From Pyxidicoccus trucidator (GTDB taxonomy: Bacteria > Myxococcota > Myxococcia > Myxococcales > Myxococcaceae): 64,000 nucleotides of DNA. The stretch lies in contig NZ_JAAIXZ010000027.1 of the NCBI RefSeq assembly GCF_010894435.1, positions 62,001 to 126,000 of the forward strand, written 5' to 3'. Both the position numbers and the translations under genes were made by a program. Positions 1 to 64,000 of this stretch are shown here, piece after piece. The notes beneath the pieces are model-generated. The model made no database searches. It saw only the letters and a list, made by a program, of their open reading frames with translations, and was not told where the DNA came from. Position 1 is the stretch's first letter, and every line of letters begins with the position of its first letter.

Positions 1-33
1 TTCCATGGGGGATGGGAGCCGGTGGAGACAGCA

Positions 34-60
34 CGGGCGGACTCTTTCGGAGTCCGCCCG
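34..60 (-). terminator. Hairpin 3' of gltG
   Basis: An 11-bp perfect inverted repeat (34-44 and 50-60) with a 5-base TTTCG loop lies 24 bases beyond the gltG stop codon in the direction of transcription. No run of T follows it on the minus strand, so it may be a weak terminator, an attenuator or an mRNA-stabilising structure rather than a strong intrinsic terminator. An ATG sits on the minus strand at 6-4 at the very edge of the window and could begin the next gene (gltH in Myxococcus xanthus), but no clear ribosome binding site supports it. Confidence 0.5.
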
Positions 61-83
61 CGGCACAGACTGGCAGCCCGGCG

Positions 84-2006
84 CTACTCGCCGGCCTGCT
101 TGAAGATGAACGGATAGGTGACGACCACCACGCCGCCACCCTTCGGCTCGGGGAACTTCCAGGTGCGGACACGGCCCGCCACGCACGTCTCCAGGTCCGC
201 GTTGCCCGCGGTGGACTGCGCCACCGAGGACGACGCCACCGAGCCCGTGGCCGTAATCACGAACTTGATGGCCACCTTGCCGCCCAGCTTCGGGAAGCGG
301 TTGAGCAGGCTCTCGTAGCAGTAGCGGATCTGCCCGCGGTTCATCTGGATGACCTTGCGGATCAGCTCCTTGTCCAGCGAGCCCATGACCTCCGGCTCGG
401 ACGAGGTGATGCCCACGTCCACGCTCTGCTTGCCGCCCAGCACGCCCACGCCGCTGCCGTAGGTGCCGGTGCCGCCGCCACGGCCCTTGGTGCCGATGCC
501 GCCGATGCCGACGGTGTCACCCGTGCCGCCACCGCCACCGCCGGAGCCGCGCAGGCCCAGGCCGCCGAAGCCGCCGGAGTCACCCGCCTTGGCGCCGAAC
601 ATGTTGCCCATGGCGCTCTTCAGGTCGCCGCCCAGTCCGCTCTTGCCGAACACGGTGGAGATGCCGCCCTTGCCGCCGCCGAAGATCTTGGCCGTCAGCG
701 CCCGGGCCTCGTCCTTCTTGTTCGGGTCGCCCTTGGGCGCGGTGCGGTTGTTGGTCTTGGGCGTGTCCTTCTTGCCCATCTGACCCTCGTCGCCGCGGCT
801 CTTGGCCGCCATCTCGCCGCTCTTCTTCGCCTCCTTCTGCTGGTTGAGGCGCTCGAGGAACTTGTTCTTCTGCACCTCGGGGGGCTTGATGATGAGCTTG
901 GCGATGCGGGCGTTGTCGGCCGACAGCTCGTCCGAGTACTCGTCGTCGTCGCCGGGGCGGTTCATCGCGCCGATGACGAACACCGAGGCCACGAAGAACA
1001 TCACCAGGAAGATGTTGAGCGCCGTGTAGTCCAGCGACTCGCCCAGCGGCACCACCACGCGCTTGGGCACCGGCTGGAAGGCCAGCTCCAGCGTGACGCC
1101 GCCCAGGTCCACCCAGAGGAAGTCGTCCGCGTCCAGCGTCAGCGTGTACGCGTCGCCCTCGTGCGAGGCCTTGCCGGACTCGATGACCTCCTTGAGGTCC
1201 TTCGTGTCGCCCTTCCGGGTGAGCTCGCCCTTCATCTTGCCCGTGAAGCGCACGGAGAAGGACTGCCCGTCCGAGCGCACCACCTCGAACTTCGGGGCGC
1301 CCAGCTTCGAGTCGCCCATGATGAAGTCCACGCCCGCGGCACTGCCCACGGTGAACGTGCGCTTCATGCCCGGGGCAACGAAGAACTCGCCCACGCGCTG
1401 GTCACCCCAGGCGAAGCGCATCCCCAGGCCGAGCGGCCCGGTGGACTTCGTCTTGCGCACGGTGCGCACGCGCGGCGCGGCCTCCACCACGGCGGCGGGA
1501 GCGGGCTCGGCGGCGGCCACCACCGCGTTCTGCTGCGTGGCGGCGAACGACGCGTCCAGCGCGCCCTCGGCGGCGGCGGCGGGAGGCACGGCCGCGGCGG
1601 CCTGCGCCAGGCCCACCGCGGGAGGCTGAGCGCCCACCACGGGGTTCTTCTCGGTCGTCTCGTCCGTGCCGGCGACGGCCACGGCCAGGTTGGCGGCGGC
1701 CACCGCGGCCGGGTTCTCCAGGCGGATGGTGGTGCCACCCACGCGGATCTCGTCACCGAAGGTCAGCTGCCCCTTGTTGACGCGCTTCCCGTTGACGTAC
1801 GTGCCCTCGACGCTGCCCATGTCGATGATGGACATGGCGCCGTCGGTGGCGACCTCGATGACGGAGTGGATTCGGCTGACCTTCTCGTCTTCCAGGCACA
1901 GGTGCGCGGAAGAGAGACGGCCAATCTTGATGATGTCGCGCTCGTAGTCCTTGGAGGCGACCAGCGAGTCGCCCTTGAAGACCTTGAGTGTCAGAGGAAC
2001 GGCCAT
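84..2006 (-). CDS. gltG: FHA-domain and TonB-like gliding motility protein GltG (PglI/AgmX family)
   Basis: Inner-membrane component of the Myxococcus gliding (Glt) complex. The 640-residue protein starts with an FHA fold at about residues 5-97 (GR at 29-30, SRIHS at 44-48, VNGKRV at 71-76). An Ala/Pro-rich linker and a second beta-rich region at about 190-310 follow. One membrane span lies at about 329-347. After it come a charged stretch, a Gly-rich segment at roughly 445-530, and a C-terminal TonB-like AgmX/PglI module with paired cysteines (RYCYE and ETCVA). This places FHA in the cytoplasm and the C-terminal module in the periplasm. A CAGGAG ribosome binding site precedes the ATG. It is the last gene seen of gltD-E-F-G. 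The assignment rests on this architecture together with the gene order. Confidence 0.9.
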   Translation of the reverse strand: MAVPLTLKVFKGDSLVASKDYERDIIKIGRLSSAHLCLEDEKVSRIHSVIEVATDGAMSIIDMGSVEGTYVNGKRVNKGQLTFGDEIRVGGTTIRLENPAAVAAANLAVAVAGTDETTEKNPVVGAQPPAVGLAQAAAAVPPAAAAEGALDASFAATQQNAVVAAAEPAPAAVVEAAPRVRTVRKTKSTGPLGLGMRFAWGDQRVGEFFVAPGMKRTFTVGSAAGVDFIMGDSKLGAPKFEVVRSDGQSFSVRFTGKMKGELTRKGDTKDLKEVIESGKASHEGDAYTLTLDADDFLWVDLGGVTLELAFQPVPKRVVVPLGESLDYTALNIFLVMFFVASVFVIGAMNRPGDDDEYSDELSADNARIAKLIIKPPEVQKNKFLERLNQQKEAKKSGEMAAKSRGDEGQMGKKDTPKTNNRTAPKGDPNKKDEARALTAKIFGGGKGGISTVFGKSGLGGDLKSAMGNMFGAKAGDSGGFGGLGLRGSGGGGGGTGDTVGIGGIGTKGRGGGTGTYGSGVGVLGGKQSVDVGITSSEPEVMGSLDKELIRKVIQMNRGQIRYCYESLLNRFPKLGGKVAIKFVITATGSVASSSVAQSTAGNADLETCVAGRVRTWKFPEPKGGGVVVVTYPFIFKQAGE

Positions 2007-2048
2007 GAGGGCTCCTGCGTAGGGTGGGTATGGGCTACAGACAACGCT

Positions 2049-2074
2049 CGCTCCGGCAGGTTCCCGCCGGAGCG
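2049..2074 (-). other. Intergenic hairpin between gltF and gltG
   Basis: A perfect 9-bp inverted repeat (2049-2057 and 2066-2074) with an 8-base loop lies in the 78-base space between the gltF stop and the gltG start. The downstream minus-strand bases are only mildly T-rich (TTGTCTGT). It could partially terminate transcription, or protect or process the operon mRNA. No function is proven. Confidence 0.5.
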
Positions 2075-2084
2075 TCGACGCGGC

Positions 2085-2357
2085 CTACAGCTCCCCCACG
2101 GACTGCATCACCTTGTCCTCGAAGTCCTCGCGGATGCGGATGAGGTTCGAGTGCTTCACCTTGTCACGGGCTTCGATGTACTCGCCGTCCGGCTTCGTGA
2201 GGTCGCCTTCGATGGTGTCATCCTCGAAGTCGATGTTGGTGGTCTTGGAGTAGCGCACATTGCCCTCCCCGCCCCCACCCTCGGCCTTGCCGCCCTCGTC
2301 CTGGGCGAAGGCCGGAGTCACCGAGAGCACCGCGCACAGCATCAGAGCCTTCCGCAT
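2085..2357 (-). CDS. gltF: Small exported gliding motility protein GltF
   Basis: A 90-residue protein with an N-terminal signal peptide (MRKALMLCAVL, likely cleavage after FAFA-type AFA near residue 18), an acidic Gly/Glu-rich stretch and a charged helical C-terminus ending ..MQSVGEL. It lies between gltE and gltG, where Myxococcus xanthus has gltF, and it is probably periplasmic. The open frame extends about 65 codons further upstream. The start at 2357 is preferred because GGGAGG lies 5 bases before it and the signal peptide begins exactly there. Identification rests mainly on synteny and size, since the sequence has no named catalytic domain. Confidence 0.75.
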   Translation of the reverse strand: MRKALMLCAVLSVTPAFAQDEGGKAEGGGGEGNVRYSKTTNIDFEDDTIEGDLTKPDGEYIEARDKVKHSNLIRIREDFEDKVMQSVGEL

Positions 2358-2484
2358 CACTGCCTCCCACGAGGGCCCCGCCGGGCCCGTGCTGCATCGC
2401 ATCCCCCAATAAAGGGGACGCTCAAGGTTCGCATCATCCCCCGGGGCCCCGCCACAGCGAAGGCACCCGGGGAGGTCGCACGTT

Positions 2485-3927
2485 TCACAGCAGGTCGTCT
2501 TCAGGCTCCGAAGGATCCGCCGGGGCTTCATTCTTCTTCTCGGGCGCCCCACCTGACGGGGACGGGGCCGCGGCGCCGCCGGCCGGAGTGACCTGCGCGG
2601 GCGTGCCGGTGGCGGAGGCGGGCGTCACGGTGCCCGCGGGCTGCGGGGCCGGCGGAGCGGTCTTCTCCGCGGCCTGCATCTGCGCCTGCTGCTTCTTCTG
2701 CAGCGCCTCCATCTGCTTCGCCTGCTCCTCGGCGTGCGTCGCCTCGCGCTTGGCGTTGACGATGGCCTCCGCCTCGCGCAGCAGCCCGAAGACGGGCGAC
2801 TCGGCGGACAGGGCCACGTCGCCGCCGGCCATGGCGATGTACTTCTTGTACAGCTCCACGGCGCGCTCGGGGGCGTCCTTCACCTTGTGGAGGAGGACGG
2901 CGCGGTTGAGATTCACCGCGGCGAGCTCGGGGTCCAGCTTCTCGGCCTCGTCGTACTCCTGCATGGCCTTGTCGAACTGGCCCTGGCCCTTGTAGGCGAT
3001 GCCCAGGTTGAGGTGCGCGGTGGCGCTCTTCCCGTCCGCCTGGAGGATGCGGCGCAGGTGCTCCTCGGCCTCGGGGAAGTCCTCGGCCTCCAGCGACAGC
3101 TGCGCCAGCTCCACGTGCGAGGGCACGTAGTCGTCACGCACCTCGAGCGCCTTCTTGAAGGACAGCCGCGCCTCGTCCTTGTTGTTCTCCTTGAGGAGGA
3201 TGAGGCCCACCGCGTGGTGCAGCTCCGGGTCCGCCGCGTCCAGCTTCACGCCCCGCAGCGCCACCAGCTTCGCCATGGCCAGCTGCTTGCGGTCCAGGTA
3301 GCTGCGGATCATCACCTTCAGCGCGGTGGTGGAGTTGGGGTCGCGCATCAGCGCGCCCCGCGACAGGTCCATCGCCTTGTCGTGGTCTCCCTGCTGCCGG
3401 TAGATCTCCGCCAGGCGGGCGCGGGACTGGGCGTCGTCCGGGTAGCGCTGCAGCACCTCCTGGTAGAGGGCCACCGCGCCGGCGACGTTGCCGGCGTTCT
3501 GCTCCATGACGGCCATGTTCTCCGCCGCCTGGCGCAGCGAGGGCTTCTTGGCGAGCGCCGCCTTGTAGTGCGCGCGCGCCTCGTTGGCCTTGCCCTGGCG
3601 CTCGGCGATGACGCCCAGGTTGTAGTCGGCCTCCGCCAGGTTGGCGTCGGACTCCAGGGCCAGCTTGAACTTCCGCTCCAGCGACGGGTAGTCGAAGGCC
3701 TTGGCCTTCTTCTGCGCGTCGAACGCCTTCACGGCGTCCTCGAAGCGGGCCTTTGCGGTGTTGGAGATGGGCGCCGCCGCCGGCTCCTTGCCGGTCTGCG
3801 CCGTCGTGGGGGACTTCGTCGGCGTGGTGGGGCCGGTGGCCTTGGAGGCCGTGCAGCCGGCGGCCACGAGCGACGTGGCGACCAGAAGGGGGAACAGGCG
3901 CATGGTACGGGTCGTGGTCCGGTTCAT
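2485..3927 (-). CDS. gltE: TPR lipoprotein GltE (AglT)
   Basis: A 480-residue lipoprotein of the gliding complex. It has a short signal peptide with lipobox VAAGC at residues 21-25, then a Thr/Pro-rich tether. Residues about 60-390 form tetratricopeptide repeats (recurrent A-x-Y/H-x-N-L-G and ALAL-type helices such as ADYNLGVIAERQG and AHLNLGIAYKGQG). A Lys/Gln-rich coiled segment and a Pro/Ala-rich acidic tail follow. The protein probably sits in the outer membrane facing the periplasm and scaffolds other Glt proteins. Its ATG overlaps the gltD stop by one base (TAATG), with GGAGG about 10 bases upstream, so translation is likely coupled. A second Met at residue 9 is a possible alternative start. 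Confidence 0.85.
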   Translation of the reverse strand: MNRTTTRTMRLFPLLVATSLVAAGCTASKATGPTTPTKSPTTAQTGKEPAAAPISNTAKARFEDAVKAFDAQKKAKAFDYPSLERKFKLALESDANLAEADYNLGVIAERQGKANEARAHYKAALAKKPSLRQAAENMAVMEQNAGNVAGAVALYQEVLQRYPDDAQSRARLAEIYRQQGDHDKAMDLSRGALMRDPNSTTALKVMIRSYLDRKQLAMAKLVALRGVKLDAADPELHHAVGLILLKENNKDEARLSFKKALEVRDDYVPSHVELAQLSLEAEDFPEAEEHLRRILQADGKSATAHLNLGIAYKGQGQFDKAMQEYDEAEKLDPELAAVNLNRAVLLHKVKDAPERAVELYKKYIAMAGGDVALSAESPVFGLLREAEAIVNAKREATHAEEQAKQMEALQKKQQAQMQAAEKTAPPAPQPAGTVTPASATGTPAQVTPAGGAAAPSPSGGAPEKKNEAPADPSEPEDDLL

Positions 3928-6900
3928 TAAAGGAAGTCCTCCGGCTCCTCGTCAGCCCCACCCTGCTTCGCGGGTGTGGTGCCGTCCTTGGAAGCGGCGG
4001 GCTTGGAGTCCACCTGCGTCTCCGTCTGCGAGCGCAGCTGCTGGGTGAGGTCCGTCAGGTCCTCGTTCAGCTCCGCCGCCTTCGTCTTCTGCGACTCGGC
4101 CACGGCCTTGGGCGCCGGCGGGGGCACGTCCTGGATGGAGGCCAGCAGGTCTCCGCCGATGAGCTGGGCGCGGCCCTTGAGGGCCACCTTCTCCTCGGGC
4201 ATGTCCGGGAAGCGGTCCGGCGCGTACGTGGTGCGCAGCATCTTCAGGCTCTCCGCCGCGCAGTCGTTGTACACGTCCAGCTCGCGGCTCTTGGTCACCG
4301 TGGCGGCGAACGCCTCGGTGGCCTTGTCCTTGAGCGGCTGGGCCTGGTTGGCGAACTCGTCGCGCAGGGCCTGCTGCGCCTCCTCGTCCAGTCCTCGCGG
4401 CATGGGCGCGTTGATGACGCGGTCGGCGAAGTGGTCATACGCCAGGCCGATGCGGTGCAGGGCGCAGATGGCCGGCTCGGGCGCGCCCAGGGCCACCGTC
4501 TGCACGTACTTCTTCTCCACCACCTGCAGCGCGCGGCTCTTGTCCTGGATGCTGCCCCGGAAGCGGTCCGGCGACGGCGGAGCACCCCAGAACAGCTTCA
4601 GCCGCTTGTACTCCTGCCAGTCCAGCTCCACCGCCAGGAACTGCGCCTGGGCAGAGGTGGCCAGCGCCGGCTTCTCCAGCGAGGACTGCACGCGACGGGG
4701 CAGCTGGTCGAAGTGCTCGTAGACGCGCTTGTACATGCGCGACACGTCCCGCGACTTCCCCATCTTCTTGTAGAGGTCGATGATGCGCCCCTCGGCCGAC
4801 AGGAACTTGCTGGCCGAGCGCATGTTGTCGCGCTCGTACTCTTCCAGCATCTTGATGGCGCGCATGCCACCGCCGCTCTTGCCCGTCAGGTCGATGATGG
4901 ACATGCGGATTTCATCCGCGTCCTTCGCCTTGGGCCACAACTCCAGGTAGCGCTCGCGGTTGCGCAGCGCCGCCTTCGTCTGGCCCAGCCCCGCGCGGTA
5001 GGTGGAGGCGTTGAACAGCGCCACCTGCGCCTTGGACTCCTCCCACTTCTGCGGGACGGCCGGCTTGTCGTCGCCCTTCTTGTTGCGCGACTTGCCAGCG
5101 CCCTTCTCCGTGACGCTGCGCTCGTAGCCACGCACGTAGGCCTCGTAGGTGCCCGCCGCGTCCTCGAAGTCGCCGATGGCCTCCAGCGCCTCCGCGTTGG
5201 CGTAGATGGAGTCCGGCACGTACTTGGACCGCGGGTACTGCGCGAACAGGCGCTTGCGCACGTCAATCGCCTTATCGAGCATCTTCGCTTTGTAGTAGTC
5301 GACGGACGCGTTGTAGAGCGCCAGGTCGGCGATCTCCGTCTGAGGGAAGTCCTTCACGAAGGACAGGTACGCCTCGGCGGCCTTCTCGAACTCCTTCTTC
5401 TCCTCCAGCTGGCTGACGAGCTTGAAGGACGACTGCTCGATGAGCTTGGCCAGGTCGTCGCGGAACTTGCCCACCGCCAGCTTGTCGTTGGCGTAGAAGC
5501 GCCGCGCCCACTCGTTCACCTTCGCGAAGTTCTGCAGCAGGTTGTACGAGTCGAGGATGAGGTTGGCGGCGATCTCCGACGCGCGCTCGCCGGTCTCGAA
5601 CTTGTAGTCCGGGTAGCCCAGCGCGATTTCGCTGAAGCGCAGCACCGCCTCGTCGAAGTGGTTGTGGCGGTAGTAGATGTTGGCCGCCTTGAAGGCGATC
5701 TCCACCCGCTTGTCGCCCTTGGGCACGTACTTGAGGTAGCGCTCGCACGCGTCGAGCAGCGCCTTCTTCAGCGTGGGGATGGTGGCCTTCTTGGTGATGT
5801 CCGTGCCCACCGCCTCGGTCTTGCTCTCGCCGCTCGCCTCGCCGGCCTTCACGACTTCGTCATAGGCGAGCACCGCGTTGTAGGCGGCGTTCTGCAGCCA
5901 CTTGCCCGGCTTGCCCGGCTTCGGCTTGCCCTTGTCGTCCTTGGCCTCCAGCACCTTCGCGTCCTGGAGGACGACGAGCGTGTAGTTGGCGGCGGCCTTG
6001 TCGTACTTCTGCAGGTTGTCGTTGAGGAGCTCGGCCCAGAAGAAGCGCAGGTCGTACGCCTTGGGGTTCTCCGGGAAAAGCGTGAGGTAGTCGCTGTACA
6101 CGGCGTCCGCGTACCGGAACGTCTCCTCGTTGCGCGTCTTCTTGCCCTCGTTGTGCCAGGTGACGGCGAGGTTGGACAGGGTGCGCTCGGACAGCTCCTT
6201 CGCCTCCGCCAGCAGCTTCTTGTCCTTGTCGTCCTTGATGACGCCGGAGGACTCGACCTCCTTCATGATCTTCACGAGCCGGCGCACCTGGGCCACGGTG
6301 CGCTCCTTGTTGCCCATGCGGAGGATGCAGTCGACGATCTTCCCCTGGAAGCCGGGCGCCTCGGGCGACAGCGGCTTCTCCTTGATGAGGGCGTTGAAGG
6401 TGATCGCCGCCTCGCGGTCCTTGCCGTCCCCGTAATAGAGGTTGGCCAGCTGCTTCATCATCGCGAAGCGGTCGTCGGGGTTGGTGGCCACCTTGCCGAA
6501 GTCCGCGCGGGCCTGCGCCACGTCACCCTGGTGGGCGTACGCGCGCACGTAGTCGGTGCGCGCCTCGCGCACCAGCGAGTTCTTGCCGTTCTTGCCGCCG
6601 TCCTTCTCCACCGCGTTGGCGCCGGCCAGCTCGCCGTAGAGCACCACCGTCTTGAACTTGTCCTTGGCGGCCTCGTAGTCGCCCATGTTGTAGTGACACC
6701 AGCCCTGCTTGTAGAGGGCGAAGGCGTACACCTGGCTCTCGGGGAACTCGGCGGTCTTCTTGTAGGCGGCCAGCGCCTTCTCCAGCTCCGGGCGCTTTCC
6801 CTTCGAGTTGTTGAAGTAGTACTCGCCGAACGCCAGGTACGCGTCGGGGATGTACTTGGACTTGGGGTACTTCTCGACCAGCCGCTTGAAGGCCACCAGC

Positions 6901-7481
6901 GCCTTGCGATCCTGCCCCTCCTCCATGAGGTACTGGCCGAGGAAGAAGAGCACCTCGTCGGTGCGCTCGAACTTCGGGTGCTCCTGGACGATCTTCGTGT
7001 ACTGCTCCACCGCGAGCTTGCCGTACTCCTTCTGCTTCGCGGTCAGCTCCGCCTTCTCCGCCTTGGCGCGCTGCTGGCCCATGGCGTCGTTGCGGTTCAT
7101 CGCCTTGAGGAGCTCGTCGTCCTTCCGGTTGGCCTCGAAGAAGTAGAACTTCGACTCCTCCCAGTAGAACTCGCCCAGGCGGAACAGGAGGCTGGGGACC
7201 TCCCTCGGATCCGGCGACAGGGAGATGATCTTCTTCAGCGACTGGATCTGCTCGCGGCGCTTGGAGGCCACCTGCAGCTCCACGCCCAGTCGGAACTGGT
7301 CGTACTGGAGGGCTGGGGCGACCTCTTCCTTCTTCTTTTCACGGGTGATGTCGCCAGCCAGGGACTTGTCCACCGCAGTGGCGGACTTCCGGCCGAGATC
7401 GGCATCGCGCGTGGCTTTCTTTTCCTGGGCGGCGGAGGCCGTGGCCAGGAGCACGAGGCAGACGAGAAGCGAACGGCGCAT
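3927..7481 (-). CDS. gltD: Large periplasmic TPR protein GltD (AgmU)
   Basis: A 1184-residue TPR protein and the first gene of gltD-E-F-G. The signal peptide MRRSLLVCLVLLATASA ends near residue 18. Almost the whole mature protein is helical repeats of TPR/YfgC-type character, with recurring motifs such as YPDYKF, YPKSKYIPDAYLAFGEYYF and QYPRSKYVPDSIY. The C-terminus is Lys/Asp-rich and ends PEDFL. AgmU/GltD of Myxococcus xanthus is a periplasmic scaffold of the gliding machine, and this length and repeat content fit. The open frame runs upstream to 7766, but an AGGAAG ribosome binding site and the signal peptide identify 7481 as the start. A candidate promoter lies about 95 bases upstream. 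Apart from export and protein interaction, no catalytic motif is visible. Confidence 0.87.
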   Translation of the reverse strand: MRRSLLVCLVLLATASAAQEKKATRDADLGRKSATAVDKSLAGDITREKKKEEVAPALQYDQFRLGVELQVASKRREQIQSLKKIISLSPDPREVPSLLFRLGEFYWEESKFYFFEANRKDDELLKAMNRNDAMGQQRAKAEKAELTAKQKEYGKLAVEQYTKIVQEHPKFERTDEVLFFLGQYLMEEGQDRKALVAFKRLVEKYPKSKYIPDAYLAFGEYYFNNSKGKRPELEKALAAYKKTAEFPESQVYAFALYKQGWCHYNMGDYEAAKDKFKTVVLYGELAGANAVEKDGGKNGKNSLVREARTDYVRAYAHQGDVAQARADFGKVATNPDDRFAMMKQLANLYYGDGKDREAAITFNALIKEKPLSPEAPGFQGKIVDCILRMGNKERTVAQVRRLVKIMKEVESSGVIKDDKDKKLLAEAKELSERTLSNLAVTWHNEGKKTRNEETFRYADAVYSDYLTLFPENPKAYDLRFFWAELLNDNLQKYDKAAANYTLVVLQDAKVLEAKDDKGKPKPGKPGKWLQNAAYNAVLAYDEVVKAGEASGESKTEAVGTDITKKATIPTLKKALLDACERYLKYVPKGDKRVEIAFKAANIYYRHNHFDEAVLRFSEIALGYPDYKFETGERASEIAANLILDSYNLLQNFAKVNEWARRFYANDKLAVGKFRDDLAKLIEQSSFKLVSQLEEKKEFEKAAEAYLSFVKDFPQTEIADLALYNASVDYYKAKMLDKAIDVRKRLFAQYPRSKYVPDSIYANAEALEAIGDFEDAAGTYEAYVRGYERSVTEKGAGKSRNKKGDDKPAVPQKWEESKAQVALFNASTYRAGLGQTKAALRNRERYLELWPKAKDADEIRMSIIDLTGKSGGGMRAIKMLEEYERDNMRSASKFLSAEGRIIDLYKKMGKSRDVSRMYKRVYEHFDQLPRRVQSSLEKPALATSAQAQFLAVELDWQEYKRLKLFWGAPPSPDRFRGSIQDKSRALQVVEKKYVQTVALGAPEPAICALHRIGLAYDHFADRVINAPMPRGLDEEAQQALRDEFANQAQPLKDKATEAFAATVTKSRELDVYNDCAAESLKMLRTTYAPDRFPDMPEEKVALKGRAQLIGGDLLASIQDVPPPAPKAVAESQKTKAAELNEDLTDLTQQLRSQTETQVDSKPAASKDGTTPAKQGGADEEPEDFL

Positions 7482-7574
7482 GGTCTTCCTAAGGGAGGGG
7501 GACCGGCGTCCCCGGTAGCTTGCCTGCTCGGCAAGTATCCGGGAATCTTCGGGAATTTCCATTCGGGGCTCGCA

Positions 7575-7604
7575 ACTATGCGCGGTTTTCCCGTAGCGGG
7601 TCAA
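7575..7604 (-). promoter_or_regulatory. Candidate promoter of the glt operon
   Basis: On the minus strand, TTGACC (7604-7599) is separated by 18 bases from CATAGT (7580-7575), about 94 bases upstream of the gltD start. This fits a housekeeping sigma-70-type promoter of moderate strength in a 283-base divergent intergenic region (7482-7764). The same region must also contain the promoter of the rightward gene at 7765, for which I see no clear hexamers. Confidence 0.4.
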
Positions 7605-7764
7605 CCCTGACTGGCCGGCTGCTTCCTTGTTGGAAAGCAAGCCGGAAATCTTCCAGAAGCGCTGTGAAAAAGGGGGTTCTGGAGTTGCCTTGTCGGACCC
7701 AGCGGGTATGGGGGAGCAGACGGCCGGCTGCTCGGCTGCCCTGCACTGGAGTACGTGTCGGATC

Positions 7765-8418
7765 ATGAGTCTCCTCCCCGAGAGCGCCAGCTTCGAAGAG
7801 CTGGTGCAGGACTACTTCCTCGCGGTGCGTGGCGCGGGGTTGATGCTGTCCGCGCTGGACACGGAGCTTTTGACGACCTGGGCCCGGGAGGGAGTTCCCT
7901 TCGAAGTGGTGGCGCGCGGCATCAACCGCTCGGCGGAGAAGGCGCTGTGGGACGCGCGGCCCGGGGAGCCGGTGCTGCGCTCGCTGCGCGCGTGCCGGCG
8001 GCAGGTGGAGGCGGAAATCAAGAAGTACCGCGAGCTGGCGGCGGGCGCCGGGGCGCCGGAGTCGCACACGCGGAAGAAGCGGGCCCGCTCCTGGGAGGAG
8101 ACGCGGCACGCGCGGCTGTGCACGGTCCTGGACGACCTGGCGGGGCGGGAAGAGGCCCTGTCGGCCCGGGTGCGGCACCTGCGCATCACCGTGCTGGCCC
8201 ACGTCCCCGAGGAGCCGGCGGCCATGGACGCCCAGGAGGCGCTGGCCTTCCTGCTGCTGCTGCGCGCCCTCCCCTTCGCGGAGCGACGGGCGGTGTGGCG
8301 CGAGGCGCACGGGGCGGGAGCGGAGCAGCAGGTGATGTCGGCGCGGGCGCGGCGGGTGTCACGGCGCTTCCGGGTGCTGGCGGCGGTGAGGCGGCGGTTG
8401 GGCGTGAAGGAAGTGTGA
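7765..8418 (+). CDS. Helical protein of unknown function beside a DnaC-like ATPase
   Basis: I do not recognise a named family in this 217-residue protein. It is predicted helical throughout, rich in Arg and Ala, with no signal peptide or membrane span. The N-terminal 60 residues (FEELVQDYFLAVRG, TTWAREGVPFEVVARGI) recall the DnaD-like C-terminal fold, in which a tryptophan segment is followed by a helix ending in small residues. It is 58 bases upstream of a DnaC/IstB-like ATPase on the same strand, so the two are probably co-transcribed and may act in helicase loading. The frame is open further upstream, but ATG 7765 fits the start of recognisable coding sequence better. The ribosome binding site is weak. 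The replication role is inference. Confidence 0.7.
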   Translation: MSLLPESASFEELVQDYFLAVRGAGLMLSALDTELLTTWAREGVPFEVVARGINRSAEKALWDARPGEPVLRSLRACRRQVEAEIKKYRELAAGAGAPESHTRKKRARSWEETRHARLCTVLDDLAGREEALSARVRHLRITVLAHVPEEPAAMDAQEALAFLLLLRALPFAERRAVWREAHGAGAEQQVMSARARRVSRRFRVLAAVRRRLGVKEV

Positions 8419-8476
8419 GAGGGAGGCCCGCCTGCTCACCCGTTCAGTTGGCGAATGGGCAGGGGAAGGCTCTGCT

Positions 8477-9460
8477 ATGGCGATGCGCGACACGGGTGCG
8501 AAGGCGATGGGCGAGGCGGCATGTGGCGTGTGCGGTGGGCGGACCTATGTGCTCGAGCGGCATGGAGACCAGGCCCAGGCGAGGATCTGCGCGTGCTCGG
8601 AGAGCTGCTCCGTGTGCGGTGGGCGTGGGCACGTGCTGGTGGAGCGTGAGGGCACCTTCAGCCAGAAGATGGGGCCGCGGCGCTATGAGGTGATGGAGCC
8701 GTGCGTGTGCACCCGGCGGCGGCGGCGCGTGTCCCTCTTCAACGACGTGGGGCTGCCCGGGGTGGTGGCTCACGCGAGCTTCGACAACTACCGGGCCTTC
8801 AACGAGGCGCAGGACCGGGGTCGAGGCGTGGCCATGACCTTCGCCCACCAGTACACGAAGGGCGGCACGGACGCGAAGGGAGGCCCGGCAAAGGGCTTCA
8901 TCCTCAGCGGGCCGGTGGGCACGGGGAAGACGCACCTGATGGGGGCCACGCTGGGGCACCTGGTGCTGGAGGTCGGCATCCGGGCCCGGTACGTGGAAAT
9001 CTCCCTGCTGTACGCGACCATCCGGCGAGGCTTCCAGGACGGCAAGAGCGGCGGAGAAATCATCGGCCCGCTGTCGGACGTGGAGGTGTTGGCCATCGAC
9101 GAGCTGGGCAAGGGACGTGGCAGCCCGTTCGAGATGGAGACGCTCGATGAGCTGATCGCCCGCCGCTACAACGCGGGGCGCACCACGCTCTTCGCGACGA
9201 ACTACTCGCTGGAGCCGGAGAAGAAGGCCGTGCGGGCGCCCGCGCCCGCCGGCTACCGGACGACGGAGGACTCGCGCAACGCGGCCCGCGAGGCGGAGCT
9301 GCTGCGCGAGCGCGTGGGTGAGCGCATCTACAGCCGGCTCTGCGAGATGTGCACCTTCGTGGAGCTGCCCCGGGACACGCCGGACCGGCGCCGCACGCGG
9401 CAGGAGATGGACTCGCCCATGCACCATTCGCCGGGCGGGATGCGCGGCATGGGGCGGTAG
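8477..9460 (+). CDS. DnaC/IstB-like AAA+ ATP-binding protein with N-terminal cysteine clusters
   Basis: A 327-residue cytoplasmic AAA+ ATPase of the DnaC helicase-loader/IstB type. Residues 16-78 hold CxxC-type pairs (16/19, 38/40, 44/47, 76/78) that could bind zinc or form a DnaJ-like zinc finger (CGVCGG, CSVCGG). The ATPase core has Walker A GPVGTGKTH at 145-153, Walker B VLAIDEL at 204-210 and sensor-1 TTLFATNY. A basic C-terminal helix with a likely arginine finger (RIYSRL) follows. A GGGAAGG ribosome binding site precedes ATG 8477. No transposase lies beside it, which argues for a chromosomal DnaC/DnaI-like helper rather than an insertion-sequence IstB. Its partner in the cell, perhaps the replicative helicase, is inferred. 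Confidence 0.85.
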   Translation: MAMRDTGAKAMGEAACGVCGGRTYVLERHGDQAQARICACSESCSVCGGRGHVLVEREGTFSQKMGPRRYEVMEPCVCTRRRRRVSLFNDVGLPGVVAHASFDNYRAFNEAQDRGRGVAMTFAHQYTKGGTDAKGGPAKGFILSGPVGTGKTHLMGATLGHLVLEVGIRARYVEISLLYATIRRGFQDGKSGGEIIGPLSDVEVLAIDELGKGRGSPFEMETLDELIARRYNAGRTTLFATNYSLEPEKKAVRAPAPAGYRTTEDSRNAAREAELLRERVGERIYSRLCEMCTFVELPRDTPDRRRTRQEMDSPMHHSPGGMRGMGR

Positions 9461-9524
9461 GCCCCGCCTTCGAGGCACGGGGCTTCTCGACGTCGGGCGC
9501 ACGAATCACGCATCCTCGCGCCCC

Positions 9525-9851
9525 ATGACCGACGTCATCCTCGTCCTCGTCACCGCCCCTTCCGTCGACAAGGCCGCCGAGCTGGCCCGTACGCTGGTGG
9601 AGGAGCAGCTCGCCGCGTGCGGCAACATCGTCCCGGCCCTGCGCTCCATCTACCGATGGGAGGGCAAGGTGCATGACGAGTCGGAGGTGCTGCTCATCCT
9701 CAAGACACGGGACGTCCTCTTCGAGCCGCTGCGCGCCCGCGTCGTCGAGCTGCATCCCTACCAGGTGCCGGAGGTGCTCCGCCTCGACATCACCGACGGC
9801 CACGGGCCCTACCTGGCGTGGGTGCGTGACAACGCCCGCTTCTCCCCGTGA
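9525..9851 (+). CDS. cutA: Divalent-cation tolerance protein CutA
   Basis: A 108-residue protein with the typical size and sequence of CutA1, a small trimeric ferredoxin-like protein linked to divalent metal (copper) tolerance. The family pattern is clear: LAACGNIVPALRSIYRWEGK in the first half, then ESEVLLILKT and LHPYQVPEVL. No signal peptide is present. The frame is open well upstream, but ATG 9525 gives the normal family length. It lies 64 bases after the DnaC-like gene and is probably read with it, although there is no functional link. The 267 bases that follow before the next gene contain no convincing gene. Confidence 0.92.
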   Translation: MTDVILVLVTAPSVDKAAELARTLVEEQLAACGNIVPALRSIYRWEGKVHDESEVLLILKTRDVLFEPLRARVVELHPYQVPEVLRLDITDGHGPYLAWVRDNARFSP

Positions 9852-10118
9852 GCCCATGAGCGCCGTCCCCCCCACGGGCGGGCAGGCGGGCCACGCGTTC
9901 CGCGCACCCTCGTTGCCGTGATAGCAAACGGGCTTCGCGCGTCACCGCCGTCCGCGCGGTGACGCCGTGAGCGCGGACTCCGTCGGTACCTCTATCCCGA
10001 CGTGAAGCAACGCCAGGTCGCCTGCTCCACGAGGGCACGGACAGAGCGGACGACCAGAATAGGGCTCGGTCCCTCGAACGTTCTCGGCTCGCTCAATCCC
10101 CCTCAGGAGCCGCCCCCC

Positions 10119-11750
10119 ATGTCCACGCTGCGCAGCCTGTGCCTCATCGGACTCATGTCCGTGGGAGGCCTCGCCTGTAACGGAAGCCCTCAGGAGCTCG
10201 CTCCGACTTCCGGCACCACCGACCTCTCCGGCCGACCCGAGACACCGCCCTCCCCCACACCAGACGAGCCCGCCCCGACGCCCGACACGCCCGTCGCGGA
10301 GCAGCCCGTGCCAGTGCCCGCGCCCACCCCGGCGCCCACCCCGGCTCCCATCGAGGAGCCACCTCCGCCCCGGTATTCGCGCGAGTGGTTCGTCAGCCCC
10401 TCTGGCAGCGACACCGCGCAGGGCACCCGGCAGAAGCCGCTGCGCACCATCTCCAAGGCGCTCACGCTGGTGGGCCCGGGAGAAATCGTCCGCGTACAGG
10501 CGGGCACCTACACTGAGAAGCTGGAGCTCGACACCCGCGTGAAGGCCGGCACCGCCGCCGCGCCCATCACCCTGAGCGGCGAGGGCAATCCGAAGCTCGT
10601 CCCCACCTCCAGCGGCTGGTTCATGGTCCACGTGCAGCGTCCCCACTGGCGAATCGAGGGCTTCGAGCTGGACGTCCGCGGCCAGCGGCAGGTCGCCGTG
10701 ACGTTCTCCGGTGACACCGAGGGCACGGTGCTCGCGAACAACCACCTCCACCACGGGGCCTTCGGCAGCGGCATCAGCACGGACTCGGGCGCGCGCGGTG
10801 TCACCATCCAGGACAACCACATCCACCACTTCGCCCGGGGCTCCGACGACTCGCACGGCGTCGTCATCGCGCCCACGTCCCGCGACATCACCGTGCGCGG
10901 CAACGACATCCACGACAACTCCGGTGACTCCGTGCAGTGCCTGGGGCCCGAGGGCTTCAGCAACAACACCCCCGCGCGCGGCGTCCTCGTCGAGGACAAC
11001 CGCATGTACAACAACCGCGAGAACGCGGTGGACATCAAAACGTGCCACGACGTCACCGTGCGAGGCAACCGCATGCACGGCTTCGCGAAGTCCTCCACGT
11101 CCCGGGGCGAGGCGCTGGTGGTGCACTACTCCGCGAAGAACATCATCGTGGAGGACAACGACATCTCGAACGCCTCGCTGGGCGTCGCCGTGGGCGGCAA
11201 CCGCGTGGGCGCGCCCCCCACCAACGTCTCCATCCGCCGCAACCGCATCCACGGGCTGAAGACGCCGGAAGGCTCGGCCATCCGCATCGAGAACGGCTCC
11301 GACGTGCGCGTGCTGCACAACACCCTCAGCGGCACGGACGGCTTCGGCCTCGTGCTGGGCCATGGCACGGGCGGAGACTCCAGCAACGTGGTGGTGCGCA
11401 ACAACCTCATCGCCACCCGCAACGCCGTCAACCTGGGGCCCCACGCTCCCGGCCTGCGCATGGAGTCCAACGTCTACCTGCCGGGCTCGGGCTTCGCGAC
11501 GGGCAGCTTCTTCGTCCCCGTCGTGTCCTGGGTGGGTGGCACGCTTGCCACGTGGCAGGCCGCGGGCCGGGATGTCGGCTCGAAGGAGAGCGCGAGCGCG
11601 CTGGCGGACGCCGTCGACTTCACGCCGGGCCTCGGCGCGGTGGACCAGGGCATGGACCTGGGCCTGCCCTATTGCGGCGCCGCGCCCGACATCGGCGCGG
11701 TGGAGTCCGGCTGCCCCGCGCCCACCGTCAGTGCTGCGCGCATGGAGTGA
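10119..11750 (+). CDS. Secreted lipoprotein with right-handed parallel beta-helix
   Basis: A 543-residue lipoprotein. The signal peptide ends in lipobox GGLAC (Cys near residue 21). A Pro/Thr-rich tether follows to about residue 85, with (TPAP)-type repeats. Next comes a DUF1565-like opening (WFVSPSGSDTAQG, PLRTISKAL) and then about ten beta-helix coils with N-x-I/M-H/Y-N patterns (EDNRMYNNREN, RRNRIHGLK). Such folds bind or cleave polysaccharides (pectate lyase-like), but catalytic residues cannot be assigned from sequence alone. The start at 10119 is chosen because the lipoprotein signal begins there. The 3' end overlaps the convergent gene by 23 bases. It is likely an outer-surface or periplasmic carbohydrate-interacting protein. 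Confidence 0.82.
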   Translation: MSTLRSLCLIGLMSVGGLACNGSPQELAPTSGTTDLSGRPETPPSPTPDEPAPTPDTPVAEQPVPVPAPTPAPTPAPIEEPPPPRYSREWFVSPSGSDTAQGTRQKPLRTISKALTLVGPGEIVRVQAGTYTEKLELDTRVKAGTAAAPITLSGEGNPKLVPTSSGWFMVHVQRPHWRIEGFELDVRGQRQVAVTFSGDTEGTVLANNHLHHGAFGSGISTDSGARGVTIQDNHIHHFARGSDDSHGVVIAPTSRDITVRGNDIHDNSGDSVQCLGPEGFSNNTPARGVLVEDNRMYNNRENAVDIKTCHDVTVRGNRMHGFAKSSTSRGEALVVHYSAKNIIVEDNDISNASLGVAVGGNRVGAPPTNVSIRRNRIHGLKTPEGSAIRIENGSDVRVLHNTLSGTDGFGLVLGHGTGGDSSNVVVRNNLIATRNAVNLGPHAPGLRMESNVYLPGSGFATGSFFVPVVSWVGGTLATWQAAGRDVGSKESASALADAVDFTPGLGAVDQGMDLGLPYCGAAPDIGAVESGCPAPTVSAARME

Positions 11751-14346
11751 TGGCGCGCACCAGGCCGTTTCCGGAGTCCGCCACGTAGAGGCGGCCATCC
11801 GGCCCCACCGTCAGGCCGGCCGGGAGCACGAGGTCCGCGTGCTCCCCCGGCCCATCCCGGTGGCCGTAGCGCCCGCTGCCCGCCATCGTCGTCACCGTCC
11901 TCGGCGTGCCGTCAGAGTTGAAGAGGATGCGCCGCACACGGTAGTTGCCCGGGTCCGACACCGCCAGGGAGCCGTCCCGCAGCACCGCCACTCCGAGGTA
12001 CGGCAGGAACAGCGCGGACTCCGGCTTGCCGTCCTGGAAGCCAGGCGACTTGCCCGCCACGACCGAGGTGACGCCATCGCGGATGCGCACCACGCGGGCC
12101 ATGCCCGTCTCCACCACGTACAGGGTGGCGCCATCCGCCGACGCCGCCACCGCGGAGGGCCGGTACATCCACGCCCCCTGCAACGTCGTCACCGGATTGC
12201 CCGGGGCCACCAGGTCGATGCGGCGGATGACGCCGTTGTTCATGTCCGCCACCAGCAGCGCGGTGCCGTCCGGCGTGAGCGTCATGCCCGCGGGCTGGTT
12301 GAAGGCCGCGTCCTTCCCGGCCCCGTCACGCATGCCCGGCTCCGAGCCGGCGAAGACCTCCGCCTTCCCTTCCACGGGGATGCGGCGGATGACGTGCGCG
12401 TCCGTGTCCGCGACGTAGATGTTGCCCGCGGCGTCCGCGGCGATGCCCATGGGCCCGTTGAGCCCCGTGAGCACCGTCCGCACGCTGCCGTCCGCCGACA
12501 CCTGCTTCACCGCGTCAGCCAGTGCGTCCGCCACGGCCCACCCGCCGCTCGGCAGCACCGCCACCGCCATGGGCGCGCCGAGCCCGTCCGCGGCCACCTG
12601 CGCCCCCGCGCGGGGCCGCTGCCCGGGCCGGCCCGCCACGGTGTGGACGCCGGGTGAGTAGGGCCCCTGAGGCTGCGCCACGTGCTTGCGGCGGAACTCC
12701 ACCAGCTTCTCCGGCACCGACCGGCCCAGCGCCTTGTAGAGCACGTTGGCGACGATGCGCGCGGCGCGCGGATCCGCCATGTCCTCCGAGGCCAGCGTGC
12801 GTACGAAGTCCACCCCGCCCGCGGAGAAGACGTACGCGCTGCCCTGCTTGCGCACCACCATGTGCCCGAAGCCGAAGGCTCCCTGGAGCGACAGACCCGG
12901 GGACTCCGCCAGCACGTCCACGCCCGGCGGCGTGCGGCCGTTGTCGACGACCTGGTCCAATTCGTAGCCGTTCGCCATCCACAGCGTGTCCCCGGCCTTC
13001 AGCCCCGTGCCAGCCAGCGCCCAGTGGCCGGGCGCGGTGATGACGGTGGGAAAGCCGAACTGGTGCCAGCGGCTGGAGAACTGCACGCCAAACAGCGCGT
13101 TCTCCGGCCGCCCCACCGGGCCCTCGCGGAACTTCACCGTGCGCCGCGAGTCGCGGTGCGCGTCGTCCTCATGCCCCTTGAAGCAGGTGATGATGCGACG
13201 GGGCCGCCCGTCCGCCGCCGCGTCCATCCGCACGTGCCAGTACGCATTGTTCGCGCCCAGGTTGATGAGCGAGCGGCCCTCGGCCAGCGCCCGGTCCGCG
13301 TGGTCCCGGTTGCGCGTGGACCAGTACTCGTCGTGCCCGGAGATGAAGAGCACCTTCGCCCCGGCCACGAAGTCGTAGCTCGCGTCCAGGTCCTCGTCGG
13401 TGAAGTAGCCCACGTCCAGCCCCTGCGCCTCCAGCCACTGCACCAGGCTCACGTCGTCCGAGAGGAGATGTCCCGTGCCCTGCCCCCGGTGGTAGGGCCG
13501 GTCATACGACGCCTGGAACGCGCGGGTGACGCCGTGCGGCTTCATCACCTGGTGCTTGTCGTCATAGAGGCTGGTACCGCCCCACGTGTTGTAGGCGGCC
13601 CACGTCGCGGTGGGCATCAGCACCGCCACCTCCGCGCGCGGATTCGCATCGCGCACGAAGAAGGGCACGTAGCGCGCGTAGCGGTCCTCGCGCACCAGCT
13701 TCACCACGTACACGCCGCGCACCCAGTCCTCCTTGACGGGAATCTCCAGGGAGGGTGCCCACGCGCAGGCAATCACGCCGGTGGCCGGGTCCGCGGGGCA
13801 GTCCCCCTGCCGCACGCCCTTCACCGGGCCGCCGCGCGCCACCTCGCGCGCCCCCGCGCCGCCGTAGTGCCCCAGCCGGTACACGTACCAGCGGAAGCTC
13901 TTCGGCTCCGTCTCGGAGATGGACACCGCCACGCGCAGCAGCTCGCCCTGCTTCACCGTGGCCTCGAGCGCGTAGCCCTCCACCTCGCGGTTGTTGGCGA
14001 CGCGCTCGCCCGTCTCCTCCCTGACGATGCGCCACGCCGTCGTCCCCGGGCGCTGGTTCTCCTTGCGCACCGCGTCCGCGTCGCGTGCAGGCGGCTCCGG
14101 CGGAGGCCCGGCATCCGGCGCTTCGGCGCCCGCGTCCGGCTCGAGCTCGCCACCGTCGGTGCCCGCGTCGATGAGGCCCGGGTGGAACCCGCCGTCCCCT
14201 CCGTCGTGTCCGTCATTCAACGGTGGAGTGTCGTGGCGGTCGCCCATGTCCGGGCGCTCGGGAGCGGGTTGCTCCTGGCAGCCACCCCACGCGAACAGGA
14301 GGGCCAGCCCACACGTCGCCATCCACCACCGGCTTCCCCGTACCAT
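11728..14346 (-). CDS. Lipoprotein with dimethylformamidase-beta-like and NHL-repeat domains
   Basis: An 872-residue lipoprotein with lipobox AWGGC near residue 23 and an Asp/Gly/Pro-rich linker. Residues about 90-560 resemble the C-terminal domain of N,N-dimethylformamidase large subunit (TWAAYNTWGGTSLYD, FTDEDLD, LFISGHDEYWS). About five NHL propeller blades follow (IYVADTDAHVIRRI, LLVADMNNGVIRRID, LYVADSGNGLVRAI). Enzyme activity is unproven. DMFase-type domains are amidohydrolase-like, and the NHL part usually binds proteins or glycans. GGAGG lies about 9 bases before ATG 14346; a GTG four codons upstream falls inside that site and is rejected. The gene converges on and overlaps the beta-helix lipoprotein. 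Confidence 0.8.
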   Translation of the reverse strand: MVRGSRWWMATCGLALLFAWGGCQEQPAPERPDMGDRHDTPPLNDGHDGGDGGFHPGLIDAGTDGGELEPDAGAEAPDAGPPPEPPARDADAVRKENQRPGTTAWRIVREETGERVANNREVEGYALEATVKQGELLRVAVSISETEPKSFRWYVYRLGHYGGAGAREVARGGPVKGVRQGDCPADPATGVIACAWAPSLEIPVKEDWVRGVYVVKLVREDRYARYVPFFVRDANPRAEVAVLMPTATWAAYNTWGGTSLYDDKHQVMKPHGVTRAFQASYDRPYHRGQGTGHLLSDDVSLVQWLEAQGLDVGYFTDEDLDASYDFVAGAKVLFISGHDEYWSTRNRDHADRALAEGRSLINLGANNAYWHVRMDAAADGRPRRIITCFKGHEDDAHRDSRRTVKFREGPVGRPENALFGVQFSSRWHQFGFPTVITAPGHWALAGTGLKAGDTLWMANGYELDQVVDNGRTPPGVDVLAESPGLSLQGAFGFGHMVVRKQGSAYVFSAGGVDFVRTLASEDMADPRAARIVANVLYKALGRSVPEKLVEFRRKHVAQPQGPYSPGVHTVAGRPGQRPRAGAQVAADGLGAPMAVAVLPSGGWAVADALADAVKQVSADGSVRTVLTGLNGPMGIAADAAGNIYVADTDAHVIRRIPVEGKAEVFAGSEPGMRDGAGKDAAFNQPAGMTLTPDGTALLVADMNNGVIRRIDLVAPGNPVTTLQGAWMYRPSAVAASADGATLYVVETGMARVVRIRDGVTSVVAGKSPGFQDGKPESALFLPYLGVAVLRDGSLAVSDPGNYRVRRILFNSDGTPRTVTTMAGSGRYGHRDGPGEHADLVLPAGLTVGPDGRLYVADSGNGLVRAITPCAQH

Positions 14347-14475
14347 CCCGTCCTCCACCTCACGGTGTCCAGGACGCCAGGGTAGGCACGAACCCCAGGG
14401 AGGGAAGCGGCGTGCCAGACCCGTGGAGTACGGATCAACACTCCGGCCCTCCGGGGCCCCCCCGTGGGAACCCGC

Positions 14476-15669
14476 CTACCCTCCGAGCAGCTCCCGGTGG
14501 ACCCTCGCCGTCAGGGGCTTCAGGTGGGCCTTCTCCACCAGCAGCGTGAGCTGCAGCGGCGAGGTGTGCACGGCGTACACCCGCGCTCCCAGCTCCTCCG
14601 CCGCCGCCAGCGCCTGCCGCAGGGGCACCCAGTCCGCGTTCAGCCCCACGCCCACGCAGGTGACGGTGCCCAGGTCCTCCCGCCAGGCCACCGCCTCGCC
14701 GAAGCGCGTGGCCAGGTCCTTGCGAAGCGCATCCACCCCGTGGATGTCCGCCAGCGGCACGGCGATGGAGGTGCGTCTCGCACCTTCCGGCGGCCCGTCG
14801 AAGCCCAGCGTCCGGCCTCGCACGCCGCGCGCATCCAGGAACTCCAGCAGCTCCGCCAGCGGCACCTGCTCGGTGGCGGACAGCACCGCCATCTCCGGCT
14901 CGGCCGTGACGCCCTTCACCCGGGAGTCGGCGGGGCCGGACAGCTCCTGCACCACCGTGCCCGTCCCCTGCCCGTGCGCGGTGCGGGCGAGGATGGCGAT
15001 TCCCCGCGCCTTGGCCCACTCCACCGCCTGCGCGTTGAGCACCTTGGCGCCCGCGCTCGCCAGCTCCTGCATCTCGTCGTAGCTCAGCGACTCCAGCTTG
15101 CGCGCGTCCGGCACCACCCTCGGGTCCGCGCTGAAGACGCCGTCCACGTCGGAGAGAATCTCACACGCCTCCGCGTCCAGCGCGGCCGCCAGCGCCACCG
15201 CCGTCGTGTCCGAGCCGCCGCGCCCCAGCGTGGTGACCTCCTTCTTGTGGGAGACCCCCTGGTAGCCCGCGACGATGACCACCTTCCCCCTCGCCAGCTC
15301 GTCGTGGATGCGGAAGGGCCGCACCTCGACGATTCGGGCCTGTGAATGCGCATCCGTGGTGATGATGCCGCTCTGACTGCCGGTGAAGCTGATGGCCGGC
15401 ACGTCCATCTCCTGGAGCGCCATGGACAGGAGCGCCATGGAGATGCGCTCCCCGCACGTCAGCAGCATGTCCAGCTCGCGCCGCGGCGGGTCCGCCGACA
15501 CGCCCTTGGCCAGCGCCAGCAGCTCGTCCGTGGTGTCGCCCATGGCGCTCACCACCACCACCACCTGGTAGCCCCCGTCGCGCTTGTCCTTCACGCGCCT
15601 CGCCACCTTGCGAATCTTCTCCACGTCGGCGACCGAGGAACCGCCGTACTTCTGCACCACGATTGGCAT
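14476..15669 (-). CDS. lysC: Aspartate kinase
   Basis: Aspartokinase (EC 2.7.2.4) phosphorylates aspartate as the first step toward lysine, threonine, methionine and diaminopimelate. The 397-residue protein opens with VQKYGGSSV (kinase N-terminus) and carries the nucleotide/substrate region [17 protein letters not shown] followed by [16 protein letters not shown]. The C-terminal third contains two ACT regulatory domains ([11 protein letters not shown]... and [15 protein letters not shown]...), suggesting amino-acid feedback control. It is a single-function enzyme without a fused homoserine dehydrogenase. Start 15669 is chosen over an upstream in-frame ATG because the protein family begins at that Met. 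It diverges from the ABC cassette at 15890. Confidence 0.93.
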
Positions 15670-15776
15670 GGACGCCTCACTACCCCTGTTGGCGTGGCCG
15701 GAAAACCACACCGGAGCCCCTTTATGCAGGAGTCCGGCCAGCCGAGAGTGCCCGCGCCCGGGTGGCGGCGCTCGCC

Positions 15777-15804
15777 TTGACAGGCGAAAGTCAGCTTTTA
15801 TATT
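15777..15804 (+). promoter_or_regulatory. Strong sigma-70-type promoter of the ABC cassette
   Basis: A perfect TTGACA (15777-15782) is followed after 16 bases by TATATT (15799-15804), inside an AT-rich patch unusual for this genome. It points rightward to the ATP-binding gene at 15890 and would give a leader of about 80 bases. It is the best-matching housekeeping promoter in the window. Confidence 0.75.
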
Positions 15805-15889
15805 CGCGCGCCTTTTTCCGAGGCCGTCAGGCGATCCCGCTCAACGGCCGACGGCCCTTGGTAGATCGCTTCTTCACGGGAGCCTTCCC

Positions 15890-16618
15890 ATGCCGATGAT
15901 CGAGGTGCAGCACCTCACCAAGCGCTACCGCGACCGGGTGGCCGTGGAGGACCTCACCTTCAGTGTCGAAGAGGGTGAGATTCTCGGCTTCCTCGGCCCC
16001 AATGGCGCGGGCAAGTCCACCACCATGAAGATCCTCACCGGGTTCCTGCCGCCGTCGGCGGGCACGGCCCGGGTGGGGGGCTTCGACGTCTTCGAGCAGC
16101 CGCTGGAGGTGAAGCGCCGCATCGGCTACCTGCCGGAGACGCCGCCGCTCTACCCGGAGATGACGGTGCGCGGGTACCTCAAGTTCGTGGCGTCCCTGAA
16201 GGGACTGCCCGGACGGGGCCTCAAGGCCGAGGTGGAGCGGGTGGCCGGCCTCACCGGGGTGACGCACGTCCTGGAGCGCGTCATCCAGAACCTCTCCAAG
16301 GGCTACAAGCAGCGCGTCGGCATTGCGCAGGCGCTGCTCGGCTCGCCGCCGGTGCTCATCCTCGACGAGCCCACCGAAGGGCTGGACCCCACGCAGCGCG
16401 CCGAGGTCCGCGCCCTCATCAAGGGGCTGGCCGGCAAGCACACCGTCATCCTCTCCACGCACATCCTCCCGGAAGTCACGATGACGTGCGAGAAGGTGCT
16501 CATCATCAACCAGGGGAAGATCGTCGCCTACGACGAGATCCGCAAGCTGGCCAGCCTCCACGGCCAGGCGGAGAGCGTGTCGCTGGAAGAGATCTTCATC
16601 AAGCTGACCGCCGCCTGA
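15890..16618 (+). CDS. ABC transporter ATP-binding protein (GldA/CcmA type)
   Basis: A 242-residue ATPase of a type-2 ABC exporter. Walker A is GPNGAGKST, the Q-loop region is YLPETPPLYPEMTV, the signature is LSKGYKQR, and Walker B is VLILDEPTEGLDP, followed by the switch histidine (LSTHI). The C-terminus is short, as in GldA/NatA-type proteins. It starts a four-gene unit with a permease, a large membrane-anchored periplasmic protein and a DUF4340-type protein, the arrangement called gliding-associated ABC transporter in Flavobacterium. ATG 15890 has GGGAG about 8 bases upstream; ATG 15896 is an alternative. The transported substrate is unknown. Confidence 0.88.
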   Translation: MPMIEVQHLTKRYRDRVAVEDLTFSVEEGEILGFLGPNGAGKSTTMKILTGFLPPSAGTARVGGFDVFEQPLEVKRRIGYLPETPPLYPEMTVRGYLKFVASLKGLPGRGLKAEVERVAGLTGVTHVLERVIQNLSKGYKQRVGIAQALLGSPPVLILDEPTEGLDPTQRAEVRALIKGLAGKHTVILSTHILPEVTMTCEKVLIINQGKIVAYDEIRKLASLHGQAESVSLEEIFIKLTAA

Positions 16619-16638
16619 GCGGCCCAAGGAATCCATCC

Positions 16639-17442
16639 ATGCGCACCGCCCTGGCGATTGCCCGCAAGGAGCTGTCCATCTACTTCACCACCCCGTGGGC
16701 CTACGCGGTCTTCACGGCGATGGTGGCGCTGTCGTCGTTCTTCTTCGTGGACCTGCTGCAGAAGTTCAAGCAGGTGCAGGACATGGCGCGGGTGATGGGC
16801 TGGGAGCAGATGCCCCCGGACTTCAGCGTGTACCGCAACCTCACGGACGGGGTGGTGGTGCAGTTGTGGGGCACCGTCCTCATCGTCACCCTCTTCGTGG
16901 CGCCCTTCCTCTCCATGCGGCTGTTCGCGGAGGAGAAGCGCAACAAGACCTTCGAGCTGCTGATGACGGCGCCGGTGCGCCCCATCGAAATCGTGCTGGG
17001 CAAGTACCTGGGTGGGCTGGGCATCATCTCCGCCACCCTGGGGCTCACCATCGTCTTCCCGCTGATTCTGGCCGCGTTCGGCAAGGCCGAGTCCGGCATC
17101 GCGCTGGAGTGGTCCACGGTGCTGCTGGGCTATGGCGGGCTGCTGGTGTGGGGCGCCACCTGCATGGCGGTGGGGCTGTTCATCTCCGCGCTGACGGAGA
17201 GCCAGATGCTGGCGGCCTTCCTCACCTTCTCCGTGCTGCTGCCGTGGATGCTGCTGTCCGGCGTGTCTCAGGGCGTGGAGGAGCCGCTGCGCTCGGTGCT
17301 GGCGTACCTCTCCTTCGACGCGCAGCTCCAGAACATGCTCAAGGGGGTGATGGACGTGCAGTCGCTGGTGTTCTTCGCCTCGGTCATCGTCTTCTCACTG
17401 CTGCTCACCCACCGCACGGTGGAAGCGCAGCGCTGGTCTTGA
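16639..17442 (+). CDS. ABC-2 type permease, GldF-like
   Basis: A 267-residue integral inner-membrane protein with about six membrane spans (WAYAVFTAMVALSSFFFVDLL, IVTLFVAPFLSMRLF, LGIISATLGLTIVFPLILAAF, and three more). It carries the family motif LFAEEKRNKTFELLMTAPV in the first cytoplasmic loop, which contacts the ATPase. This matches the GldF/NosY class of ABC-2 permeases. It lies 20 bases after the ATPase gene and 8 before the next gene, so it is clearly in one operon. The frame is open upstream inside the ATPase gene, but ATG 16639 gives the canonical N-terminus MRTALAIARKEL. The substrate is unknown. Confidence 0.88.
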   Translation: MRTALAIARKELSIYFTTPWAYAVFTAMVALSSFFFVDLLQKFKQVQDMARVMGWEQMPPDFSVYRNLTDGVVVQLWGTVLIVTLFVAPFLSMRLFAEEKRNKTFELLMTAPVRPIEIVLGKYLGGLGIISATLGLTIVFPLILAAFGKAESGIALEWSTVLLGYGGLLVWGATCMAVGLFISALTESQMLAAFLTFSVLLPWMLLSGVSQGVEEPLRSVLAYLSFDAQLQNMLKGVMDVQSLVFFASVIVFSLLLTHRTVEAQRWS

Positions 17443-17450
17443 GGACCGCC

Positions 17451-19022
17451 ATGAACGCGTCCAACGTTGGAAAGGGGCTCGGGGCCTTCGGGCTCCTGCT
17501 CCTGCTGTCGAGCCCGTTCACCCTGTTCGTCACGTCGGGCAGCCTCATGGCCGCTGGCGTGAAGGCGGGCCTCGGCCTGCTGCTGCTGGGGGCGTACTTC
17601 GCCACCAACTTCAAGCAGTTCGGCCAGTTCGCCTCGCGCAAGTCGAGCTTCTTCTTCGCCACCACGGTGCTCACCGCGGCGGTGGTGCTCGCCGGGCTGG
17701 TGGCGGTGAACTACATCGCCTTCAAGAAGAACCAGCGCTGGGATTTGACGAAGGAGAAGATCTACACGCTGGCGCCGCAGACCACGGCCACGCTGGGGGC
17801 CTTGCCGGACAAGGTGCGTGCCTTCGGCTTCATCCCGCCCTCGCACCCGTACTACGGCCTGCTGGAGGAGCTGTTCCAGCGCTACCACGCGGAGGCACCG
17901 GAGAAGTTCGAGTACTCCTTCAAGGACCCGCGCCGCAGCCCGGACCTGGCCGCGAAGTACCAGCTCAAGGAGGGCCAGACGACGGTGGTGCTGGTGCGTG
18001 GCGAGGGCGACACCGCGGCGCACACCACGCTCAACACCCTGTCCGAGCAGGAGCTGACCAACGCCCTGGTGAAGCTCAGCGCGGTGGGCTCGCAGAAGGT
18101 CTACTTCGTCACCGGCCATGGCGAGTGGCCTCTCCAGAAGGAACAGGCGTCGCCCACGGACCCGGGCGCCAGCCTGTCCGAGCTCATCCGCCAGCTCCGG
18201 CAGGAGGGCTACACCCCGGAGGCGCTGAACCTCGCGGGGAAGACGGAGGTGCCGAAGGACGCCTCGCTCGTCATCATCGCCGGAGCGAGGGCGCCGTTCG
18301 CGAAGCCGGAGGTGGAGACGCTTCAGCGGTACCTGTCCACGGGTGGACGGATGCTCTACTTCGCGGACGCGGGGCTGCAGGACGGCCTGGACGCGCTGCT
18401 GGCCGAGCATGGCGTGCAGGTGGATGAGGGCATCGCCGCGGACACGCAGTTCAACAGCGGCAACCCGTACGTGGTGCTGTCGCCCTTCTACAGCGAGCAC
18501 GACATCGTCAAGCCGATGCGGGCGCGCGGGCTGAACATCGAGTTCCCCACCGCGCGCAGCCTGTCCGTGCTCCGTGGCGGCCTGGCGCCGGGCGTGAAGG
18601 TGGAGCCGGTCGTGCACACCTCGCAGTACGGCTGGGTGGAGACGAAGCCGGACGAGAACGCCATGCCGTCGGACGGCGAGAAGACGGGCCAGCTCACGCT
18701 GGTGGTGGCCGTCACGCGGGACACGAAGGAGTCGCAGGACAAGCGCTTCGACCAGGCGCGGCTGGTGGTGGTGGGTGACTCCGAAATCCTCCTGGACCCG
18801 AACTGGGGGCACGAGCCCAACCGCAACCTGGTGATGAACTCGCTGGGCTGGGCGTCCAACCAGATACAGAAGATCACCATCCGCCCGCCGGACCGCGAGG
18901 TGTCCACGCTGGAGCTGGACGAGGCGTCGATGGACGGCATCCGCTTCGTGTCCACGGACCTGCTGCCCCTGTCCCTGCTGGGCATGGGGCTGGCCATCTG
19001 GCTCTCGAGGCGCAACAAGTGA
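17451..19022 (+). CDS. GldG-like ABC-associated periplasmic protein
   Basis: A 523-residue membrane-anchored protein of the GldG/DUF4350-like ABC auxiliary family. Three spans lie in the first 95 residues, and a large extracytoplasmic domain follows. It opens with RWDLTKEKIYTLAPQT and includes VYFVTGHGEWPL, LVIIAGARAPF and GGRMLYFADAG, a Rossmann-like pattern of this family. A final span lies near the C-terminus (LLPLSLLGMGLAIWL) before SRRNK. GldG works with GldF and GldA in Flavobacterium, where their loss affects gliding. In other phyla the family is linked generally to ABC export. The stop codon overlaps the next gene by four bases. Confidence 0.85.
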   Translation: MNASNVGKGLGAFGLLLLLSSPFTLFVTSGSLMAAGVKAGLGLLLLGAYFATNFKQFGQFASRKSSFFFATTVLTAAVVLAGLVAVNYIAFKKNQRWDLTKEKIYTLAPQTTATLGALPDKVRAFGFIPPSHPYYGLLEELFQRYHAEAPEKFEYSFKDPRRSPDLAAKYQLKEGQTTVVLVRGEGDTAAHTTLNTLSEQELTNALVKLSAVGSQKVYFVTGHGEWPLQKEQASPTDPGASLSELIRQLRQEGYTPEALNLAGKTEVPKDASLVIIAGARAPFAKPEVETLQRYLSTGGRMLYFADAGLQDGLDALLAEHGVQVDEGIAADTQFNSGNPYVVLSPFYSEHDIVKPMRARGLNIEFPTARSLSVLRGGLAPGVKVEPVVHTSQYGWVETKPDENAMPSDGEKTGQLTLVVAVTRDTKESQDKRFDQARLVVVGDSEILLDPNWGHEPNRNLVMNSLGWASNQIQKITIRPPDREVSTLELDEASMDGIRFVSTDLLPLSLLGMGLAIWLSRRNK

Positions 19023-20539
19023 ACCAGACACAGAAGAACCTGGTGACGTTGCTGGCCCTCACCGCCGCGGCGGCGGGGCTGGGCCTCTACGCGTGGTACG
19101 GCGTGAAGGAGCCCGAGGAGCGCAAGGCCGAGCACAAGGAGGTGACGGAGCAGCTCTTCGCCGCCCACGAGGCCGGCGAGAAGGGCGAGGACGGTGGTGC
19201 TCCGCCGGCGCCCGTCTTCACGCAGCTCACGGTGAAGGCGAGCGGCGGCACCACGGAGCTGGTGCGCGAGAAGGACGGCACCTGGAAGGTCACTGCCCCC
19301 GTGTCCGCCCGCGCGGAGGCGTCCGTGGTGGAGGCCATCACGAGCACGCTGGCGTCGTCGAAGTTCGCCGCCACCGTGGAGGAGGCGCCCACCAACGCGG
19401 ACCTGGAGAAGTACGGGCTGAAGACGCCGGTCTTCACCGTGACGGCGAAGGCGTACGTGAGCGACCCGTCGCGGGAGCGCACGGTGACGCTGTACGGTGG
19501 CATCGAGAACACCTTCGACGGCTCCGTCTACGTGCGGCGCGAGGGAGACCCGAAGGTGTATGCCGCGCCGGGCGCGGTGCGCTGGTCGCTGGACAAGGAC
19601 ACCTTCACGCTGCGCTCGAAGGAGTTCCTCGGGCCGCTGGAGGAGCCCTCGCTCCAGAGCATCGAGGTGAAGGCCAGGGCGAACGCGTACCTGCTGGCGC
19701 GCGACACGGCTGGGACGGGGTGGCGGCTGGTGAAGCCGGTGGCGGTGCGCGCGGACGAGGTGAAGGTGGCGGACCTGCTGTCGGGGCTGAAGGAGCAGCG
19801 GGCGCTGTCCTTCCCGACCGACACGGCGGAGGCTCGCAGGAAGCTGGGCCTGGAGGCGCCGGTGGTGGACGCGCGCTTCACGCCGACGACCGGCGAGCCG
19901 GTGCGGGTACGCCTGTCCGCGGTGTCCGAAGACGGTGCCACGAGGGTGTACGCGCTGCGCGAGCAGGGCGCGCACGCGCTGCTGGGCGAGGTTCCCGAGC
20001 ACGCGCTGACGCTGCTGGACGTGGGCGTGCCGGAGCTGAAGGACAAGCGGGTGCTGGACTTCCGTCGCGAGGACGTGAAGCGCGCGGTGTTCCACCCGGG
20101 CGGCGGCGCGGAGCCCATCACCGTGGTGAGCGTGTCCGGCACGGACGGCGGCGCCGGGGTGTGGGAGGTGGAGTCTCCGAAGCGCGGCAAGGCGCAGCAC
20201 TTCAGGGTGGTGTCGGTGCTGGGCTCGCTGGACACCTTCAAGGCGTCGGGCTTTGGCGAGGCGAAGCCGAAGAATTGGGCGAAGTACGGCCTCACCGACG
20301 CGTCGAAGGGCGCGGTGCTGCACGGGGCGGACGGGAAGGAGCTGGCGCGGCTGTGGCTGGGCAACGAGGTGAAGGACAAGCCCGGCACGGTGTACGCGCG
20401 CGGCTCCGGGCCGGACGTGCTGGAGGTGTCCGCCACGTGGGTGGAGCTGCCCACGAAGCCGGAGGACCTGCTACAGCCCCCGCCCTCCCCCGCCGGTACC
20501 GACGGTGGGCCGGACGCGACGGCCACGCCCACGCCGTGA
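19019..20539 (+). CDS. DUF4340-type membrane-anchored protein
   Basis: A 506-residue protein with one N-terminal membrane anchor (LVTLLALTAAAAGLGLYAWYG) and a large extracytoplasmic region. That region has repeated TTELVREKDGTWKVTAPV-like beta modules typical of DUF4340, which is found next to GldG-like genes in many bacteria. The tail is Pro/Thr-rich (TDGGPDATATPTP). It starts with GTG at 19019, overlapping the TGA of the preceding gene (GTGA), so translation is coupled. It is the last gene of the cassette and converges on the SET-domain gene 18 bases further. The biochemical role is unknown; a substrate-handling or complex-stabilising role outside the membrane is inference. Confidence 0.85.
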   Translation: MNQTQKNLVTLLALTAAAAGLGLYAWYGVKEPEERKAEHKEVTEQLFAAHEAGEKGEDGGAPPAPVFTQLTVKASGGTTELVREKDGTWKVTAPVSARAEASVVEAITSTLASSKFAATVEEAPTNADLEKYGLKTPVFTVTAKAYVSDPSRERTVTLYGGIENTFDGSVYVRREGDPKVYAAPGAVRWSLDKDTFTLRSKEFLGPLEEPSLQSIEVKARANAYLLARDTAGTGWRLVKPVAVRADEVKVADLLSGLKEQRALSFPTDTAEARRKLGLEAPVVDARFTPTTGEPVRVRLSAVSEDGATRVYALREQGAHALLGEVPEHALTLLDVGVPELKDKRVLDFRREDVKRAVFHPGGGAEPITVVSVSGTDGGAGVWEVESPKRGKAQHFRVVSVLGSLDTFKASGFGEAKPKNWAKYGLTDASKGAVLHGADGKELARLWLGNEVKDKPGTVYARGSGPDVLEVSATWVELPTKPEDLLQPPPSPAGTDGGPDATATPTP

Positions 20540-20557
20540 GTCCTGGGGAGCCGCGCC

Positions 20558-20950
20558 TCACATCCGCTCGGGCTCGATGATGCCCGCGAACGGCTCCCAG
20601 CTGTCCTCCATGGTGACGTAGTCGTCGGTGAGCTCCTCGCCCTCGGCGATGTCCCGGAGCGCGAGCGTGTACTGCCGCGTCGGGTCGTTGCCGCAGTTCG
20701 GCCTGAGCGAGTGGTTCATGAACCGCGCGTGGTCACCGCACAGCACCAGCGTGCCCCGGTCGCTGTACGCATAGCGCGACAGGAAGGCCTTCATCATCGG
20801 AGGCATCGCCTTCAATTCCCCGGGCGTGAAGCGCTGGTCCACTGGCGGGTCGAACCCCCAGACGACCGAGCCCTTCGAGATGGGCTCGCCCGCGAAGAGA
20901 CCGATGCCGTGGATGCCAGACTGAGCGATGTACGCCTTCACGCGCAGCAT
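20558..20950 (-). CDS. SET-domain protein (predicted lysine methyltransferase)
   Basis: A 130-residue protein that is almost entirely a SET domain. The N-terminal GIGLFAGEPISKGSVVWGF motif, RFMNHSLRPNCGND (the catalytic NHS motif) and GEELTDDY (the GEEL.DY pseudoknot motif) are all present. SET proteins transfer a methyl group from S-adenosylmethionine to lysine. The free-standing bacterial form may modify a ribosomal or DNA-associated protein, but the target is unknown. The ATG at 20950 gives the family start MLRVKAYIA; the open frame runs further upstream without family similarity. The next gene on this strand starts 163 bases upstream with no gene between. Confidence 0.85.
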   Translation of the reverse strand: MLRVKAYIAQSGIHGIGLFAGEPISKGSVVWGFDPPVDQRFTPGELKAMPPMMKAFLSRYAYSDRGTLVLCGDHARFMNHSLRPNCGNDPTRQYTLALRDIAEGEELTDDYVTMEDSWEPFAGIIEPERM

Positions 20951-21113
20951 GGTGAGTGCCCTCGACTCGCCGGGCCCCGATGCCCTGGCACCGTCCGGTC
21001 CGCGCCTCCATGCACAAAAGTATCTATGCAGGGCGCCAGGAGAAGACCCACCCGGGAGCCCCCACTCCGGTGGGCAGCCGGCTACCTCGCGTGAGTCTCC
21101 GACCGAGGTCCAC

Positions 21114-22586
21114 TCAGTGCAGCAAGCCCACGTCCACCTGGGGCACCGGCGCATCGATGAAGCGCTCGTAGTCCTGGTCCACCTGGTCCGCGTAGGCACA
21201 GGCGAAGTCGGCAACCGACTGCTCGAAGCACGGGCCGCTCCCCAGGTAGCCGGCGATGGCGGCGGCATCTCCCGTGCGCGCGTGGGCCCGGGCGAGCGTG
21301 GCGCCGCAGGACTCCGCGTATTCGAGGAACATGGCCGGCTCCATCTTCTCCACGTCCAGCGCGCCCTTCATGTCGCGCAACTGCCTGACGTAGAAGGCCC
21401 CCATCCCCTCCACCTCCGTCCACCCGAGGAAGAGGTCCGAGAAGGCCTGCATCCGCTTCTGGCCCACCACCACGCGCTCTCCGGCGCTTCGGAAGCCGCT
21501 CGGGCCCAGGTAGGGCTCCAGCACGGACGCCTGCGCCTCCTTCACCTGGAGGACCAACGGGTCATCGCCACCGTTGCCCTGGCACAGCACCACGTACGCC
21601 TGGAGCCCCACGCTGCCCACGCCCACCACCTTGAAGCCCCACTCCTGCTGCTGGTACCGCAGGCAGAGGTCCCGCATGGCGCCGTCCAGCGAGGTCAGGT
21701 ACCCCACGGCCAGCCGCTTCATCCGACGGCGCAGCTCCGCCGCGGAGATGCCCATCTTCACCGAGGCGAGCGGGAAGAGCAGCGGAGGTTGATACGCGAG
21801 GTGCCGGCGGCCCTCTCGCTCCTCGGTGAGCTTCTCCACGGCGTGCGCGCTGGTGTGGCGGCGGGCCTTCTCCACCGCCTCCGCCGCCAGCCCGCTCGCG
21901 CCATGACAGTCGCGCATGAGCTGCTTCGCGTCCACGCCTCTCGACCACACCTCCAGCAGACCCTGCGGGGCCAGCTCCCGCATCATCAGCCGGTAGGCCT
22001 TCACCGCATGACGGGCGGCCTTCCTCCCGTAGCCGAGCCCGTTCTGCCGCGCCGCCACCACGCAGCTCGCGGCCAGCCGCTTCACGTCCCACTCGAAGGG
22101 GCCGGGCAGCGTCTCGTCGAAGTCGTTGAGGTCGAAGATGAGGCGGCGCTCCGGAGTGCCGAAGAGTCCGAAGTTGGCCAGGTGCGCGTCACCACACAAC
22201 TGGCTGCGCAGGCCGCTCACCGGCGTGTGGGACAGGTCCCGGGCCATGACGAACGGAGTGCCCCGCAGGAAGGCGAAGCTCGACTCGGCCATGCGCTCGT
22301 GGCGCACGGGCACCAGCCACGGCAGCCGAGTCGCGTCCGAGCGGCGGAGCTGCTCCAGGGGGGCGCGCCCGCGAAAGGGCTTCCACTTCGCATGGGCGCT
22401 TCGCGGACAGCGCTTGCGCAGGGCCCGACCCGCCGCCATGCGCTCGTCGACGCTCCGGAAGTCCCCCCGGGAGAGCAGCGAGGGCTTCCGACCCCGGGGC
22501 GCGCGGCGGACCTGCTGCTGCCGCTCGGCGGAGACCAGGGGAACCTTCGCGGCCCCCAGCTCTTCGGATGGGTGCTCCGGGTCCAT
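21114..22586 (-). CDS. DUF2252 family protein
   Basis: A 490-residue cytoplasmic protein of the DUF2252 family, which is distantly related to aminoglycoside-phosphotransferase/kinase folds. Visible family motifs are FAFLRGTPFVMARDL, CGDAHLANFG (a catalytic-loop-like HxxN), FDLNDFDET (metal-binding DLNDFD) and SVGLQAYVVL. The N-terminus has a Lys/Arg-rich extension (RRAPRGRKPSLLSRGDFRSV) before the RMAAGRALRK helix. No signal peptide or membrane span is present. GGGAGGAG lies 9-16 bases before the ATG. The substrate is unknown; a kinase-like activity is suggested by fold only. Confidence 0.85.
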   Translation of the reverse strand: MDPEHPSEELGAAKVPLVSAERQQQVRRAPRGRKPSLLSRGDFRSVDERMAAGRALRKRCPRSAHAKWKPFRGRAPLEQLRRSDATRLPWLVPVRHERMAESSFAFLRGTPFVMARDLSHTPVSGLRSQLCGDAHLANFGLFGTPERRLIFDLNDFDETLPGPFEWDVKRLAASCVVAARQNGLGYGRKAARHAVKAYRLMMRELAPQGLLEVWSRGVDAKQLMRDCHGASGLAAEAVEKARRHTSAHAVEKLTEEREGRRHLAYQPPLLFPLASVKMGISAAELRRRMKRLAVGYLTSLDGAMRDLCLRYQQQEWGFKVVGVGSVGLQAYVVLCQGNGGDDPLVLQVKEAQASVLEPYLGPSGFRSAGERVVVGQKRMQAFSDLFLGWTEVEGMGAFYVRQLRDMKGALDVEKMEPAMFLEYAESCGATLARAHARTGDAAAIAGYLGSGPCFEQSVADFACAYADQVDQDYERFIDAPVPQVDVGLLH

Positions 22587-22702
22587 GGCGGTCGCTCCTC
22601 CCTGGGAAGCTGGGGCTGGACCGTGGGGACCGGAAGCACCCGACCTGGGGAGCGCTGCCCGCCTGCCTGCCCTGCGTCCCGTCGCCGCGTGCTCCCCGTG
22701 GC

Positions 22703-23023
22703 TCAGGGCGCGGGAGGTGGCAGCGAGGCCGGGGGCTTCACGTCCCGGATGCGTGCCTTGCCCGAGCGCTTCTCCAGCACGTCGAGCGTGACGTCCACCG
22801 TCTTCCCCGCCACGCGGTTCACCAGACGGACCATCGCGTACGAAGTCGACACGGCCAGGTCGTGCAGCTCGTGCACGCGGCGGACGGGGGCCTCCAGCGG
22901 ACGTATCTTCCGCAGCAGCCGGAAGGGCACCGCGGCGGTGCGCTTGTGCACGCCCTCGACGGCCGTCGCGCCCTTGTCCACCACGTCCTGCACCAGGGCC
23001 TTCAGCCCGCGCCAGCGCTTCAT
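22703..23023 (-). CDS. Small conserved helical protein coupled to a lipase-like gene
   Basis: A 106-residue protein of unknown function. It is basic and helical (ALVQDVVDKGATAVEGVHKR, VRRVHELHDLAVSTSYAMVRL), with no signal peptide and a Pro-rich end. Its ATG overlaps the stop of the upstream alpha/beta-hydrolase gene (ATGA), so the two are translated together and probably act together. The heptad-like spacing of Val/Leu suggests a coiled coil or amphipathic membrane-binding helix. I do not recognise a named family. A regulator, or a membrane or polymer-granule-binding partner for the hydrolase, is inferred only from this coupling. Confidence 0.7.
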   Translation of the reverse strand: MKRWRGLKALVQDVVDKGATAVEGVHKRTAAVPFRLLRKIRPLEAPVRRVHELHDLAVSTSYAMVRLVNRVAGKTVDVTLDVLEKRSGKARIRDVKPPASLPPPAP

Positions 23024-24081
23024 GGGGACGCCTCCTCGAACCAGGCCCGGAGCCGGGCGTAGACCTGTGCGTCGTGCGCCAGCGCGACGTGGTGGATGCC
23101 GGTGACTACCCGCACGTTCTCCGGCGGGACGAGGAGGTCGTGGACCGCGCCTCCGGCCCTGCCCGCGGCGCTCGTCAGGGGGACCACTCCGTCTCCGAAC
23201 AGCATGGACAGCAGGTGGCGCTCCTGCGCGGCCAGCGCGCCCACGACCAGGTGGTGCGAGATGCGAGGAAGCAACGGCACGGGATGCGCTCGACTCTGGA
23301 GCGGCACGTCCGGGTCCCCGTCCTCCCAGTCCCGTCGCAGCAGGCGGGCGACACCCAGGTCCTTCACGCCGCTGCTGCGCAGGTCCGCCACGTCCGCGAT
23401 GAGCTGCGTGTACGCATTGGGCACCTTGCGCAGCACCCACGAGACGGCGCGGCCCACGCGCTCCAGCGGGCTGCCCAGGTGCGGCACGCCGATGTAGACG
23501 GCACGGCGGACGTGGGACAGCCACGTGTGGCCCGCCTCGGCGGCCACGTGACACGCGCTGCGCACAACGAGCCCGCCCATGCTGTAGCCCACCAGGACGA
23601 GCTCCTCGACGGGCACCGGGAACGCGGCGACGAGCTCCTCCAGCAGCCGCGCCAGGGACTCGCCGTTGTCGGAGATGTGCAGGCCCGTGTTGTAGCGAAG
23701 GTAGAGCGGAGTGAAGCCCGCGTCTTGCTCCAGCAACGAGCCGTAGGTCACCGCCGGCTCGGAGGGGAAGGACCAGACGGCCTCCGTCACCGCCAGCCCG
23801 TGGACCCAGAGCGCCAGACGGCCACGCGAGTGGGGATACGCCCGCTGGAGCGACTCGCGGTCGAGCCGGAGCGGGCGCCCGTCATGGAAGAACTCCATCG
23901 GCGTGGCCAGCCCGTTGTCCTGCCGGTGGAGGTAGTCCCCCACCACGCCATTGAGGACGCCGATGGCGAACTCCACCCCGCCACCGCTCGCACGCGCTGG
24001 AGGAACCACGGGGGCTTCCGGCGCGGAGGCCGGCACATCCATCGCTTCGATAGGAGTCACAGGGGCCTCGTGGCCCAACAT
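23020..24081 (-). CDS. Alpha/beta-hydrolase, lipase/PGAP1-like
   Basis: A 353-residue serine hydrolase. Key motifs are LALWVHGLAVTEAVW (oxyanion HG), LVLVGYSMGGLVVRSA (nucleophile Ser in GYSMGG), AVYIGVPHLGSPLERVG (typical of PGAP1 and triacylglycerol lipases), GDGVVPLTSAAG (acid residue) and a late GIHHVALAHD (catalytic His). No clear signal peptide is present, so it is probably cytoplasmic or peripheral. A Pro/Ala-rich N-terminus precedes the catalytic domain. An in-frame GTG two codons upstream (24087) is an equally possible start. It is separated from the upstream ABC-peptidase gene by at most 15 bases. Substrate class (ester or lipid) is inferred from fold. Confidence 0.82.
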   Translation of the reverse strand: MLGHEAPVTPIEAMDVPASAPEAPVVPPARASGGGVEFAIGVLNGVVGDYLHRQDNGLATPMEFFHDGRPLRLDRESLQRAYPHSRGRLALWVHGLAVTEAVWSFPSEPAVTYGSLLEQDAGFTPLYLRYNTGLHISDNGESLARLLEELVAAFPVPVEELVLVGYSMGGLVVRSACHVAAEAGHTWLSHVRRAVYIGVPHLGSPLERVGRAVSWVLRKVPNAYTQLIADVADLRSSGVKDLGVARLLRRDWEDGDPDVPLQSRAHPVPLLPRISHHLVVGALAAQERHLLSMLFGDGVVPLTSAAGRAGGAVHDLLVPPENVRVVTGIHHVALAHDAQVYARLRAWFEEASP

Positions 24082-24096
24082 TGACACAGTGCGGCA

Positions 24097-27000
24097 TCAA
24101 TCGCCAGGGCCGCCCCGCTGGGTGGCAGCGACGGGCTTCACGGCGTTGTCCGTCCGCTCCAGCTCGACGCGGCGGAGGAACGGGTCCACGCCGACGTAGA
24201 CGGGCCGCGCGTTCACGATGACGGACACCTCGGTCGACGCGCCCATGAAGCGATGCTTCGCCGCGTACAGCGGGGAGTCCTCCCCGGACAGGGCCTCCGG
24301 GTGCTGGGAGAACACGCCGATGTCCAGCTCCTCATCCAGCTCCAGCGGGACATGCTCGCCGCCACGTCGGGCTGTCTTCGCCGCGGCAATCCGGGCGGTG
24401 ACGCGGTAGCGCCCGTCCGCCAGGGACTCGTACGTCGCGGACTCCACCTTCAGGTCGTACAGCACGACCTCCTTCAGCCACTGGTCGATGAGCAGGTGGT
24501 GGGCCTCGGGGGCCTCGGCGTGCAGCGCGGCCAGCAGGTCTCTCGTCGTCGGCTGCGCGTTCGGCCAGGCCCGCTCCCGCACGAGCCGTCGCAGTGCCCG
24601 GTTCATCGCCGTCTCGCCCAGGAGGTCTCTCAGGGCGTTCATCACCACCGCGCCCTTGCCGTAGTAGAGGTACGGGTGGTCCTTCACCTCGGTGAGCGGC
24701 GGCTCCTCGGCGGCCTCGGCGGCCCGTCCCCGCAGGTAGCGGTCCAGGTCGAAGGCCAGCACGTCGCGCAGGTGCGGCTCCCCATGGGTGGCCCTCACCA
24801 CCAGCTGCTCGGAGTACTTCGCCAGCGCCTCGGTAATCGTCGCGGCCCCCGGACCGTTCGCAGGGTCCACCTGGTGTCCCCACCACTGGTGGGCCACCTC
24901 ATGCGCGATGCGCCGGGTGATGAGGTCCACGCCGTCATGGCTCGCATCCGACAGGAAGCCCCGGTGCTCCGGGTAGTAGATGGTGTTCGACAGCGCGAGC
25001 GCGCCGAAACTCCAGGAGGAGGGCACCTCCACGATGCGCAGCTGCTCGTGGGGATAGGGGCCGAACTGCTCGCCGAAGATGTCCAGCGATCGCGTCGCCG
25101 CGGTCATCATCCGGGCCACGTTGTGCGCGTGCGCGGGGTGGTAATACAGCTCCACGTCGATGCCCCGGTGCCGCACCTTCTCCACCGCGTAGCGGGCGGA
25201 CACGAAGGCGAAGTAGTTGAGCATGGGGCGGTCCATCACATAGTGGAAGTAGCGTCGGCCGCCATCCCGCCACTCCTTCCGCAGGACACCGGGCGCCACC
25301 GCGAGCTGGTCCTCCGAGGTCGACAGCGTCGTCTCCAGGGTGGTCCACGCCCGCGCGCTGCTGCCCTCCGCGAGCCCCAGGTCCCCCTCGGCCGCCGCCT
25401 CGATTGCCGGCGTCTCGGGGAGGCCCCGCTTGCGTCGCTCGCGCGCGTCCTTGAGCTCGTACCCCTTCCGGTAGCCGATGGAAGGGAACGCCTCCAGGTT
25501 GGTGATGAACGAGCCGTTCTCGACGATGGAGGAATCGAGCTCCGAGACCTGGATGCCCCGTCGCGCCACATCGATGGCGAAGGTCAGCTCGACCCGTGCG
25601 CCGGGCGGCAGGGGGCGCTCCAGCTTGAACGCGTACATCCCGAAGCGCGCGTCGTGCGAGTGCAGCCGCGCGCCCACAAGCATCAGCGCGGCCAGGCTCA
25701 CGTCGCGACGCACGGAGAGCCAGACCGTCTCGATGGCCTCCGAGGTGCGGTTCTCCAGTTGGTACGTGCCGGCCACCTGGTAACGCCGCTCCGAGGGGAA
25801 GAGGTCGACGGTGGACTTCACCGCCACGACGCTCGGCTGCGCCAGCGTCTCGTAGCGCTGGTACGCCTTCTCGTAGTCCGCCTTCCAGTCGGCGAGCCCC
25901 GAGCGCGTCTCGTAGATGTTCAGCACGTTGGTGCCGTGGAAGATGACGGCTCCCGTCACTCCGAAGACGCCCAGGCAGGCCACCGCTCCCACCCGGCCGC
26001 TCCGTCCCCACATCCGGGGCAGTGCCGCGAGGCGCGCACGCAGAGGAGGACTGACGCCGCGCCGCCACAGGCCGCACGTGATGAGCCCCAGCAGGCCCGC
26101 CAGGGCGCTCCAGTACACCATGAGCGCGGAGAAGGGCCCGACGGCGGCCCCGAAGCCATCCAGGTCCGAGTGCCGCGGGGCCGGAACGCTCGCGAACCGC
26201 ACGAGGCCATGCTCCAGCCCCACCAGCTCGCCCTGCCGGACGACCAGCGCGAGGAGCAGGGCCAGGAACATCCCCACGTACCGGTTGGGACTCAGCGTCT
26301 GGAGCAACAGCGCCGCCACCGCGAACAGCAGCAGCGGCAACCCCGTGAAGTACAGAAGCGACAGGTACAGCCCCGGCTCCAGGTGGTGGTAGCCGCGCGA
26401 GAGCTGGAACAGCACCGCGATGCCCACCGCCGTGGCGGCCAGCACGCACGTCAGCACGGCCAGCACCAAGAGCTTCGACAGGTAGAACACCGCGCTGGAC
26501 ACCGGCGTAGCGTCGAGGAGCGCGCTCATGCCGACGACGCGCTCCCGCCAGACCAGCTCGGCGCCAAAGTAGACGACGGTGAGCGTGCCGATGAGGGACA
26601 GCGCCTGCTGGAGGCCCGGGAGCAGCAGCCCCGTCGTGGGCAGCAACTGCGTGCCGTACTCCGTGCGGGTGGCTCCGGCGGCGACGTCCATGCCCACCAC
26701 GACGACCCACAGCGCCAGCAGCGACAGGAAGGCGCCACTCTTCAGGACGTAGCGCGACTCCAGCCCCACGGCGGACTTCAGCGCGGCCCACGATAGCGAG
26801 GCAGCACCGCTCGCGCTCGCCACCGGGCGGTACGCGGCTGAGACTGGCGCCGCCGTGGAGGTCTCTCCCCTACCCGTCTTCGTCCCGGCCGCCACGCGGA
26901 AGGCGAAGCACCGATAGACGAGCCCCAGCACGCCAGCCGAGACGCCCAGCCACAGGAGGCGGTTCAGCAGGAACGGCCCTTCCAGTGCGAGCAGGCGCGT

Positions 27001-27702
27001 GTTCCGCTCATGCTCGGTCCAGTACCGCGTCTGCGCGAAGAAGGCGGACAGGCCGAACGGGTCCAGCAGCGAGGCGCGCGTCATCGCCTCGGAAGTCTGT
27101 GGCGCGGCCCCCGCCATCAGCGGCGAGTCCCCCAGCATGGACCCCACGAAGTACAGCGCGTACAGGAAGACGGCCCCGATGTAGCTGGCCAGCGCGCTGC
27201 GCGTCAGCACCGAGATGGCGAACAGCAGCGACGCCGCGAAGAGCAGGTTGGGCAGCACCATCACCGCGAGCGCCCACACGTAGCGGAGCACCTCCGTGCT
27301 CCCGAGCCGCTCCGGGTCCACGGCCATCACCCGGGGCGCCAGCATCAGCCCCAGCGCGGTGACGGCGAACACCGTGAGCGCCGCCAGCAGCGCCCCCGCG
27401 AACCGCGCGAACAGGTACATGGGCTTGCCGATGGACGTGGCGTAGACCAGCTCCTCCATCTTGTGCTCGCTGTCCCGCAGCGCCGCGTTCGCACAGAAGA
27501 GGCTGAGCGCGAAGATGGAGAACAGCGACAGCAACCCCATCGACTGCATGACGGAGTGCGGCGAGTTGATGTGAACATTGTCCGGGCCGTAGCCCGTCCC
27601 CACGAAGAGGAAGGCCAGCCCCAGGAAGGCCGCCACCGCGACGTAGAAGGCGACCTGGCGCGTCTGGTAGCGCCACTCGAAGCGCAGCACTTCGCCGAGC
27701 AT
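24097..27702 (-). CDS. ABC-2 permease fused to M1-family aminopeptidase
   Basis: A 1201-residue inner-membrane protein. The first about 590 residues hold roughly a dozen membrane spans in two ABC-2 permease-like halves (MLGEVLRFEWRYQTRQVAF start, HKMEELVYATSIGKP loop). The last about 600 residues are a periplasm-facing M1 metallopeptidase domain with zinc site HEVAHQWWGH near residue 933 and a downstream ITEALAKYS glutamate. The fused arrangement is a known but poorly studied family. It is paired with its own ATPase, whose stop is 9 bases upstream. The protein may export a peptide and trim it, or act on envelope peptides. Substrate is unknown, and the catalytic zinc ligands look intact. Confidence 0.87.
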   Translation of the reverse strand: MLGEVLRFEWRYQTRQVAFYVAVAAFLGLAFLFVGTGYGPDNVHINSPHSVMQSMGLLSLFSIFALSLFCANAALRDSEHKMEELVYATSIGKPMYLFARFAGALLAALTVFAVTALGLMLAPRVMAVDPERLGSTEVLRYVWALAVMVLPNLLFAASLLFAISVLTRSALASYIGAVFLYALYFVGSMLGDSPLMAGAAPQTSEAMTRASLLDPFGLSAFFAQTRYWTEHERNTRLLALEGPFLLNRLLWLGVSAGVLGLVYRCFAFRVAAGTKTGRGETSTAAPVSAAYRPVASASGAASLSWAALKSAVGLESRYVLKSGAFLSLLALWVVVVGMDVAAGATRTEYGTQLLPTTGLLLPGLQQALSLIGTLTVVYFGAELVWRERVVGMSALLDATPVSSAVFYLSKLLVLAVLTCVLAATAVGIAVLFQLSRGYHHLEPGLYLSLLYFTGLPLLLFAVAALLLQTLSPNRYVGMFLALLLALVVRQGELVGLEHGLVRFASVPAPRHSDLDGFGAAVGPFSALMVYWSALAGLLGLITCGLWRRGVSPPLRARLAALPRMWGRSGRVGAVACLGVFGVTGAVIFHGTNVLNIYETRSGLADWKADYEKAYQRYETLAQPSVVAVKSTVDLFPSERRYQVAGTYQLENRTSEAIETVWLSVRRDVSLAALMLVGARLHSHDARFGMYAFKLERPLPPGARVELTFAIDVARRGIQVSELDSSIVENGSFITNLEAFPSIGYRKGYELKDARERRKRGLPETPAIEAAAEGDLGLAEGSSARAWTTLETTLSTSEDQLAVAPGVLRKEWRDGGRRYFHYVMDRPMLNYFAFVSARYAVEKVRHRGIDVELYYHPAHAHNVARMMTAATRSLDIFGEQFGPYPHEQLRIVEVPSSWSFGALALSNTIYYPEHRGFLSDASHDGVDLITRRIAHEVAHQWWGHQVDPANGPGAATITEALAKYSEQLVVRATHGEPHLRDVLAFDLDRYLRGRAAEAAEEPPLTEVKDHPYLYYGKGAVVMNALRDLLGETAMNRALRRLVRERAWPNAQPTTRDLLAALHAEAPEAHHLLIDQWLKEVVLYDLKVESATYESLADGRYRVTARIAAAKTARRGGEHVPLELDEELDIGVFSQHPEALSGEDSPLYAAKHRFMGASTEVSVIVNARPVYVGVDPFLRRVELERTDNAVKPVAATQRGGPGD

Positions 27703-27711
27703 GGTGCCCCC

Positions 27712-28587
27712 TCAGGCCGCGCTCCGCCCGGCGAGGGCGGAGAAGTAGACGTCTTCCAGGTCCGGCGGCACCGGCTCGAAGCCCGCGCCCGGTGGGCCGT
27801 CCGACAGCACGCGCAGCACCGTCTTCCCCCCGGACAGCTGCGTGGACAGCACGGAGAGGGAGGCGCGGTGCCCGGCGACCTCCTGCTTCTCCACCGTCTT
27901 GCGCCACACGCGTCCGGCCAGCTCCGCGACGAGCGTCTCGGGAGCGCCCTCCCGCAGCACCCGGCCCTCGGACAGGATGGCCATCCTCGGGCAGAGCTGG
28001 CGCACGTCCTCGACGATGTGCGTCGACAGGAGGACGACGACGTTCTCCCCCACCTCGCCGAGGAGGTTGTGGAACCGGTTGCGCTCCTCCGGATCCAACC
28101 CCGCCGTGGGCTCGTCGACGATGAGCATCCGCGGGTCGCCCAGCAGGGCCTGGGCAATGCCGAAGCGCTGCCGCATGCCTCCCGAGAAGCCGCTGACCGC
28201 CTTCTTCCGGTGCGCGTAGAGGTTCGTCTGGTGCAGCAGCGCGTCCACCTGCTCCCGGCGCCGCCGCCGGTCCGTCAGCCCCTTCAGCACGCCCAGGTGG
28301 TCCAGCAACTCGCTGGCGGACACGCCGGGGTACACGCCGAAGTCCTGCGGCAGATAGCCCAGGCGCTGACGGTGCGCCCGCGGGTCCGCGAGCACGTTGG
28401 CCCCGTCGAAGGTGAGCGCCCCCGCGTCCGGCTCCTGGAGCGTGGCCAGGATGCGCATGAGCGTGGACTTCCCGGCGCCGTTGGGACCGAGCAGCCCGAA
28501 CAGGCCCCGCTCAATCGTCAGGTCGATGCCCTGGAGCGCACGCACCCCATTCGGATAGGTCTTCGACACGGCGCGGATGTGCAGCAT
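27712..28587 (-). CDS. ABC transporter ATP-binding protein, partner of the permease-peptidase
   Basis: A 291-residue ABC ATPase. Walker A is GPNGAGKST near residue 40, the Q-loop region is YLPQDFGVYPGVS, the signature is FSGGMRQR, and Walker B is MLIVDEPTAGLDPEERN, followed by LSTHIVED. The C-terminal about 80 residues form an extra domain with a possible regulatory role. The ATG at 28587 begins MLHIRAVSKTYPNG; the open frame upstream lacks family similarity. It sits 9 bases before the permease-peptidase gene on the same strand, so the two subunits are made together. Confidence 0.88.
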   Translation of the reverse strand: MLHIRAVSKTYPNGVRALQGIDLTIERGLFGLLGPNGAGKSTLMRILATLQEPDAGALTFDGANVLADPRAHRQRLGYLPQDFGVYPGVSASELLDHLGVLKGLTDRRRRREQVDALLHQTNLYAHRKKAVSGFSGGMRQRFGIAQALLGDPRMLIVDEPTAGLDPEERNRFHNLLGEVGENVVVLLSTHIVEDVRQLCPRMAILSEGRVLREGAPETLVAELAGRVWRKTVEKQEVAGHRASLSVLSTQLSGGKTVLRVLSDGPPGAGFEPVPPDLEDVYFSALAGRSAA

Positions 28588-28633
28588 GGGTCCCGCGTGT
28601 ACGGGCCACCCCGCCCCCCATTGCATCCCCCGC

Positions 28634-29368
28634 TCACACCTCCAGCAGCACGTACCGCTGGTCCGGGGTGTGCTTCGCCAGCAGTGGCATGGCCACGTTG
28701 TAGACGGGGATGCCGCTCTTGGTCTTCCCGTTGCGCGCGCCATGGTGCGCGTGCCCGTGGAAGACGGCCTCCGCGCCGTAGTGGTCAATCGGCATCGACA
28801 GCCGGCTCGTCCCGAGGAACGGGCGAATCTCGATGTTCTCCCCGTCCAGCGTCTCCGGCACCGGGGAGTAGTGCATGATGACCACCTTCTTCTCCGTGTC
28901 GAGGTGGCTCAGCGCGGCCTCCAGCTTGAGGGACTCGGTGACGGCCTCCTGCACGAAGGCCTTCGTCTGGCCCTCGCCGAACGCCTGCAGCGTGGCATTG
29001 CCAAAGCCCCCGCCGAAGCCCTTCACCCCCGCCACGCCCAGCACCTTCTCGAAGATGAAGTGGTCCCCGTCGAGCAGGTGCACGCCGGCCTTGGACAGCT
29101 CGCTGCAGATCTCCTTGGACTGGTTGTGCTCGTAGTCGTGGTTGCCCAGCACCGCGGCACACGGTACGCGCAGGGCGGACAGCTCCTCCGCCAGCACCTT
29201 GCCCTCTTCAATCATTCCCCTATCGGTGAGGTCCCCGCACAGCACGAGCAGGTCCGCCGTGGCGTTCACCTGTTTGACGAGCTGTCTGAAGCGTCCGTGC
29301 TGGTCCTCGCGGCAGTGAAGGTCACCGACTGCCGCCAACCGAATTTTCGAACTCGGATCGCGCGCCAC
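28634..29368 (-). CDS. Calcineurin-like metallophosphoesterase
   Basis: A 244-residue phosphoesterase with the full set of metal-binding motifs: AVGDLHC (D-x-H), LLVLCGDLTDRG (GDxxDRG), AVLGNHDYEH (GNHD), IMHYSPVP and FHGHAHHG (GHxH). No signal peptide is present, so it is probably cytoplasmic. The start taken is GTG 29368, which overlaps the upstream nucleotidyltransferase gene by 47 bases; a later start would reduce the overlap but lose part of the first beta strand. The substrate (phospho-ester, nucleotide or protein) is not predictable. Coupling to a nucleotidyltransferase-like gene hints at opposing transfer and removal of a nucleotide or phosphate group, which is inference. Confidence 0.83.
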   Translation of the reverse strand: MARDPSSKIRLAAVGDLHCREDQHGRFRQLVKQVNATADLLVLCGDLTDRGMIEEGKVLAEELSALRVPCAAVLGNHDYEHNQSKEICSELSKAGVHLLDGDHFIFEKVLGVAGVKGFGGGFGNATLQAFGEGQTKAFVQEAVTESLKLEAALSHLDTEKKVVIMHYSPVPETLDGENIEIRPFLGTSRLSMPIDHYGAEAVFHGHAHHGARNGKTKSGIPVYNVAMPLLAKHTPDQRYVLLEV

Positions 29369-30179
29369 GCTCGTCTCCCTGCTGTCGTTCGTTCTCGTCC
29401 CAGGCCCGCCCGTCGCGGAAACCCCAGTGGTGGATGTCCACGTGATAGTTCACCCGCGAGATGAGATTCCCGCGGCACAGCTTGTCCTCCCAGTGCCCGT
29501 CACGGATGGTGTGCAGCGTGCGGCTCATCAGCTCCGCCATCACCCAGTCCGGAATCAGGTCCCTCTCGGACGGGTAGGAGAACCGGAACATCATCACGTG
29601 GCTGAGCAGCACCTCCCAGTACCGGTCGAAGCGGCGCATCAGCCGCTCCCAGTCCATGGCTTGCCCCGCCTTGAGGAACAGGTGATTCACGTCCGAGCCG
29701 TCATACCGCTCGCGCTCATTCACGAAGGCCTTGGACCAGATCATCTCCTCGGCGGGAGCCACCAGACACTCGTGCCCGAAGATGGTGGCCGTCTTCGCAT
29801 GGGTGAACCACTCGTCGTCCACCACCGCCACGCCGTTGCCGGACGAGAAGATGAAGTCGACGAAGTACTCGCCCTTGAAGGCCTTGTAGAGCCACACCTC
29901 GTCCGCGCGCTCGGTGCGCCAGCCGTCCTTCTCCAGCACCTCGAGCGCTCGGAGCGCGTCGCGCTTGCGCGGGAAGAGGTCCAGGTCCTTCGTGTCCCGG
30001 TAGATGCCGGTATAGGTGGCGTACGCGTACGCCCCACCCACCACGAAAGGCACCCCCGCGTCCGCGAGCAGCCCAATCGCCCTGGCGCGGGCGTTGATCT
30101 CGTCCGGAGCCCGGGCTCGCTCGGCCAGCGACGCATCCGTGCCCATGTCCCCGGGATGGTTGGGGTGTCTCTTTTCCAT
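29322..30179 (-). CDS. Nucleotidyltransferase-like protein
   Basis: A 285-residue protein resembling the minimal nucleotidyltransferase superfamily. The opening helix ends in FVVGGAYAYATYTGIYRDTKDLDLF, holding the GG turn and D-x-D metal pair that define the fold. It is followed by WLYKAFKGEYFVDFIF with the third carboxylate and VAPAEEMIWSKAFV, as in AbiEii/DUF2204-type proteins. No membrane segment is seen. Two starts are possible (MEKRH at 30179, or MGTDAS 11 codons later), neither with a convincing ribosome binding site. Its 3' end overlaps the metallophosphoesterase gene. The substrate is unknown, and a toxin-type role was considered without support. Confidence 0.75.
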   Translation of the reverse strand: MEKRHPNHPGDMGTDASLAERARAPDEINARARAIGLLADAGVPFVVGGAYAYATYTGIYRDTKDLDLFPRKRDALRALEVLEKDGWRTERADEVWLYKAFKGEYFVDFIFSSGNGVAVVDDEWFTHAKTATIFGHECLVAPAEEMIWSKAFVNERERYDGSDVNHLFLKAGQAMDWERLMRRFDRYWEVLLSHVMMFRFSYPSERDLIPDWVMAELMSRTLHTIRDGHWEDKLCRGNLISRVNYHVDIHHWGFRDGRAWDENERQQGDERGARSEFENSVGGSR

Positions 30180-30386
30180 GCGCGAAAGGTAGGGACGCCG
30201 GAATTCCGCCGTGCGAAGGCCGGGTGAAAATGCCTGGGGAGCGGACAGCCGACCGCCAAGCTGTTGAATTTCCAATGCTTTCTACCTTCCAGCAGGCGCC
30301 TTTTCTGTTTTCGGGCGGGGCTGTGTCCATAGGGGCGAACCCACTGCCGCACGGCCCCCCGGGGCGCGCGGAAAGGAAGCTGGACC

Positions 30387-31367
30387 ATGCTGCGCAAGAG
30401 CCTGCTGTGTGCCGCCGCCCTCGTGTTCGTTGGCTGTGACTCCACGAAGAACGACGAGGACTCGTTCCGTGACGGCCTTCCCTCCAAGGAGATGGTGGAG
30501 ATGAAGACGCCGAAGAAGAACGGCCAGGGGCTGACGGCGTTCTACGGCCAGGGCCAGACGGCGGAGTACCTCGCGCTCACCGTGGGCGCGGCGGCGACGG
30601 TCAACGGCGGCACCGCCTGGGTGCTCAACCTCATCGAGGAAATCGTCAAGCACACGCCCACCACCATCGAGGGAGACGTGGCCGTGTGGGGGCCGCACAC
30701 GGACGCGCTCAGCCCCACCACGTGGAAGCTGACCGTCACGCGCTCGGACGACGACAGCTACTCCTGGGTGTTGGAGGGCAAGGCGAAGACGGCGGACGAC
30801 GCGGCCTTCGTGGCGATTCTGTCCGGCACGCACACGGTGGCGGTGGATGACGACGGCGAGCGCGTGAAGGGCTTCGGCGCCGGCGAGTTCCTCATCGACT
30901 GGGAGAAGATCCGCACCCTGCCTGACTCCAACCAGGAGGAGATGGGCACCGCGGAGATTCGCTACTCGCGCACGGACGCGAAGGCGGTGGCCTCGGTGGA
31001 CGCGGAGTTCCGTCAGATTCGCGACGAGGACGCGCCGGGCACGCGCATCGACGCGAACTACCGCTTCAAGCAGGCCCCGGGCGCCGGGGGCGAGCTGGAC
31101 TTCGTCATCAAGAAGGACATCGACACGGACCCCGTCCGCGCGAAGATTGAAAACCTGGCCATCAAGAGCCGCTGGGAGGCCACGGGGGCTGGCCGCTCGG
31201 ACATCAAGCTGTCGGGCGGGGACCTGTTCGGTGAGGCGACCGTGAGCGAGTGCTGGGACAGCAACTTCCTCAGCGGCTACTTCGCGGTCAGCTTCAACCC
31301 CGCTGTCGGGTACGGGACGGTGAGCGCCTGCGGCAGCTTCAGCACCGCGGTCTACTCCACGCTGTGA
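30387..31367 (+). CDS. Lipoprotein, paralogue of the 34296 gene
   Basis: A 326-residue lipoprotein with signal peptide MLRKSLLCAAALVFVGC (lipobox FVGC) and an acidic start. It has no named family. The middle and end align by eye with the protein at 34296: WGPHTDA...TWKLTV matches WGPFKDK...FDVRF, AFVAILSGTH matches WAFLSGTF, and SECWDSNF matches TECWNALGR. GGAAAGGAAG gives a good ribosome binding site. The sigma factor gene starts 24 bases downstream, so it probably heads the five-gene caspase operon. The 207 bases upstream (30180-30386) are relatively AT-rich and likely hold the promoter, but I could not define it. Function is unknown; an envelope sensor or beta-barrel partner is a guess. 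Confidence 0.82.
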   Translation: MLRKSLLCAAALVFVGCDSTKNDEDSFRDGLPSKEMVEMKTPKKNGQGLTAFYGQGQTAEYLALTVGAAATVNGGTAWVLNLIEEIVKHTPTTIEGDVAVWGPHTDALSPTTWKLTVTRSDDDSYSWVLEGKAKTADDAAFVAILSGTHTVAVDDDGERVKGFGAGEFLIDWEKIRTLPDSNQEEMGTAEIRYSRTDAKAVASVDAEFRQIRDEDAPGTRIDANYRFKQAPGAGGELDFVIKKDIDTDPVRAKIENLAIKSRWEATGAGRSDIKLSGGDLFGEATVSECWDSNFLSGYFAVSFNPAVGYGTVSACGSFSTAVYSTL

Positions 31368-31391
31368 GCGGCTCGCGGTAGTCTGCGGCGC

Positions 31392-31934
31392 GTGACAGGA
31401 ACGAGCCAGCCGGTCCTCAAGGTGATTCCAGGTGGAGCCCACCCGGACCGGCGGGCCCTCATGCGCGAGCTGTACACGAAGTACGGCGGCAGTGTGATGG
31501 GACGCTGCCGCTACCTGCTGAAGGACGCGACGAAGGCAGAGGACGCGATGCACGACGTGTTCGCCCGCGCCCTCACCCATGGCGAGGACTTCCGTGCGGA
31601 GGCCTCGCCGCTGACGTGGCTGATGAAGATTGCAACGAATCACTGCCTCAACCAGCTCCGCTCCGAACAGGCGGGCTGGCGGCGGTGGTTCGAGCGGGAC
31701 GAGGCGGCGCGCTCGGAAGGGCATGGAGGCCAGGGCGAGATGGAGACGCGCGACCTGGTGCGCCGGCTGCTGTCGAAGGTGGATGTGGAGACGCAGGCGG
31801 CGGTGGTCCACTACCACGTGGACGGGATGACACTGGAAGAGGTGGCGGCGATGCTGGGGCGCTCGGTCCCCACCATCCGCAAGAGGCTGGAGCGCTTCGC
31901 CGAACTGGGCGGAGAGGAGCTGAGGGTTCCATGA
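31392..31934 (+). CDS. ECF-type RNA polymerase sigma factor
   Basis: A 180-residue sigma-70-family ECF sigma factor that directs RNA polymerase to a specific regulon. Region 2 is visible as MRELYTKYGGSVMGRCRYLLKD..AEDAMHDVFARAL with TWLMKIATNHCLNQLRS. Region 4 follows as VVHYHVDGMTLEEVAAMLGRSVPTIRKRLERF (helix-turn-helix). The start is GTG 31392, with no strong ribosome binding site, 24 bases after the lipoprotein gene. Its TGA overlaps the ATG of the anti-sigma gene. It likely controls its own operon, as ECF factors usually do, but no promoter motif for it was identified. Confidence 0.92.
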   Translation: MTGTSQPVLKVIPGGAHPDRRALMRELYTKYGGSVMGRCRYLLKDATKAEDAMHDVFARALTHGEDFRAEASPLTWLMKIATNHCLNQLRSEQAGWRRWFERDEAARSEGHGGQGEMETRDLVRRLLSKVDVETQAAVVHYHVDGMTLEEVAAMLGRSVPTIRKRLERFAELGGEELRVP

Positions 31935-32707
31935 GCGCGCACGAGTCGGAGTGGACATTGCGCCGCCTGAGCGCCGGAGAGCTGGCCGCCGCCGAGGCCG
32001 CCCGGGTCCAGGCCCATGCGACCTCCTGCACGGTGTGTGGCCCGGCCCTCCGCGAGCTTCAGCAGGAGCAGGCCCGCTTCGAGACGGCGGTGCCCTTCGA
32101 GCGCTTCGAGGCAGGCGTGGAGCGCGCGGTGCAGCGGCAGCGGCGGAGCGAGTCCTTCCGCGCGCCCCCTCGCCGCTGGGTGGCGACGACGGTGGCGATG
32201 GCCGCCTCGGTGCTGGTGGTGCTCCTGGTCCGGCCCCTGCTGGGTGACGTGGGCCGGGAGACGGGCACCAATCGAATCAAGGGCGGCGCGGTGGCGGAGC
32301 TGCGCATCGGCGGTGGCCTGGGCCCGCAGCGCGAGGCCCGCCCCGACGCGCCCGAGGCGCTGGAGCCGGGCGAGCGGGTGATGTTGGGCTACCAGGCGGA
32401 TGGGCACCGGTACGTGGCGGCGGTGTCGGTGGACGCCATCGGCGAGGTGACGCCGCTGCACCCGGAGTCGGGCACCAGCCCCGCGGTGGAGTCCGGGACG
32501 GACATGCACTGGCTGCCGGACAGCTGGGAGCTGACGGGCTCCGGCGCCGAGCGTGTGGTGCTGGTGCTGCTGGACGCGCCCCTGCCCGTGGACACGCTGG
32601 TGGACGCGGCGAAGCGCGCCTTCCAGGCGGCGAACGGCGACGTGGAGCACATGGCGCCGCTCGACGTGCCGGGTGAGCAGACGCACTGGGTGCTGCTGAA
32701 GCCATGA
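31931..32707 (+). CDS. Zinc-finger anti-sigma factor with one membrane span
   Basis: A 258-residue predicted anti-sigma factor. The N-terminal domain has an H-x3-C-x2-C zinc site (HATSCTVC at about residues 33-40), as in zf-HC2/ASD anti-sigma factors. A single span (WVATTVAMAASVLVVLLV) follows near residue 85. The periplasmic part is beta-rich (DUF4384-like: VMLGYQADGHRYVAAVSVDAIGEVTPLHPESG) and would sense an envelope signal. It overlaps the sigma factor gene and the caspase gene by ATGA at both ends, giving tight stoichiometric coupling. By family logic it holds the sigma factor at the membrane until a signal releases it. Confidence 0.85.
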   Translation: MSAHESEWTLRRLSAGELAAAEAARVQAHATSCTVCGPALRELQQEQARFETAVPFERFEAGVERAVQRQRRSESFRAPPRRWVATTVAMAASVLVVLLVRPLLGDVGRETGTNRIKGGAVAELRIGGGLGPQREARPDAPEALEPGERVMLGYQADGHRYVAAVSVDAIGEVTPLHPESGTSPAVESGTDMHWLPDSWELTGSGAERVVLVLLDAPLPVDTLVDAAKRAFQAANGDVEHMAPLDVPGEQTHWVLLKP

Positions 32708-34299
32708 GCGCCCTCCCCTCCACCCTCCGGGCCCTGGCCGTGGCGCTCGCCCTGGTGGCGACAGCCGCGCACGCCGACGTGCTGCGCCGCTTCGCGCTGG
32801 TGGCCGGCAACGACGAGGGCGGCGGCGACACGCGCCCCCTGCGCTTCGCCCAGGACGACGCGCGGAAATTCCACTCGCTGCTCCAGCGGCTGGGCGGCGT
32901 GGCCCCGGGTGACGCGAAGCTGCTGCTCAACGAGGACTCGAAGGACTTCCTCAAGGCGCTGGCGGAGCTGGAGGCCCGCACTCGCGAGGCCCGCGCCCGG
33001 GGCGAGCGCACCGCGCTCATCGTCTACTACTCCGGCCACGCGAAGGACGGCTCGCTGCGGCTGGGCGACTCGCGGCTGGGCTTCGAGGACCTGAAGCGCC
33101 GGCTGTCGGAGGCGCCCGCGGACATGCGCATCGCCATCCTGGACTCGTGCCGCTCCGGCACGCTGACCCGGACGAAGGGCGCGCGGCGGGCCCCGGCCTT
33201 CGAAATCGAGTCCGGGGCTGCACGGGACGCGCGCGGCCTGGTCATCCTCACCTCGAGCGCGGCGGACGAGGACTCGCAGGAGTCGGACGCGCTGGGCGGC
33301 AGCTACTTCTCGCACCACCTGGCCAGCGGCCTGCTGGGCGACGCGGACCGCAGCGGCGACGGCCGGGTGACGCTGTTCGAGGCGTACTCGCATGCGTACG
33401 CGCGCACGGTGGCGGACACGGCGGCCAGCAGCGCGGGCCCGCAGCACCCCACCTTCAGCTACGACCTCGCGGGCAACGGGGACCTGGTGCTGACGGACCT
33501 GCGGGCCAGCGGCGAGGGGCTGCTGGTGCCGGGCGCGGCCCCCGCGGGCCTGTACTACTTCGTGGACCCGGGCGGCATGGTGGTGGCGGAGCTGGACAAG
33601 ACGGTGGACGTGGAGCGCCGCGTGGCGCTGGCGCCGGGGACGTACCGGGTGAAGCGCCGCCTTCAGGACCGGCTGCGCATCGGCGAGGTGGAAGTGCCCC
33701 GCGGGCGCGCGACGGTGCTGGAGGAAGCGCGGCTGCGCGACGCCCCCTTCTCCGACGACCCGGTGAAGGGCGAGGCGCGGGACGGCGGCGCGTGGTGGAC
33801 GGTGGGGCTGTCGGGCGGCGTGCAGTCCTTCCTCGACGCGCCCACGCGCGACACGCTGTTCCTCTCCGTGGGCCTGCTGGGCGCGGAGGCGCAGCTTCAC
33901 GACTACTTCCGCCGGGACTGGGTGTGGGGCGTGGACGTGGCGGTGGGCGGGAAGCAGGCGGTGCTGGCGCTGCCCACGCTGGCCGGGCCGGCCTACCGCT
34001 ACTCGGTGACGAGCCTGGGCACCACGCTCACCGCCGAGTGGCCGAAGGGCCGCATCACTCCCTTCGTGGGCGGGCGGATGGCGTACCTCATCCTCCGGCG
34101 CGACTTCGACGACGACGCGTTCCCGGACCAGAAGTTCTCCATGTTCTCCCCGGGCCTGGTGACGGGGCTGCGCTGGAAGCCGCTGTCGCGCGTGCACCTC
34201 ACCGGGCAGGCCCGGCTCCACTACCTCCAATACACCGTCGATGAGCAGCGCTCGCTGGGCTACTGGGAGCTGGGCGCGCTCCTCACCTACCAGCCATGA
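32704..34299 (+). CDS. Exported caspase-family (peptidase C14) protein with C-terminal beta-barrel
   Basis: A 531-residue protein. A signal peptide (cleavage after AHA, residue 24) is followed by a caspase-like fold. Catalytic His112 lies in YYSGHA and Cys149 in LDSCRSG, both intact, with upstream LVAGNDEG and DDARKF typical of C14 peptidases. GGSYFSHHLASGLLGDAD..GDGRVTLFEAYSHAY completes the domain at about residue 245. A beta-sandwich linker leads to a C-terminal region (about residue 360 on) of alternating strands ending ELGALLTYQP, which reads as an 8-strand outer-membrane barrel. It overlaps its neighbours by ATGA at both ends. Being exported, it may cut periplasmic proteins; its substrate is unknown. 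Confidence 0.87.
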   Translation: MSALPSTLRALAVALALVATAAHADVLRRFALVAGNDEGGGDTRPLRFAQDDARKFHSLLQRLGGVAPGDAKLLLNEDSKDFLKALAELEARTREARARGERTALIVYYSGHAKDGSLRLGDSRLGFEDLKRRLSEAPADMRIAILDSCRSGTLTRTKGARRAPAFEIESGAARDARGLVILTSSAADEDSQESDALGGSYFSHHLASGLLGDADRSGDGRVTLFEAYSHAYARTVADTAASSAGPQHPTFSYDLAGNGDLVLTDLRASGEGLLVPGAAPAGLYYFVDPGGMVVAELDKTVDVERRVALAPGTYRVKRRLQDRLRIGEVEVPRGRATVLEEARLRDAPFSDDPVKGEARDGGAWWTVGLSGGVQSFLDAPTRDTLFLSVGLLGAEAQLHDYFRRDWVWGVDVAVGGKQAVLALPTLAGPAYRYSVTSLGTTLTAEWPKGRITPFVGGRMAYLILRRDFDDDAFPDQKFSMFSPGLVTGLRWKPLSRVHLTGQARLHYLQYTVDEQRSLGYWELGALLTYQP

Positions 34300-35270
34300 G
34301 GAAGCACGCGATGCGACATCTGGCGATGGCCTGTCTGTGCCTGGCGGCGGCCGCGTGCGGCGGCGACTTCTCCAACGACGACCTGGAGTTCCTCAACGCG
34401 CTGCCGCGCCGCGAGGACCTGGCCGCGAAGCTGCCCACCAGCAGCGAGGGGCGCTCGGGCGGTGGGCTGACGGCGCGCAAGGCCGGGCTCGTGGTGAACC
34501 TGGGCGAGGTGTCCGAGCTTGTCACCGACACCGAGGAGACGGGGCTCAACTTCAACACGGCGGTGGACGGGCTGCTGACGCTGCTGGAGAACATCCGCTC
34601 CGTGTCGCCCACGACGCGTGAGCCGGACCGGCGGGTGTGGGGGCCGTTCAAGGACAAGGACAACCCGGGCTTCGACGTGCGCTTCGTCATGGAGCGCCAG
34701 GAGCTGCGCTTCGACTACCAGCTGGAGTACCGCCGCACGGGCGAGGACGACCAGGCGTGGTGGGCCTTCCTGTCGGGCACCTTCCAGGCGGACTCGGGCA
34801 TCCGCAAGGGCGTGGGCGCCCTCCACCTGGACGTGAAGCGGGCGGTGCAGGAGGACTTCCCCTCCAGTGGCCTGTCGGTGCTGGACCGGCTGGACATCGA
34901 CTACCAGACGAAGACCCTGCCCACCCGGGTGGAGATGGTCTTCACCCCCCGGGGAGGCCTGACGGCGCCCGTCCGCTACAGGTACCGCGAGGCGGAGGGC
35001 AACCTGGGGGAGATGCGCTTCCAGTTGCCCGACACGGACCTGGTCGTCGGCGGCCGCCTGGAGGACGTGGAGCTCACCACCCGCTGGGCCCCGGACGGCC
35101 GGGGCATGGGGGTGCTGGAGGTGCTGGACGGGGACATCAAGGGCGCGAAGTACACCGAGTGCTGGAACGCCCTGGGCCGCGTCACCTTCCTCTCGCGCAG
35201 CTGGGACTTCTTCAACCCGACGGAGGGCGTCCGCGCCACCTGCCCGGACTTCTCCGCGCTGGACGAGTAG
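34296..35270 (+). CDS. Lipoprotein, paralogue of the 30387 gene
   Basis: A 324-residue lipoprotein with signal peptide MRKHAMRHLAMACLCLAAAAC (lipobox AAAC). It is the last gene of the caspase operon; its ATG overlaps the caspase stop (ATGA). An internal Met at residue 6 is an alternative start. It shares a scaffold with the 30387 protein: an early LPRREDL helix against LPSKEMV, a central RVWGPFKD motif, WWAFLSGTF, and YTECWN near the end. No catalytic motif is visible. Pairing with the caspase suggests it is a substrate, inhibitor or docking partner at the outer membrane, which is inference. The 106 bases after it lead to the AmpG-like gene. Confidence 0.82.
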   Translation: MRKHAMRHLAMACLCLAAAACGGDFSNDDLEFLNALPRREDLAAKLPTSSEGRSGGGLTARKAGLVVNLGEVSELVTDTEETGLNFNTAVDGLLTLLENIRSVSPTTREPDRRVWGPFKDKDNPGFDVRFVMERQELRFDYQLEYRRTGEDDQAWWAFLSGTFQADSGIRKGVGALHLDVKRAVQEDFPSSGLSVLDRLDIDYQTKTLPTRVEMVFTPRGGLTAPVRYRYREAEGNLGEMRFQLPDTDLVVGGRLEDVELTTRWAPDGRGMGVLEVLDGDIKGAKYTECWNALGRVTFLSRSWDFFNPTEGVRATCPDFSALDE

Positions 35271-35360
35271 CCGGGAAGCAGGCTGGCGGCCACGGCCTGT
35301 CAACGGGCTGGCAGCCTGTCAGGCGAGGGCGAATGTGAAACCTTTGGCGTGAAACGTCAC

Positions 35361-35369
35361 TGGTATAGT
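35361..35369 (+). promoter_or_regulatory. Extended -10 promoter of the AmpG-like gene
   Basis: The sequence TGGTATAGT combines an extended -10 TGN with a TATAGT hexamer at 35364-35369. The ATG of the AmpG-like gene is only 7 bases further, at 35377, so transcription from this site would start at or next to the A of the start codon and give a leaderless mRNA. No good -35 hexamer is at the usual distance. Confidence 0.5.
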
Positions 35370-35376
35370 GCGCGCC

Positions 35377-37017
35377 ATGAGTGATGGGCAGAAGTCCGGG
35401 GAGCGCGCAAAGCGTCCGGGGACACTGAAGAGCCTGGCGCTGGCCATGGCCTCCTGGCGAACGGCCTCGGTGACGCTGCTCTCGTTCTCGTCGGGCCTGC
35501 CGCTGGGCCTCGTCTGGATTGCGATTCCCGACTGGCTGCGCAGCGCCGGCGTGGACATCCGCGTGGTGGGCCTCGTCACGCTGGCCCAGGCCCCCTGGTC
35601 CTTCAAGTTCCTCTGGTCCCCGCTGATGGACCGCTACGTGCCGCCCTTCTGGGGCCGGCGGCGGGGGTGGATGGCGCTGGCACAGGTGGCCCTCTTCATC
35701 ACCACGCTGGCGGTGGCGGGCGTGGGCGGCCACCCGGAGGCCGCGTGGGTGGTGGGCGCGCTGGCCATGGCGGTGGCCTTCTCCGCGGCCACGCAGGACA
35801 TCGCCATCGACGCGTACTCGGTGGAGGTGCTGCGCAAGGAGGAGCAGGGCGTCGCGGTGGGTGCGCGCGTGGCGTTGTACCGCGCGGCCATGTTCATCGC
35901 CGGCTCGGCGGCCATTACGCTCGCGGGACGGATTTCGTGGAGCCTGGTCGTCGTGGGACTGGCGGTGCTCTACATCCCGCTGCTCCTCGTCACCCGCTTT
36001 GCGCCGGAGCCCGAGGAGCGTGTGCCGCCCCCGCGCTCGCTCAAGGACGCCGTCTGGTACCCCTTCGTGGGCTTCCTCCAGAGGCACCGCGCGCTGGAAA
36101 TCCTGGCGTTCGTCTTCGCGTACAAGCTGGCGGACAACCTGGGCGGCTCGCTGCTGCGCCCCTTCCTGGTGGACATGGGCTACAGCGCCACCGACCGCGG
36201 CGTGGCGCTGGGCACCATCGGCCTGTTCGGCACCATTGCCGGCACGCTGGTGGGCGGCGCGTGGACCACGGTGCTGGGGCTGGGCCGGGCGCTGTGGGTA
36301 TTCGGCGTGGTGCAGATTGTCTCCAACGTGGGCTACGTCCTCGTGGCGCGCGCCGGGGCGCCGAATCAGCTGCTGATGTACTCGGCCATCGGCTTCGAGC
36401 AGGTGACGCAGGGCCTGGGCACCGGCGCATTCTCCGTGCTGCTCTTGCGGCTCACCCAGAAGCGCTTCTCCGCCACCCAGTTCGCGCTCCTCTCCAGCCT
36501 CTTCTCCATCCCCCGCGTGGTGGCCGGCCCCATCAGCGGCTTCGCCGTCCATGCCATGGGCTGGGAGCAGTTCTTCTGGTTCACCATGGTGGCGGGAGTC
36601 CCAGGCCTGCTGCTGCTCGCGCGCTTCGTGCCCATCGGCGTGAAGGAGCCCAACTTCGACGTCGAGGCCCAGGTCCGTCCGGCCACCCGGGCGATGAGCC
36701 GGGGGGCCCTGACGACGGCCGCCGTGCTCTCGGGCGTGGCGGGCATCCTGTTGGGAGGCCTGACGACGGCGCTGCTCGGCGCGATGCAGGCCGTGCGCAC
36801 GAAACCCGAGGCGGGGTTCGACTTCGGCGCGGCCCTGTCCACGATGTTCCAGCCCGCGTCCGTCACCGACTGGGTGACGCTCGCCGGCATCTTCATCTTC
36901 GGGCTGGTGGTGGGGCTGCTCACCGCCGCCGCGCTCGCCGCGCGCTCCGGCGCCTTCTACATCCCCGAGGAGGAGGCCCCGCCCACGTCCACCCCGGGCG
37001 CGGCCGAGGCCCGCTGA
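35377..37017 (+). CDS. AmpG-like major facilitator superfamily transporter
   Basis: A 546-residue inner-membrane transporter with about 14 hydrophobic segments. The family motifs are FSSGLPLGLVWIAIPDWLRSAG, APWSFKFLWSPLMDRYVPPFWGRRRGW and TQDIAIDAYSVEVL, all typical of AmpG (muropeptide permease). AmpG brings anhydro-muropeptides from the periplasm into the cytoplasm for wall recycling. The protein is longer than Escherichia coli AmpG because of extra C-terminal spans and a linker. The start at ATG 35377 follows an extended -10 closely; an in-frame GTG at 35368 lies within that element and is rejected. Substrate specificity is inferred from the family. Confidence 0.85.
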   Translation: MSDGQKSGERAKRPGTLKSLALAMASWRTASVTLLSFSSGLPLGLVWIAIPDWLRSAGVDIRVVGLVTLAQAPWSFKFLWSPLMDRYVPPFWGRRRGWMALAQVALFITTLAVAGVGGHPEAAWVVGALAMAVAFSAATQDIAIDAYSVEVLRKEEQGVAVGARVALYRAAMFIAGSAAITLAGRISWSLVVVGLAVLYIPLLLVTRFAPEPEERVPPPRSLKDAVWYPFVGFLQRHRALEILAFVFAYKLADNLGGSLLRPFLVDMGYSATDRGVALGTIGLFGTIAGTLVGGAWTTVLGLGRALWVFGVVQIVSNVGYVLVARAGAPNQLLMYSAIGFEQVTQGLGTGAFSVLLLRLTQKRFSATQFALLSSLFSIPRVVAGPISGFAVHAMGWEQFFWFTMVAGVPGLLLLARFVPIGVKEPNFDVEAQVRPATRAMSRGALTTAAVLSGVAGILLGGLTTALLGAMQAVRTKPEAGFDFGAALSTMFQPASVTDWVTLAGIFIFGLVVGLLTAAALAARSGAFYIPEEEAPPTSTPGAAEAR

Positions 37018-37032
37018 AGGCATCCGGGGCGC

Positions 37033-37062
37033 GGGCGGCTGCTCGCGAGTCCACAGCCGCCC
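37033..37062 (+). terminator. Hairpin after the AmpG-like gene
   Basis: A perfect 9-bp inverted repeat (37033-37041 and 37054-37062) with a 12-base loop lies 16 bases after the stop codon of the AmpG-like gene. There is no T run. It may act as a Rho-independent-like or stabilising structure. The rest of 37018-37184 holds no gene. Confidence 0.4.
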
Positions 37063-37184
37063 TCCCCGGCGGCGTGGGTATTGCCTGACGCAGCGCGGAA
37101 GGCCTCCGCCACGGTGTACCGGAGTACAGGCACGTCACATGGTGGATCCATCCGCCGCGCGGCGTGCCTATGGTGGGCGGCGCT

Positions 37185-38822
37185 ATGGCCCACCCTCTCG
37201 CTGGCAAGCCCCCACCGGAAGAACTCCTCATCAATCCCGAGAAGCTGCGCGCCCAGTACTACGCCGAGCGTCCGGATGTGAATGTACCGGAGCAGCGCGT
37301 CGCCTTCGGCACGTCCGGCCACCGCGGCTCCTCCGCGCGCCGCAGCTTCAACGAGGCCCACATCGTCGCGGTGACGCAGGCCGTCTGCGAGTACCGCAAG
37401 CAGCAGGGCATCGACGGCCCGCTGTTCCTGGGCAAGGACACGCACGCGCTCTCCGACCCGGCCCAGCAGACGGCGATGGAGGTGCTCGCGGCCAACGGCG
37501 TGCAGGTGCGCTTCAGCGACATCGCCACGCCCACGCCCGTCATCTCGCACGCCATCCTCACCTACAACCAGGGGCGCACCTCCGGGCTCGCGGACGGCAT
37601 CGTCATCACCCCGTCCCACAACCCGCCCGAGGACGGCGGCATCAAGTACAACCCGCCCAACGGCGGCCCCGCGGACACGAATGTCACCGGCGGCGTCGAG
37701 CGCCGCGCCAACGACTTGCTGGCCAGCGGCAACGCGGGCGTACAGCGCGTCCCCTACGAGCGGGCGCGCACCGCCCCCACGGTGAAGCCGTACGACTTCA
37801 TCACCCCGTACGTGGAGGACCTGGGCAACGTCGTGGACATGGAGGCCCTGCGCGGCGCGAAGCTGAAGATTGGCGCGGACCCGCTCGGCGGCTCCAACCT
37901 GGCCTACTGGGAGCCCATCGCCACGCGGTACGGGCTGAACCTGCACGTGGTCAACCCCACGCTGGACCCGACGTTCCGCTTCATGACGTTGGACCATGAC
38001 GGGAAGATCCGCATGGACTGCTCGTCGCCGTACGCCATGGCCAACCTGGTGCGGCTGAAGGACCAGTACGACATCGCCTTCGGCAACGACGCGGACTCGG
38101 ACCGGCACGGCATCGTCACCCGCAGCATCGGGCTGATGAACCCGAACCACTACCTCGCGGTGGCCATCGGCTACCTCTTCCACTACCGGCCCGGCTGGAA
38201 GCCTGGCACCGCGGTGGGCAAGACGCTGGTGAGCAGCAGCCTCATCGACCGCGTGGCGAAGGAGCTGGGCCTCCGCGTCGTCGAGGTGCCGGTGGGCTTC
38301 AAGTGGTTCGTGGATGGGCTGGCGGACGGCTCGCTCGGCTTCGGTGGCGAGGAGAGCGCCGGCGCGTCCTTCCTCCGCCGCGACGGCACCGTGTGGACCA
38401 CGGACAAGGACGGCATCATCATGGACCTGCTCGCGGTGGAAATCCTCGCCGTCACCGGCAAGGACCCGGGCGAGCACTACAAGGAGAAGGCCGCGAGGTT
38501 CGGCGCGCCGCACTACACGCGCATCGACCAGGCGGCAACGCCCGCGCAGAAGGCCGCGCTCAAGAAGCTGTCGCCGGACTCGGTGAAGGCCACCATGCTC
38601 GCGGGCGAGCCCATCCTCCAGCGCCTCACCCGCGCCCCCGGCAACAACGCGGACATCGGCGGGCTGAAGGTGGTGTCCGAGAACGGCTGGTTCGCCGCCC
38701 GCCCCTCCGGCACCGAGGACGTCTACAAAATCTACGCGGAGAGCTTCCTCGGCGAGCCGCACCTTCAGGCCATCGTCCAGGAGGCCAAGGGCATCGTCGA
38801 CGCGGCCTTCGCGTCGAAGTAG
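37185..38822 (+). CDS. pgm: Phosphoglucomutase (alpha-D-glucose phosphate-specific)
   Basis: A 545-residue enzyme interconverting glucose-1-phosphate and glucose-6-phosphate, linking glycolysis with glycogen, trehalose, lipopolysaccharide and exopolysaccharide synthesis. It has the [11 protein letters not shown]-terminal motif, the phosphoserine loop [13 protein letters not shown] with catalytic Ser near residue 144, the magnesium site [13 protein letters not shown], the sugar loop [12 protein letters not shown], and a C-terminal phosphate-binding [10 protein letters not shown]. Length equals the Escherichia coli Pgm type. ATG 37185 ([11 protein letters not shown]) is chosen over an in-frame ATG 21 bases earlier. 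It stands alone between two short gaps. Confidence 0.95.
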
Positions 38823-38887
38823 CGGATTCAAGGCTGGACCCGGACTCCTCCGCGCGCTTGCATGGGCCGGAGGAGCCGCTCCCGCCC

Positions 38888-39247
38888 ATGGAAACCGTGA
38901 AGCTCGTCCTGCAGTACGTGCTCGCCCTGCTGATGGTGGCCGCGGGGGTGAACCACTTCCGCAACCCGCGCTTCTACCTGCGCATCATGCCGCCGTACCT
39001 GCCATGGCACGGGCCGCTCGTGTTCCTCAGTGGCGTGGCGGAGGTAGTGCTGGGAGTGGGGCTGGTGGTGCCGCAGACGAGCCGGCTTGCCGCGTGGGGC
39101 CTCATCGCCCTCTTCGTGGCCGTGTTCCCCGCCAACCTCTACATGACGATGAATCCGGAGCGCTTCAAGAAGCTGCACCCCGCGCTGCTCTGGCTGCGGC
39201 TGCCCCTGCAGGGCGTCCTCATCCTCTGGGCCTGGTGGTACACCTGA
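38888..39247 (+). CDS. DoxX-like small membrane protein
   Basis: A 119-residue inner-membrane protein with four hydrophobic helices (LVLQYVLALLMVAAGVNHF, GPLVFLSGVAEVVLGVGLV, LAAWGLIALFVAVFPANLYM, LPLQGVLILWAWWYT). It fits the DoxX/DoxD-like superfamily, including the conserved GVNHFRNPRFYLRIMPPYLP motif. Members have been linked to respiratory or redox functions, but the role here is not known. It follows pgm by 65 bases. The long open frame upstream is antisense or out-of-phase sequence over pgm and is ignored. Confidence 0.85.
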   Translation: METVKLVLQYVLALLMVAAGVNHFRNPRFYLRIMPPYLPWHGPLVFLSGVAEVVLGVGLVVPQTSRLAAWGLIALFVAVFPANLYMTMNPERFKKLHPALLWLRLPLQGVLILWAWWYT

Positions 39248-39283
39248 GCCGCTAGCAAGCCCGGGTGTGCCCGAGGGACGTGC

Positions 39284-39799
39284 TCAACCGCGCGAGAGCA
39301 TCACCGTGCGGTTGCGCAGGTCGATGGTCGCCAGGATGACGGCGCGCTTCGGCTGGGTGCGCTGCTCCTCGAACTTCAGCCGGAAGGCCAGCACGCCGGT
39401 CCGGTTCGTGTCCTGGAGGTCCACCTGGAAGACGATGCGGCCGGGGAGCTGCACGACGCGCATGGCGCCGAGCAGGTTCACGTAGCGCGCCGGCAGCAGC
39501 TGCGCGTCGTCGGCGCTGATGACGCACGCCTGCGGCGCCTGTCCGGGGTTGAAGGTCACCTTCGGGCCCAGCCGGAGGTCCACCGCCGCGCTGCGGGAGC
39601 TCAGCGGCGTGAGGATCTTGCCGCTGACGATGTCGGGCTCGGCCGGCAGCGCGCTGCCCGTGCGGCAGGTGATCTTCGCCTCCTCCAGCTCGTCGTCCCC
39701 CAGTAGCGAGTAGGAGCGCCGCTCCGTCCCGGCCTCTTCGCGGACCTCCAGGTCCTCGCTCGACTCCAGGCCCGTGTACTCATCGCGATGGCTGCTCAT
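39284..39799 (-). CDS. Conserved hypothetical protein, possible PilZ-type domain
   Basis: A 171-residue soluble protein of unknown function. It has an acidic N-terminus rich in Glu/Asp (GLESSEDLEVREEAG) and a beta-rich C-terminal part (QLPGRIVFQVDLQDTNRTGVLAFRLKFEEQ) that superficially resembles a PilZ-like barrel, without the RxxxR/DxSxxG c-di-GMP motif. No signal peptide or membrane span is seen. The ATG at 39799 follows AAAGGGA; a longer upstream reading is unsupported. It diverges from rpoZ across 256 bases. Confidence 0.65.
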   Translation of the reverse strand: MSSHRDEYTGLESSEDLEVREEAGTERRSYSLLGDDELEEAKITCRTGSALPAEPDIVSGKILTPLSSRSAAVDLRLGPKVTFNPGQAPQACVISADDAQLLPARYVNLLGAMRVVQLPGRIVFQVDLQDTNRTGVLAFRLKFEEQRTQPKRAVILATIDLRNRTVMLSRG

Positions 39800-39984
39800 G
39801 TCCGTGTCCCTTTCTGGCTTGCGGCCCGCGACTGGCGGGCCGTGGCTGCGTTTCAAAAGGGACTACGAGCCCCCCACGGACGTGGATGGGCAGGCGCGCG
39901 CACTGGCGGCGGGAGCTCCCTGCCCCGCCCCCACCCCGGGTGGGAGCGCCTGTCCGCCCGCCGGCCCTGCCGGTGCGTCCTTCC

Positions 39985-40013
39985 TTGACTCGACGGGGGG
40001 CGCTCTTTAGGTT
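39985..40013 (+). promoter_or_regulatory. Candidate rpoZ promoter
   Basis: TTGACT (39985-39990) is followed by a 17-base spacer and TAGGTT (40008-40013), pointing to rpoZ at 40056. The -10 is degenerate, as is common in GC-rich myxobacterial housekeeping promoters. The remainder of the divergent gap 39800-40055 shows no other clear element. Confidence 0.55.
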
Positions 40014-40055
40014 TCACCGCTTTCAGTAGCCCCACCGAAATCCGAAGGACGTTCC

Positions 40056-40289
40056 ATGGCTCGCGTTACCGTCGAAGACTGCCTCCCCCTCGTCGACAAC
40101 CGGTTCGCGCTGGTGCTGCTCGCGGCCAAGCGCGCGCGCCAGCTCATGGCGGGCGCCCGCCCCATCATCGAGTCCTCCAAGAACAAGCCCCCCGTGCTCT
40201 CGCTGCGCGAGGTGGCCACCGGCCACGTGAAGTTCGACCGTGACGTGCGCGAGGCGCTGTCCGGCAAGTACACCGTCGAGAAGCCCTGA
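40056..40289 (+). CDS. rpoZ: RNA polymerase omega subunit
   Basis: A 77-residue protein matching the omega subunit, which wraps the C-terminus of beta-prime and aids RNA polymerase assembly. It begins [30 protein letters not shown], the family hallmark, with later [11 protein letters not shown]-like [16 protein letters not shown] ribosome binding site precedes ATG 40056. In many bacteria omega is needed for the stringent response through ppGpp binding; the N-terminal MARVTVEDC motif for that is present. It is monocistronic here, with a hairpin after its stop and NUDIX hydrolase convergent. Confidence 0.95.
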
Positions 40290-40308
40290 GCTTCCGGGCT
40301 CCGGAAGC
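40290..40308 (+). terminator. Hairpin after rpoZ
   Basis: An 8-bp perfect stem (GCTTCCGG and CCGGAAGC) with a 3-base loop starts one base after the rpoZ stop codon, in the 30-base gap before the convergent NUDIX gene. Little T follows, so termination would be weak. A bidirectional role is possible. Confidence 0.4.
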
Positions 40309-40319
40309 CCTTCGAAGTC

Positions 40320-40793
40320 CTACTCCTTCCCGGGTGTCCTCACCGGGAGGGGGGCTTCCGGGAGCAGGCCCTGTGAGCGCAGCCAGCGCACCGCGCGCGA
40401 CGCCACGGCCTTCTCCCCCTTGTAGCCGAGCATGGGCACCAGCTGTGCCATCGGCACCCACCGCACCTCGTCCACCTCCACGCGCGGCCCCGGCAGCGGC
40501 CCCAGCGCGCCTTCCTGGTAGCGGAAGAGGAAGAAGTGGACGCGCTTGAAGATGCGCTGTCCCCGGAACTGGTAGACGTAGCGGATCTCCCCCAGTGGCG
40601 CCATGAGCGTCACGGTGAGCCCCGTCTCCTCGTGCACCTCGCGGCTCGCCGTCTGCTCCGGGCTCTCACCCGGGTCCACGTGCCCCTTGGGCAGCGCCCA
40701 CAAGGGTCGCCCATGGGGACGAATGACGGCGACCTCCCAGGTGCCGGCACTCTCCCGGATGACGACCCCTCCTGCGGACGCCTCGCGTGGCAT
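40320..40793 (-). CDS. NUDIX hydrolase
   Basis: A 157-residue pyrophosphohydrolase. The NUDIX box GHVDPGESPEQTASREVHEETGL fits the G-x5-E-x7-REUxEExGU pattern. It is preceded by ASAGGVVIRE and PLWALPKGH, the hallmark of MutT/DIPP-like enzymes. The C-terminal helix (SQGLLPEAPLP) is short. The nearest functional class may be diadenosine-polyphosphate or nucleotide-sugar hydrolases, but the substrate cannot be read from the sequence. It begins at ATG 40793 (MPREASAGG). It is convergent with rpoZ. Confidence 0.88.
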   Translation of the reverse strand: MPREASAGGVVIRESAGTWEVAVIRPHGRPLWALPKGHVDPGESPEQTASREVHEETGLTVTLMAPLGEIRYVYQFRGQRIFKRVHFFLFRYQEGALGPLPGPRVEVDEVRWVPMAQLVPMLGYKGEKAVASRAVRWLRSQGLLPEAPLPVRTPGKE

Positions 40794-40829
40794 GCTTGGC
40801 CACCCTACCTGAAGCCGGCGTGCGGGTGC

Positions 40830-41471
40830 TCACCCTCCGTGCGCGAAATGGCGCAGCTTGGCCTCCGCCCCCAGCCGGTAGGCGTAGCGCAGGTCCCCCA
40901 GCAGCCGATCCAACCGCCGCCCCGTGACGTGCCCCATCAGCCGGGTACAGAAGAGGCGCGACAGCCGGTTGGCCTCCTGGTAGCGCCACCTTTCCTGCGC
41001 GGACAGCCGCTCCCGGTAGGACACCCGCTGGAACAGGCGCGAGAGCAGCTCCTCCGCCCAGGCGCCCACGCCCTCGCCCCAGCGGTGCAGCAGGCACACG
41101 GCGAACTTGTCCACCTCCGCCTGCGCCTCCAGCTCCAGCAGCGACACCGTCCGCCCGTGCGCCGCAGTGTGCGCCACGTAGAGGAAGTGGCTGACGCCCT
41201 CGGCCACCTGGCAGTAGCCGTCCAGGTCGCCGTCCAGCAGGTACCCCAGCGGGCCCACCTCATAGGGCTTCAGCCGGTCCAGCAGCGCGGGGGACAGGTA
41301 CAGCGCCAGCTCCAGGTCCTCCCCGTCCTCGTGGACGAGCAGCTCCTCCTCGCCGCGCCCCGTGCCGCCCAGCTGCACCGCGGCCTCCGTGTCCACGACG
41401 AAGACCTCCGCCCTCGCCTCGCACGTGAAGCCGTAGATGGCCTCCAGGTGGTCCTGCACGCGACCAATCAT
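40830..41471 (-). CDS. Conserved hypothetical protein
   Basis: A 213-residue soluble protein of unknown function. It has an acidic N-terminal half (HEDGEDLELALYLSPALLD) and a helical C-terminal half with many Arg/Leu (QERWRYQEANRLSRLFC, GRRLDRLLGDLRYAYRLG). No signal peptide, membrane span or catalytic motif is seen. The 38-base spacing to the 41510 gene indicates they form a two-gene operon diverging from groESL. The 24-residue RLGAEAKLRHFAHGG tail is basic. If the CIRCE-proximal position is functional, it could be a heat-stress gene. Confidence 0.7.
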   Translation of the reverse strand: MIGRVQDHLEAIYGFTCEARAEVFVVDTEAAVQLGGTGRGEEELLVHEDGEDLELALYLSPALLDRLKPYEVGPLGYLLDGDLDGYCQVAEGVSHFLYVAHTAAHGRTVSLLELEAQAEVDKFAVCLLHRWGEGVGAWAEELLSRLFQRVSYRERLSAQERWRYQEANRLSRLFCTRLMGHVTGRRLDRLLGDLRYAYRLGAEAKLRHFAHGG

Positions 41472-41509
41472 CGCCGCCTCCCGTGACGTGCCGTGACGTG
41501 TCGCGCCCG

Positions 41510-42097
41510 CTAGTTGGGAAGCCCCTTGGGCGGGGGCACCATCCCCGCGTCCGCCAGCACCCGCTCCAGCCGGTCATTCCCGGTGCGAGACCAGGACTCG
41601 TAGACCTTCAGGGCGCCGCTCGGCCCGGCCTTCACCATGCCGCGCGCGGCAATCTCCTCCAGGACCTCCACCAGCTCCCGGAACTTGTCGCGCAGCTCGC
41701 GGTACACCTGCGCCGCCGGGGACAGCTCCGCCACCTGCCCGTACGCCGTGCCGCCCATCTGGATGTAGTAGTCGGGCCCCACCACCCCGCTCTGCAGCGC
41801 GCCGGAGAAGAAGCCCGCCGTGTACAGCGAGACGTCCCCCAGCCGCCGCAGCGTGCGGATGCGCTCGTTGCGCTCCTGCTGCAGCGCCTGGTGGTAGAGC
41901 ACCGCCAGCGGCTCGTGCCCCTTGCGGCCGTCCTCCTCGCGGGAGAACAGCTTGTCGGTGAGCGCGAACTCCGACAGCAGGTTCACCAGGTAGAACTCCG
42001 TCACCTCGGTGATGACCACCCGCTGCCGCCCGATGACCTCGTCCAGGAGCGACTTGAAGAACTCCGTCAGCGACAGGGACGCCACCAGTTCACTCAT
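41510..42097 (-). CDS. Conserved hypothetical protein, divergent from groESL
   Basis: A 195-residue protein without a recognised domain. It is largely helical (LTEFFKSLLDEVIGRQRVV, LYHQALQQERNERIRTLRR, VYRELRDKFRELVEVLEEI), with no signal peptide. A GGGAGG ribosome binding site lies 5 bases before ATG 42097. It starts 112 bases from a CIRCE operator, the same distance as groES from the second CIRCE. It forms an operon with the 40830 gene. Its expression could be under HrcA control, but no good minus-strand promoter overlapping CIRCE was found. Confidence 0.75.
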   Translation of the reverse strand: MSELVASLSLTEFFKSLLDEVIGRQRVVITEVTEFYLVNLLSEFALTDKLFSREEDGRKGHEPLAVLYHQALQQERNERIRTLRRLGDVSLYTAGFFSGALQSGVVGPDYYIQMGGTAYGQVAELSPAAQVYRELRDKFRELVEVLEEIAARGMVKAGPSGALKVYESWSRTGNDRLERVLADAGMVPPPKGLPN

Positions 42098-42209
42098 TGA
42101 CACCTCCCGCCTGACCCGGGGGCCACTGTGCCCCCGGGAGGACAAGGAAAGGGTACCAATGGGCCCCGACGCTCGCAAAGGTGAGTTCCAATGATTCCAG
42201 GCACTTGCG

Positions 42210-42236
42210 TTAGCACTCGCCCCCCGCGAGTGCTAA
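42210..42236. promoter_or_regulatory. CIRCE operator 1 (HrcA binding site)
   Basis: A perfect CIRCE element: TTAGCACTC, 9 bases, GAGTGCTAA. HrcA binds this repeat and represses heat-shock genes. It lies 299 bases before the groES ATG and 112 bases before the divergent 41510-42097 gene, so it may serve either direction. Confidence 0.95.
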
Positions 42237-42349
42237 TCCGGGCCCACCGGCCACACGGCCGGACCGGCGGGAATAATCAACGTCGGGAATAGAAAAAGCA
42301 CAGCAATGCCAGGGATTTGGCAGCCAATGCGACGTCAGTCCGGCATCGC

Positions 42350-42377
42350 TTGACGGGTCGACTTCCCTGGTTATTAT
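42350..42377 (+). promoter_or_regulatory. groESL sigma-70-type promoter
   Basis: TTGACG (42350-42355), a 16-base spacer and TATTAT (42372-42377) fit a housekeeping promoter. The expected start is near 42384, so CIRCE 2 (42394-42420) lies just downstream and would block initiation or early elongation when HrcA is bound. Confidence 0.75.
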
Positions 42378-42393
42378 CCGCCGCGCCTAGGCG

Positions 42394-42420
42394 TTAGCAC
42401 TCGCGAGGTGCGAGTGCTAA
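42394..42420. promoter_or_regulatory. CIRCE operator 2 (HrcA binding site)
   Basis: A second perfect CIRCE element (TTAGCACTC, 9 bases, GAGTGCTAA), 88 bases before the groES ATG and immediately downstream of the promoter at 42350-42377. It is the classic position for HrcA repression, relieved on heat shock when GroE titration inactivates HrcA. Confidence 0.97.
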
Positions 42421-42508
42421 TGCCGCGGGTCGTCACGACCCATTAACCCCCAAGCGGCGTCCCGGCCGGCAGTCACCTCAAGGCCGGGCGCCACATAAAG
42501 GAGCGACC

Positions 42509-44484
<1,976 letters not shown>

Positions 44485-44492
44485 TCGCCCCC

Positions 44493-44516
44493 CACCCCGG
44501 CTCCCATGCCGGGGTG
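44493..44516 (+). other. Hairpin after groEL
   Basis: A perfect 9-bp stem (44493-44501 and 44508-44516) with a 6-base loop begins 9 bases after the groEL stop. It lacks a T run and may stabilise the groESL mRNA upstream of the true terminator at 44529-44570. Confidence 0.5.
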
Positions 44517-44528
44517 ACTGCCTGACAG

Positions 44529-44570
44529 CGGCCTCCGGTTCCCCAAGGGAGCCGGGGGCCGTTGTGTTTT
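44529..44570 (+). terminator. groESL intrinsic terminator
   Basis: A 15-bp stem (44529-44543 and 44547-44561, two G-U pairs) with a 3-base loop is followed by TTGTGTTTT. This is a classical Rho-independent terminator for the groESL operon. Confidence 0.85.
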
Positions 44571-44634
44571 CCAGGCAAGGTGGCGGCGGGGGCTCCCGGC
44601 CCTTAGTTTGGTAGGCAAGAAGGAGGTGCTGCCC

Positions 44635-44889
44635 GTGAAGCCCGTGAAGATCTACACGACGACCTACTGTGGGTACTGCGTCCGCGCGAAGGACCTGCTC
44701 AAGCGCAAGGGCGTGGACTACGAAGAGGTGGACGTCACCGGAGACGACTCCATGCGCTCGAAGCTGGTGGAGATGAGCGGCGGCCAGCGCACCGTGCCGC
44801 AGATCTTCATCGGCGACACGCACGTGGGGGGCTACTCGGACCTGTCCCGGCTGGACACCGAGGGCCGGCTGGACCCGATGCTGGCCTGA
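44635..44889 (+). CDS. Glutaredoxin
   Basis: An 84-residue dithiol glutaredoxin of the GrxC (glutaredoxin 3) type that reduces disulfides with glutathione. The active site is TTYCGYC near residue 8, followed by GVDYEEVDV, the cis-Pro loop RTVPQIFIG and GGYSDLSRL. GTG 44635 is chosen because AAGGAGG lies 8 bases upstream; an ORF start nine codons earlier (TTG) is rejected, and a later GTG at 44644 is too far from the ribosome binding site. It probably starts a new unit after the groESL terminator. Confidence 0.9.
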   Translation: MKPVKIYTTTYCGYCVRAKDLLKRKGVDYEEVDVTGDDSMRSKLVEMSGGQRTVPQIFIGDTHVGGYSDLSRLDTEGRLDPMLA

Positions 44890-44987
44890 GCCGGCGGCCA
44901 GGCAGGCGGGCGCCATGCTCCGCCTGCCCCGAAGTGCCGTGCCTACCTTCCCTCCCGTGGCACATCCCCTTTCCGCGGGAGGTAGCA

Positions 44988-45389
44988 ATGGCAGGCGAAG
45001 CAGCGCAGACGGGCACCCGTGACGAGCACTACAACCTCATCAGCGCCCTGTATCACCTCCTCAAGGGCGCCTCGACGGGTGAGCAATACATCGCCGACGC
45101 CGAGGAAGCCGGCGACCAGGAGCTCGCCCAGTTCTTCCGCGACTGGCAGGAGGAGCAGCGCAACCTCTCCGAGCGCGCGAAGAACCTGCTCGGGACCCGG
45201 ATGCTGGGCGGCGAGAAGGCCGGCACCGGCCGCAAGGCCAGGGCGGGCACCGGAAAGAGTGTCCCCACGCGCTCGGCGAGGGCCCAGAGCAACGCGGGCG
45301 TCCAGTCCGGCGGCAACGCCACGGACGACATCGTGGACGAGGAGTCCAAGGAGTCCTTCCCCGCCAGCGACTCGCCCGCGCGCTATTGA
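44988..45389 (+). CDS. Short ferritin-like helical protein
   Basis: A 133-residue protein. The first about 70 residues match a small family of two-helix ferritin-like proteins (YNLISALYHLLKGASTGEQYI, ELAQFFRDWQEEQRNLSERAKNLL). The rest is a low-complexity basic and Ser/Ala-rich tail with an acidic end (DDIVDEESKESFPASDSPARY). Only two of the four helices of a ferritin bundle are seen, so it would dimerise. Metal-binding residues are uncertain. GGGAGG sits 5 bases before the ATG. A strong terminator-like hairpin follows at 45408. Confidence 0.8.
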   Translation: MAGEAAQTGTRDEHYNLISALYHLLKGASTGEQYIADAEEAGDQELAQFFRDWQEEQRNLSERAKNLLGTRMLGGEKAGTGRKARAGTGKSVPTRSARAQSNAGVQSGGNATDDIVDEESKESFPASDSPARY

Positions 45390-45407
45390 GCGGCGGCGCG
45401 CCCTCGG

Positions 45408-45443
45408 CGGCGCGGCCCCGGGCATGAGGGCCGCGCCGGTTTC
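45408..45443 (+). terminator. Terminator after the ferritin-like gene
   Basis: An 11-bp perfect GC stem (45408-45418 and 45428-45438) with a 9-base loop is followed by GTTTCT. It separates the ferritin-like gene from the three-gene unit that follows. Confidence 0.65.
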
Positions 45444-45470
45444 TGGATTCGACGGGGCCGTTCGTCTTGG

Positions 45471-46484
45471 ATGGAGGCTGTGACTCGCACGTCCCTCCTC
45501 GCACGCACGGCCCTGGGGCTGGTGGCCCTGGTGGCCCTGGCCTGCCGGGGCCCGTCCCTCCAGGTGAAGCATGACGTGCCCGCGGACCTCGGCGTGGCCG
45601 CGGTGGTGGTGTACCCGGTAGTCCTGCGCTGGGAGGCCCCCGCATGGCGCGCGGTGGAGGTGTCCCAGCGGCTGGTGGACGTGGCGCTGGCCGAGGCCAG
45701 CGCCGAGGCCCTCTTCTTCGGCCCCACGGAGGTGCGCGTGTACAGCCCGGAAGCGGACGACGCCTGGGCCGCCAGCGACGCGGTGGCGGTGCTGGCCCCG
45801 TATGGCGTGCGGCCGGAGGGGGCGCTGGTGCTGCGCGCCCGGGCGGAGCGGCGCGTCCAGGCCGGACAACGTGAAATGCTGGACAGTCGCGGCCGCAGCG
45901 TGGGCCAGAGTGTCAACGAGGCGGTGGTGTACCTGGGCACGGTGGAGGTGCTGCACCCCGCCAGCCGGACGGTGGTGCTGGAGGTGTCCGGCGAGGCCCC
46001 GGCGGACCCCTTCGCGGTAGCCACCGACGACGGCGCGGACCCCACCCCGGAGCTGACCGGACTGCTGGAGACGCTCACCCGCGAGGCCCTGAAGGGGCTG
46101 TCCGGCACGCTGAAGCCGCCGCGCGCCCCCTCGCCGCCCGTGGCCACGTCCGTGGCGTGGCTGCCCTGGGAGACGCTGGAGCTGGGGCCCGAGCTTGCCG
46201 GGAGGGATGTCCTCGACGCGGAGGTGCTTCGCCAGCAGCGCCTGCGCTTCGCCAACCCGGGCCTGGAACCCGCCCTCCTGGATGCCCTGGCCCGGCAGCC
46301 CGCCGGCCTGTACGTCCGCGAGGCCCCCCCGGGCGCGAAGCTGGCGGCGGGGGACCAGGTGCTGTCCCTCGACGGCCGCCCCGCCCCACCCCAGGCCCTC
46401 GCCCGGACGCGGCTGGCCCCCCTCCCGGTGGAAGCGCGGGTAAGAAAGGCCTCCGGGCAGATTGTTTCACTCTTGCTGCCTTGA
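45471..46484 (+). CDS. Lipoprotein with C-terminal PDZ-like segment
   Basis: A 337-residue lipoprotein with signal peptide ending in LVALAC (Cys near residue 25). No named family is recognised. The middle is mixed beta/alpha (AVVVYPVVLRWEAPAWRAVEVSQRLVDVAL). The last about 70 residues (LYVREAPPGAKLAAGDQVLSLDGRP, then VRKASGQIVSLLLP) resemble a degenerate PDZ module that binds peptide C-termini. It is the first gene of a unit with an FHA enhancer-binding protein and another lipoprotein. A GTG three codons downstream is a possible alternative start. The 81 bases before it contain the preceding terminator. Confidence 0.75.
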   Translation: MEAVTRTSLLARTALGLVALVALACRGPSLQVKHDVPADLGVAAVVVYPVVLRWEAPAWRAVEVSQRLVDVALAEASAEALFFGPTEVRVYSPEADDAWAASDAVAVLAPYGVRPEGALVLRARAERRVQAGQREMLDSRGRSVGQSVNEAVVYLGTVEVLHPASRTVVLEVSGEAPADPFAVATDDGADPTPELTGLLETLTREALKGLSGTLKPPRAPSPPVATSVAWLPWETLELGPELAGRDVLDAEVLRQQRLRFANPGLEPALLDALARQPAGLYVREAPPGAKLAAGDQVLSLDGRPAPPQALARTRLAPLPVEARVRKASGQIVSLLLP

Positions 46485-46491
46485 AACTTCG

Positions 46492-46507
46492 TGGTGCGAG
46501 TCGTGCT
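46492..46507 (+). promoter_or_regulatory. Candidate sigma-54 promoter (-24/-12)
   Basis: TGG at 46492-46494 and GC at 46505-46506 are spaced by exactly 10 bases between the GG and GC doublets, within TGGTGCGAGTCGTGCT. The site is 36 bases before the ATG of the FHA enhancer-binding protein gene. This matches the sigma-54 consensus spacing, with CAC replaced by TGC. If real, it suggests autoregulation or cross-regulation by another enhancer-binding protein. Confidence 0.35.
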
Positions 46508-46542
46508 TGCCCCCCTGGTCCCCTCGCACCTAAAGAGGACCC

Positions 46543-47928
<1,386 letters not shown>

Positions 47929-47968
47929 AAGCCCGGACGCAGTCCCCACCCCCAGGGAGAACAACCGC

Positions 47969-49180
47969 ATGTTGCGTCGTCTTGCCGTAGCCTCCTTCGC
48001 TCTCACCGCCGCCTGTGCCGGAACGCAGAAGACCGATGCCGCCGTCACCGGCGCGGACGGGCAGCCCATGACCAAGGAGGAGAGGGTCAAAATCACCAAC
48101 CAGCCGCCGTTCGACCTCGTCTCCTGCTTCCCGCGCGAGCTGAAGATGCCGGAGCAGAGCAGCCAGGGCGTGGTGCTCGGCGCGCTGCTGTCCGCGCGCC
48201 CGCAGGTGCAGGAGTGCCTGGTCGACCCGAAGAATCGCGGCCCCGCGGCGGCGACGAAGCTGAGCGTGAAGACCACCCTCACCGACCAGGGCGCCACGCA
48301 CGCCCTCACCGGGGAGAACCTCACCCCCGAGGGTCAGGCCTGTATCCAGAAGGTGCTGGACACGCAGGTACAGCCAGCGGCGCTCGCCAAGGGCGCTCAG
48401 CCGGTGGAGGCCACCATCCCCTTCGAGCACTCCGCCAGCGGCCTGAACTCCGTCACCTTCGGCATCAACGAGGGCTCGGACTTCACCGGCGCGGTGCGCC
48501 TGGCGCAGCCGGGCTGGTGTGAGTGCTACGCCAACTTCAAGGACAAGGTGCCCCCGACGCTGACGGCCAAGGTGAAGCTGGTGAAGGCGCAGCAGACGCC
48601 GGCCGAAGTCACCTTCGAGCCCTCCGGAGTCACCGAGGGCGACCAGCTGGCCGCCTGCCTCCAGCCGAAGATTGCCGCGCTGCCCGCGAAGCTGTCCTCC
48701 GACGAGCTGAGCTTCAGCTATCGCTTCGTCCACTTCAACTCGCAGGCCTCCGAGGAGTCCTCGGCCACCCTGGCCCCCGAGCTGCGCTTCCTGCAGCTGG
48801 ACCTGGTTCGCACGCAGCGCGCGGCGGACCAGGCCATGGCCGACGGCGCCCGCGGCCCCGCGGCGCAGGCGTTCGCCACGGTGGTGGACCGCTACCAGAA
48901 GACCAAGGACTGGAAGCTCTTCGACGAGCTCGAGCGCACGTGCAACGCCCTGGTGGCGGCGGACACCCGCGTCACCGAGGCCACCCAGGGCCGCCTGACG
49001 ACGGAGCAGGCCGCGCTGACCATCGCCCAGGAGATGAAGGTGAAGGACGCGGAGGGCTGGTCCGAGGCGGAGGCCGCCACCCAGAAGAACCTGGACGAGA
49101 CGCAGAAGGAGCTCGCCGAGGCGCAGAAGATCGCCACGCAGGACAAGGGCGCCTGCCCGAAGAAGAGCTACAAGAAGTAG
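47969..49180 (+). CDS. Lipoprotein with two AgmX/PglI-like modules
   Basis: A 403-residue lipoprotein with signal peptide ending LTAAC. It contains two repeats with the beta pattern and paired cysteines (VQECL...GQACI and CECYANF...LAACL), each about 44 residues apart, like the TonB-type C-terminal module of GltG. The last third is helical with a TPR-like stretch (AAQAFATVVDRYQKTKDWKLFDELE) and a Lys-rich end. It follows the enhancer-binding protein gene by 40 bases and is probably part of the same unit, closed by the hairpin at 49219. Function is unknown; a periplasmic adaptor is inferred. Confidence 0.8.
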   Translation: MLRRLAVASFALTAACAGTQKTDAAVTGADGQPMTKEERVKITNQPPFDLVSCFPRELKMPEQSSQGVVLGALLSARPQVQECLVDPKNRGPAAATKLSVKTTLTDQGATHALTGENLTPEGQACIQKVLDTQVQPAALAKGAQPVEATIPFEHSASGLNSVTFGINEGSDFTGAVRLAQPGWCECYANFKDKVPPTLTAKVKLVKAQQTPAEVTFEPSGVTEGDQLAACLQPKIAALPAKLSSDELSFSYRFVHFNSQASEESSATLAPELRFLQLDLVRTQRAADQAMADGARGPAAQAFATVVDRYQKTKDWKLFDELERTCNALVAADTRVTEATQGRLTTEQAALTIAQEMKVKDAEGWSEAEAATQKNLDETQKELAEAQKIATQDKGACPKKSYKK

Positions 49181-49218
49181 CCAGGGCCCGCGGCAGGACC
49201 GCGGCCTGGAGAAGCACG

Positions 49219-49263
49219 AAGGCGTGGGTGCCCGGATTCCGGCGCCCACGCCTTCTGTGTTTC
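49219..49263 (+). terminator. Terminator after the 47969 lipoprotein, perhaps bidirectional
   Basis: A 14-bp stem with one G-U pair (49219-49232 and 49241-49254), an 8-base loop and trailing CTGTGTTT form a good intrinsic terminator. The convergent smc gene ends 50 bases further (49313), so the hairpin may serve both. Confidence 0.75.
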
Positions 49264-49312
49264 AGGGGTGCTGTCTCCCGCCGGAGGGGGCCCGCGAAGG
49301 GCCCCCGGGACT

Positions 49313-52300
49313 TCAGGCCGCGGAGACCTTGTCGTCGTTGGCGGCGCCGGCCTCGCGCATGCGCACGCTGACGAGCTTGGAGATGCCCGGCTCCTCCATG
49401 GTGACGCCATAGAGGGTGTTGGAGATCTCCATGGTCCGCTTGTTGTGGGTGATGAGGATGAACTGCGACTGCTTGCTCATCTCCTTCACCATCTCGTTGT
49501 AGCGGCCCACGTTGCCCTCATCCAGCGGCGCGTCGACCTCGTCCAGGAGGCAGAAGGGCGTGGGCTTGATGAGGAAGATGCCGAAGATGAGGCCCACGGC
49601 GGTGAGGGCCTTCTCGCCACCGGAGAGCAGGTTCATGCTCTGCAGCTTCTTTCCGGGCGGCTGGGCGACGATTTCCACGCCCGGCTCCGCGTTGGGCCCC
49701 TCGCTGGTGAGGACGAGGCTGGCCCGCCCGCCGCCGAACAGGCGCGGGAAGATGGCCTGGAACTTCTCGTTCACCACGTCGAAGGTCTGCTTGAAGCGCT
49801 CGCGGCTGGCGGCGTCGATGCGCTGGATGGCCTCCTTGAGCTGCTCGATGGACGCCTGCAGGTCCTTCTTCTGCGCGTCGAGGAAGTCGTAGCGCTTGGA
49901 GAGCTCCGCGTGCTCGTCGATGGCGGTGAGGTTGATCTCCCCCATCTTCTCCACCTGGGCGCGCAAATCCTTCAGCTCGGCCTCGGTCTCCGGAGCCAGC
50001 GCCGGCAGCAGGTGGAAGTTGTGCAGCTCCAGCGCCAGGTCCACCTGGTGCCGCTCGCGGATGCCCGCGGACAGGTGCTCCAGCTCCAGGGCAATCTCGC
50101 GCTCGCGCAGCGAAATCTGCGACAGCCCCTGCATCAGCTCGTCCACGCGCCCGCGCAGCTCGCGGAACTGCGCGTCCTGCTCACGCACCTCGGCGGAGGC
50201 CGTGGTGTGCGCGGCCCGGCGGGACTCCAGGCCCTCGGCGGCCAGCCGGTGCTCGTCGGCGCGCTTCGCCAGGCCACCCTCGGTGTCCGTGATTCGCCGC
50301 TCCAGCTCCTCGGAGCGCGAGCCGCCCTCCAGCACGGTGGCCTGGAGGCGGGTGATGCGCGTCTCCATGTCCTTGCGCTGGGTGACGAGGCTCTCCAGCT
50401 CCTTGCGCGCGGACTCGCCGCGCTCGCTGCCGGCCGCCACCTTGATGCGCAGGCCCGTCAGCTCGCCGTTGGCCGTCTCCGAGCGCTGGCGCAGGGACTC
50501 CTGCTCCCCCGCCAGCTGCTTCACGCGCTCCTCGCGGCCCTCGCGGTCCGCCTGGCCGTGCGCCACCTCGCCGCGGCTCGTCTCCTCCTCGTGGGCCAGC
50601 GCGCTGTGGCTCTGCGCCAGCTGCGCGTCCTCGGACTCCAGCGCCCGCACGCGCTCGCGCACCCGGGCCAGGTCCTCGCCCGCCTTGTGCAGGTCCTTCT
50701 CCTGGCTGGCGAGATTCACCTCCTCGGCGTGCTGGTTCTTCGCCAGCCCCTTGAGGACGCTCTCGGTGTGCCCCATCTGCTTCTGGAGCGTGTAGTGCCG
50801 GGTGAGGATTTCGTTGTAGCGCTCCTCCACCCGGGCCACCTCGGTGGCCAGCTCGGCGATTTCGCGCTTCTTCTGGAGCGCGCCCACCGCCGCGCCCTCG
50901 CGCTCACCACCGACGATGGTGCCGTCCGGCCGGAACACCTCGCCCTCCTGCGTGACGAGCGTGCACGCGGGGCCACCGGCCTCCGAGTACGCCCGCGCCA
51001 CGGCGAGGTCCTGGACGATGACCACGTCGCCCAGCAGCAGCTGCACCAGGGGCCGCAGCGAATCCTCGCACGTCACCTCGCGTGGGGCGTGGGCCAGCAC
51101 GCCGGGGCGGCTGAAGTCCGGCTCCAGCGCGGGCGGCAGCGAGTCCAGCGCGGGCACGGGCAGGAAGCTGCCCCGCCCTTCCGCGTGACCCTTGAGGTAC
51201 TCCACCAGCTCCACGCCCTTGTCGCGGCTCTCCACGATGACGTGCTGGAGGCGCTCGCCCAGGGCGGCCTCCACCGCGCGCTCGTAGCGCTGGGTGACGG
51301 AGAGGACGTCGGCCACCAGACCGAAGATGCCCTGCTCCCGGGCCACCGTGCCGGCGCGCATCATGACGGCGCGCACGCCCCGGTCGAAGCCGTCGTAGTT
51401 CTTCTGGATGTCCTCCAGGGACGACAGGCGGCTGCGCTTGTCGCTCAGCTCCTCGCGCAGGGCGATGACCTGGATTTCGTTCTCCGTGAAGTCGGCCCGG
51501 GTGCGGCTGAGGGCGTCCTCCTCCTGCCCCTTGCGCTCGGCCAGCTCCGCCGCGAGGTGGCGGGTGTCCTCCACCCGCTTCGCCACGTCACCGCGCACCG
51601 CCTCCAGCTGCGACTCCTGCGCGCGCAGCGTCTCCAGCTCGCCCTGGAGCTTCGCCCGGCGGGCCTCCAAATCCGTGCGCTGGCGGGCGAGGTTGACCAG
51701 GTTGCTCTCGTGGTTGGCCAGGCGGCCCGCCACGGCCACCAGCCCGGCGCGCTCCTGCTCCAGGCGCAGCGCCACCTCCGTCTGGAGCTGGGACACGCGG
51801 CGCAGCTCCTCCTGCGCCACCTGCATCGCCACCTCGTCTTCCTTCCACGAGCCGGCGATGCCCGACAGCTCCGCCTCGCGCGCGGCCATGGCCTCGGCCA
51901 TCTCCGTCTGCCGCGCCAGCAGCCCGTCCAGCTCCACCTTCGCCGCGTCCACGCGGGCGCGCGTCTCCTCCATGTCGCGCTTGCCGTACGACAGCTCCTG
52001 CGTGTCGCGCTGCACGCTGCTCTCCAGCGCGTGCACCTCGGCGGCGAGCGCCTGGAGGGCGGCGGCCTCGGCCTCCAGCTCGGCGCGGCGGCGCGTAATC
52101 CCCTCTTCCAGGTCCTTCACCCGGTCCAGGCTCTCGCGCTCCTCCGTGCCCAGGTTCTCCAGGCGGGACTTGAGGACCTGCTTCTCCGCCAGCAGCTCCA
52201 GGTGGCGGTGGCTGGCCGCGTGCAGGTCGATGTCCCGCATGCGCGCCTTGAGCTTCTTGTACTTCTCCGCCTTCTTCGCCTGGCGGGACAGCGCGTCGAG

Positions 52301-52915
52301 CCGCTTCTCCAGTTCGTTGGTGATGTCCGTGACGCGGAGGAGGTTGGCGTCGGTCGCCTCCATCTTCCGCTCGGCGGCCTTGCGGCGCGCCTTGTACTTG
52401 GTGACGCCCGCGGCCTCCTCCAGCAGGTGGCGCCGGTCCTCCGGCTTGCTGGAGACGATGAGGCCGACGCGGCCCTGCTCGATGATGGAGTAGGCCTTGG
52501 TGCCCACGCCGGTGCCGAGGAACAGCTCGGTGATGTCCAGCAGGCGGCACAGCGTCTTGTTGATGAGGTACTCGGAGTCGCCGTTGCGGAACAGGCGCCG
52601 CGTCACCGTGACTTCGGAGAAGCCCTGGTACTGGGGCGCGAGCTGGTCCGTGTCGTCCACCAGGAAGGTGAGCGACACCTCCGCCATGGACAGGGGCTGC
52701 TTGTTCTCCGAGCCGTTGAAGATGACGTCCTCCATGCCGCGGCCACGGAGGTTCTTCGCGCTCTGCTCACCCATCACCCAGCGGATGGCGTCCACGACGT
52801 TGGACTTGCCGCAGCCGTTGGGGCCGACGATGCCCGTCACGCCTTCGTCGAACGTGAAGACGCTCCGTTCCATGAAGGACTTGAAGCCGGTGATGTCCAA
52901 CCGCTTGATTCGCAT
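49313..52915 (-). CDS. smc: Chromosome segregation ATPase SMC
   Basis: A 1200-residue condensin SMC that organises and segregates the chromosome with ScpA and ScpB. The N-terminal head has MRIKRLDITGFKSFMERS and Walker A GPNGCGKSN at 31-39. Two long coiled-coil arms flank a hinge at about residues 500-670 (FGLVADVLSVTQRYE, VIVQDLAVARAYSE). The C-terminal head has signature LLSGGEKALTAV and Walker B FCLLDEVDAPLDE. Length is typical for bacterial SMC. A CAGGAG ribosome binding site precedes the ATG. The antisense frame over the same region is an artefact of GC-rich coding. Confidence 0.97.
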   Translation of the reverse strand: MRIKRLDITGFKSFMERSVFTFDEGVTGIVGPNGCGKSNVVDAIRWVMGEQSAKNLRGRGMEDVIFNGSENKQPLSMAEVSLTFLVDDTDQLAPQYQGFSEVTVTRRLFRNGDSEYLINKTLCRLLDITELFLGTGVGTKAYSIIEQGRVGLIVSSKPEDRRHLLEEAAGVTKYKARRKAAERKMEATDANLLRVTDITNELEKRLDALSRQAKKAEKYKKLKARMRDIDLHAASHRHLELLAEKQVLKSRLENLGTEERESLDRVKDLEEGITRRRAELEAEAAALQALAAEVHALESSVQRDTQELSYGKRDMEETRARVDAAKVELDGLLARQTEMAEAMAAREAELSGIAGSWKEDEVAMQVAQEELRRVSQLQTEVALRLEQERAGLVAVAGRLANHESNLVNLARQRTDLEARRAKLQGELETLRAQESQLEAVRGDVAKRVEDTRHLAAELAERKGQEEDALSRTRADFTENEIQVIALREELSDKRSRLSSLEDIQKNYDGFDRGVRAVMMRAGTVAREQGIFGLVADVLSVTQRYERAVEAALGERLQHVIVESRDKGVELVEYLKGHAEGRGSFLPVPALDSLPPALEPDFSRPGVLAHAPREVTCEDSLRPLVQLLLGDVVIVQDLAVARAYSEAGGPACTLVTQEGEVFRPDGTIVGGEREGAAVGALQKKREIAELATEVARVEERYNEILTRHYTLQKQMGHTESVLKGLAKNQHAEEVNLASQEKDLHKAGEDLARVRERVRALESEDAQLAQSHSALAHEEETSRGEVAHGQADREGREERVKQLAGEQESLRQRSETANGELTGLRIKVAAGSERGESARKELESLVTQRKDMETRITRLQATVLEGGSRSEELERRITDTEGGLAKRADEHRLAAEGLESRRAAHTTASAEVREQDAQFRELRGRVDELMQGLSQISLREREIALELEHLSAGIRERHQVDLALELHNFHLLPALAPETEAELKDLRAQVEKMGEINLTAIDEHAELSKRYDFLDAQKKDLQASIEQLKEAIQRIDAASRERFKQTFDVVNEKFQAIFPRLFGGGRASLVLTSEGPNAEPGVEIVAQPPGKKLQSMNLLSGGEKALTAVGLIFGIFLIKPTPFCLLDEVDAPLDEGNVGRYNEMVKEMSKQSQFILITHNKRTMEISNTLYGVTMEEPGISKLVSVRMREAGAANDDKVSAA

Positions 52916-53189
52916 GCCAGCGGGCTCCTGGGAGACGCACGGAGTACGGGGGAATAAAACGAGCGCGAGGCCGAAAACTCGGCTCCGGAACGATCAGCAG
53001 GAGTACCAGTCGCCCCCCGGGCGATCAAGCGTGACCATGCCTCAGGTGGCCATACGTTCGGCTGCTTGCCCTTCAACAGGGCAGGCTTGGCGTACGGACG
53101 GCCGTTCCGTGGGGTTGCAAAGTGGGAGCCCCACCCTACCTTCCAATTGCTTTTTCCGGAGGTTGCCTACGTTCCAGCCCTTTCTCGCC

Positions 53190-53951
53190 ATGTCGCTCCT
53201 CATGGGAGCGACCCCTACGCCGGACGTAGCACCCCGGTCTGACACGGCGGCGGTCGAAGCCCCGGCCGCCTGCCCCAACCCGTATTTCCCGCTGGAGGAC
53301 GGCCTCAAGCTGACCTACCGGGCAGGCAAGTCCTCGGAGATGGTGCTCTCCACCCAGGACGTGACGCCGGTGCCGGAGGGCCTCAAGGGCACCGTCGCGG
53401 TGAAGCTGAAGAACCGGCAGGGCCAGACGGAGGCCACCTGCACCTCCGAGGGCATCCGCACCGGCCTGGGCGGCCTGGAGGGCACCCTGCTCTCCGCGTC
53501 CGGCATGGACGTACAGGTGGTGAGCGCCGAGGGCGTGGCCGTGCCCGCGCCCGCGACGATGGTGCCGGGAGGGACGTGGAAGAACAGCCTCTCCGTGAAG
53601 CTCCAACCGCCCGCGGGCAAGACGGGGGGCATCCGGCCCACCATCGCCACCACGTTCGACAAGGAGGCCACGGTGGTGGGCGAGGAGGAGGTGACGGTGG
53701 CCGCCGGCACCTTCAAGGCGCTCAAGGTGAAGAACATCACCACCGCGCGCTCCAGCCGGCCCGGCTCCCAGGGCCGCTCCATGGAGAGCTTCATCTGGTT
53801 CGCCCCCGGCGTGGGCATCATCAAGCTGGAGACGGCCGGCAGCACGGACCTGGAGCTGCTCAAGGTGGAGCGCCCGGAGCCGCCCAAGGCCGCCAGCAAG
53901 ACGAAGTCGCTGAAGAAGGCCGTGGCGGAGAAGAAGGACCCGAAGGGCTGA
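53190..53951 (+). CDS. Secreted beta-rich protein, possible DUF3108-like
   Basis: A 253-residue predicted exported protein of unknown function. It is beta-rich (PNPYFPLEDGLKLTYRAGKSSEMVL, VTVAAGTFKALKVKNITTA, FAPGVGIIKLET), a pattern similar to DUF3108 proteins, with a Lys-rich tail. The N-terminus is uncertain: ATG 53190 gives a short hydrophobic segment (MSLLMGATPTP), and a GGAGG at 53158-53162 suggests that translation may begin further upstream with a longer signal peptide. It is divergent from smc across 274 bases and converges on the CNNM-type gene 6 bases beyond its stop. Confidence 0.7.
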   Translation: MSLLMGATPTPDVAPRSDTAAVEAPAACPNPYFPLEDGLKLTYRAGKSSEMVLSTQDVTPVPEGLKGTVAVKLKNRQGQTEATCTSEGIRTGLGGLEGTLLSASGMDVQVVSAEGVAVPAPATMVPGGTWKNSLSVKLQPPAGKTGGIRPTIATTFDKEATVVGEEEVTVAAGTFKALKVKNITTARSSRPGSQGRSMESFIWFAPGVGIIKLETAGSTDLELLKVERPEPPKAASKTKSLKKAVAEKKDPKG

Positions 53952-53957
53952 AGCGCC

Positions 53958-55361
53958 CTACGACGACTCGCTCGATGACACCGGCGGTGTCTCTCCCGAG
54001 GAGGACGCCGCCGGAGTCTCCGAGGACGGACGCGGGGCCGGGGTGGCGCGCGTCTGCGGCTCCACCGTCACCCGCACCACGCGCGGCCCGTCGACCTCCT
54101 CCACGAGGATGCGCCACATGTCGAGCTTGAGGCTGTCCCCCTTGTCCGGGACGCGCCCCAGCCGGGCCATGAGGTAGCCGGCAATCGTCGTCACCTCGCC
54201 CTGCTCGTCCTCGTCCAGGTCGAAGTTGACGTCCAGCCGCTCTTCCAAATCGTCCAGCTGCGTGGTGCCCGGCAGCTCGAAGCGGCCGCCCGGCAGCGCC
54301 CGCACCTCGTCCATCCGCCGGCCCAGCTCGGCCACGTCGCCCACCACCTCGGCCACCACGTCGGAGATGGTGACGAGCCCGGACGTGCCGCCGTGCTCGT
54401 CCACCACCAGCGCCGTCTGCCGGCGCCGGCGCCGGAACTCCGCCAACAGCTGCTCCAGCGTGGCGTTCTCCGGGATGAAGAGCACCGGCCGCTGCACCTG
54501 GGCCAGGCTGCGCAGCTCCCCGCGAGACAGCAGGAAGAACAGGTCCTTCGCGTTGACCAGCCCCTCGATTTCATCGAGGTTGCCGCGGCACACCGGCAGC
54601 CACGTGTGCCCCGCCGCGCGCGCGTCCGCGATGCACTTGTCCAGCGGCTCCTCCACGTCGAGGAACTTCACCTGGTTGCGCGGCACCATCACCTGGCGCG
54701 CCGTCTTCTGCGCCATCTCCAGCGCGCGCTCCAGCAGCTCCGCGCGCGCCGTCGTAATCGCCCCCGCCTGCGCCGAGCTGTGCAGGATGACGCGCAGCTC
54801 GTCCTCGCTGTGGGCGTCATGCGACTCGCCCACCGAGTGCAGGCCGAAGAGGCGCAGCACCCACGCCGCCAGCCCGTTGAGCAGGACGATGAACGGGTAG
54901 AAGAGGAAGTAGAACATCCGCATCGGCAGCGCGACGGCGAGCGTCGTGGCCTCGGCGCGCTGAATCGCCAGGCTCTTGGGCGCCAACTCCCCGATGACGA
55001 TGTGCAGGAAGGTGATGATGCTGAAGGCGATGACCACCGACACCGTGTGGGCCAGCGTGGTGGCGGAGCCCTCCGGCACCAGCCCCACCAGCACCGGCTC
55101 CAGCAGCTTCGCGAAGGCCGGCTCACCCAGCCAGCCCAGCCCCAGCGACGCCAGGGTGATGCCCAGCTGCGTGGCGGAGAGGTACGCGTCCAGGTGCTCC
55201 ACCATCTTCAGCGCGGTGGAGGACCCCGGCGCGCCCTCATCCACCAGCGCCTGGATGCGCGTGGCGCGCACCTTCACGATGGCGAACTCCGTCGCCACGA
55301 AGAACCCGTTGGCCAGCACCAGGAGCAGCGCCAGACCGAGGAACACCCATTCCATTCCCAT
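53958..55361 (-). CDS. CNNM/CorC-type membrane protein with CBS domains
   Basis: A 467-residue membrane protein of the hemolysin-C/CNNM family, possibly a magnesium or cobalt efflux factor. The DUF21 membrane domain covers about 1-190 (four spans, including FVATEFAIVKVRATRI, TQLGITLASLGLGWLGEPA and FLHIVIGELAPKSLAIQ). Two CBS domains follow at about 210-330 (VMVPRNQVKFLDVEEP, ALVVDEHGGTSGLVTISDVVAEVVG). The C-terminus is a CorC_HlyC domain (VDGPRVVRVTVEPQ) and a Ser/Pro-rich tail. The start is MGMEW at 55361; the TPR gene upstream ends 9 bases before. Transport function is inferred from the family. Confidence 0.9.
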   Translation of the reverse strand: MGMEWVFLGLALLLVLANGFFVATEFAIVKVRATRIQALVDEGAPGSSTALKMVEHLDAYLSATQLGITLASLGLGWLGEPAFAKLLEPVLVGLVPEGSATTLAHTVSVVIAFSIITFLHIVIGELAPKSLAIQRAEATTLAVALPMRMFYFLFYPFIVLLNGLAAWVLRLFGLHSVGESHDAHSEDELRVILHSSAQAGAITTARAELLERALEMAQKTARQVMVPRNQVKFLDVEEPLDKCIADARAAGHTWLPVCRGNLDEIEGLVNAKDLFFLLSRGELRSLAQVQRPVLFIPENATLEQLLAEFRRRRRQTALVVDEHGGTSGLVTISDVVAEVVGDVAELGRRMDEVRALPGGRFELPGTTQLDDLEERLDVNFDLDEDEQGEVTTIAGYLMARLGRVPDKGDSLKLDMWRILVEEVDGPRVVRVTVEPQTRATPAPRPSSETPAASSSGETPPVSSSESS

Positions 55362-55370
55362 GGCGCTGGC

Positions 55371-56186
55371 TCAGAACAGGGCTTCGAAGTCGGGGTCGCC
55401 CTTGAGGGCGTCGAACATGGGGTCCGTGGACAGCCACCCCAGGACCTTGGGCCGGTCCGCCGCCAGCGACTTCTGGAGGTACTGGACGGCGTCCTTCGGC
55501 CGCCCCCAGAGCGCGAACAGCGCGGACAGGTTGTAGTTGAGCAGCAGGTCCTCGGGGTTGAGGGCCCGGGCCCGCTCGTAGGCGCGCTCGGCCTCCGCGT
55601 AGAAGCCCTTCTGCGCGTAGCAGATGCCCAAATCCAGCTGCGCCTCGAAGTTGTCCGGCTCCAGTCGCACCACTTCCTTCAGCTGGGTGATGGCGGAGCG
55701 GTAGTCGCCCTCGTCCATCATCAGCGCCGCCAGCTCGTGGCGGGGGAAGGCGTCCTGCGAGTCCAGCTCGATGGCCGTCTGCAGCTCGCGCATGGCCTCC
55801 TCCACCCGGCCCTGGTCCGCGTAGGTGAGGCCGAGGTTGAGGTGCGCGTCGGGGTACTCGGGGTCCAGCTCGATGGCTTCCTTGTACTCCTCCACCGCCA
55901 TCTCCCCGGCGTGGGTGGAGAGGAAGCAGGCCAGGTTGTAGTGCGCCGTGGCGCTCTCCGGCTCCAGCTTGAGGGCGGTGAGGTACTCGGACAGCGCCTC
56001 GCGGAAGAGCTTCTTCTCCGCGTAGACGGTGGCCAGGTTGTCGTGGGCGTGGGCCGAGCTGGGGTCCAGGTCGATGGCCTTCTTGAACTCCTTGATGGCC
56101 TCGTCGAGCCACCCACGGTCCGCCAGCTCGATTCCGCGAGTGTTGTGCTCGTCGGAGAGAGCGATGTTGTCCTTTTCCCGGGCCAT
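55371..56186 (-). CDS. TPR repeat protein
   Basis: A 271-residue soluble protein made almost entirely of about six tetratricopeptide repeats (AHAHDNLATVYAEKKLFREAL, PDAHLNLGLTYADQGRVEEAM, FEAQLDLGICYAQKGFYAEAE). TPRs bind partner proteins. No signal peptide or other domain is seen, so it is probably cytoplasmic. ATG 56186 begins MAREKDN and fits the repeat start; the much longer open frame is antisense to the CapA gene. It is 9 bases upstream of the CNNM-type gene, so the two are probably co-expressed. The partner is unknown. Confidence 0.88.
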   Translation of the reverse strand: MAREKDNIALSDEHNTRGIELADRGWLDEAIKEFKKAIDLDPSSAHAHDNLATVYAEKKLFREALSEYLTALKLEPESATAHYNLACFLSTHAGEMAVEEYKEAIELDPEYPDAHLNLGLTYADQGRVEEAMRELQTAIELDSQDAFPRHELAALMMDEGDYRSAITQLKEVVRLEPDNFEAQLDLGICYAQKGFYAEAERAYERARALNPEDLLLNYNLSALFALWGRPKDAVQYLQKSLAADRPKVLGWLSTDPMFDALKGDPDFEALF

Positions 56187-56249
56187 GAGAGCGCCGGCCA
56201 ATCTACGCGTCGCGCAATCAAGGGTGCAAGGTAGAGTTTCCCCCCGCCC

Positions 56250-57497
56250 ATGCGCCACGCCGCCCTCCTGCTGCTCCTGTTCGCCGCCTGTCATCCGCGC
56301 CCCGTCCCCCCGACGGAGCCTCCGCCGGTACCGGACACCCCCCCCGCTGCGTCCGTCGAGGACGCGGGCGTGGCCGCCCTCCCCGCTTTCCCGGCAGCCG
56401 GAATACCGGACGCGGGGCTGCTGACCGAGGCACCGGACGCTGGCCCGGCTGCCCGTCCCATCACCCTGGTGGTGGGCGGCGACGTGACGCTGGGCCACAA
56501 CCACCAGACGTACTTCGACGCCGAGGTGGCCAAGGGCCGCTCGCGCGAGGAGATGCTCGCCTACGGCTTCAAGGAGGTGAAGCCGCTGGGCGACGCGGCG
56601 GACCTCTTCGTCGTCAACCTGGAGTGCCCCTTCACCGAGGGCGGCGAGAAGCTGGCCAAGAACTTCAACTTCCGCGCACGGCCGGAATTGGCGGGCGCGC
56701 TGGTGGCCGGCGGCGTGGACGTGGTGAGCCTGGCCAACAACCACCTGATGGACTTCGGCGCCCAGGGGCTGGTGGACACGCTGGTGACGCTGGAGGCGGC
56801 GCGCATCCCCTACTTCGGCGCGGGGCGGAACCTGGCCGAGGCGCGCCGTCCCGCCATCCTCACCGTGGGCGGGGTGCGCGTGGCGCTCCTCGGGTACTTC
56901 TTCCTCGGCGAGCGCAACATCGAGCCGCCCGAGGTCTACGCCACGGAGACGACGCCGGGCGTGGCCGGGCACTTCTCCGACGTGGACGCCATGGAGCGGA
57001 TGCTGCGCGAGGACGTCCTCGCCGCGAAGCAGCAGGCGGACGTGGTGCTGCCCTTCTTCCACTGGGGCCGCGAGGGTACCTACTCGCCGGAGCCGTACCA
57101 GGTGCGGCTGGCCCACGCGGCGATTGACGCTGGCGCCAGCGGCGTGCTGGGCAGCCACCCGCACGTGCTCCAGTCCATGGAGCTGTACCAGGGCGCCCCC
57201 GTCGTCTACTCGCTGGGGAACTTCGTCTTTGGTGGGAACTGGAACCCGCGCGACAAGCGCAGCGCGCTGTGGAAGGCCCGCTTCGGGCCCGGCGGCTACC
57301 TCTCCAGCGAGGTGCTGCCCCTCCGCTCCGACCGCTACCCGGAGCGTCCCTTCCAGCCGGTGCCCGTGACGGGTGCCGAGGCGGAAGAGGTCATGCGACT
57401 GCTGGCCAGCTCGTCGAAGGGCGTGGAGCGGATGCTGCCCGAGCTGGAGCCGTGGGCCCGTACGCCTCCCTCCCCCGAAGCACGAGGGAGGGAGTAG
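56250..57497 (+). CDS. CapA-like (PGA_cap) lipoprotein
   Basis: A 415-residue lipoprotein with signal peptide ending LFAAC and a Pro/Ala-rich tether. It carries the PGA_cap calcineurin-like fold of CapA: VVGGDVTLGHN, VVNLECPFTEGG, SLANNHLMDFGAQG, FFHWGREGTYSPEPYQ, LGSHPHVLQSME and YSLGNFVFG. In Bacillus, CapA takes part in poly-gamma-glutamate export; in gram-negative bacteria the family acts on unknown envelope substrates. Metal-binding residues (D, N, H) look intact. The gene diverges from the TPR gene across 63 bases. Its stop is 8 bases before the small basic gene convergent with it. Confidence 0.88.
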   Translation: MRHAALLLLLFAACHPRPVPPTEPPPVPDTPPAASVEDAGVAALPAFPAAGIPDAGLLTEAPDAGPAARPITLVVGGDVTLGHNHQTYFDAEVAKGRSREEMLAYGFKEVKPLGDAADLFVVNLECPFTEGGEKLAKNFNFRARPELAGALVAGGVDVVSLANNHLMDFGAQGLVDTLVTLEAARIPYFGAGRNLAEARRPAILTVGGVRVALLGYFFLGERNIEPPEVYATETTPGVAGHFSDVDAMERMLREDVLAAKQQADVVLPFFHWGREGTYSPEPYQVRLAHAAIDAGASGVLGSHPHVLQSMELYQGAPVVYSLGNFVFGGNWNPRDKRSALWKARFGPGGYLSSEVLPLRSDRYPERPFQPVPVTGAEAEEVMRLLASSSKGVERMLPELEPWARTPPSPEARGRE

Positions 57498-57505
57498 CCG
57501 GCCAA

Positions 57506-57628
57506 CTAGACCTTGTTGTTGGACTGGCCCTTCTTGGCGCGGCTGCGGCGGCGCTTCAGCTGGGCCTTCCGGCCCTTGGCGCGGTTGGCGACCTTCTTCT
57601 TGGAACGATTTCCCTTCTGGGCGGGCAT
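57506..57628 (-). CDS. Very basic 40-residue protein
   Basis: A 40-residue protein with about 18 Lys/Arg residues (MPAQKGNRSKKKVANRAKGR.., ending GQSNNKV). It is too short for most gene finders, but codon third positions are strongly G/C like the surrounding genes. A GGAG sits 9-12 bases before ATG 57628. Its composition resembles short ribosome-associated or nucleic-acid-binding proteins. The gene is divergent from prfA, across 155 bases, so a translation-related role is tempting. I do not know a family name for it. Confidence 0.7.
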   Translation of the reverse strand: MPAQKGNRSKKKVANRAKGRKAQLKRRRSRAKKGQSNNKV

Positions 57629-57783
57629 GTGGAAGGACTCCGGGTAGGTGATGTGAAACCGACCGCCAGTGGCGGTGAGGGCGGCCCTTCTTTCATGCGA
57701 CCGCCCAGGCAGCCAAGGATTTTCTTGACTCCGCCCACCCTTGCCAGAGGGCGGACAAAGGGGCAATACCCCCCGGAACAACG

Positions 57784-58877
<1,094 letters not shown>

Positions 58878-58881
<4 letters not shown>

Positions 58882-59759
58882 GCGGCGAGACCTGGACCAT
58901 CCGCAAGGTCCTCACCTGGACGACGCAGCACTTCGAGAAGCGTCAGGTGGACTCTCCCCGGCTCACCGCGGAGGTCCTCCTGTCCCACGTGCTGCAGGTG
59001 GGCCGCGTCCGGCTGTACGTGGACCTGGACCGCCCGCTGTCCAAGGAGGAGCTGGGCACCTTCAAGGCGCTCATCGAGCGGCGCCTCGGCGGCGAGCCCA
59101 CGCAGTACCTCACCGGCGTGCGCGAGTTCTACAACCGCGCCTTCAAGGTGGACGCGCGGGTGCTGATTCCGCGCCCGGAGACGGAGCTGCTCGTCGAGGC
59201 CGCGCTGCGCATGCTCCCCAAGGACGCGCCGTCGCGGGCCCTGGATGTGTGCACGGGCTCGGGCTGCATCGCCATCAGCCTCGCGGCCGAGCGCCCCCAG
59301 GCCACGGTGGTGGCCACGGACCTGTCCCCGGACGCGTGCGCGCTGGCCCGGGAGAACGCCGAGGCCCTCAAGGTGTCGGACAGGGTGACGGTGCTGCAGG
59401 GGGACCTCTTCTCCCCGGTGCCCCCGGACGCCCGCTTCCGGGTGGTGGTCTCCAACCCGCCCTACATCGACACCGCGGAGATTCCCACCCTGTCCCCCGA
59501 GGTCCGGCGCGAGCCGAAGCTGGCGCTCGACGGAGGGCCGGACGGGCTGGTGGCCATCCGCCGGGTGGTGACGGGTGCGCGGCGCTGGCTGGAGCCTGGC
59601 GGGCTCCTTGCAATGGAGATTGGCGAGACACAGGGCCCCGCTGTCCTGGAGCTCCTGCGGGCCGCGGGTTACGCGGATGCGCGCGTGGAGAAGGACTTGG
59701 AGCGGCGGGAGCGAATGGCTTTTGGGACACAGCCCGCGGCTGACGGGCCACAGGGCTGA
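58878..59759 (+). CDS. prmC: Release-factor glutamine methyltransferase PrmC (HemK)
   Basis: A 293-residue S-adenosylmethionine-dependent methyltransferase that methylates the Gln of GGQ in release factors. It has the N-terminal helical domain ([17 protein letters not shown]), the SAM-binding [13 protein letters not shown], and the catalytic NPPYI near the middle ([14 protein letters not shown]), followed by LDGGPDGL. It starts at ATG 58878, overlapping the prfA stop by four bases. murA begins 14 bases after its stop, so prfA-prmC-murA are probably one unit. Confidence 0.96.
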
Positions 59760-59773
59760 AGAAGCAGGGAACC

Positions 59774-61045
59774 ATGGACAAGATCGTGATGAAGGGCGGC
59801 CAGGAGCTGCACGGTGAGGTGCAGGCCTCGGGCGCGAAGAACGCGGCGCTGCCCATCCTCGCCTCCGCGCTGCTGGCGGATGGCACCTCCACCTACCGGA
59901 ACGTGCCGGACCTGGCGGACGTCGGCACCATGCTCAAGGTGCTGCGCACCATGGGCTGCGACGCGGAGCGGCTCACCGCCCGCAAGAAGGACATCTGCCA
60001 GGTGGGGGTGAATGGCCACATCCACCCCGAGGCCCCCTATGATTTGGTGAAGACGATGCGCGCCAGCGTGCTGGTGCTGGGGCCGCTCGTCGCCCGCTTC
60101 GGCCGGGCCCGCGTGTCCATGCCGGGCGGGTGCGCCATCGGCGCGCGCCCCATCGACCAGCACCTCAAGGGGCTCAAGGCCCTGGGCGCGGACATCCACC
60201 TCACCGAGGGCTACGTGGAGGCCCGGGCGAAGCAGCTCAAGGGCGGCACCGTCAACTTCGACGTCATCACCGTCACCGGCACGGAGAACGTGCTGATGGC
60301 GGCGGTGCTGGCCAAGGGCCGCACCGTCATGGAGAACTGCGCCCGCGAGCCCGAAATCGAGGAGCTGGCCCGCGTCCTCAACAAGATGGGCGCGCGGATT
60401 GAAGGCGCCGGCACGTCCGTCATCACCGTCGACGGCGTGGAGGGCCTCAAGCCGGTGGAGCACGCCATCCTCCCGGACCGGATTGAGGCGGGCACCCTGC
60501 TCGTCGCGGCGGCCATCTCCGGCGGCAACGTGCTGGTGAAGCACGCGGTGCCCGAGCACCTGGAGGCCGTGGTGGACAAGCTCCGCGAGGCCGGCTGCAC
60601 GATTACCGCGGAAGGGGGCGGGCTGCGGTGCAAGGCCCCTCGCACCCTCACCTCGGTGAACATCAACACCACCGAGCACCCCGGCTTCCCCACCGACATG
60701 CAGGCCCAGCTCATGGCCCTCATGTCCGTCAGCCAGGGAACGTCCGTCATCAGCGAAAACATCTTCGAGAACCGGTTCATGCACGTGCCGGAGCTGCACC
60801 GGCTGGGGGCGGACATCACCATCCAGGGCCACACAGCGGTGGTGAAGGGGGTGAAGGGGCTGAGCGGGGCGCCCGTCATGGCCACCGACTTGCGGGCGAG
60901 CGCGTCGCTCATCCTCGCGGGCTTGCGGGCCGAGGGGCGCACGGACGTCAGCCGCGTGTACCACCTGGACCGGGGCTACGAGCGCCTGGAGCGCAAGCTG
61001 CGGAGCCTGGGCGCGGACATCCGGCGGGTGAAGGCGAAGGCCTGA
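59774..61045 (+). CDS. murA: UDP-N-acetylglucosamine 1-carboxyvinyltransferase MurA
   Basis: A 423-residue enzyme transferring enolpyruvate from PEP to UDP-GlcNAc, the first committed step of peptidoglycan synthesis. The N-terminal [20 protein letters not shown] and active-site Cys at about residue 120 ([15 protein letters not shown]) are present, so it should be fosfomycin-sensitive in principle. [12 protein letters not shown] and [13 protein letters not shown] complete the fold. CAGGGA precedes the ATG. It lies in the prfA-prmC-murA cluster. Confidence 0.97.
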
Positions 61046-61103
61046 GGGGACGGAGGAAAGGGGCAGGGAGACGGCGCGTTGCCAACAGAAGCGGCGACGT
61101 GGG

Positions 61104-61133
61104 TTGCATCCGAATTTTCGTGCGACCTATCAT
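61104..61133 (+). promoter_or_regulatory. Candidate promoter of the zinc-ribbon gene
   Basis: TTGCAT (61104-61109) is followed after 18 bases by TATCAT (61128-61133), in an AT-rich patch after murA. It would start transcription near 61141, about 47 bases before ATG 61188. Confidence 0.5.
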
Positions 61134-61187
61134 TCTCCGAACCACTGGGGAGCGACCCTCCCCCATTGAAGGAGATTGACCGTTCCC

Positions 61188-61577
61188 ATGGATTGCCCCA
61201 GCTGCAACGTCGAGATGACCGATCTCGAGGGGGAGGATTTGACGTTGCGAAAGTGTGGAGATTGCGGCGGCCTCTGGATTGACGTCGCGGACCTGAACCG
61301 GGTCCTGCTCCACAACAACCTCCCCGGGCTGGAGAGCCAGGGCGGCAAAGTCGATGCGCAGGCACTGACCGGTCAGTGCCCCGAGTGCCAGGTGGACCTC
61401 GTCCGTGTGGACGGCGGCGACCGCCAGCACCCGCTCCACTACGACACGTGTGAGTCCTGTGGTGGCATCTTCCTGGAGTCGGAGTTCCAGGACGCCAGCG
61501 ACGTGAAGGTGGCCGTCGAGGAAATCATCGCCTTCTTCCGCCACTTCAGCGCCAAGAAGAAGCTGGCCGCCCTCTAG
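61188..61577 (+). CDS. Double zinc-ribbon (TFIIB-type) protein
   Basis: A 129-residue cytoplasmic protein with two zinc ribbons: CPSC and CGDCGGLWI near the start, then CPEC and CESCGGIFLE later. This matches the bacterial zf-TFIIB family of unknown function. The C-terminal helix is basic (SAKKKLAAL). ATG 61188 has AAGGAG 13 bases upstream; an in-frame TTG at 61176 is possible but less likely. It is transcribed from its own promoter candidate and converges on the secreted protein gene that ends at 61627. Confidence 0.85.
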   Translation: MDCPSCNVEMTDLEGEDLTLRKCGDCGGLWIDVADLNRVLLHNNLPGLESQGGKVDAQALTGQCPECQVDLVRVDGGDRQHPLHYDTCESCGGIFLESEFQDASDVKVAVEEIIAFFRHFSAKKKLAAL

Positions 61578-61626
61578 GCGACCCGCTTTCCAGGGGCCCG
61601 GCTTCCGGCGCGGTGGCCCCGCTGTC

Positions 61627-62466
61627 TCAGGGCCTGCCGCGGAACTCGCGGCCCCAGTCTTCCGCCAGGGGGCCTTCCACCTCAATGGACGCCTCCGGCA
61701 CCCGTACGCCGTCCTCCCCGCCCTTCTGGAGGCGCAACGTCACCCGTCCGCGCTTCGGCACCTCTACTGTCAGTTTGCTTCCGGACAGCGTGTACGTCCC
61801 GGTGACGGACGTGGGCCCCCCACCCTCCAGGGGCTCGCGGGTGTAGCGGTACGTGCCGTCCATGTAGAAGGACAGGAAGCTCTCGGGCGCTCCCTCCAGG
61901 CCGCCGAACCAGGTGCCCAGCAGCGGCGCCAGGCGCGCGTCGTACTTCAGGCGCGAGGCCAGCCAGGTGCCGTTGAGGGCCTTGCCGCCGGAGTAGAAGA
62001 CCAGGTCGGTGATGCAGACGGGGGCCTCCTCCTCCGTGCCGGGGAAGCGGTCCACGACTTCCAGGATGAAGCGGGCGCCCCGGAGGGGCTGGCTGAGCGG
62101 CACGGCCTGGAGGCCGCGCTTGTCCTCCACCTTGAAGCTCCGGGCGGCGTCCACGCTGGTGAGGGTGAACTTCTTCGCCCGGCCCCGCGCCTTGAATGCG
62201 GCCCGGTCCGTGCCGTCCCCCGTGTAGACGCGCACCTCGTCCACGGTGACGACGTCCTTGAAGCCGAGGGTGATGGGCGCCGGGGACTCGCCGGGGGCGC
62301 ACCACGCGGTGGTGTCGCGCCCGTCGAGGAGGTTCAGGGGCCCATAGCGCTCGGGCCGGGCCTTGCGCTCCAGCCAGTCGGACGTCTCCACATAGCCCGG
62401 GGGGACGTTGGAGGTGGCGGTGGCGGCGGTGGCAAGCAGGAGGGAGGCGAGGAGCAGGCTTCGCAT
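61627..62466 (-). CDS. Secreted discoidin-like (NADase-type glycan-binding) protein
   Basis: A 279-residue exported protein. The signal peptide is MRSLLLASLLLATAATA. The first mature domain (about 35-175) matches the discoidin/F5/8-type-C-like NADase-type glycan-binding fold: LLDGRDTTAWCAPGESPAPITLGFKD, VDEVRVYTGDGTDR, ICITDLVFYSGG-like CITDLVFYSGGKAL. The second half is a lipocalin-like beta module (SFYMDGTYRYTREPLEGGGPTSVTGTYTLSGSKL). It probably binds sugar at the cell surface or periplasm; the enzyme domain seen in NADases is absent. The ATG at 62466 is supported by the signal peptide. Confidence 0.8.
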   Translation of the reverse strand: MRSLLLASLLLATAATATSNVPPGYVETSDWLERKARPERYGPLNLLDGRDTTAWCAPGESPAPITLGFKDVVTVDEVRVYTGDGTDRAAFKARGRAKKFTLTSVDAARSFKVEDKRGLQAVPLSQPLRGARFILEVVDRFPGTEEEAPVCITDLVFYSGGKALNGTWLASRLKYDARLAPLLGTWFGGLEGAPESFLSFYMDGTYRYTREPLEGGGPTSVTGTYTLSGSKLTVEVPKRGRVTLRLQKGGEDGVRVPEASIEVEGPLAEDWGREFRGRP

Positions 62467-62594
62467 GGGGGTGCATCTTTGATCGCCACCCGAAGAGGCT
62501 CCAATCGCGGATGAAACCGCCCGCGCGGATGTTGGGGCGCTTGACACCGGGTCTCCGCGCGGAAGGATGGCGGCCCGTTCTGGAGGAGACCGTG

Positions 62595-64000
62595 ATGCGA
62601 CGTTGGGGGTGGGGCTGTGTGCTGGCGGCGATGCTGGTCGCCTGCAAGGAGGACAAGGCGCCGGAGGTCCAGGACGCGGGCCCGGTGGAGACGGGGCCCA
62701 CCTCCCTCACGGAGCAGGAGCCGAATGAGCGGCCGGACCAGGCCCTCTCGCTGACCCGGGACAGCACCGTGACGGCGGACCTGGCCGCGCAGCCGAACAA
62801 GGCGGACGAGGACTGGTACCGGCTGGCGCCCTCCGCCGCCCGCGTGGCGGACGTCACCGTGTCCGGGCTGCCCGGCGGTGACATCACCCTGGAGGTCTAC
62901 GACAGGGACCGCAACCGGCTGGCCGCCATCAACAGCGAGGGCGAGGGCAAGCCGGAGCGCTTCCCCAACCTCTTCGTGGAGGGCGAGCGCTGGGTGCGCG
63001 TGGTGCCCGCGCGCAAGGGCGTGGGCGGGGCCTACACCCTCGAGGTGCGGATGCGCGCGCCCAATGACGGCGAGGAGCGCGAGCCCAATGACCGGGCCGT
63101 GGACGCGGCCCCACTGCCGCTCGGCCAGACGGTGACGGCCTTCCTGGGCCACGCCGGGGACGAGGACTGGTACCGCATCGAGCTCCCCGAGCCTGCCGCC
63201 CCCGGTGGCACGGCCCCCGGCACGGAGGGCACCGCGCCCGCCCCGGGCACCGAGCCCGCTCCCGAGGGCGCCGCCCCCGCGCCGGAAGGCGCCGCGCCGG
63301 CTCCCGGTGGCGAAGGCACCATGCCAGCCCCGGGCTCCGAGGGTGGCACCGCTGCGGGCGCTCCGCCCTCCCCTGCCCCCGAGGGCACCTTCGCCGGTGG
63401 CGAGCCGCCTCCCCCCGCTCCCGCCCCCGAGGGCCAGGACGCTCCGGGCGAGGTGGGTGGCGCGGCGGCCGCGCAGGCGGCACAGGCGCAGGCCCAGGAC
63501 GCCGGGACCGTGGTGCCGCCCGAGCCTCCGTCGGTGGCACTGAAGATCGACCTGTCGGGCGTGGAGGGCGTGCGGCCGGAATTGTCCGTGCTGTCGGCGG
63601 CGGAGGCGCCGCTGTTCACCCTGCGAGGCCAGGAGGGCGCGCCGCTGTCGCTGCGCAACATCGGCGTGCGCGCCACGGACCGCGTCGTCTACGTGGTGGT
63701 GAAGGGAGGCTGGGTGGGCACGGGCAAGGAGGCCCGCCGCACCTTCAGCGCCACCGCGCCGTACACGCTCACGGTGACGCAGGAGGAGGCCGGAGCCAAC
63801 GCGGAGTTGGAACCCAACGACGAGCTGTATAAGGCCACGCCGCTGACGGCCGGGGGCTACCGCGAGGGCTTCCTCTCCCCCAAGGGCGAGCTGGACCACT
63901 TCGTGCTGCGGACCACGGAGCCGGTGCTGGCCAAGGTGGAGCTGTCCGGCGTGGAGCGCCTGGACCTGGTGCTGTCCATGGTGGAGCCGCCGCAGGGCGA
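62595..64000 (+). CDS. Lipoprotein with PPC-like modules, cut by the window end
   Basis: The first 468 codons of a larger lipoprotein; no stop occurs before base 64000. The signal peptide ends MLVAC (Cys at 17). Three EPN(D/E)-type starts (EQEPNERPDQA, EREPNDRAVDA, ELEPNDELYKA) each lead to DEDWYRL/DEDWYRI-like strands, as in bacterial pre-peptidase C-terminal (PPC) domains. Between the second and third lies an extended Pro/Ala/Gly/Glu linker (about 63190-63480). GGAGGAG ribosome binding site precedes ATG 62595. A TTGACA at 62541-62546 lacks a matching -10. It is divergent from the discoidin-like gene across 128 bases. Likely an envelope protein. Confidence 0.82.
   Translation, partial: MRRWGWGCVLAAMLVACKEDKAPEVQDAGPVETGPTSLTEQEPNERPDQALSLTRDSTVTADLAAQPNKADEDWYRLAPSAARVADVTVSGLPGGDITLEVYDRDRNRLAAINSEGEGKPERFPNLFVEGERWVRVVPARKGVGGAYTLEVRMRAPNDGEEREPNDRAVDAAPLPLGQTVTAFLGHAGDEDWYRIELPEPAAPGGTAPGTEGTAPAPGTEPAPEGAAPAPEGAAPAPGGEGTMPAPGSEGGTAAGAPPSPAPEGTFAGGEPPPPAPAPEGQDAPGEVGGAAAAQAAQAQAQDAGTVVPPEPPSVALKIDLSGVEGVRPELSVLSAAEAPLFTLRGQEGAPLSLRNIGVRATDRVVYVVVKGGWVGTGKEARRTFSATAPYTLTVTQEEAGANAELEPNDELYKATPLTAGGYREGFLSPKGELDHFVLRTTEPVLAKVELSGVERLDLVLSMVEPPQG
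63190..63480 (+). repeat. Pro/Ala/Gly/Glu-rich low-complexity repeat in the lipoprotein
   Basis: The coding sequence repeats short units such as APAPEGAA, APAPGG and PAPEG over roughly 95 residues. It is an imperfect in-frame tandem repeat, probably a flexible linker between PPC-like modules. Copy number could vary between strains. Confidence 0.7.

Follow-up and report, generated by a model that had tools for sequence, protein, structure and literature searches.

The closest described relatives of the cassette reported here are GldA, GldF and GldG of Flavobacterium johnsoniae, proteins of a different, T9SS-linked kind of bacterial gliding. They are the same three kinds of protein as the ATPase, the permease and the GldG-like subunit of the cassette, and their models are the best NCBIfam matches of these three. 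A further, weak likeness is to NosDFY, in which an ATPase and an ABC-2 permease act with a periplasmic partner. In that system ATP hydrolysis is passed mechanically by NosFY to the outward subunit NosD, which is a beta-helix and differs in kind from the presumed periplasmic subunits of the cassette. The F. johnsoniae gldA gene (Fjoh_1516) lies apart from gldFG (Fjoh_2722/2721), judging by locus tag (PMC9127263), whereas here the genes form one unit with a DUF4340 gene. Outside Bacteroidota, GldA/F/G-like three-gene sets have been described in Bdellovibrio (Bd1023-Bd1025) and Thiothrix nivea (Thini_0004.00016770-16790); the passage of PMC3368414 on these sets mentions no DUF4340 partner, whereas the cassette has one. 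Genes annotated as DUF4340, like the fourth gene of the cassette, include Pseudomonas aeruginosa PA4040 and Verrucomicrobium spinosum VSP_RS39600 (PMC8088628, PMC12283558), the latter described as holding an essential domain (PMC12283558). In archaea, arCOG01314 (DUF4350) has HHpred similarity to GldG and a secretion complex has been proposed for it, but it is accompanied by a vWA-domain protein and by a COG0714 AAA+ ATPase (PMC5898192), whereas the cassette is an ABC unit.

The cassette and its neighbours

The window, by which we mean the whole 64,000-nucleotide stretch of Pyxidicoccus trucidator DNA analysed, contains at 15890-20539 (+) a tight unit of four co-directional, adjacent open reading frames. 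The first (15890-16618, +) encodes a GldA-like ABC ATPase of 242 aa (Pfam ABC_tran, 4.3e-31; best NCBIfam model TIGR03522 GldA, second-best DrrA), followed by a GldF-like ABC-2 permease of 267 aa (16639-17442, +) with matches to five ABC-2 Pfam families (ABC2_membrane_2, 3.1e-13; best NCBIfam model TIGR03518 GldF). The GldG-like subunit (17451-19022, +; 523 aa) matches ABC_transp_aux (PF09822; 5.7e-27, 95.1 bits over a Pfam gathering score of 34.7), DUF7088 (2.7e-7) and IFT52_GIFT (1e-6), with TIGR03521 GldG as its best NCBIfam model. The last gene (19019-20539, +; 506 aa) has a GTG start, overlaps the stop of the GldG-like gene and matches Pfam DUF4340 (PF14238) in three stretches (1.1e-40, 140.3 bits over a gathering score of 25); no NCBIfam model matched its protein. 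The open reading frames and the Pfam and NCBIfam matches bear out the four-gene composition proposed in the earlier note. Because the Gld models are the best matches but the scores fall far under the curated equivalog cut-offs (282.9 of 402.6 bits for the ATPase, 99.2 of 288.5 for the permease and 55.3 of 389.85 for the GldG-like protein), the name Gld-type is apt and the proteins are not GldA/F/G equivalogs.

The nearest gene upstream is a divergent lysC-type aspartokinase gene (14476-15711, -; AA_kinase, 2.3e-54), which is the commonest conserved neighbour and lies outside the machine. The window also contains gltG (84-2006, -; 640 aa, FHA with TonB_C just under the cut-off), gltE (2485-3927, -; a TPR protein of 480 aa) and gltD of A-motility cluster G1 (3927-7766, -; a TPR protein of 1279 aa). 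These were assigned by domains, order and length against Table 1 of PMC3169522, where gltG has the same domains, the order is the same and the lengths are 640, 471 and 1191 aa. From the edge of gltD (7766) to the start of the cassette (15890) there are 8.1 kb with other genes between, in agreement with the earlier estimate of about 8 kb.

Distribution of the cassette and of the glt genes

Of 195 Myxococcota genomes, 164 have a GldG-like gene and 141 have DUF4340 (E<=1e-5 in both cases). The permease, ATPase and GldG-like genes occurred together in 90 of 96 loci by single-sequence search, and DUF4340 was found in 81 of these 90 by the same method and in 89 with an iterated profile. DUF4340 was the best Pfam family for all eight genes added by iteration and was over the cut-off in five. 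All 89 loci with a complete set of parts agreed in order and strand; the gap test accepted 85 of them, and the other four have stop-to-stop ORFs that overhang. The divergent lysC neighbour was present in 63 of the 89, with 13 of the 63 outside the family here called f1.

A second, diverged cassette is present in the same genome, which fits a general module. Its GldG-like protein also has a weak match to DUF4350. Its fourth gene is DUF4340-like by an iterated profile that had itself absorbed the sequence; its sole match, Pfam DUF4340, scored 18.6 bits against a cut-off of 25, and when the whole genome was searched with Pfam the window gene alone matched DUF4340. In plasmids a single distant GldG match turned up, from Subdoligranulum at 27% identity, and no DUF4340 match. 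Among 14 control genomes DUF4340 was found in none, DUF7088 in one and ABC_transp_aux in two (Synechococcus elongatus and Haloferax volcanii), of which one exceeded the cut-off. Neither the plasmids nor the control genomes gauge wider prevalence.

When the 195 genomes were crossed, 160 had both the GldG-like gene and GltD, 4 had the GldG-like gene only, 26 had GltD only and 5 had neither; the 26 is an upper figure because some GltD matches are weak (e.g., 3.1e-14 in G173) or possibly paralogues. The cassette and the core Glt genes, whose joint presence was taken as the mark of membership in Agl-Glt, were not consistently present together across these genomes. All nine genomes of one genus (g31), which we take to be Anaeromyxobacter, and genome G060 have GltD and GltG and no GldG-like match. 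As a comparison, surface motility has been reported for A. dehalogenans 2CP-C (PMC2330069). In G060, where GltD and GltG match at E 0, the order is gltD - g8477 - g10002 - lysC - g29322 with the cassette absent, and the cassette profiles gave no hit at E<=10. Four other genomes (G044-G047) carry the cassette, linked to lysC, without a GltD or GltG match; they have a short DUF4340 gene, with lengths near 175-185 aa at the two loci L109 and L110. The permease profile, applied to ten chosen genomes, gave strong matches in G045, G047 and G161, nothing better than weak matches in G060 and G053 and none in G031, G036 and G144, in agreement with the GldG-like pattern. Of the 164 genomes that have a GldG-like gene 4 lack GltD, and of the 31 that do not have one 5 lack it, a weak tendency toward a tie between cassette and glt genes. 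The five genomes without either are 0.3-2.3 Mb in size and genome reduction may explain part of the losses.

Closeness to the glt genes was confined almost wholly to f1, where the cassette lies within 20 kb of gltD in 60 of 65 same-contig genomes. Outside f1, 38 cassette stretches of up to 20 kb were compared and gltD was absent from all of them. Within f1, genes on the other flank of the cassette are kept at least as often as the closeness to gltD; the distance seen in the window reflects gene order conserved inside one family. An old tie may nevertheless exist, given this f1 linkage and a distance of 17.5 kb in one f6 genome (G058). Neighbours outside f1 formed 45 recurrent clusters, several of which are antisense shadow ORFs. 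Motility genes were considered as conserved neighbours there, but eight proteins examined from the 45 clusters were of other kinds: a protein kinase, a Cpn60 chaperonin, an IstB-like ATPase, two DUF4388/DnaJ-TPR proteins and three without a Pfam match. Weak gltG-type matches (26-44 bits) in 5 of the 38 stretches and a weak gltE-type match in one were read as FHA and TPR proteins. Among the literature matches listed, some of them sought by guessed locus tags, no gliding mutant data for the cassette genes were seen.

Predicted folds and anchors of the subunits

The permease family profile had a single match in the PDB at E<=1, NosY (7o0y_D), and this was weak (E 0.062); a search with the single permease sequence gave none at E<=0.1. 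The predicted layout of the GldG-like protein is N-terminal hydrophobic segments, a thioredoxin-like DUF7088 part, a GIFT/ABC_transp_aux part and a C-terminal helix. Its profile matched IFT52 (1.6e-12), the thioredoxin-fold protein 1a8l (7.7e-9) and, weakly, the OST subunit WBP1 (E 0.26). The structure model of this protein was poor (mean pLDDT 58.5) and its Foldseek matches were therefore used only beside the profile search. The DUF7088 part is without the CxxC active site of thiol-redox thioredoxins, as none of 42 rows has any cysteine in the thioredoxin-like segment. The DUF4340 subunit is predicted to have an N-terminal hydrophobic anchor (segment 7-26) and three similar blocks. Its AF2 model (mean pLDDT 81.4) gave nothing in Foldseek at E<=0.001 and its profile gave no PDB match at E<=1. 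A likeness to 4q0y_C (VIA-align best Z 5.8, 109 residues, rmsd 3.9) was judged too low to trust.

On a tree of 58 chosen rows (18 lipoprotein, 40 helix), made by a quick method with SH-aLRT only and with long-branch warnings, the predicted DUF4340 anchor appears to have changed from membrane helix to lipoprotein or back on three or more occasions. Anchors were labelled with a simple pattern together with a hydropathy value, and three labels were then altered: L069 and L121 fall inside helices and were set to helix, and L055 was set to lipoprotein because it resembles L077 and L078. L101 gave no start. The residue at +2 of the predicted lipobox is Thr in Myxococcus xanthus (L051) and Lys in L058. 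Lys is found at +2 in 8 of 12 inner-membrane lipoproteins of M. xanthus, and its outer-membrane lipoproteins have no conserved +2 residue (PMC3222651).

Possible role of the cassette

The distribution in relatives suggests that the cassette is a general envelope module lying near gliding genes by chance. We favor, with a probability of roughly 0.6, an old and apparently vertically inherited envelope ABC machine that is not a dedicated part of the Agl-Glt motor. Judging from their families, the ATPase and the GldF-like permease would form an inner-membrane engine. The GldG-like protein would sit in the same membrane, with its cysteine-free thioredoxin-like part and its GIFT part outside the cytoplasm, where the DUF4340 protein, its repeated blocks tethered by a helix or a lipid, may join it. 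By analogy with NosFY-NosD, these two outward subunits would most likely be driven mechanically by ATP hydrolysis, and an envelope client might thereby be released, folded or handed over.

It is conceivable, although we consider it doubtful, that the cassette is an ordinary ABC-2 exporter. The permease would then move a lipid, glycan or peptide, with the GldG-like protein and the DUF4340 protein serving as periplasmic acceptors. The five ABC-2 families matched by the permease, the DrrA model and the weak match to WBP1 would suit such an exporter, but the sole PDB match of the permease profile, a weak one, is to NosY, which is not known as a classical exporter. In addition, the cassette has a GldG-like and a DUF4340 protein as constant partners. 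Such constant partners are unusual for simple exporters. An indirect effect on motility, where the machine maintains envelope proteins and its loss would harm gliding secondarily, seems unlikely. Its model is Flavobacterium, where the stability of GldJ and GldK needs GldA and that of GldK also needs GldF (PMC9127263), and the linkage to gltD kept through f1 is consistent with it; against it, some gliding flavobacteria are without GldF and GldG (PMC7440613) and the cassette is absent from glt-bearing genomes. That the cassette belongs to the Agl-Glt A-motility machine as a dedicated part, to which its position near gltD in the window and in f1 had pointed, is highly improbable given that each occurs without the other, that other flanking genes share the same synteny and that gltD is missing from the cassette stretches outside f1. 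Of the two roles weighed in the earlier note, a general envelope role is thus the better half and the motility link is not upheld. Wide, syntenic presence in non-gliding relatives, which the note held would count against that link, was found only in kind, with relatives judged by glt genes and not by gliding phenotype.

For the envelope machine that we favor, these data point to wide occurrence in Myxococcota, and they caution that Gld-type names or proximity to glt genes in myxobacteria do not amount to a motility role. Function can be tested by way of the natural loss in G060, the genus without the cassette and the second cassette of the same genome, and the predicted changes of anchor offer a means of locating the site at which the DUF4340 arm acts. 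Were the function solved, it might help explain the importance of GldA/F/G in Flavobacterium. More speculatively, and with the odds against it, GldAFG-DUF4340 could be a broadly conserved, undescribed mechanical envelope ABC machine, with Flavobacterium GldA/F/G as a specialised relative. In the family to which the window belongs, the DUF4340 arm would have been rebuilt between inner-membrane helix and lipoprotein at least three times. The predicted lipobox of M. xanthus (L051) has Thr at +2 where most inner-membrane lipoproteins have Lys, so that in some lineages the arm may reach the outer membrane, making a trans-envelope device.

Upstream of the cassette is a putative sigma-70-like site that matches the consensus (TTGACA-N16-TATATT; 15777-15804, +), one being found versus 0.1 expected in shuffles. 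When 90 cassette upstream sequences were compared, with a simple letter shuffle as control, 59, including that of M. xanthus (L051), had no such site at >=9/12 and 31 had one.

Gene content and spread of the cassette

Four genes at 15890-20539, all on the + strand, code for an ABC-type ATPase, a permease of the ABC-2 type, and GldG-like and DUF4340 proteins (ORFs, Pfam). The best NCBIfam models for the first three are GldA, GldF and GldG, with scores well below the curated cut-offs. The gltG, gltE and gltD genes lie on the opposite strand (84-7766) and were named by comparison with Table 1 in the available part of PMC3169522. The Gld-type ABC genes and DUF4340-type gene that the earlier note had placed near the glt genes are all there.

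A GldG-like protein match was found in 164 of 195 Myxococcota genomes and a DUF4340 match in 141 (both E<=1e-5). We examined 96 loci, comprising 16 named loci, 73 around cassettes, six around gltD in genomes with no GldG-like match (L139-L144) and a further locus of the window's genome, L066. The ATPase, permease and GldG-like genes are all present in 90 of these, the other six being L139-L144. The DUF4340 gene was found in 81 of the 90 by single-sequence search and in 89 by iterated profile; the sole locus lacking it, L145, has a copy broken off at a contig end. For the eight genes found by iterated profile alone, Pfam puts DUF4340 first in every case and above cut-off in five. The earlier note had called for gene order to be compared across Myxococcota, and order and strand are identical in all 89 loci with a full cassette. 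Because protein identity drops as taxonomic distance grows and sequences cluster by family on the GldG tree, the data suggest vertical descent.

According to the accessible part of PMC7440613, GldA/F/G-like genes have been noted before in Proteobacteria and Cyanobacteria, whether gliding or not, and GldF and GldG are missing from some gliding flavobacteria. DUF4340 has already been named (PMC8088628 and PMC12283558, in the portions available). No recognised description of the cassette in Myxococcus was found in the literature searched, a body of text that largely excludes subscription papers such as A-motility transposon screens. The cassette is a real, widely conserved, predicted envelope module of a known kind.

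Neighbourhood and relation to the Glt genes

With L066 excluded, 63 of 89 cassette loci have lysC as their divergent neighbour: 16/16 for L045-L060, 31/31 for L067-L097 from the window's family, 12/38 outside that family (L098-L135; gap of 3.6 kb in L098), 3/3 for L136-L138, and L145. When genomes whose two best matches fall on separate contigs are excluded, gltD is, among the matches listed, within 20 kb of the cassette on the same contig in 60 of 65 genomes of the family and in one of four outside it (17.5, 58.6, 65.7 and 251.7 kb). In stretches of up to 20 kb, lysC occurs in all 31 from the family, a sigma factor gene in 17, a caspase-like gene, on the flank opposite to glt, in 16 and gltD in 12; gltD occurs in none of the 38 from outside. 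Genes of the other flank are kept in the family at least as often as gltD, and therefore the closeness of the cassette to glt is part of general gene order. In the window, the ECF-type sigma factor gene and then the caspase-like peptidase gene lie at 31392-34299 (+); they occur in about half of the 31 stretches. Next to each other at 24097-28788 (-) are genes for a protein of 1201 aa that weakly resembles aminopeptidase N and for an ABC ATPase that scores best on the NCBIfam model DrrA.

GltD and GltG each have matches in 186 of the 195 genomes (E<=1e-10), although the GltD matches include weak ones and possible paralogues. Crossing GldG-like protein with GltD gave 160 genomes with both, four with GldG-like only, 26 with GltD only and five with neither, where 11 genomes with no GldG-like match were assigned by elimination. 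The four with GldG-like only (G044-G047) all belong to one genus, g34, and have no GltG match either (E<=1e-10); in two stretches from this genus (L109, L110), lysC and the complete cassette are present. The DUF4340 gene there is short, encoding approximately 175-185 aa, roughly one block of the protein.

All nine genomes of genus g31, which we take to be Anaeromyxobacter, match both GltD and GltG, and none gave a match to the GldG-like protein. In the parts of the sources available, A. dehalogenans 2CP-C has surface motility and A-motility homologues whose sufficiency for gliding is called unknown (PMC2330069), and Anaeromyxobacter is counted as a potential glider (PMC3169522). In genome G060 the gene order is gltD, g8477, g10002, lysC, g29322, with a gap of 0.1-0.2 kb between lysC and g29322 at the place where relatives hold the cassette. 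At this locus (L139, G060:C4:34000-53900, about 9196-9293) the entire cassette is cleanly and naturally missing, and the genome retains both gltD and gltG. In L139-L144 no permease, GldG or DUF4340 profile match was found even at E 10. Among 10 chosen genomes searched with the permease profile, matches were strong in G000 (the window's genome), G122, G045, G047 and G161; G060 and G053 gave weak ones (7e-7 to 8e-6), and G031, G036 and G144 none.

A counterpoint to this dissociation is that GltD is missing in 5 of 31 genomes lacking the GldG-like gene versus 4 of 164 having it; the five are 0.3-2.3 Mb in size. Of what the earlier note proposed, gene identity and proximity stand. The dissociation from GltD and GltG, with 26 genomes against four in the crossing, and the lack of gltD in the 38 stretches outside the family make a direct motility role unlikely.

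A sigma-70-like site lies upstream of the cassette (15777-15804, +; 0.1 expected). Sites scoring at least 9/12 occur in 31 of 90 upstream sequences, 30 of these from the window's class, and no such site was found upstream in M. xanthus (L051). Expression independent of glt would be compatible with this site, a consensus match only.

Protein parts and a possible mechanism

Against the PDB, the GldG-like profile matched IFT52 (1.6e-12) and thioredoxin-fold proteins (7.7e-9), and a predicted structure of poor quality is consistent with these matches. The thioredoxin-like part has no Cys in 42 of 42 rows, and GHGE is conserved in 40. The sole PDB match of the permease profile is NosY (E 0.062). 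The DUF4340 structure prediction has three similar blocks at fair confidence, and neither profile search of the PDB nor structure comparison gave a clear relative of the fold. Because of this evidence on the three proteins, we propose that the ATPase and permease may act as an inner-membrane engine moving outward-facing subunits. NosFY is a mechanically acting transporter; a literature search on it in this role found nothing.

At the DUF4340 N-terminus, 89 loci gave 70 hydrophobic helices, 18 predicted lipoboxes and one protein with no start, with three labels corrected by hand. The predicted lipobox is found in L046-L049, L051, L052, L055, L057, L058, L060, L075-L078, L082, L083, L136 and L137, with Myxococcus, Corallococcus and Citreicoccus among the carriers. 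Well-supported branches of the GldG tree (58 chosen rows) force at least three anchor changes, and the window's protein has the predicted helix form.

The window's genome has a second, strongly diverged GldA/F/G-like cassette (L066, G000:C1:380000-397000, at 4722-9344, -), whose DUF4340-like gene is below the Pfam cut-off. L048, titled Comamonas sp. KCTC 72670, is placed within Myxococcus on the GldG tree and is probably a mislabelled or mixed record.
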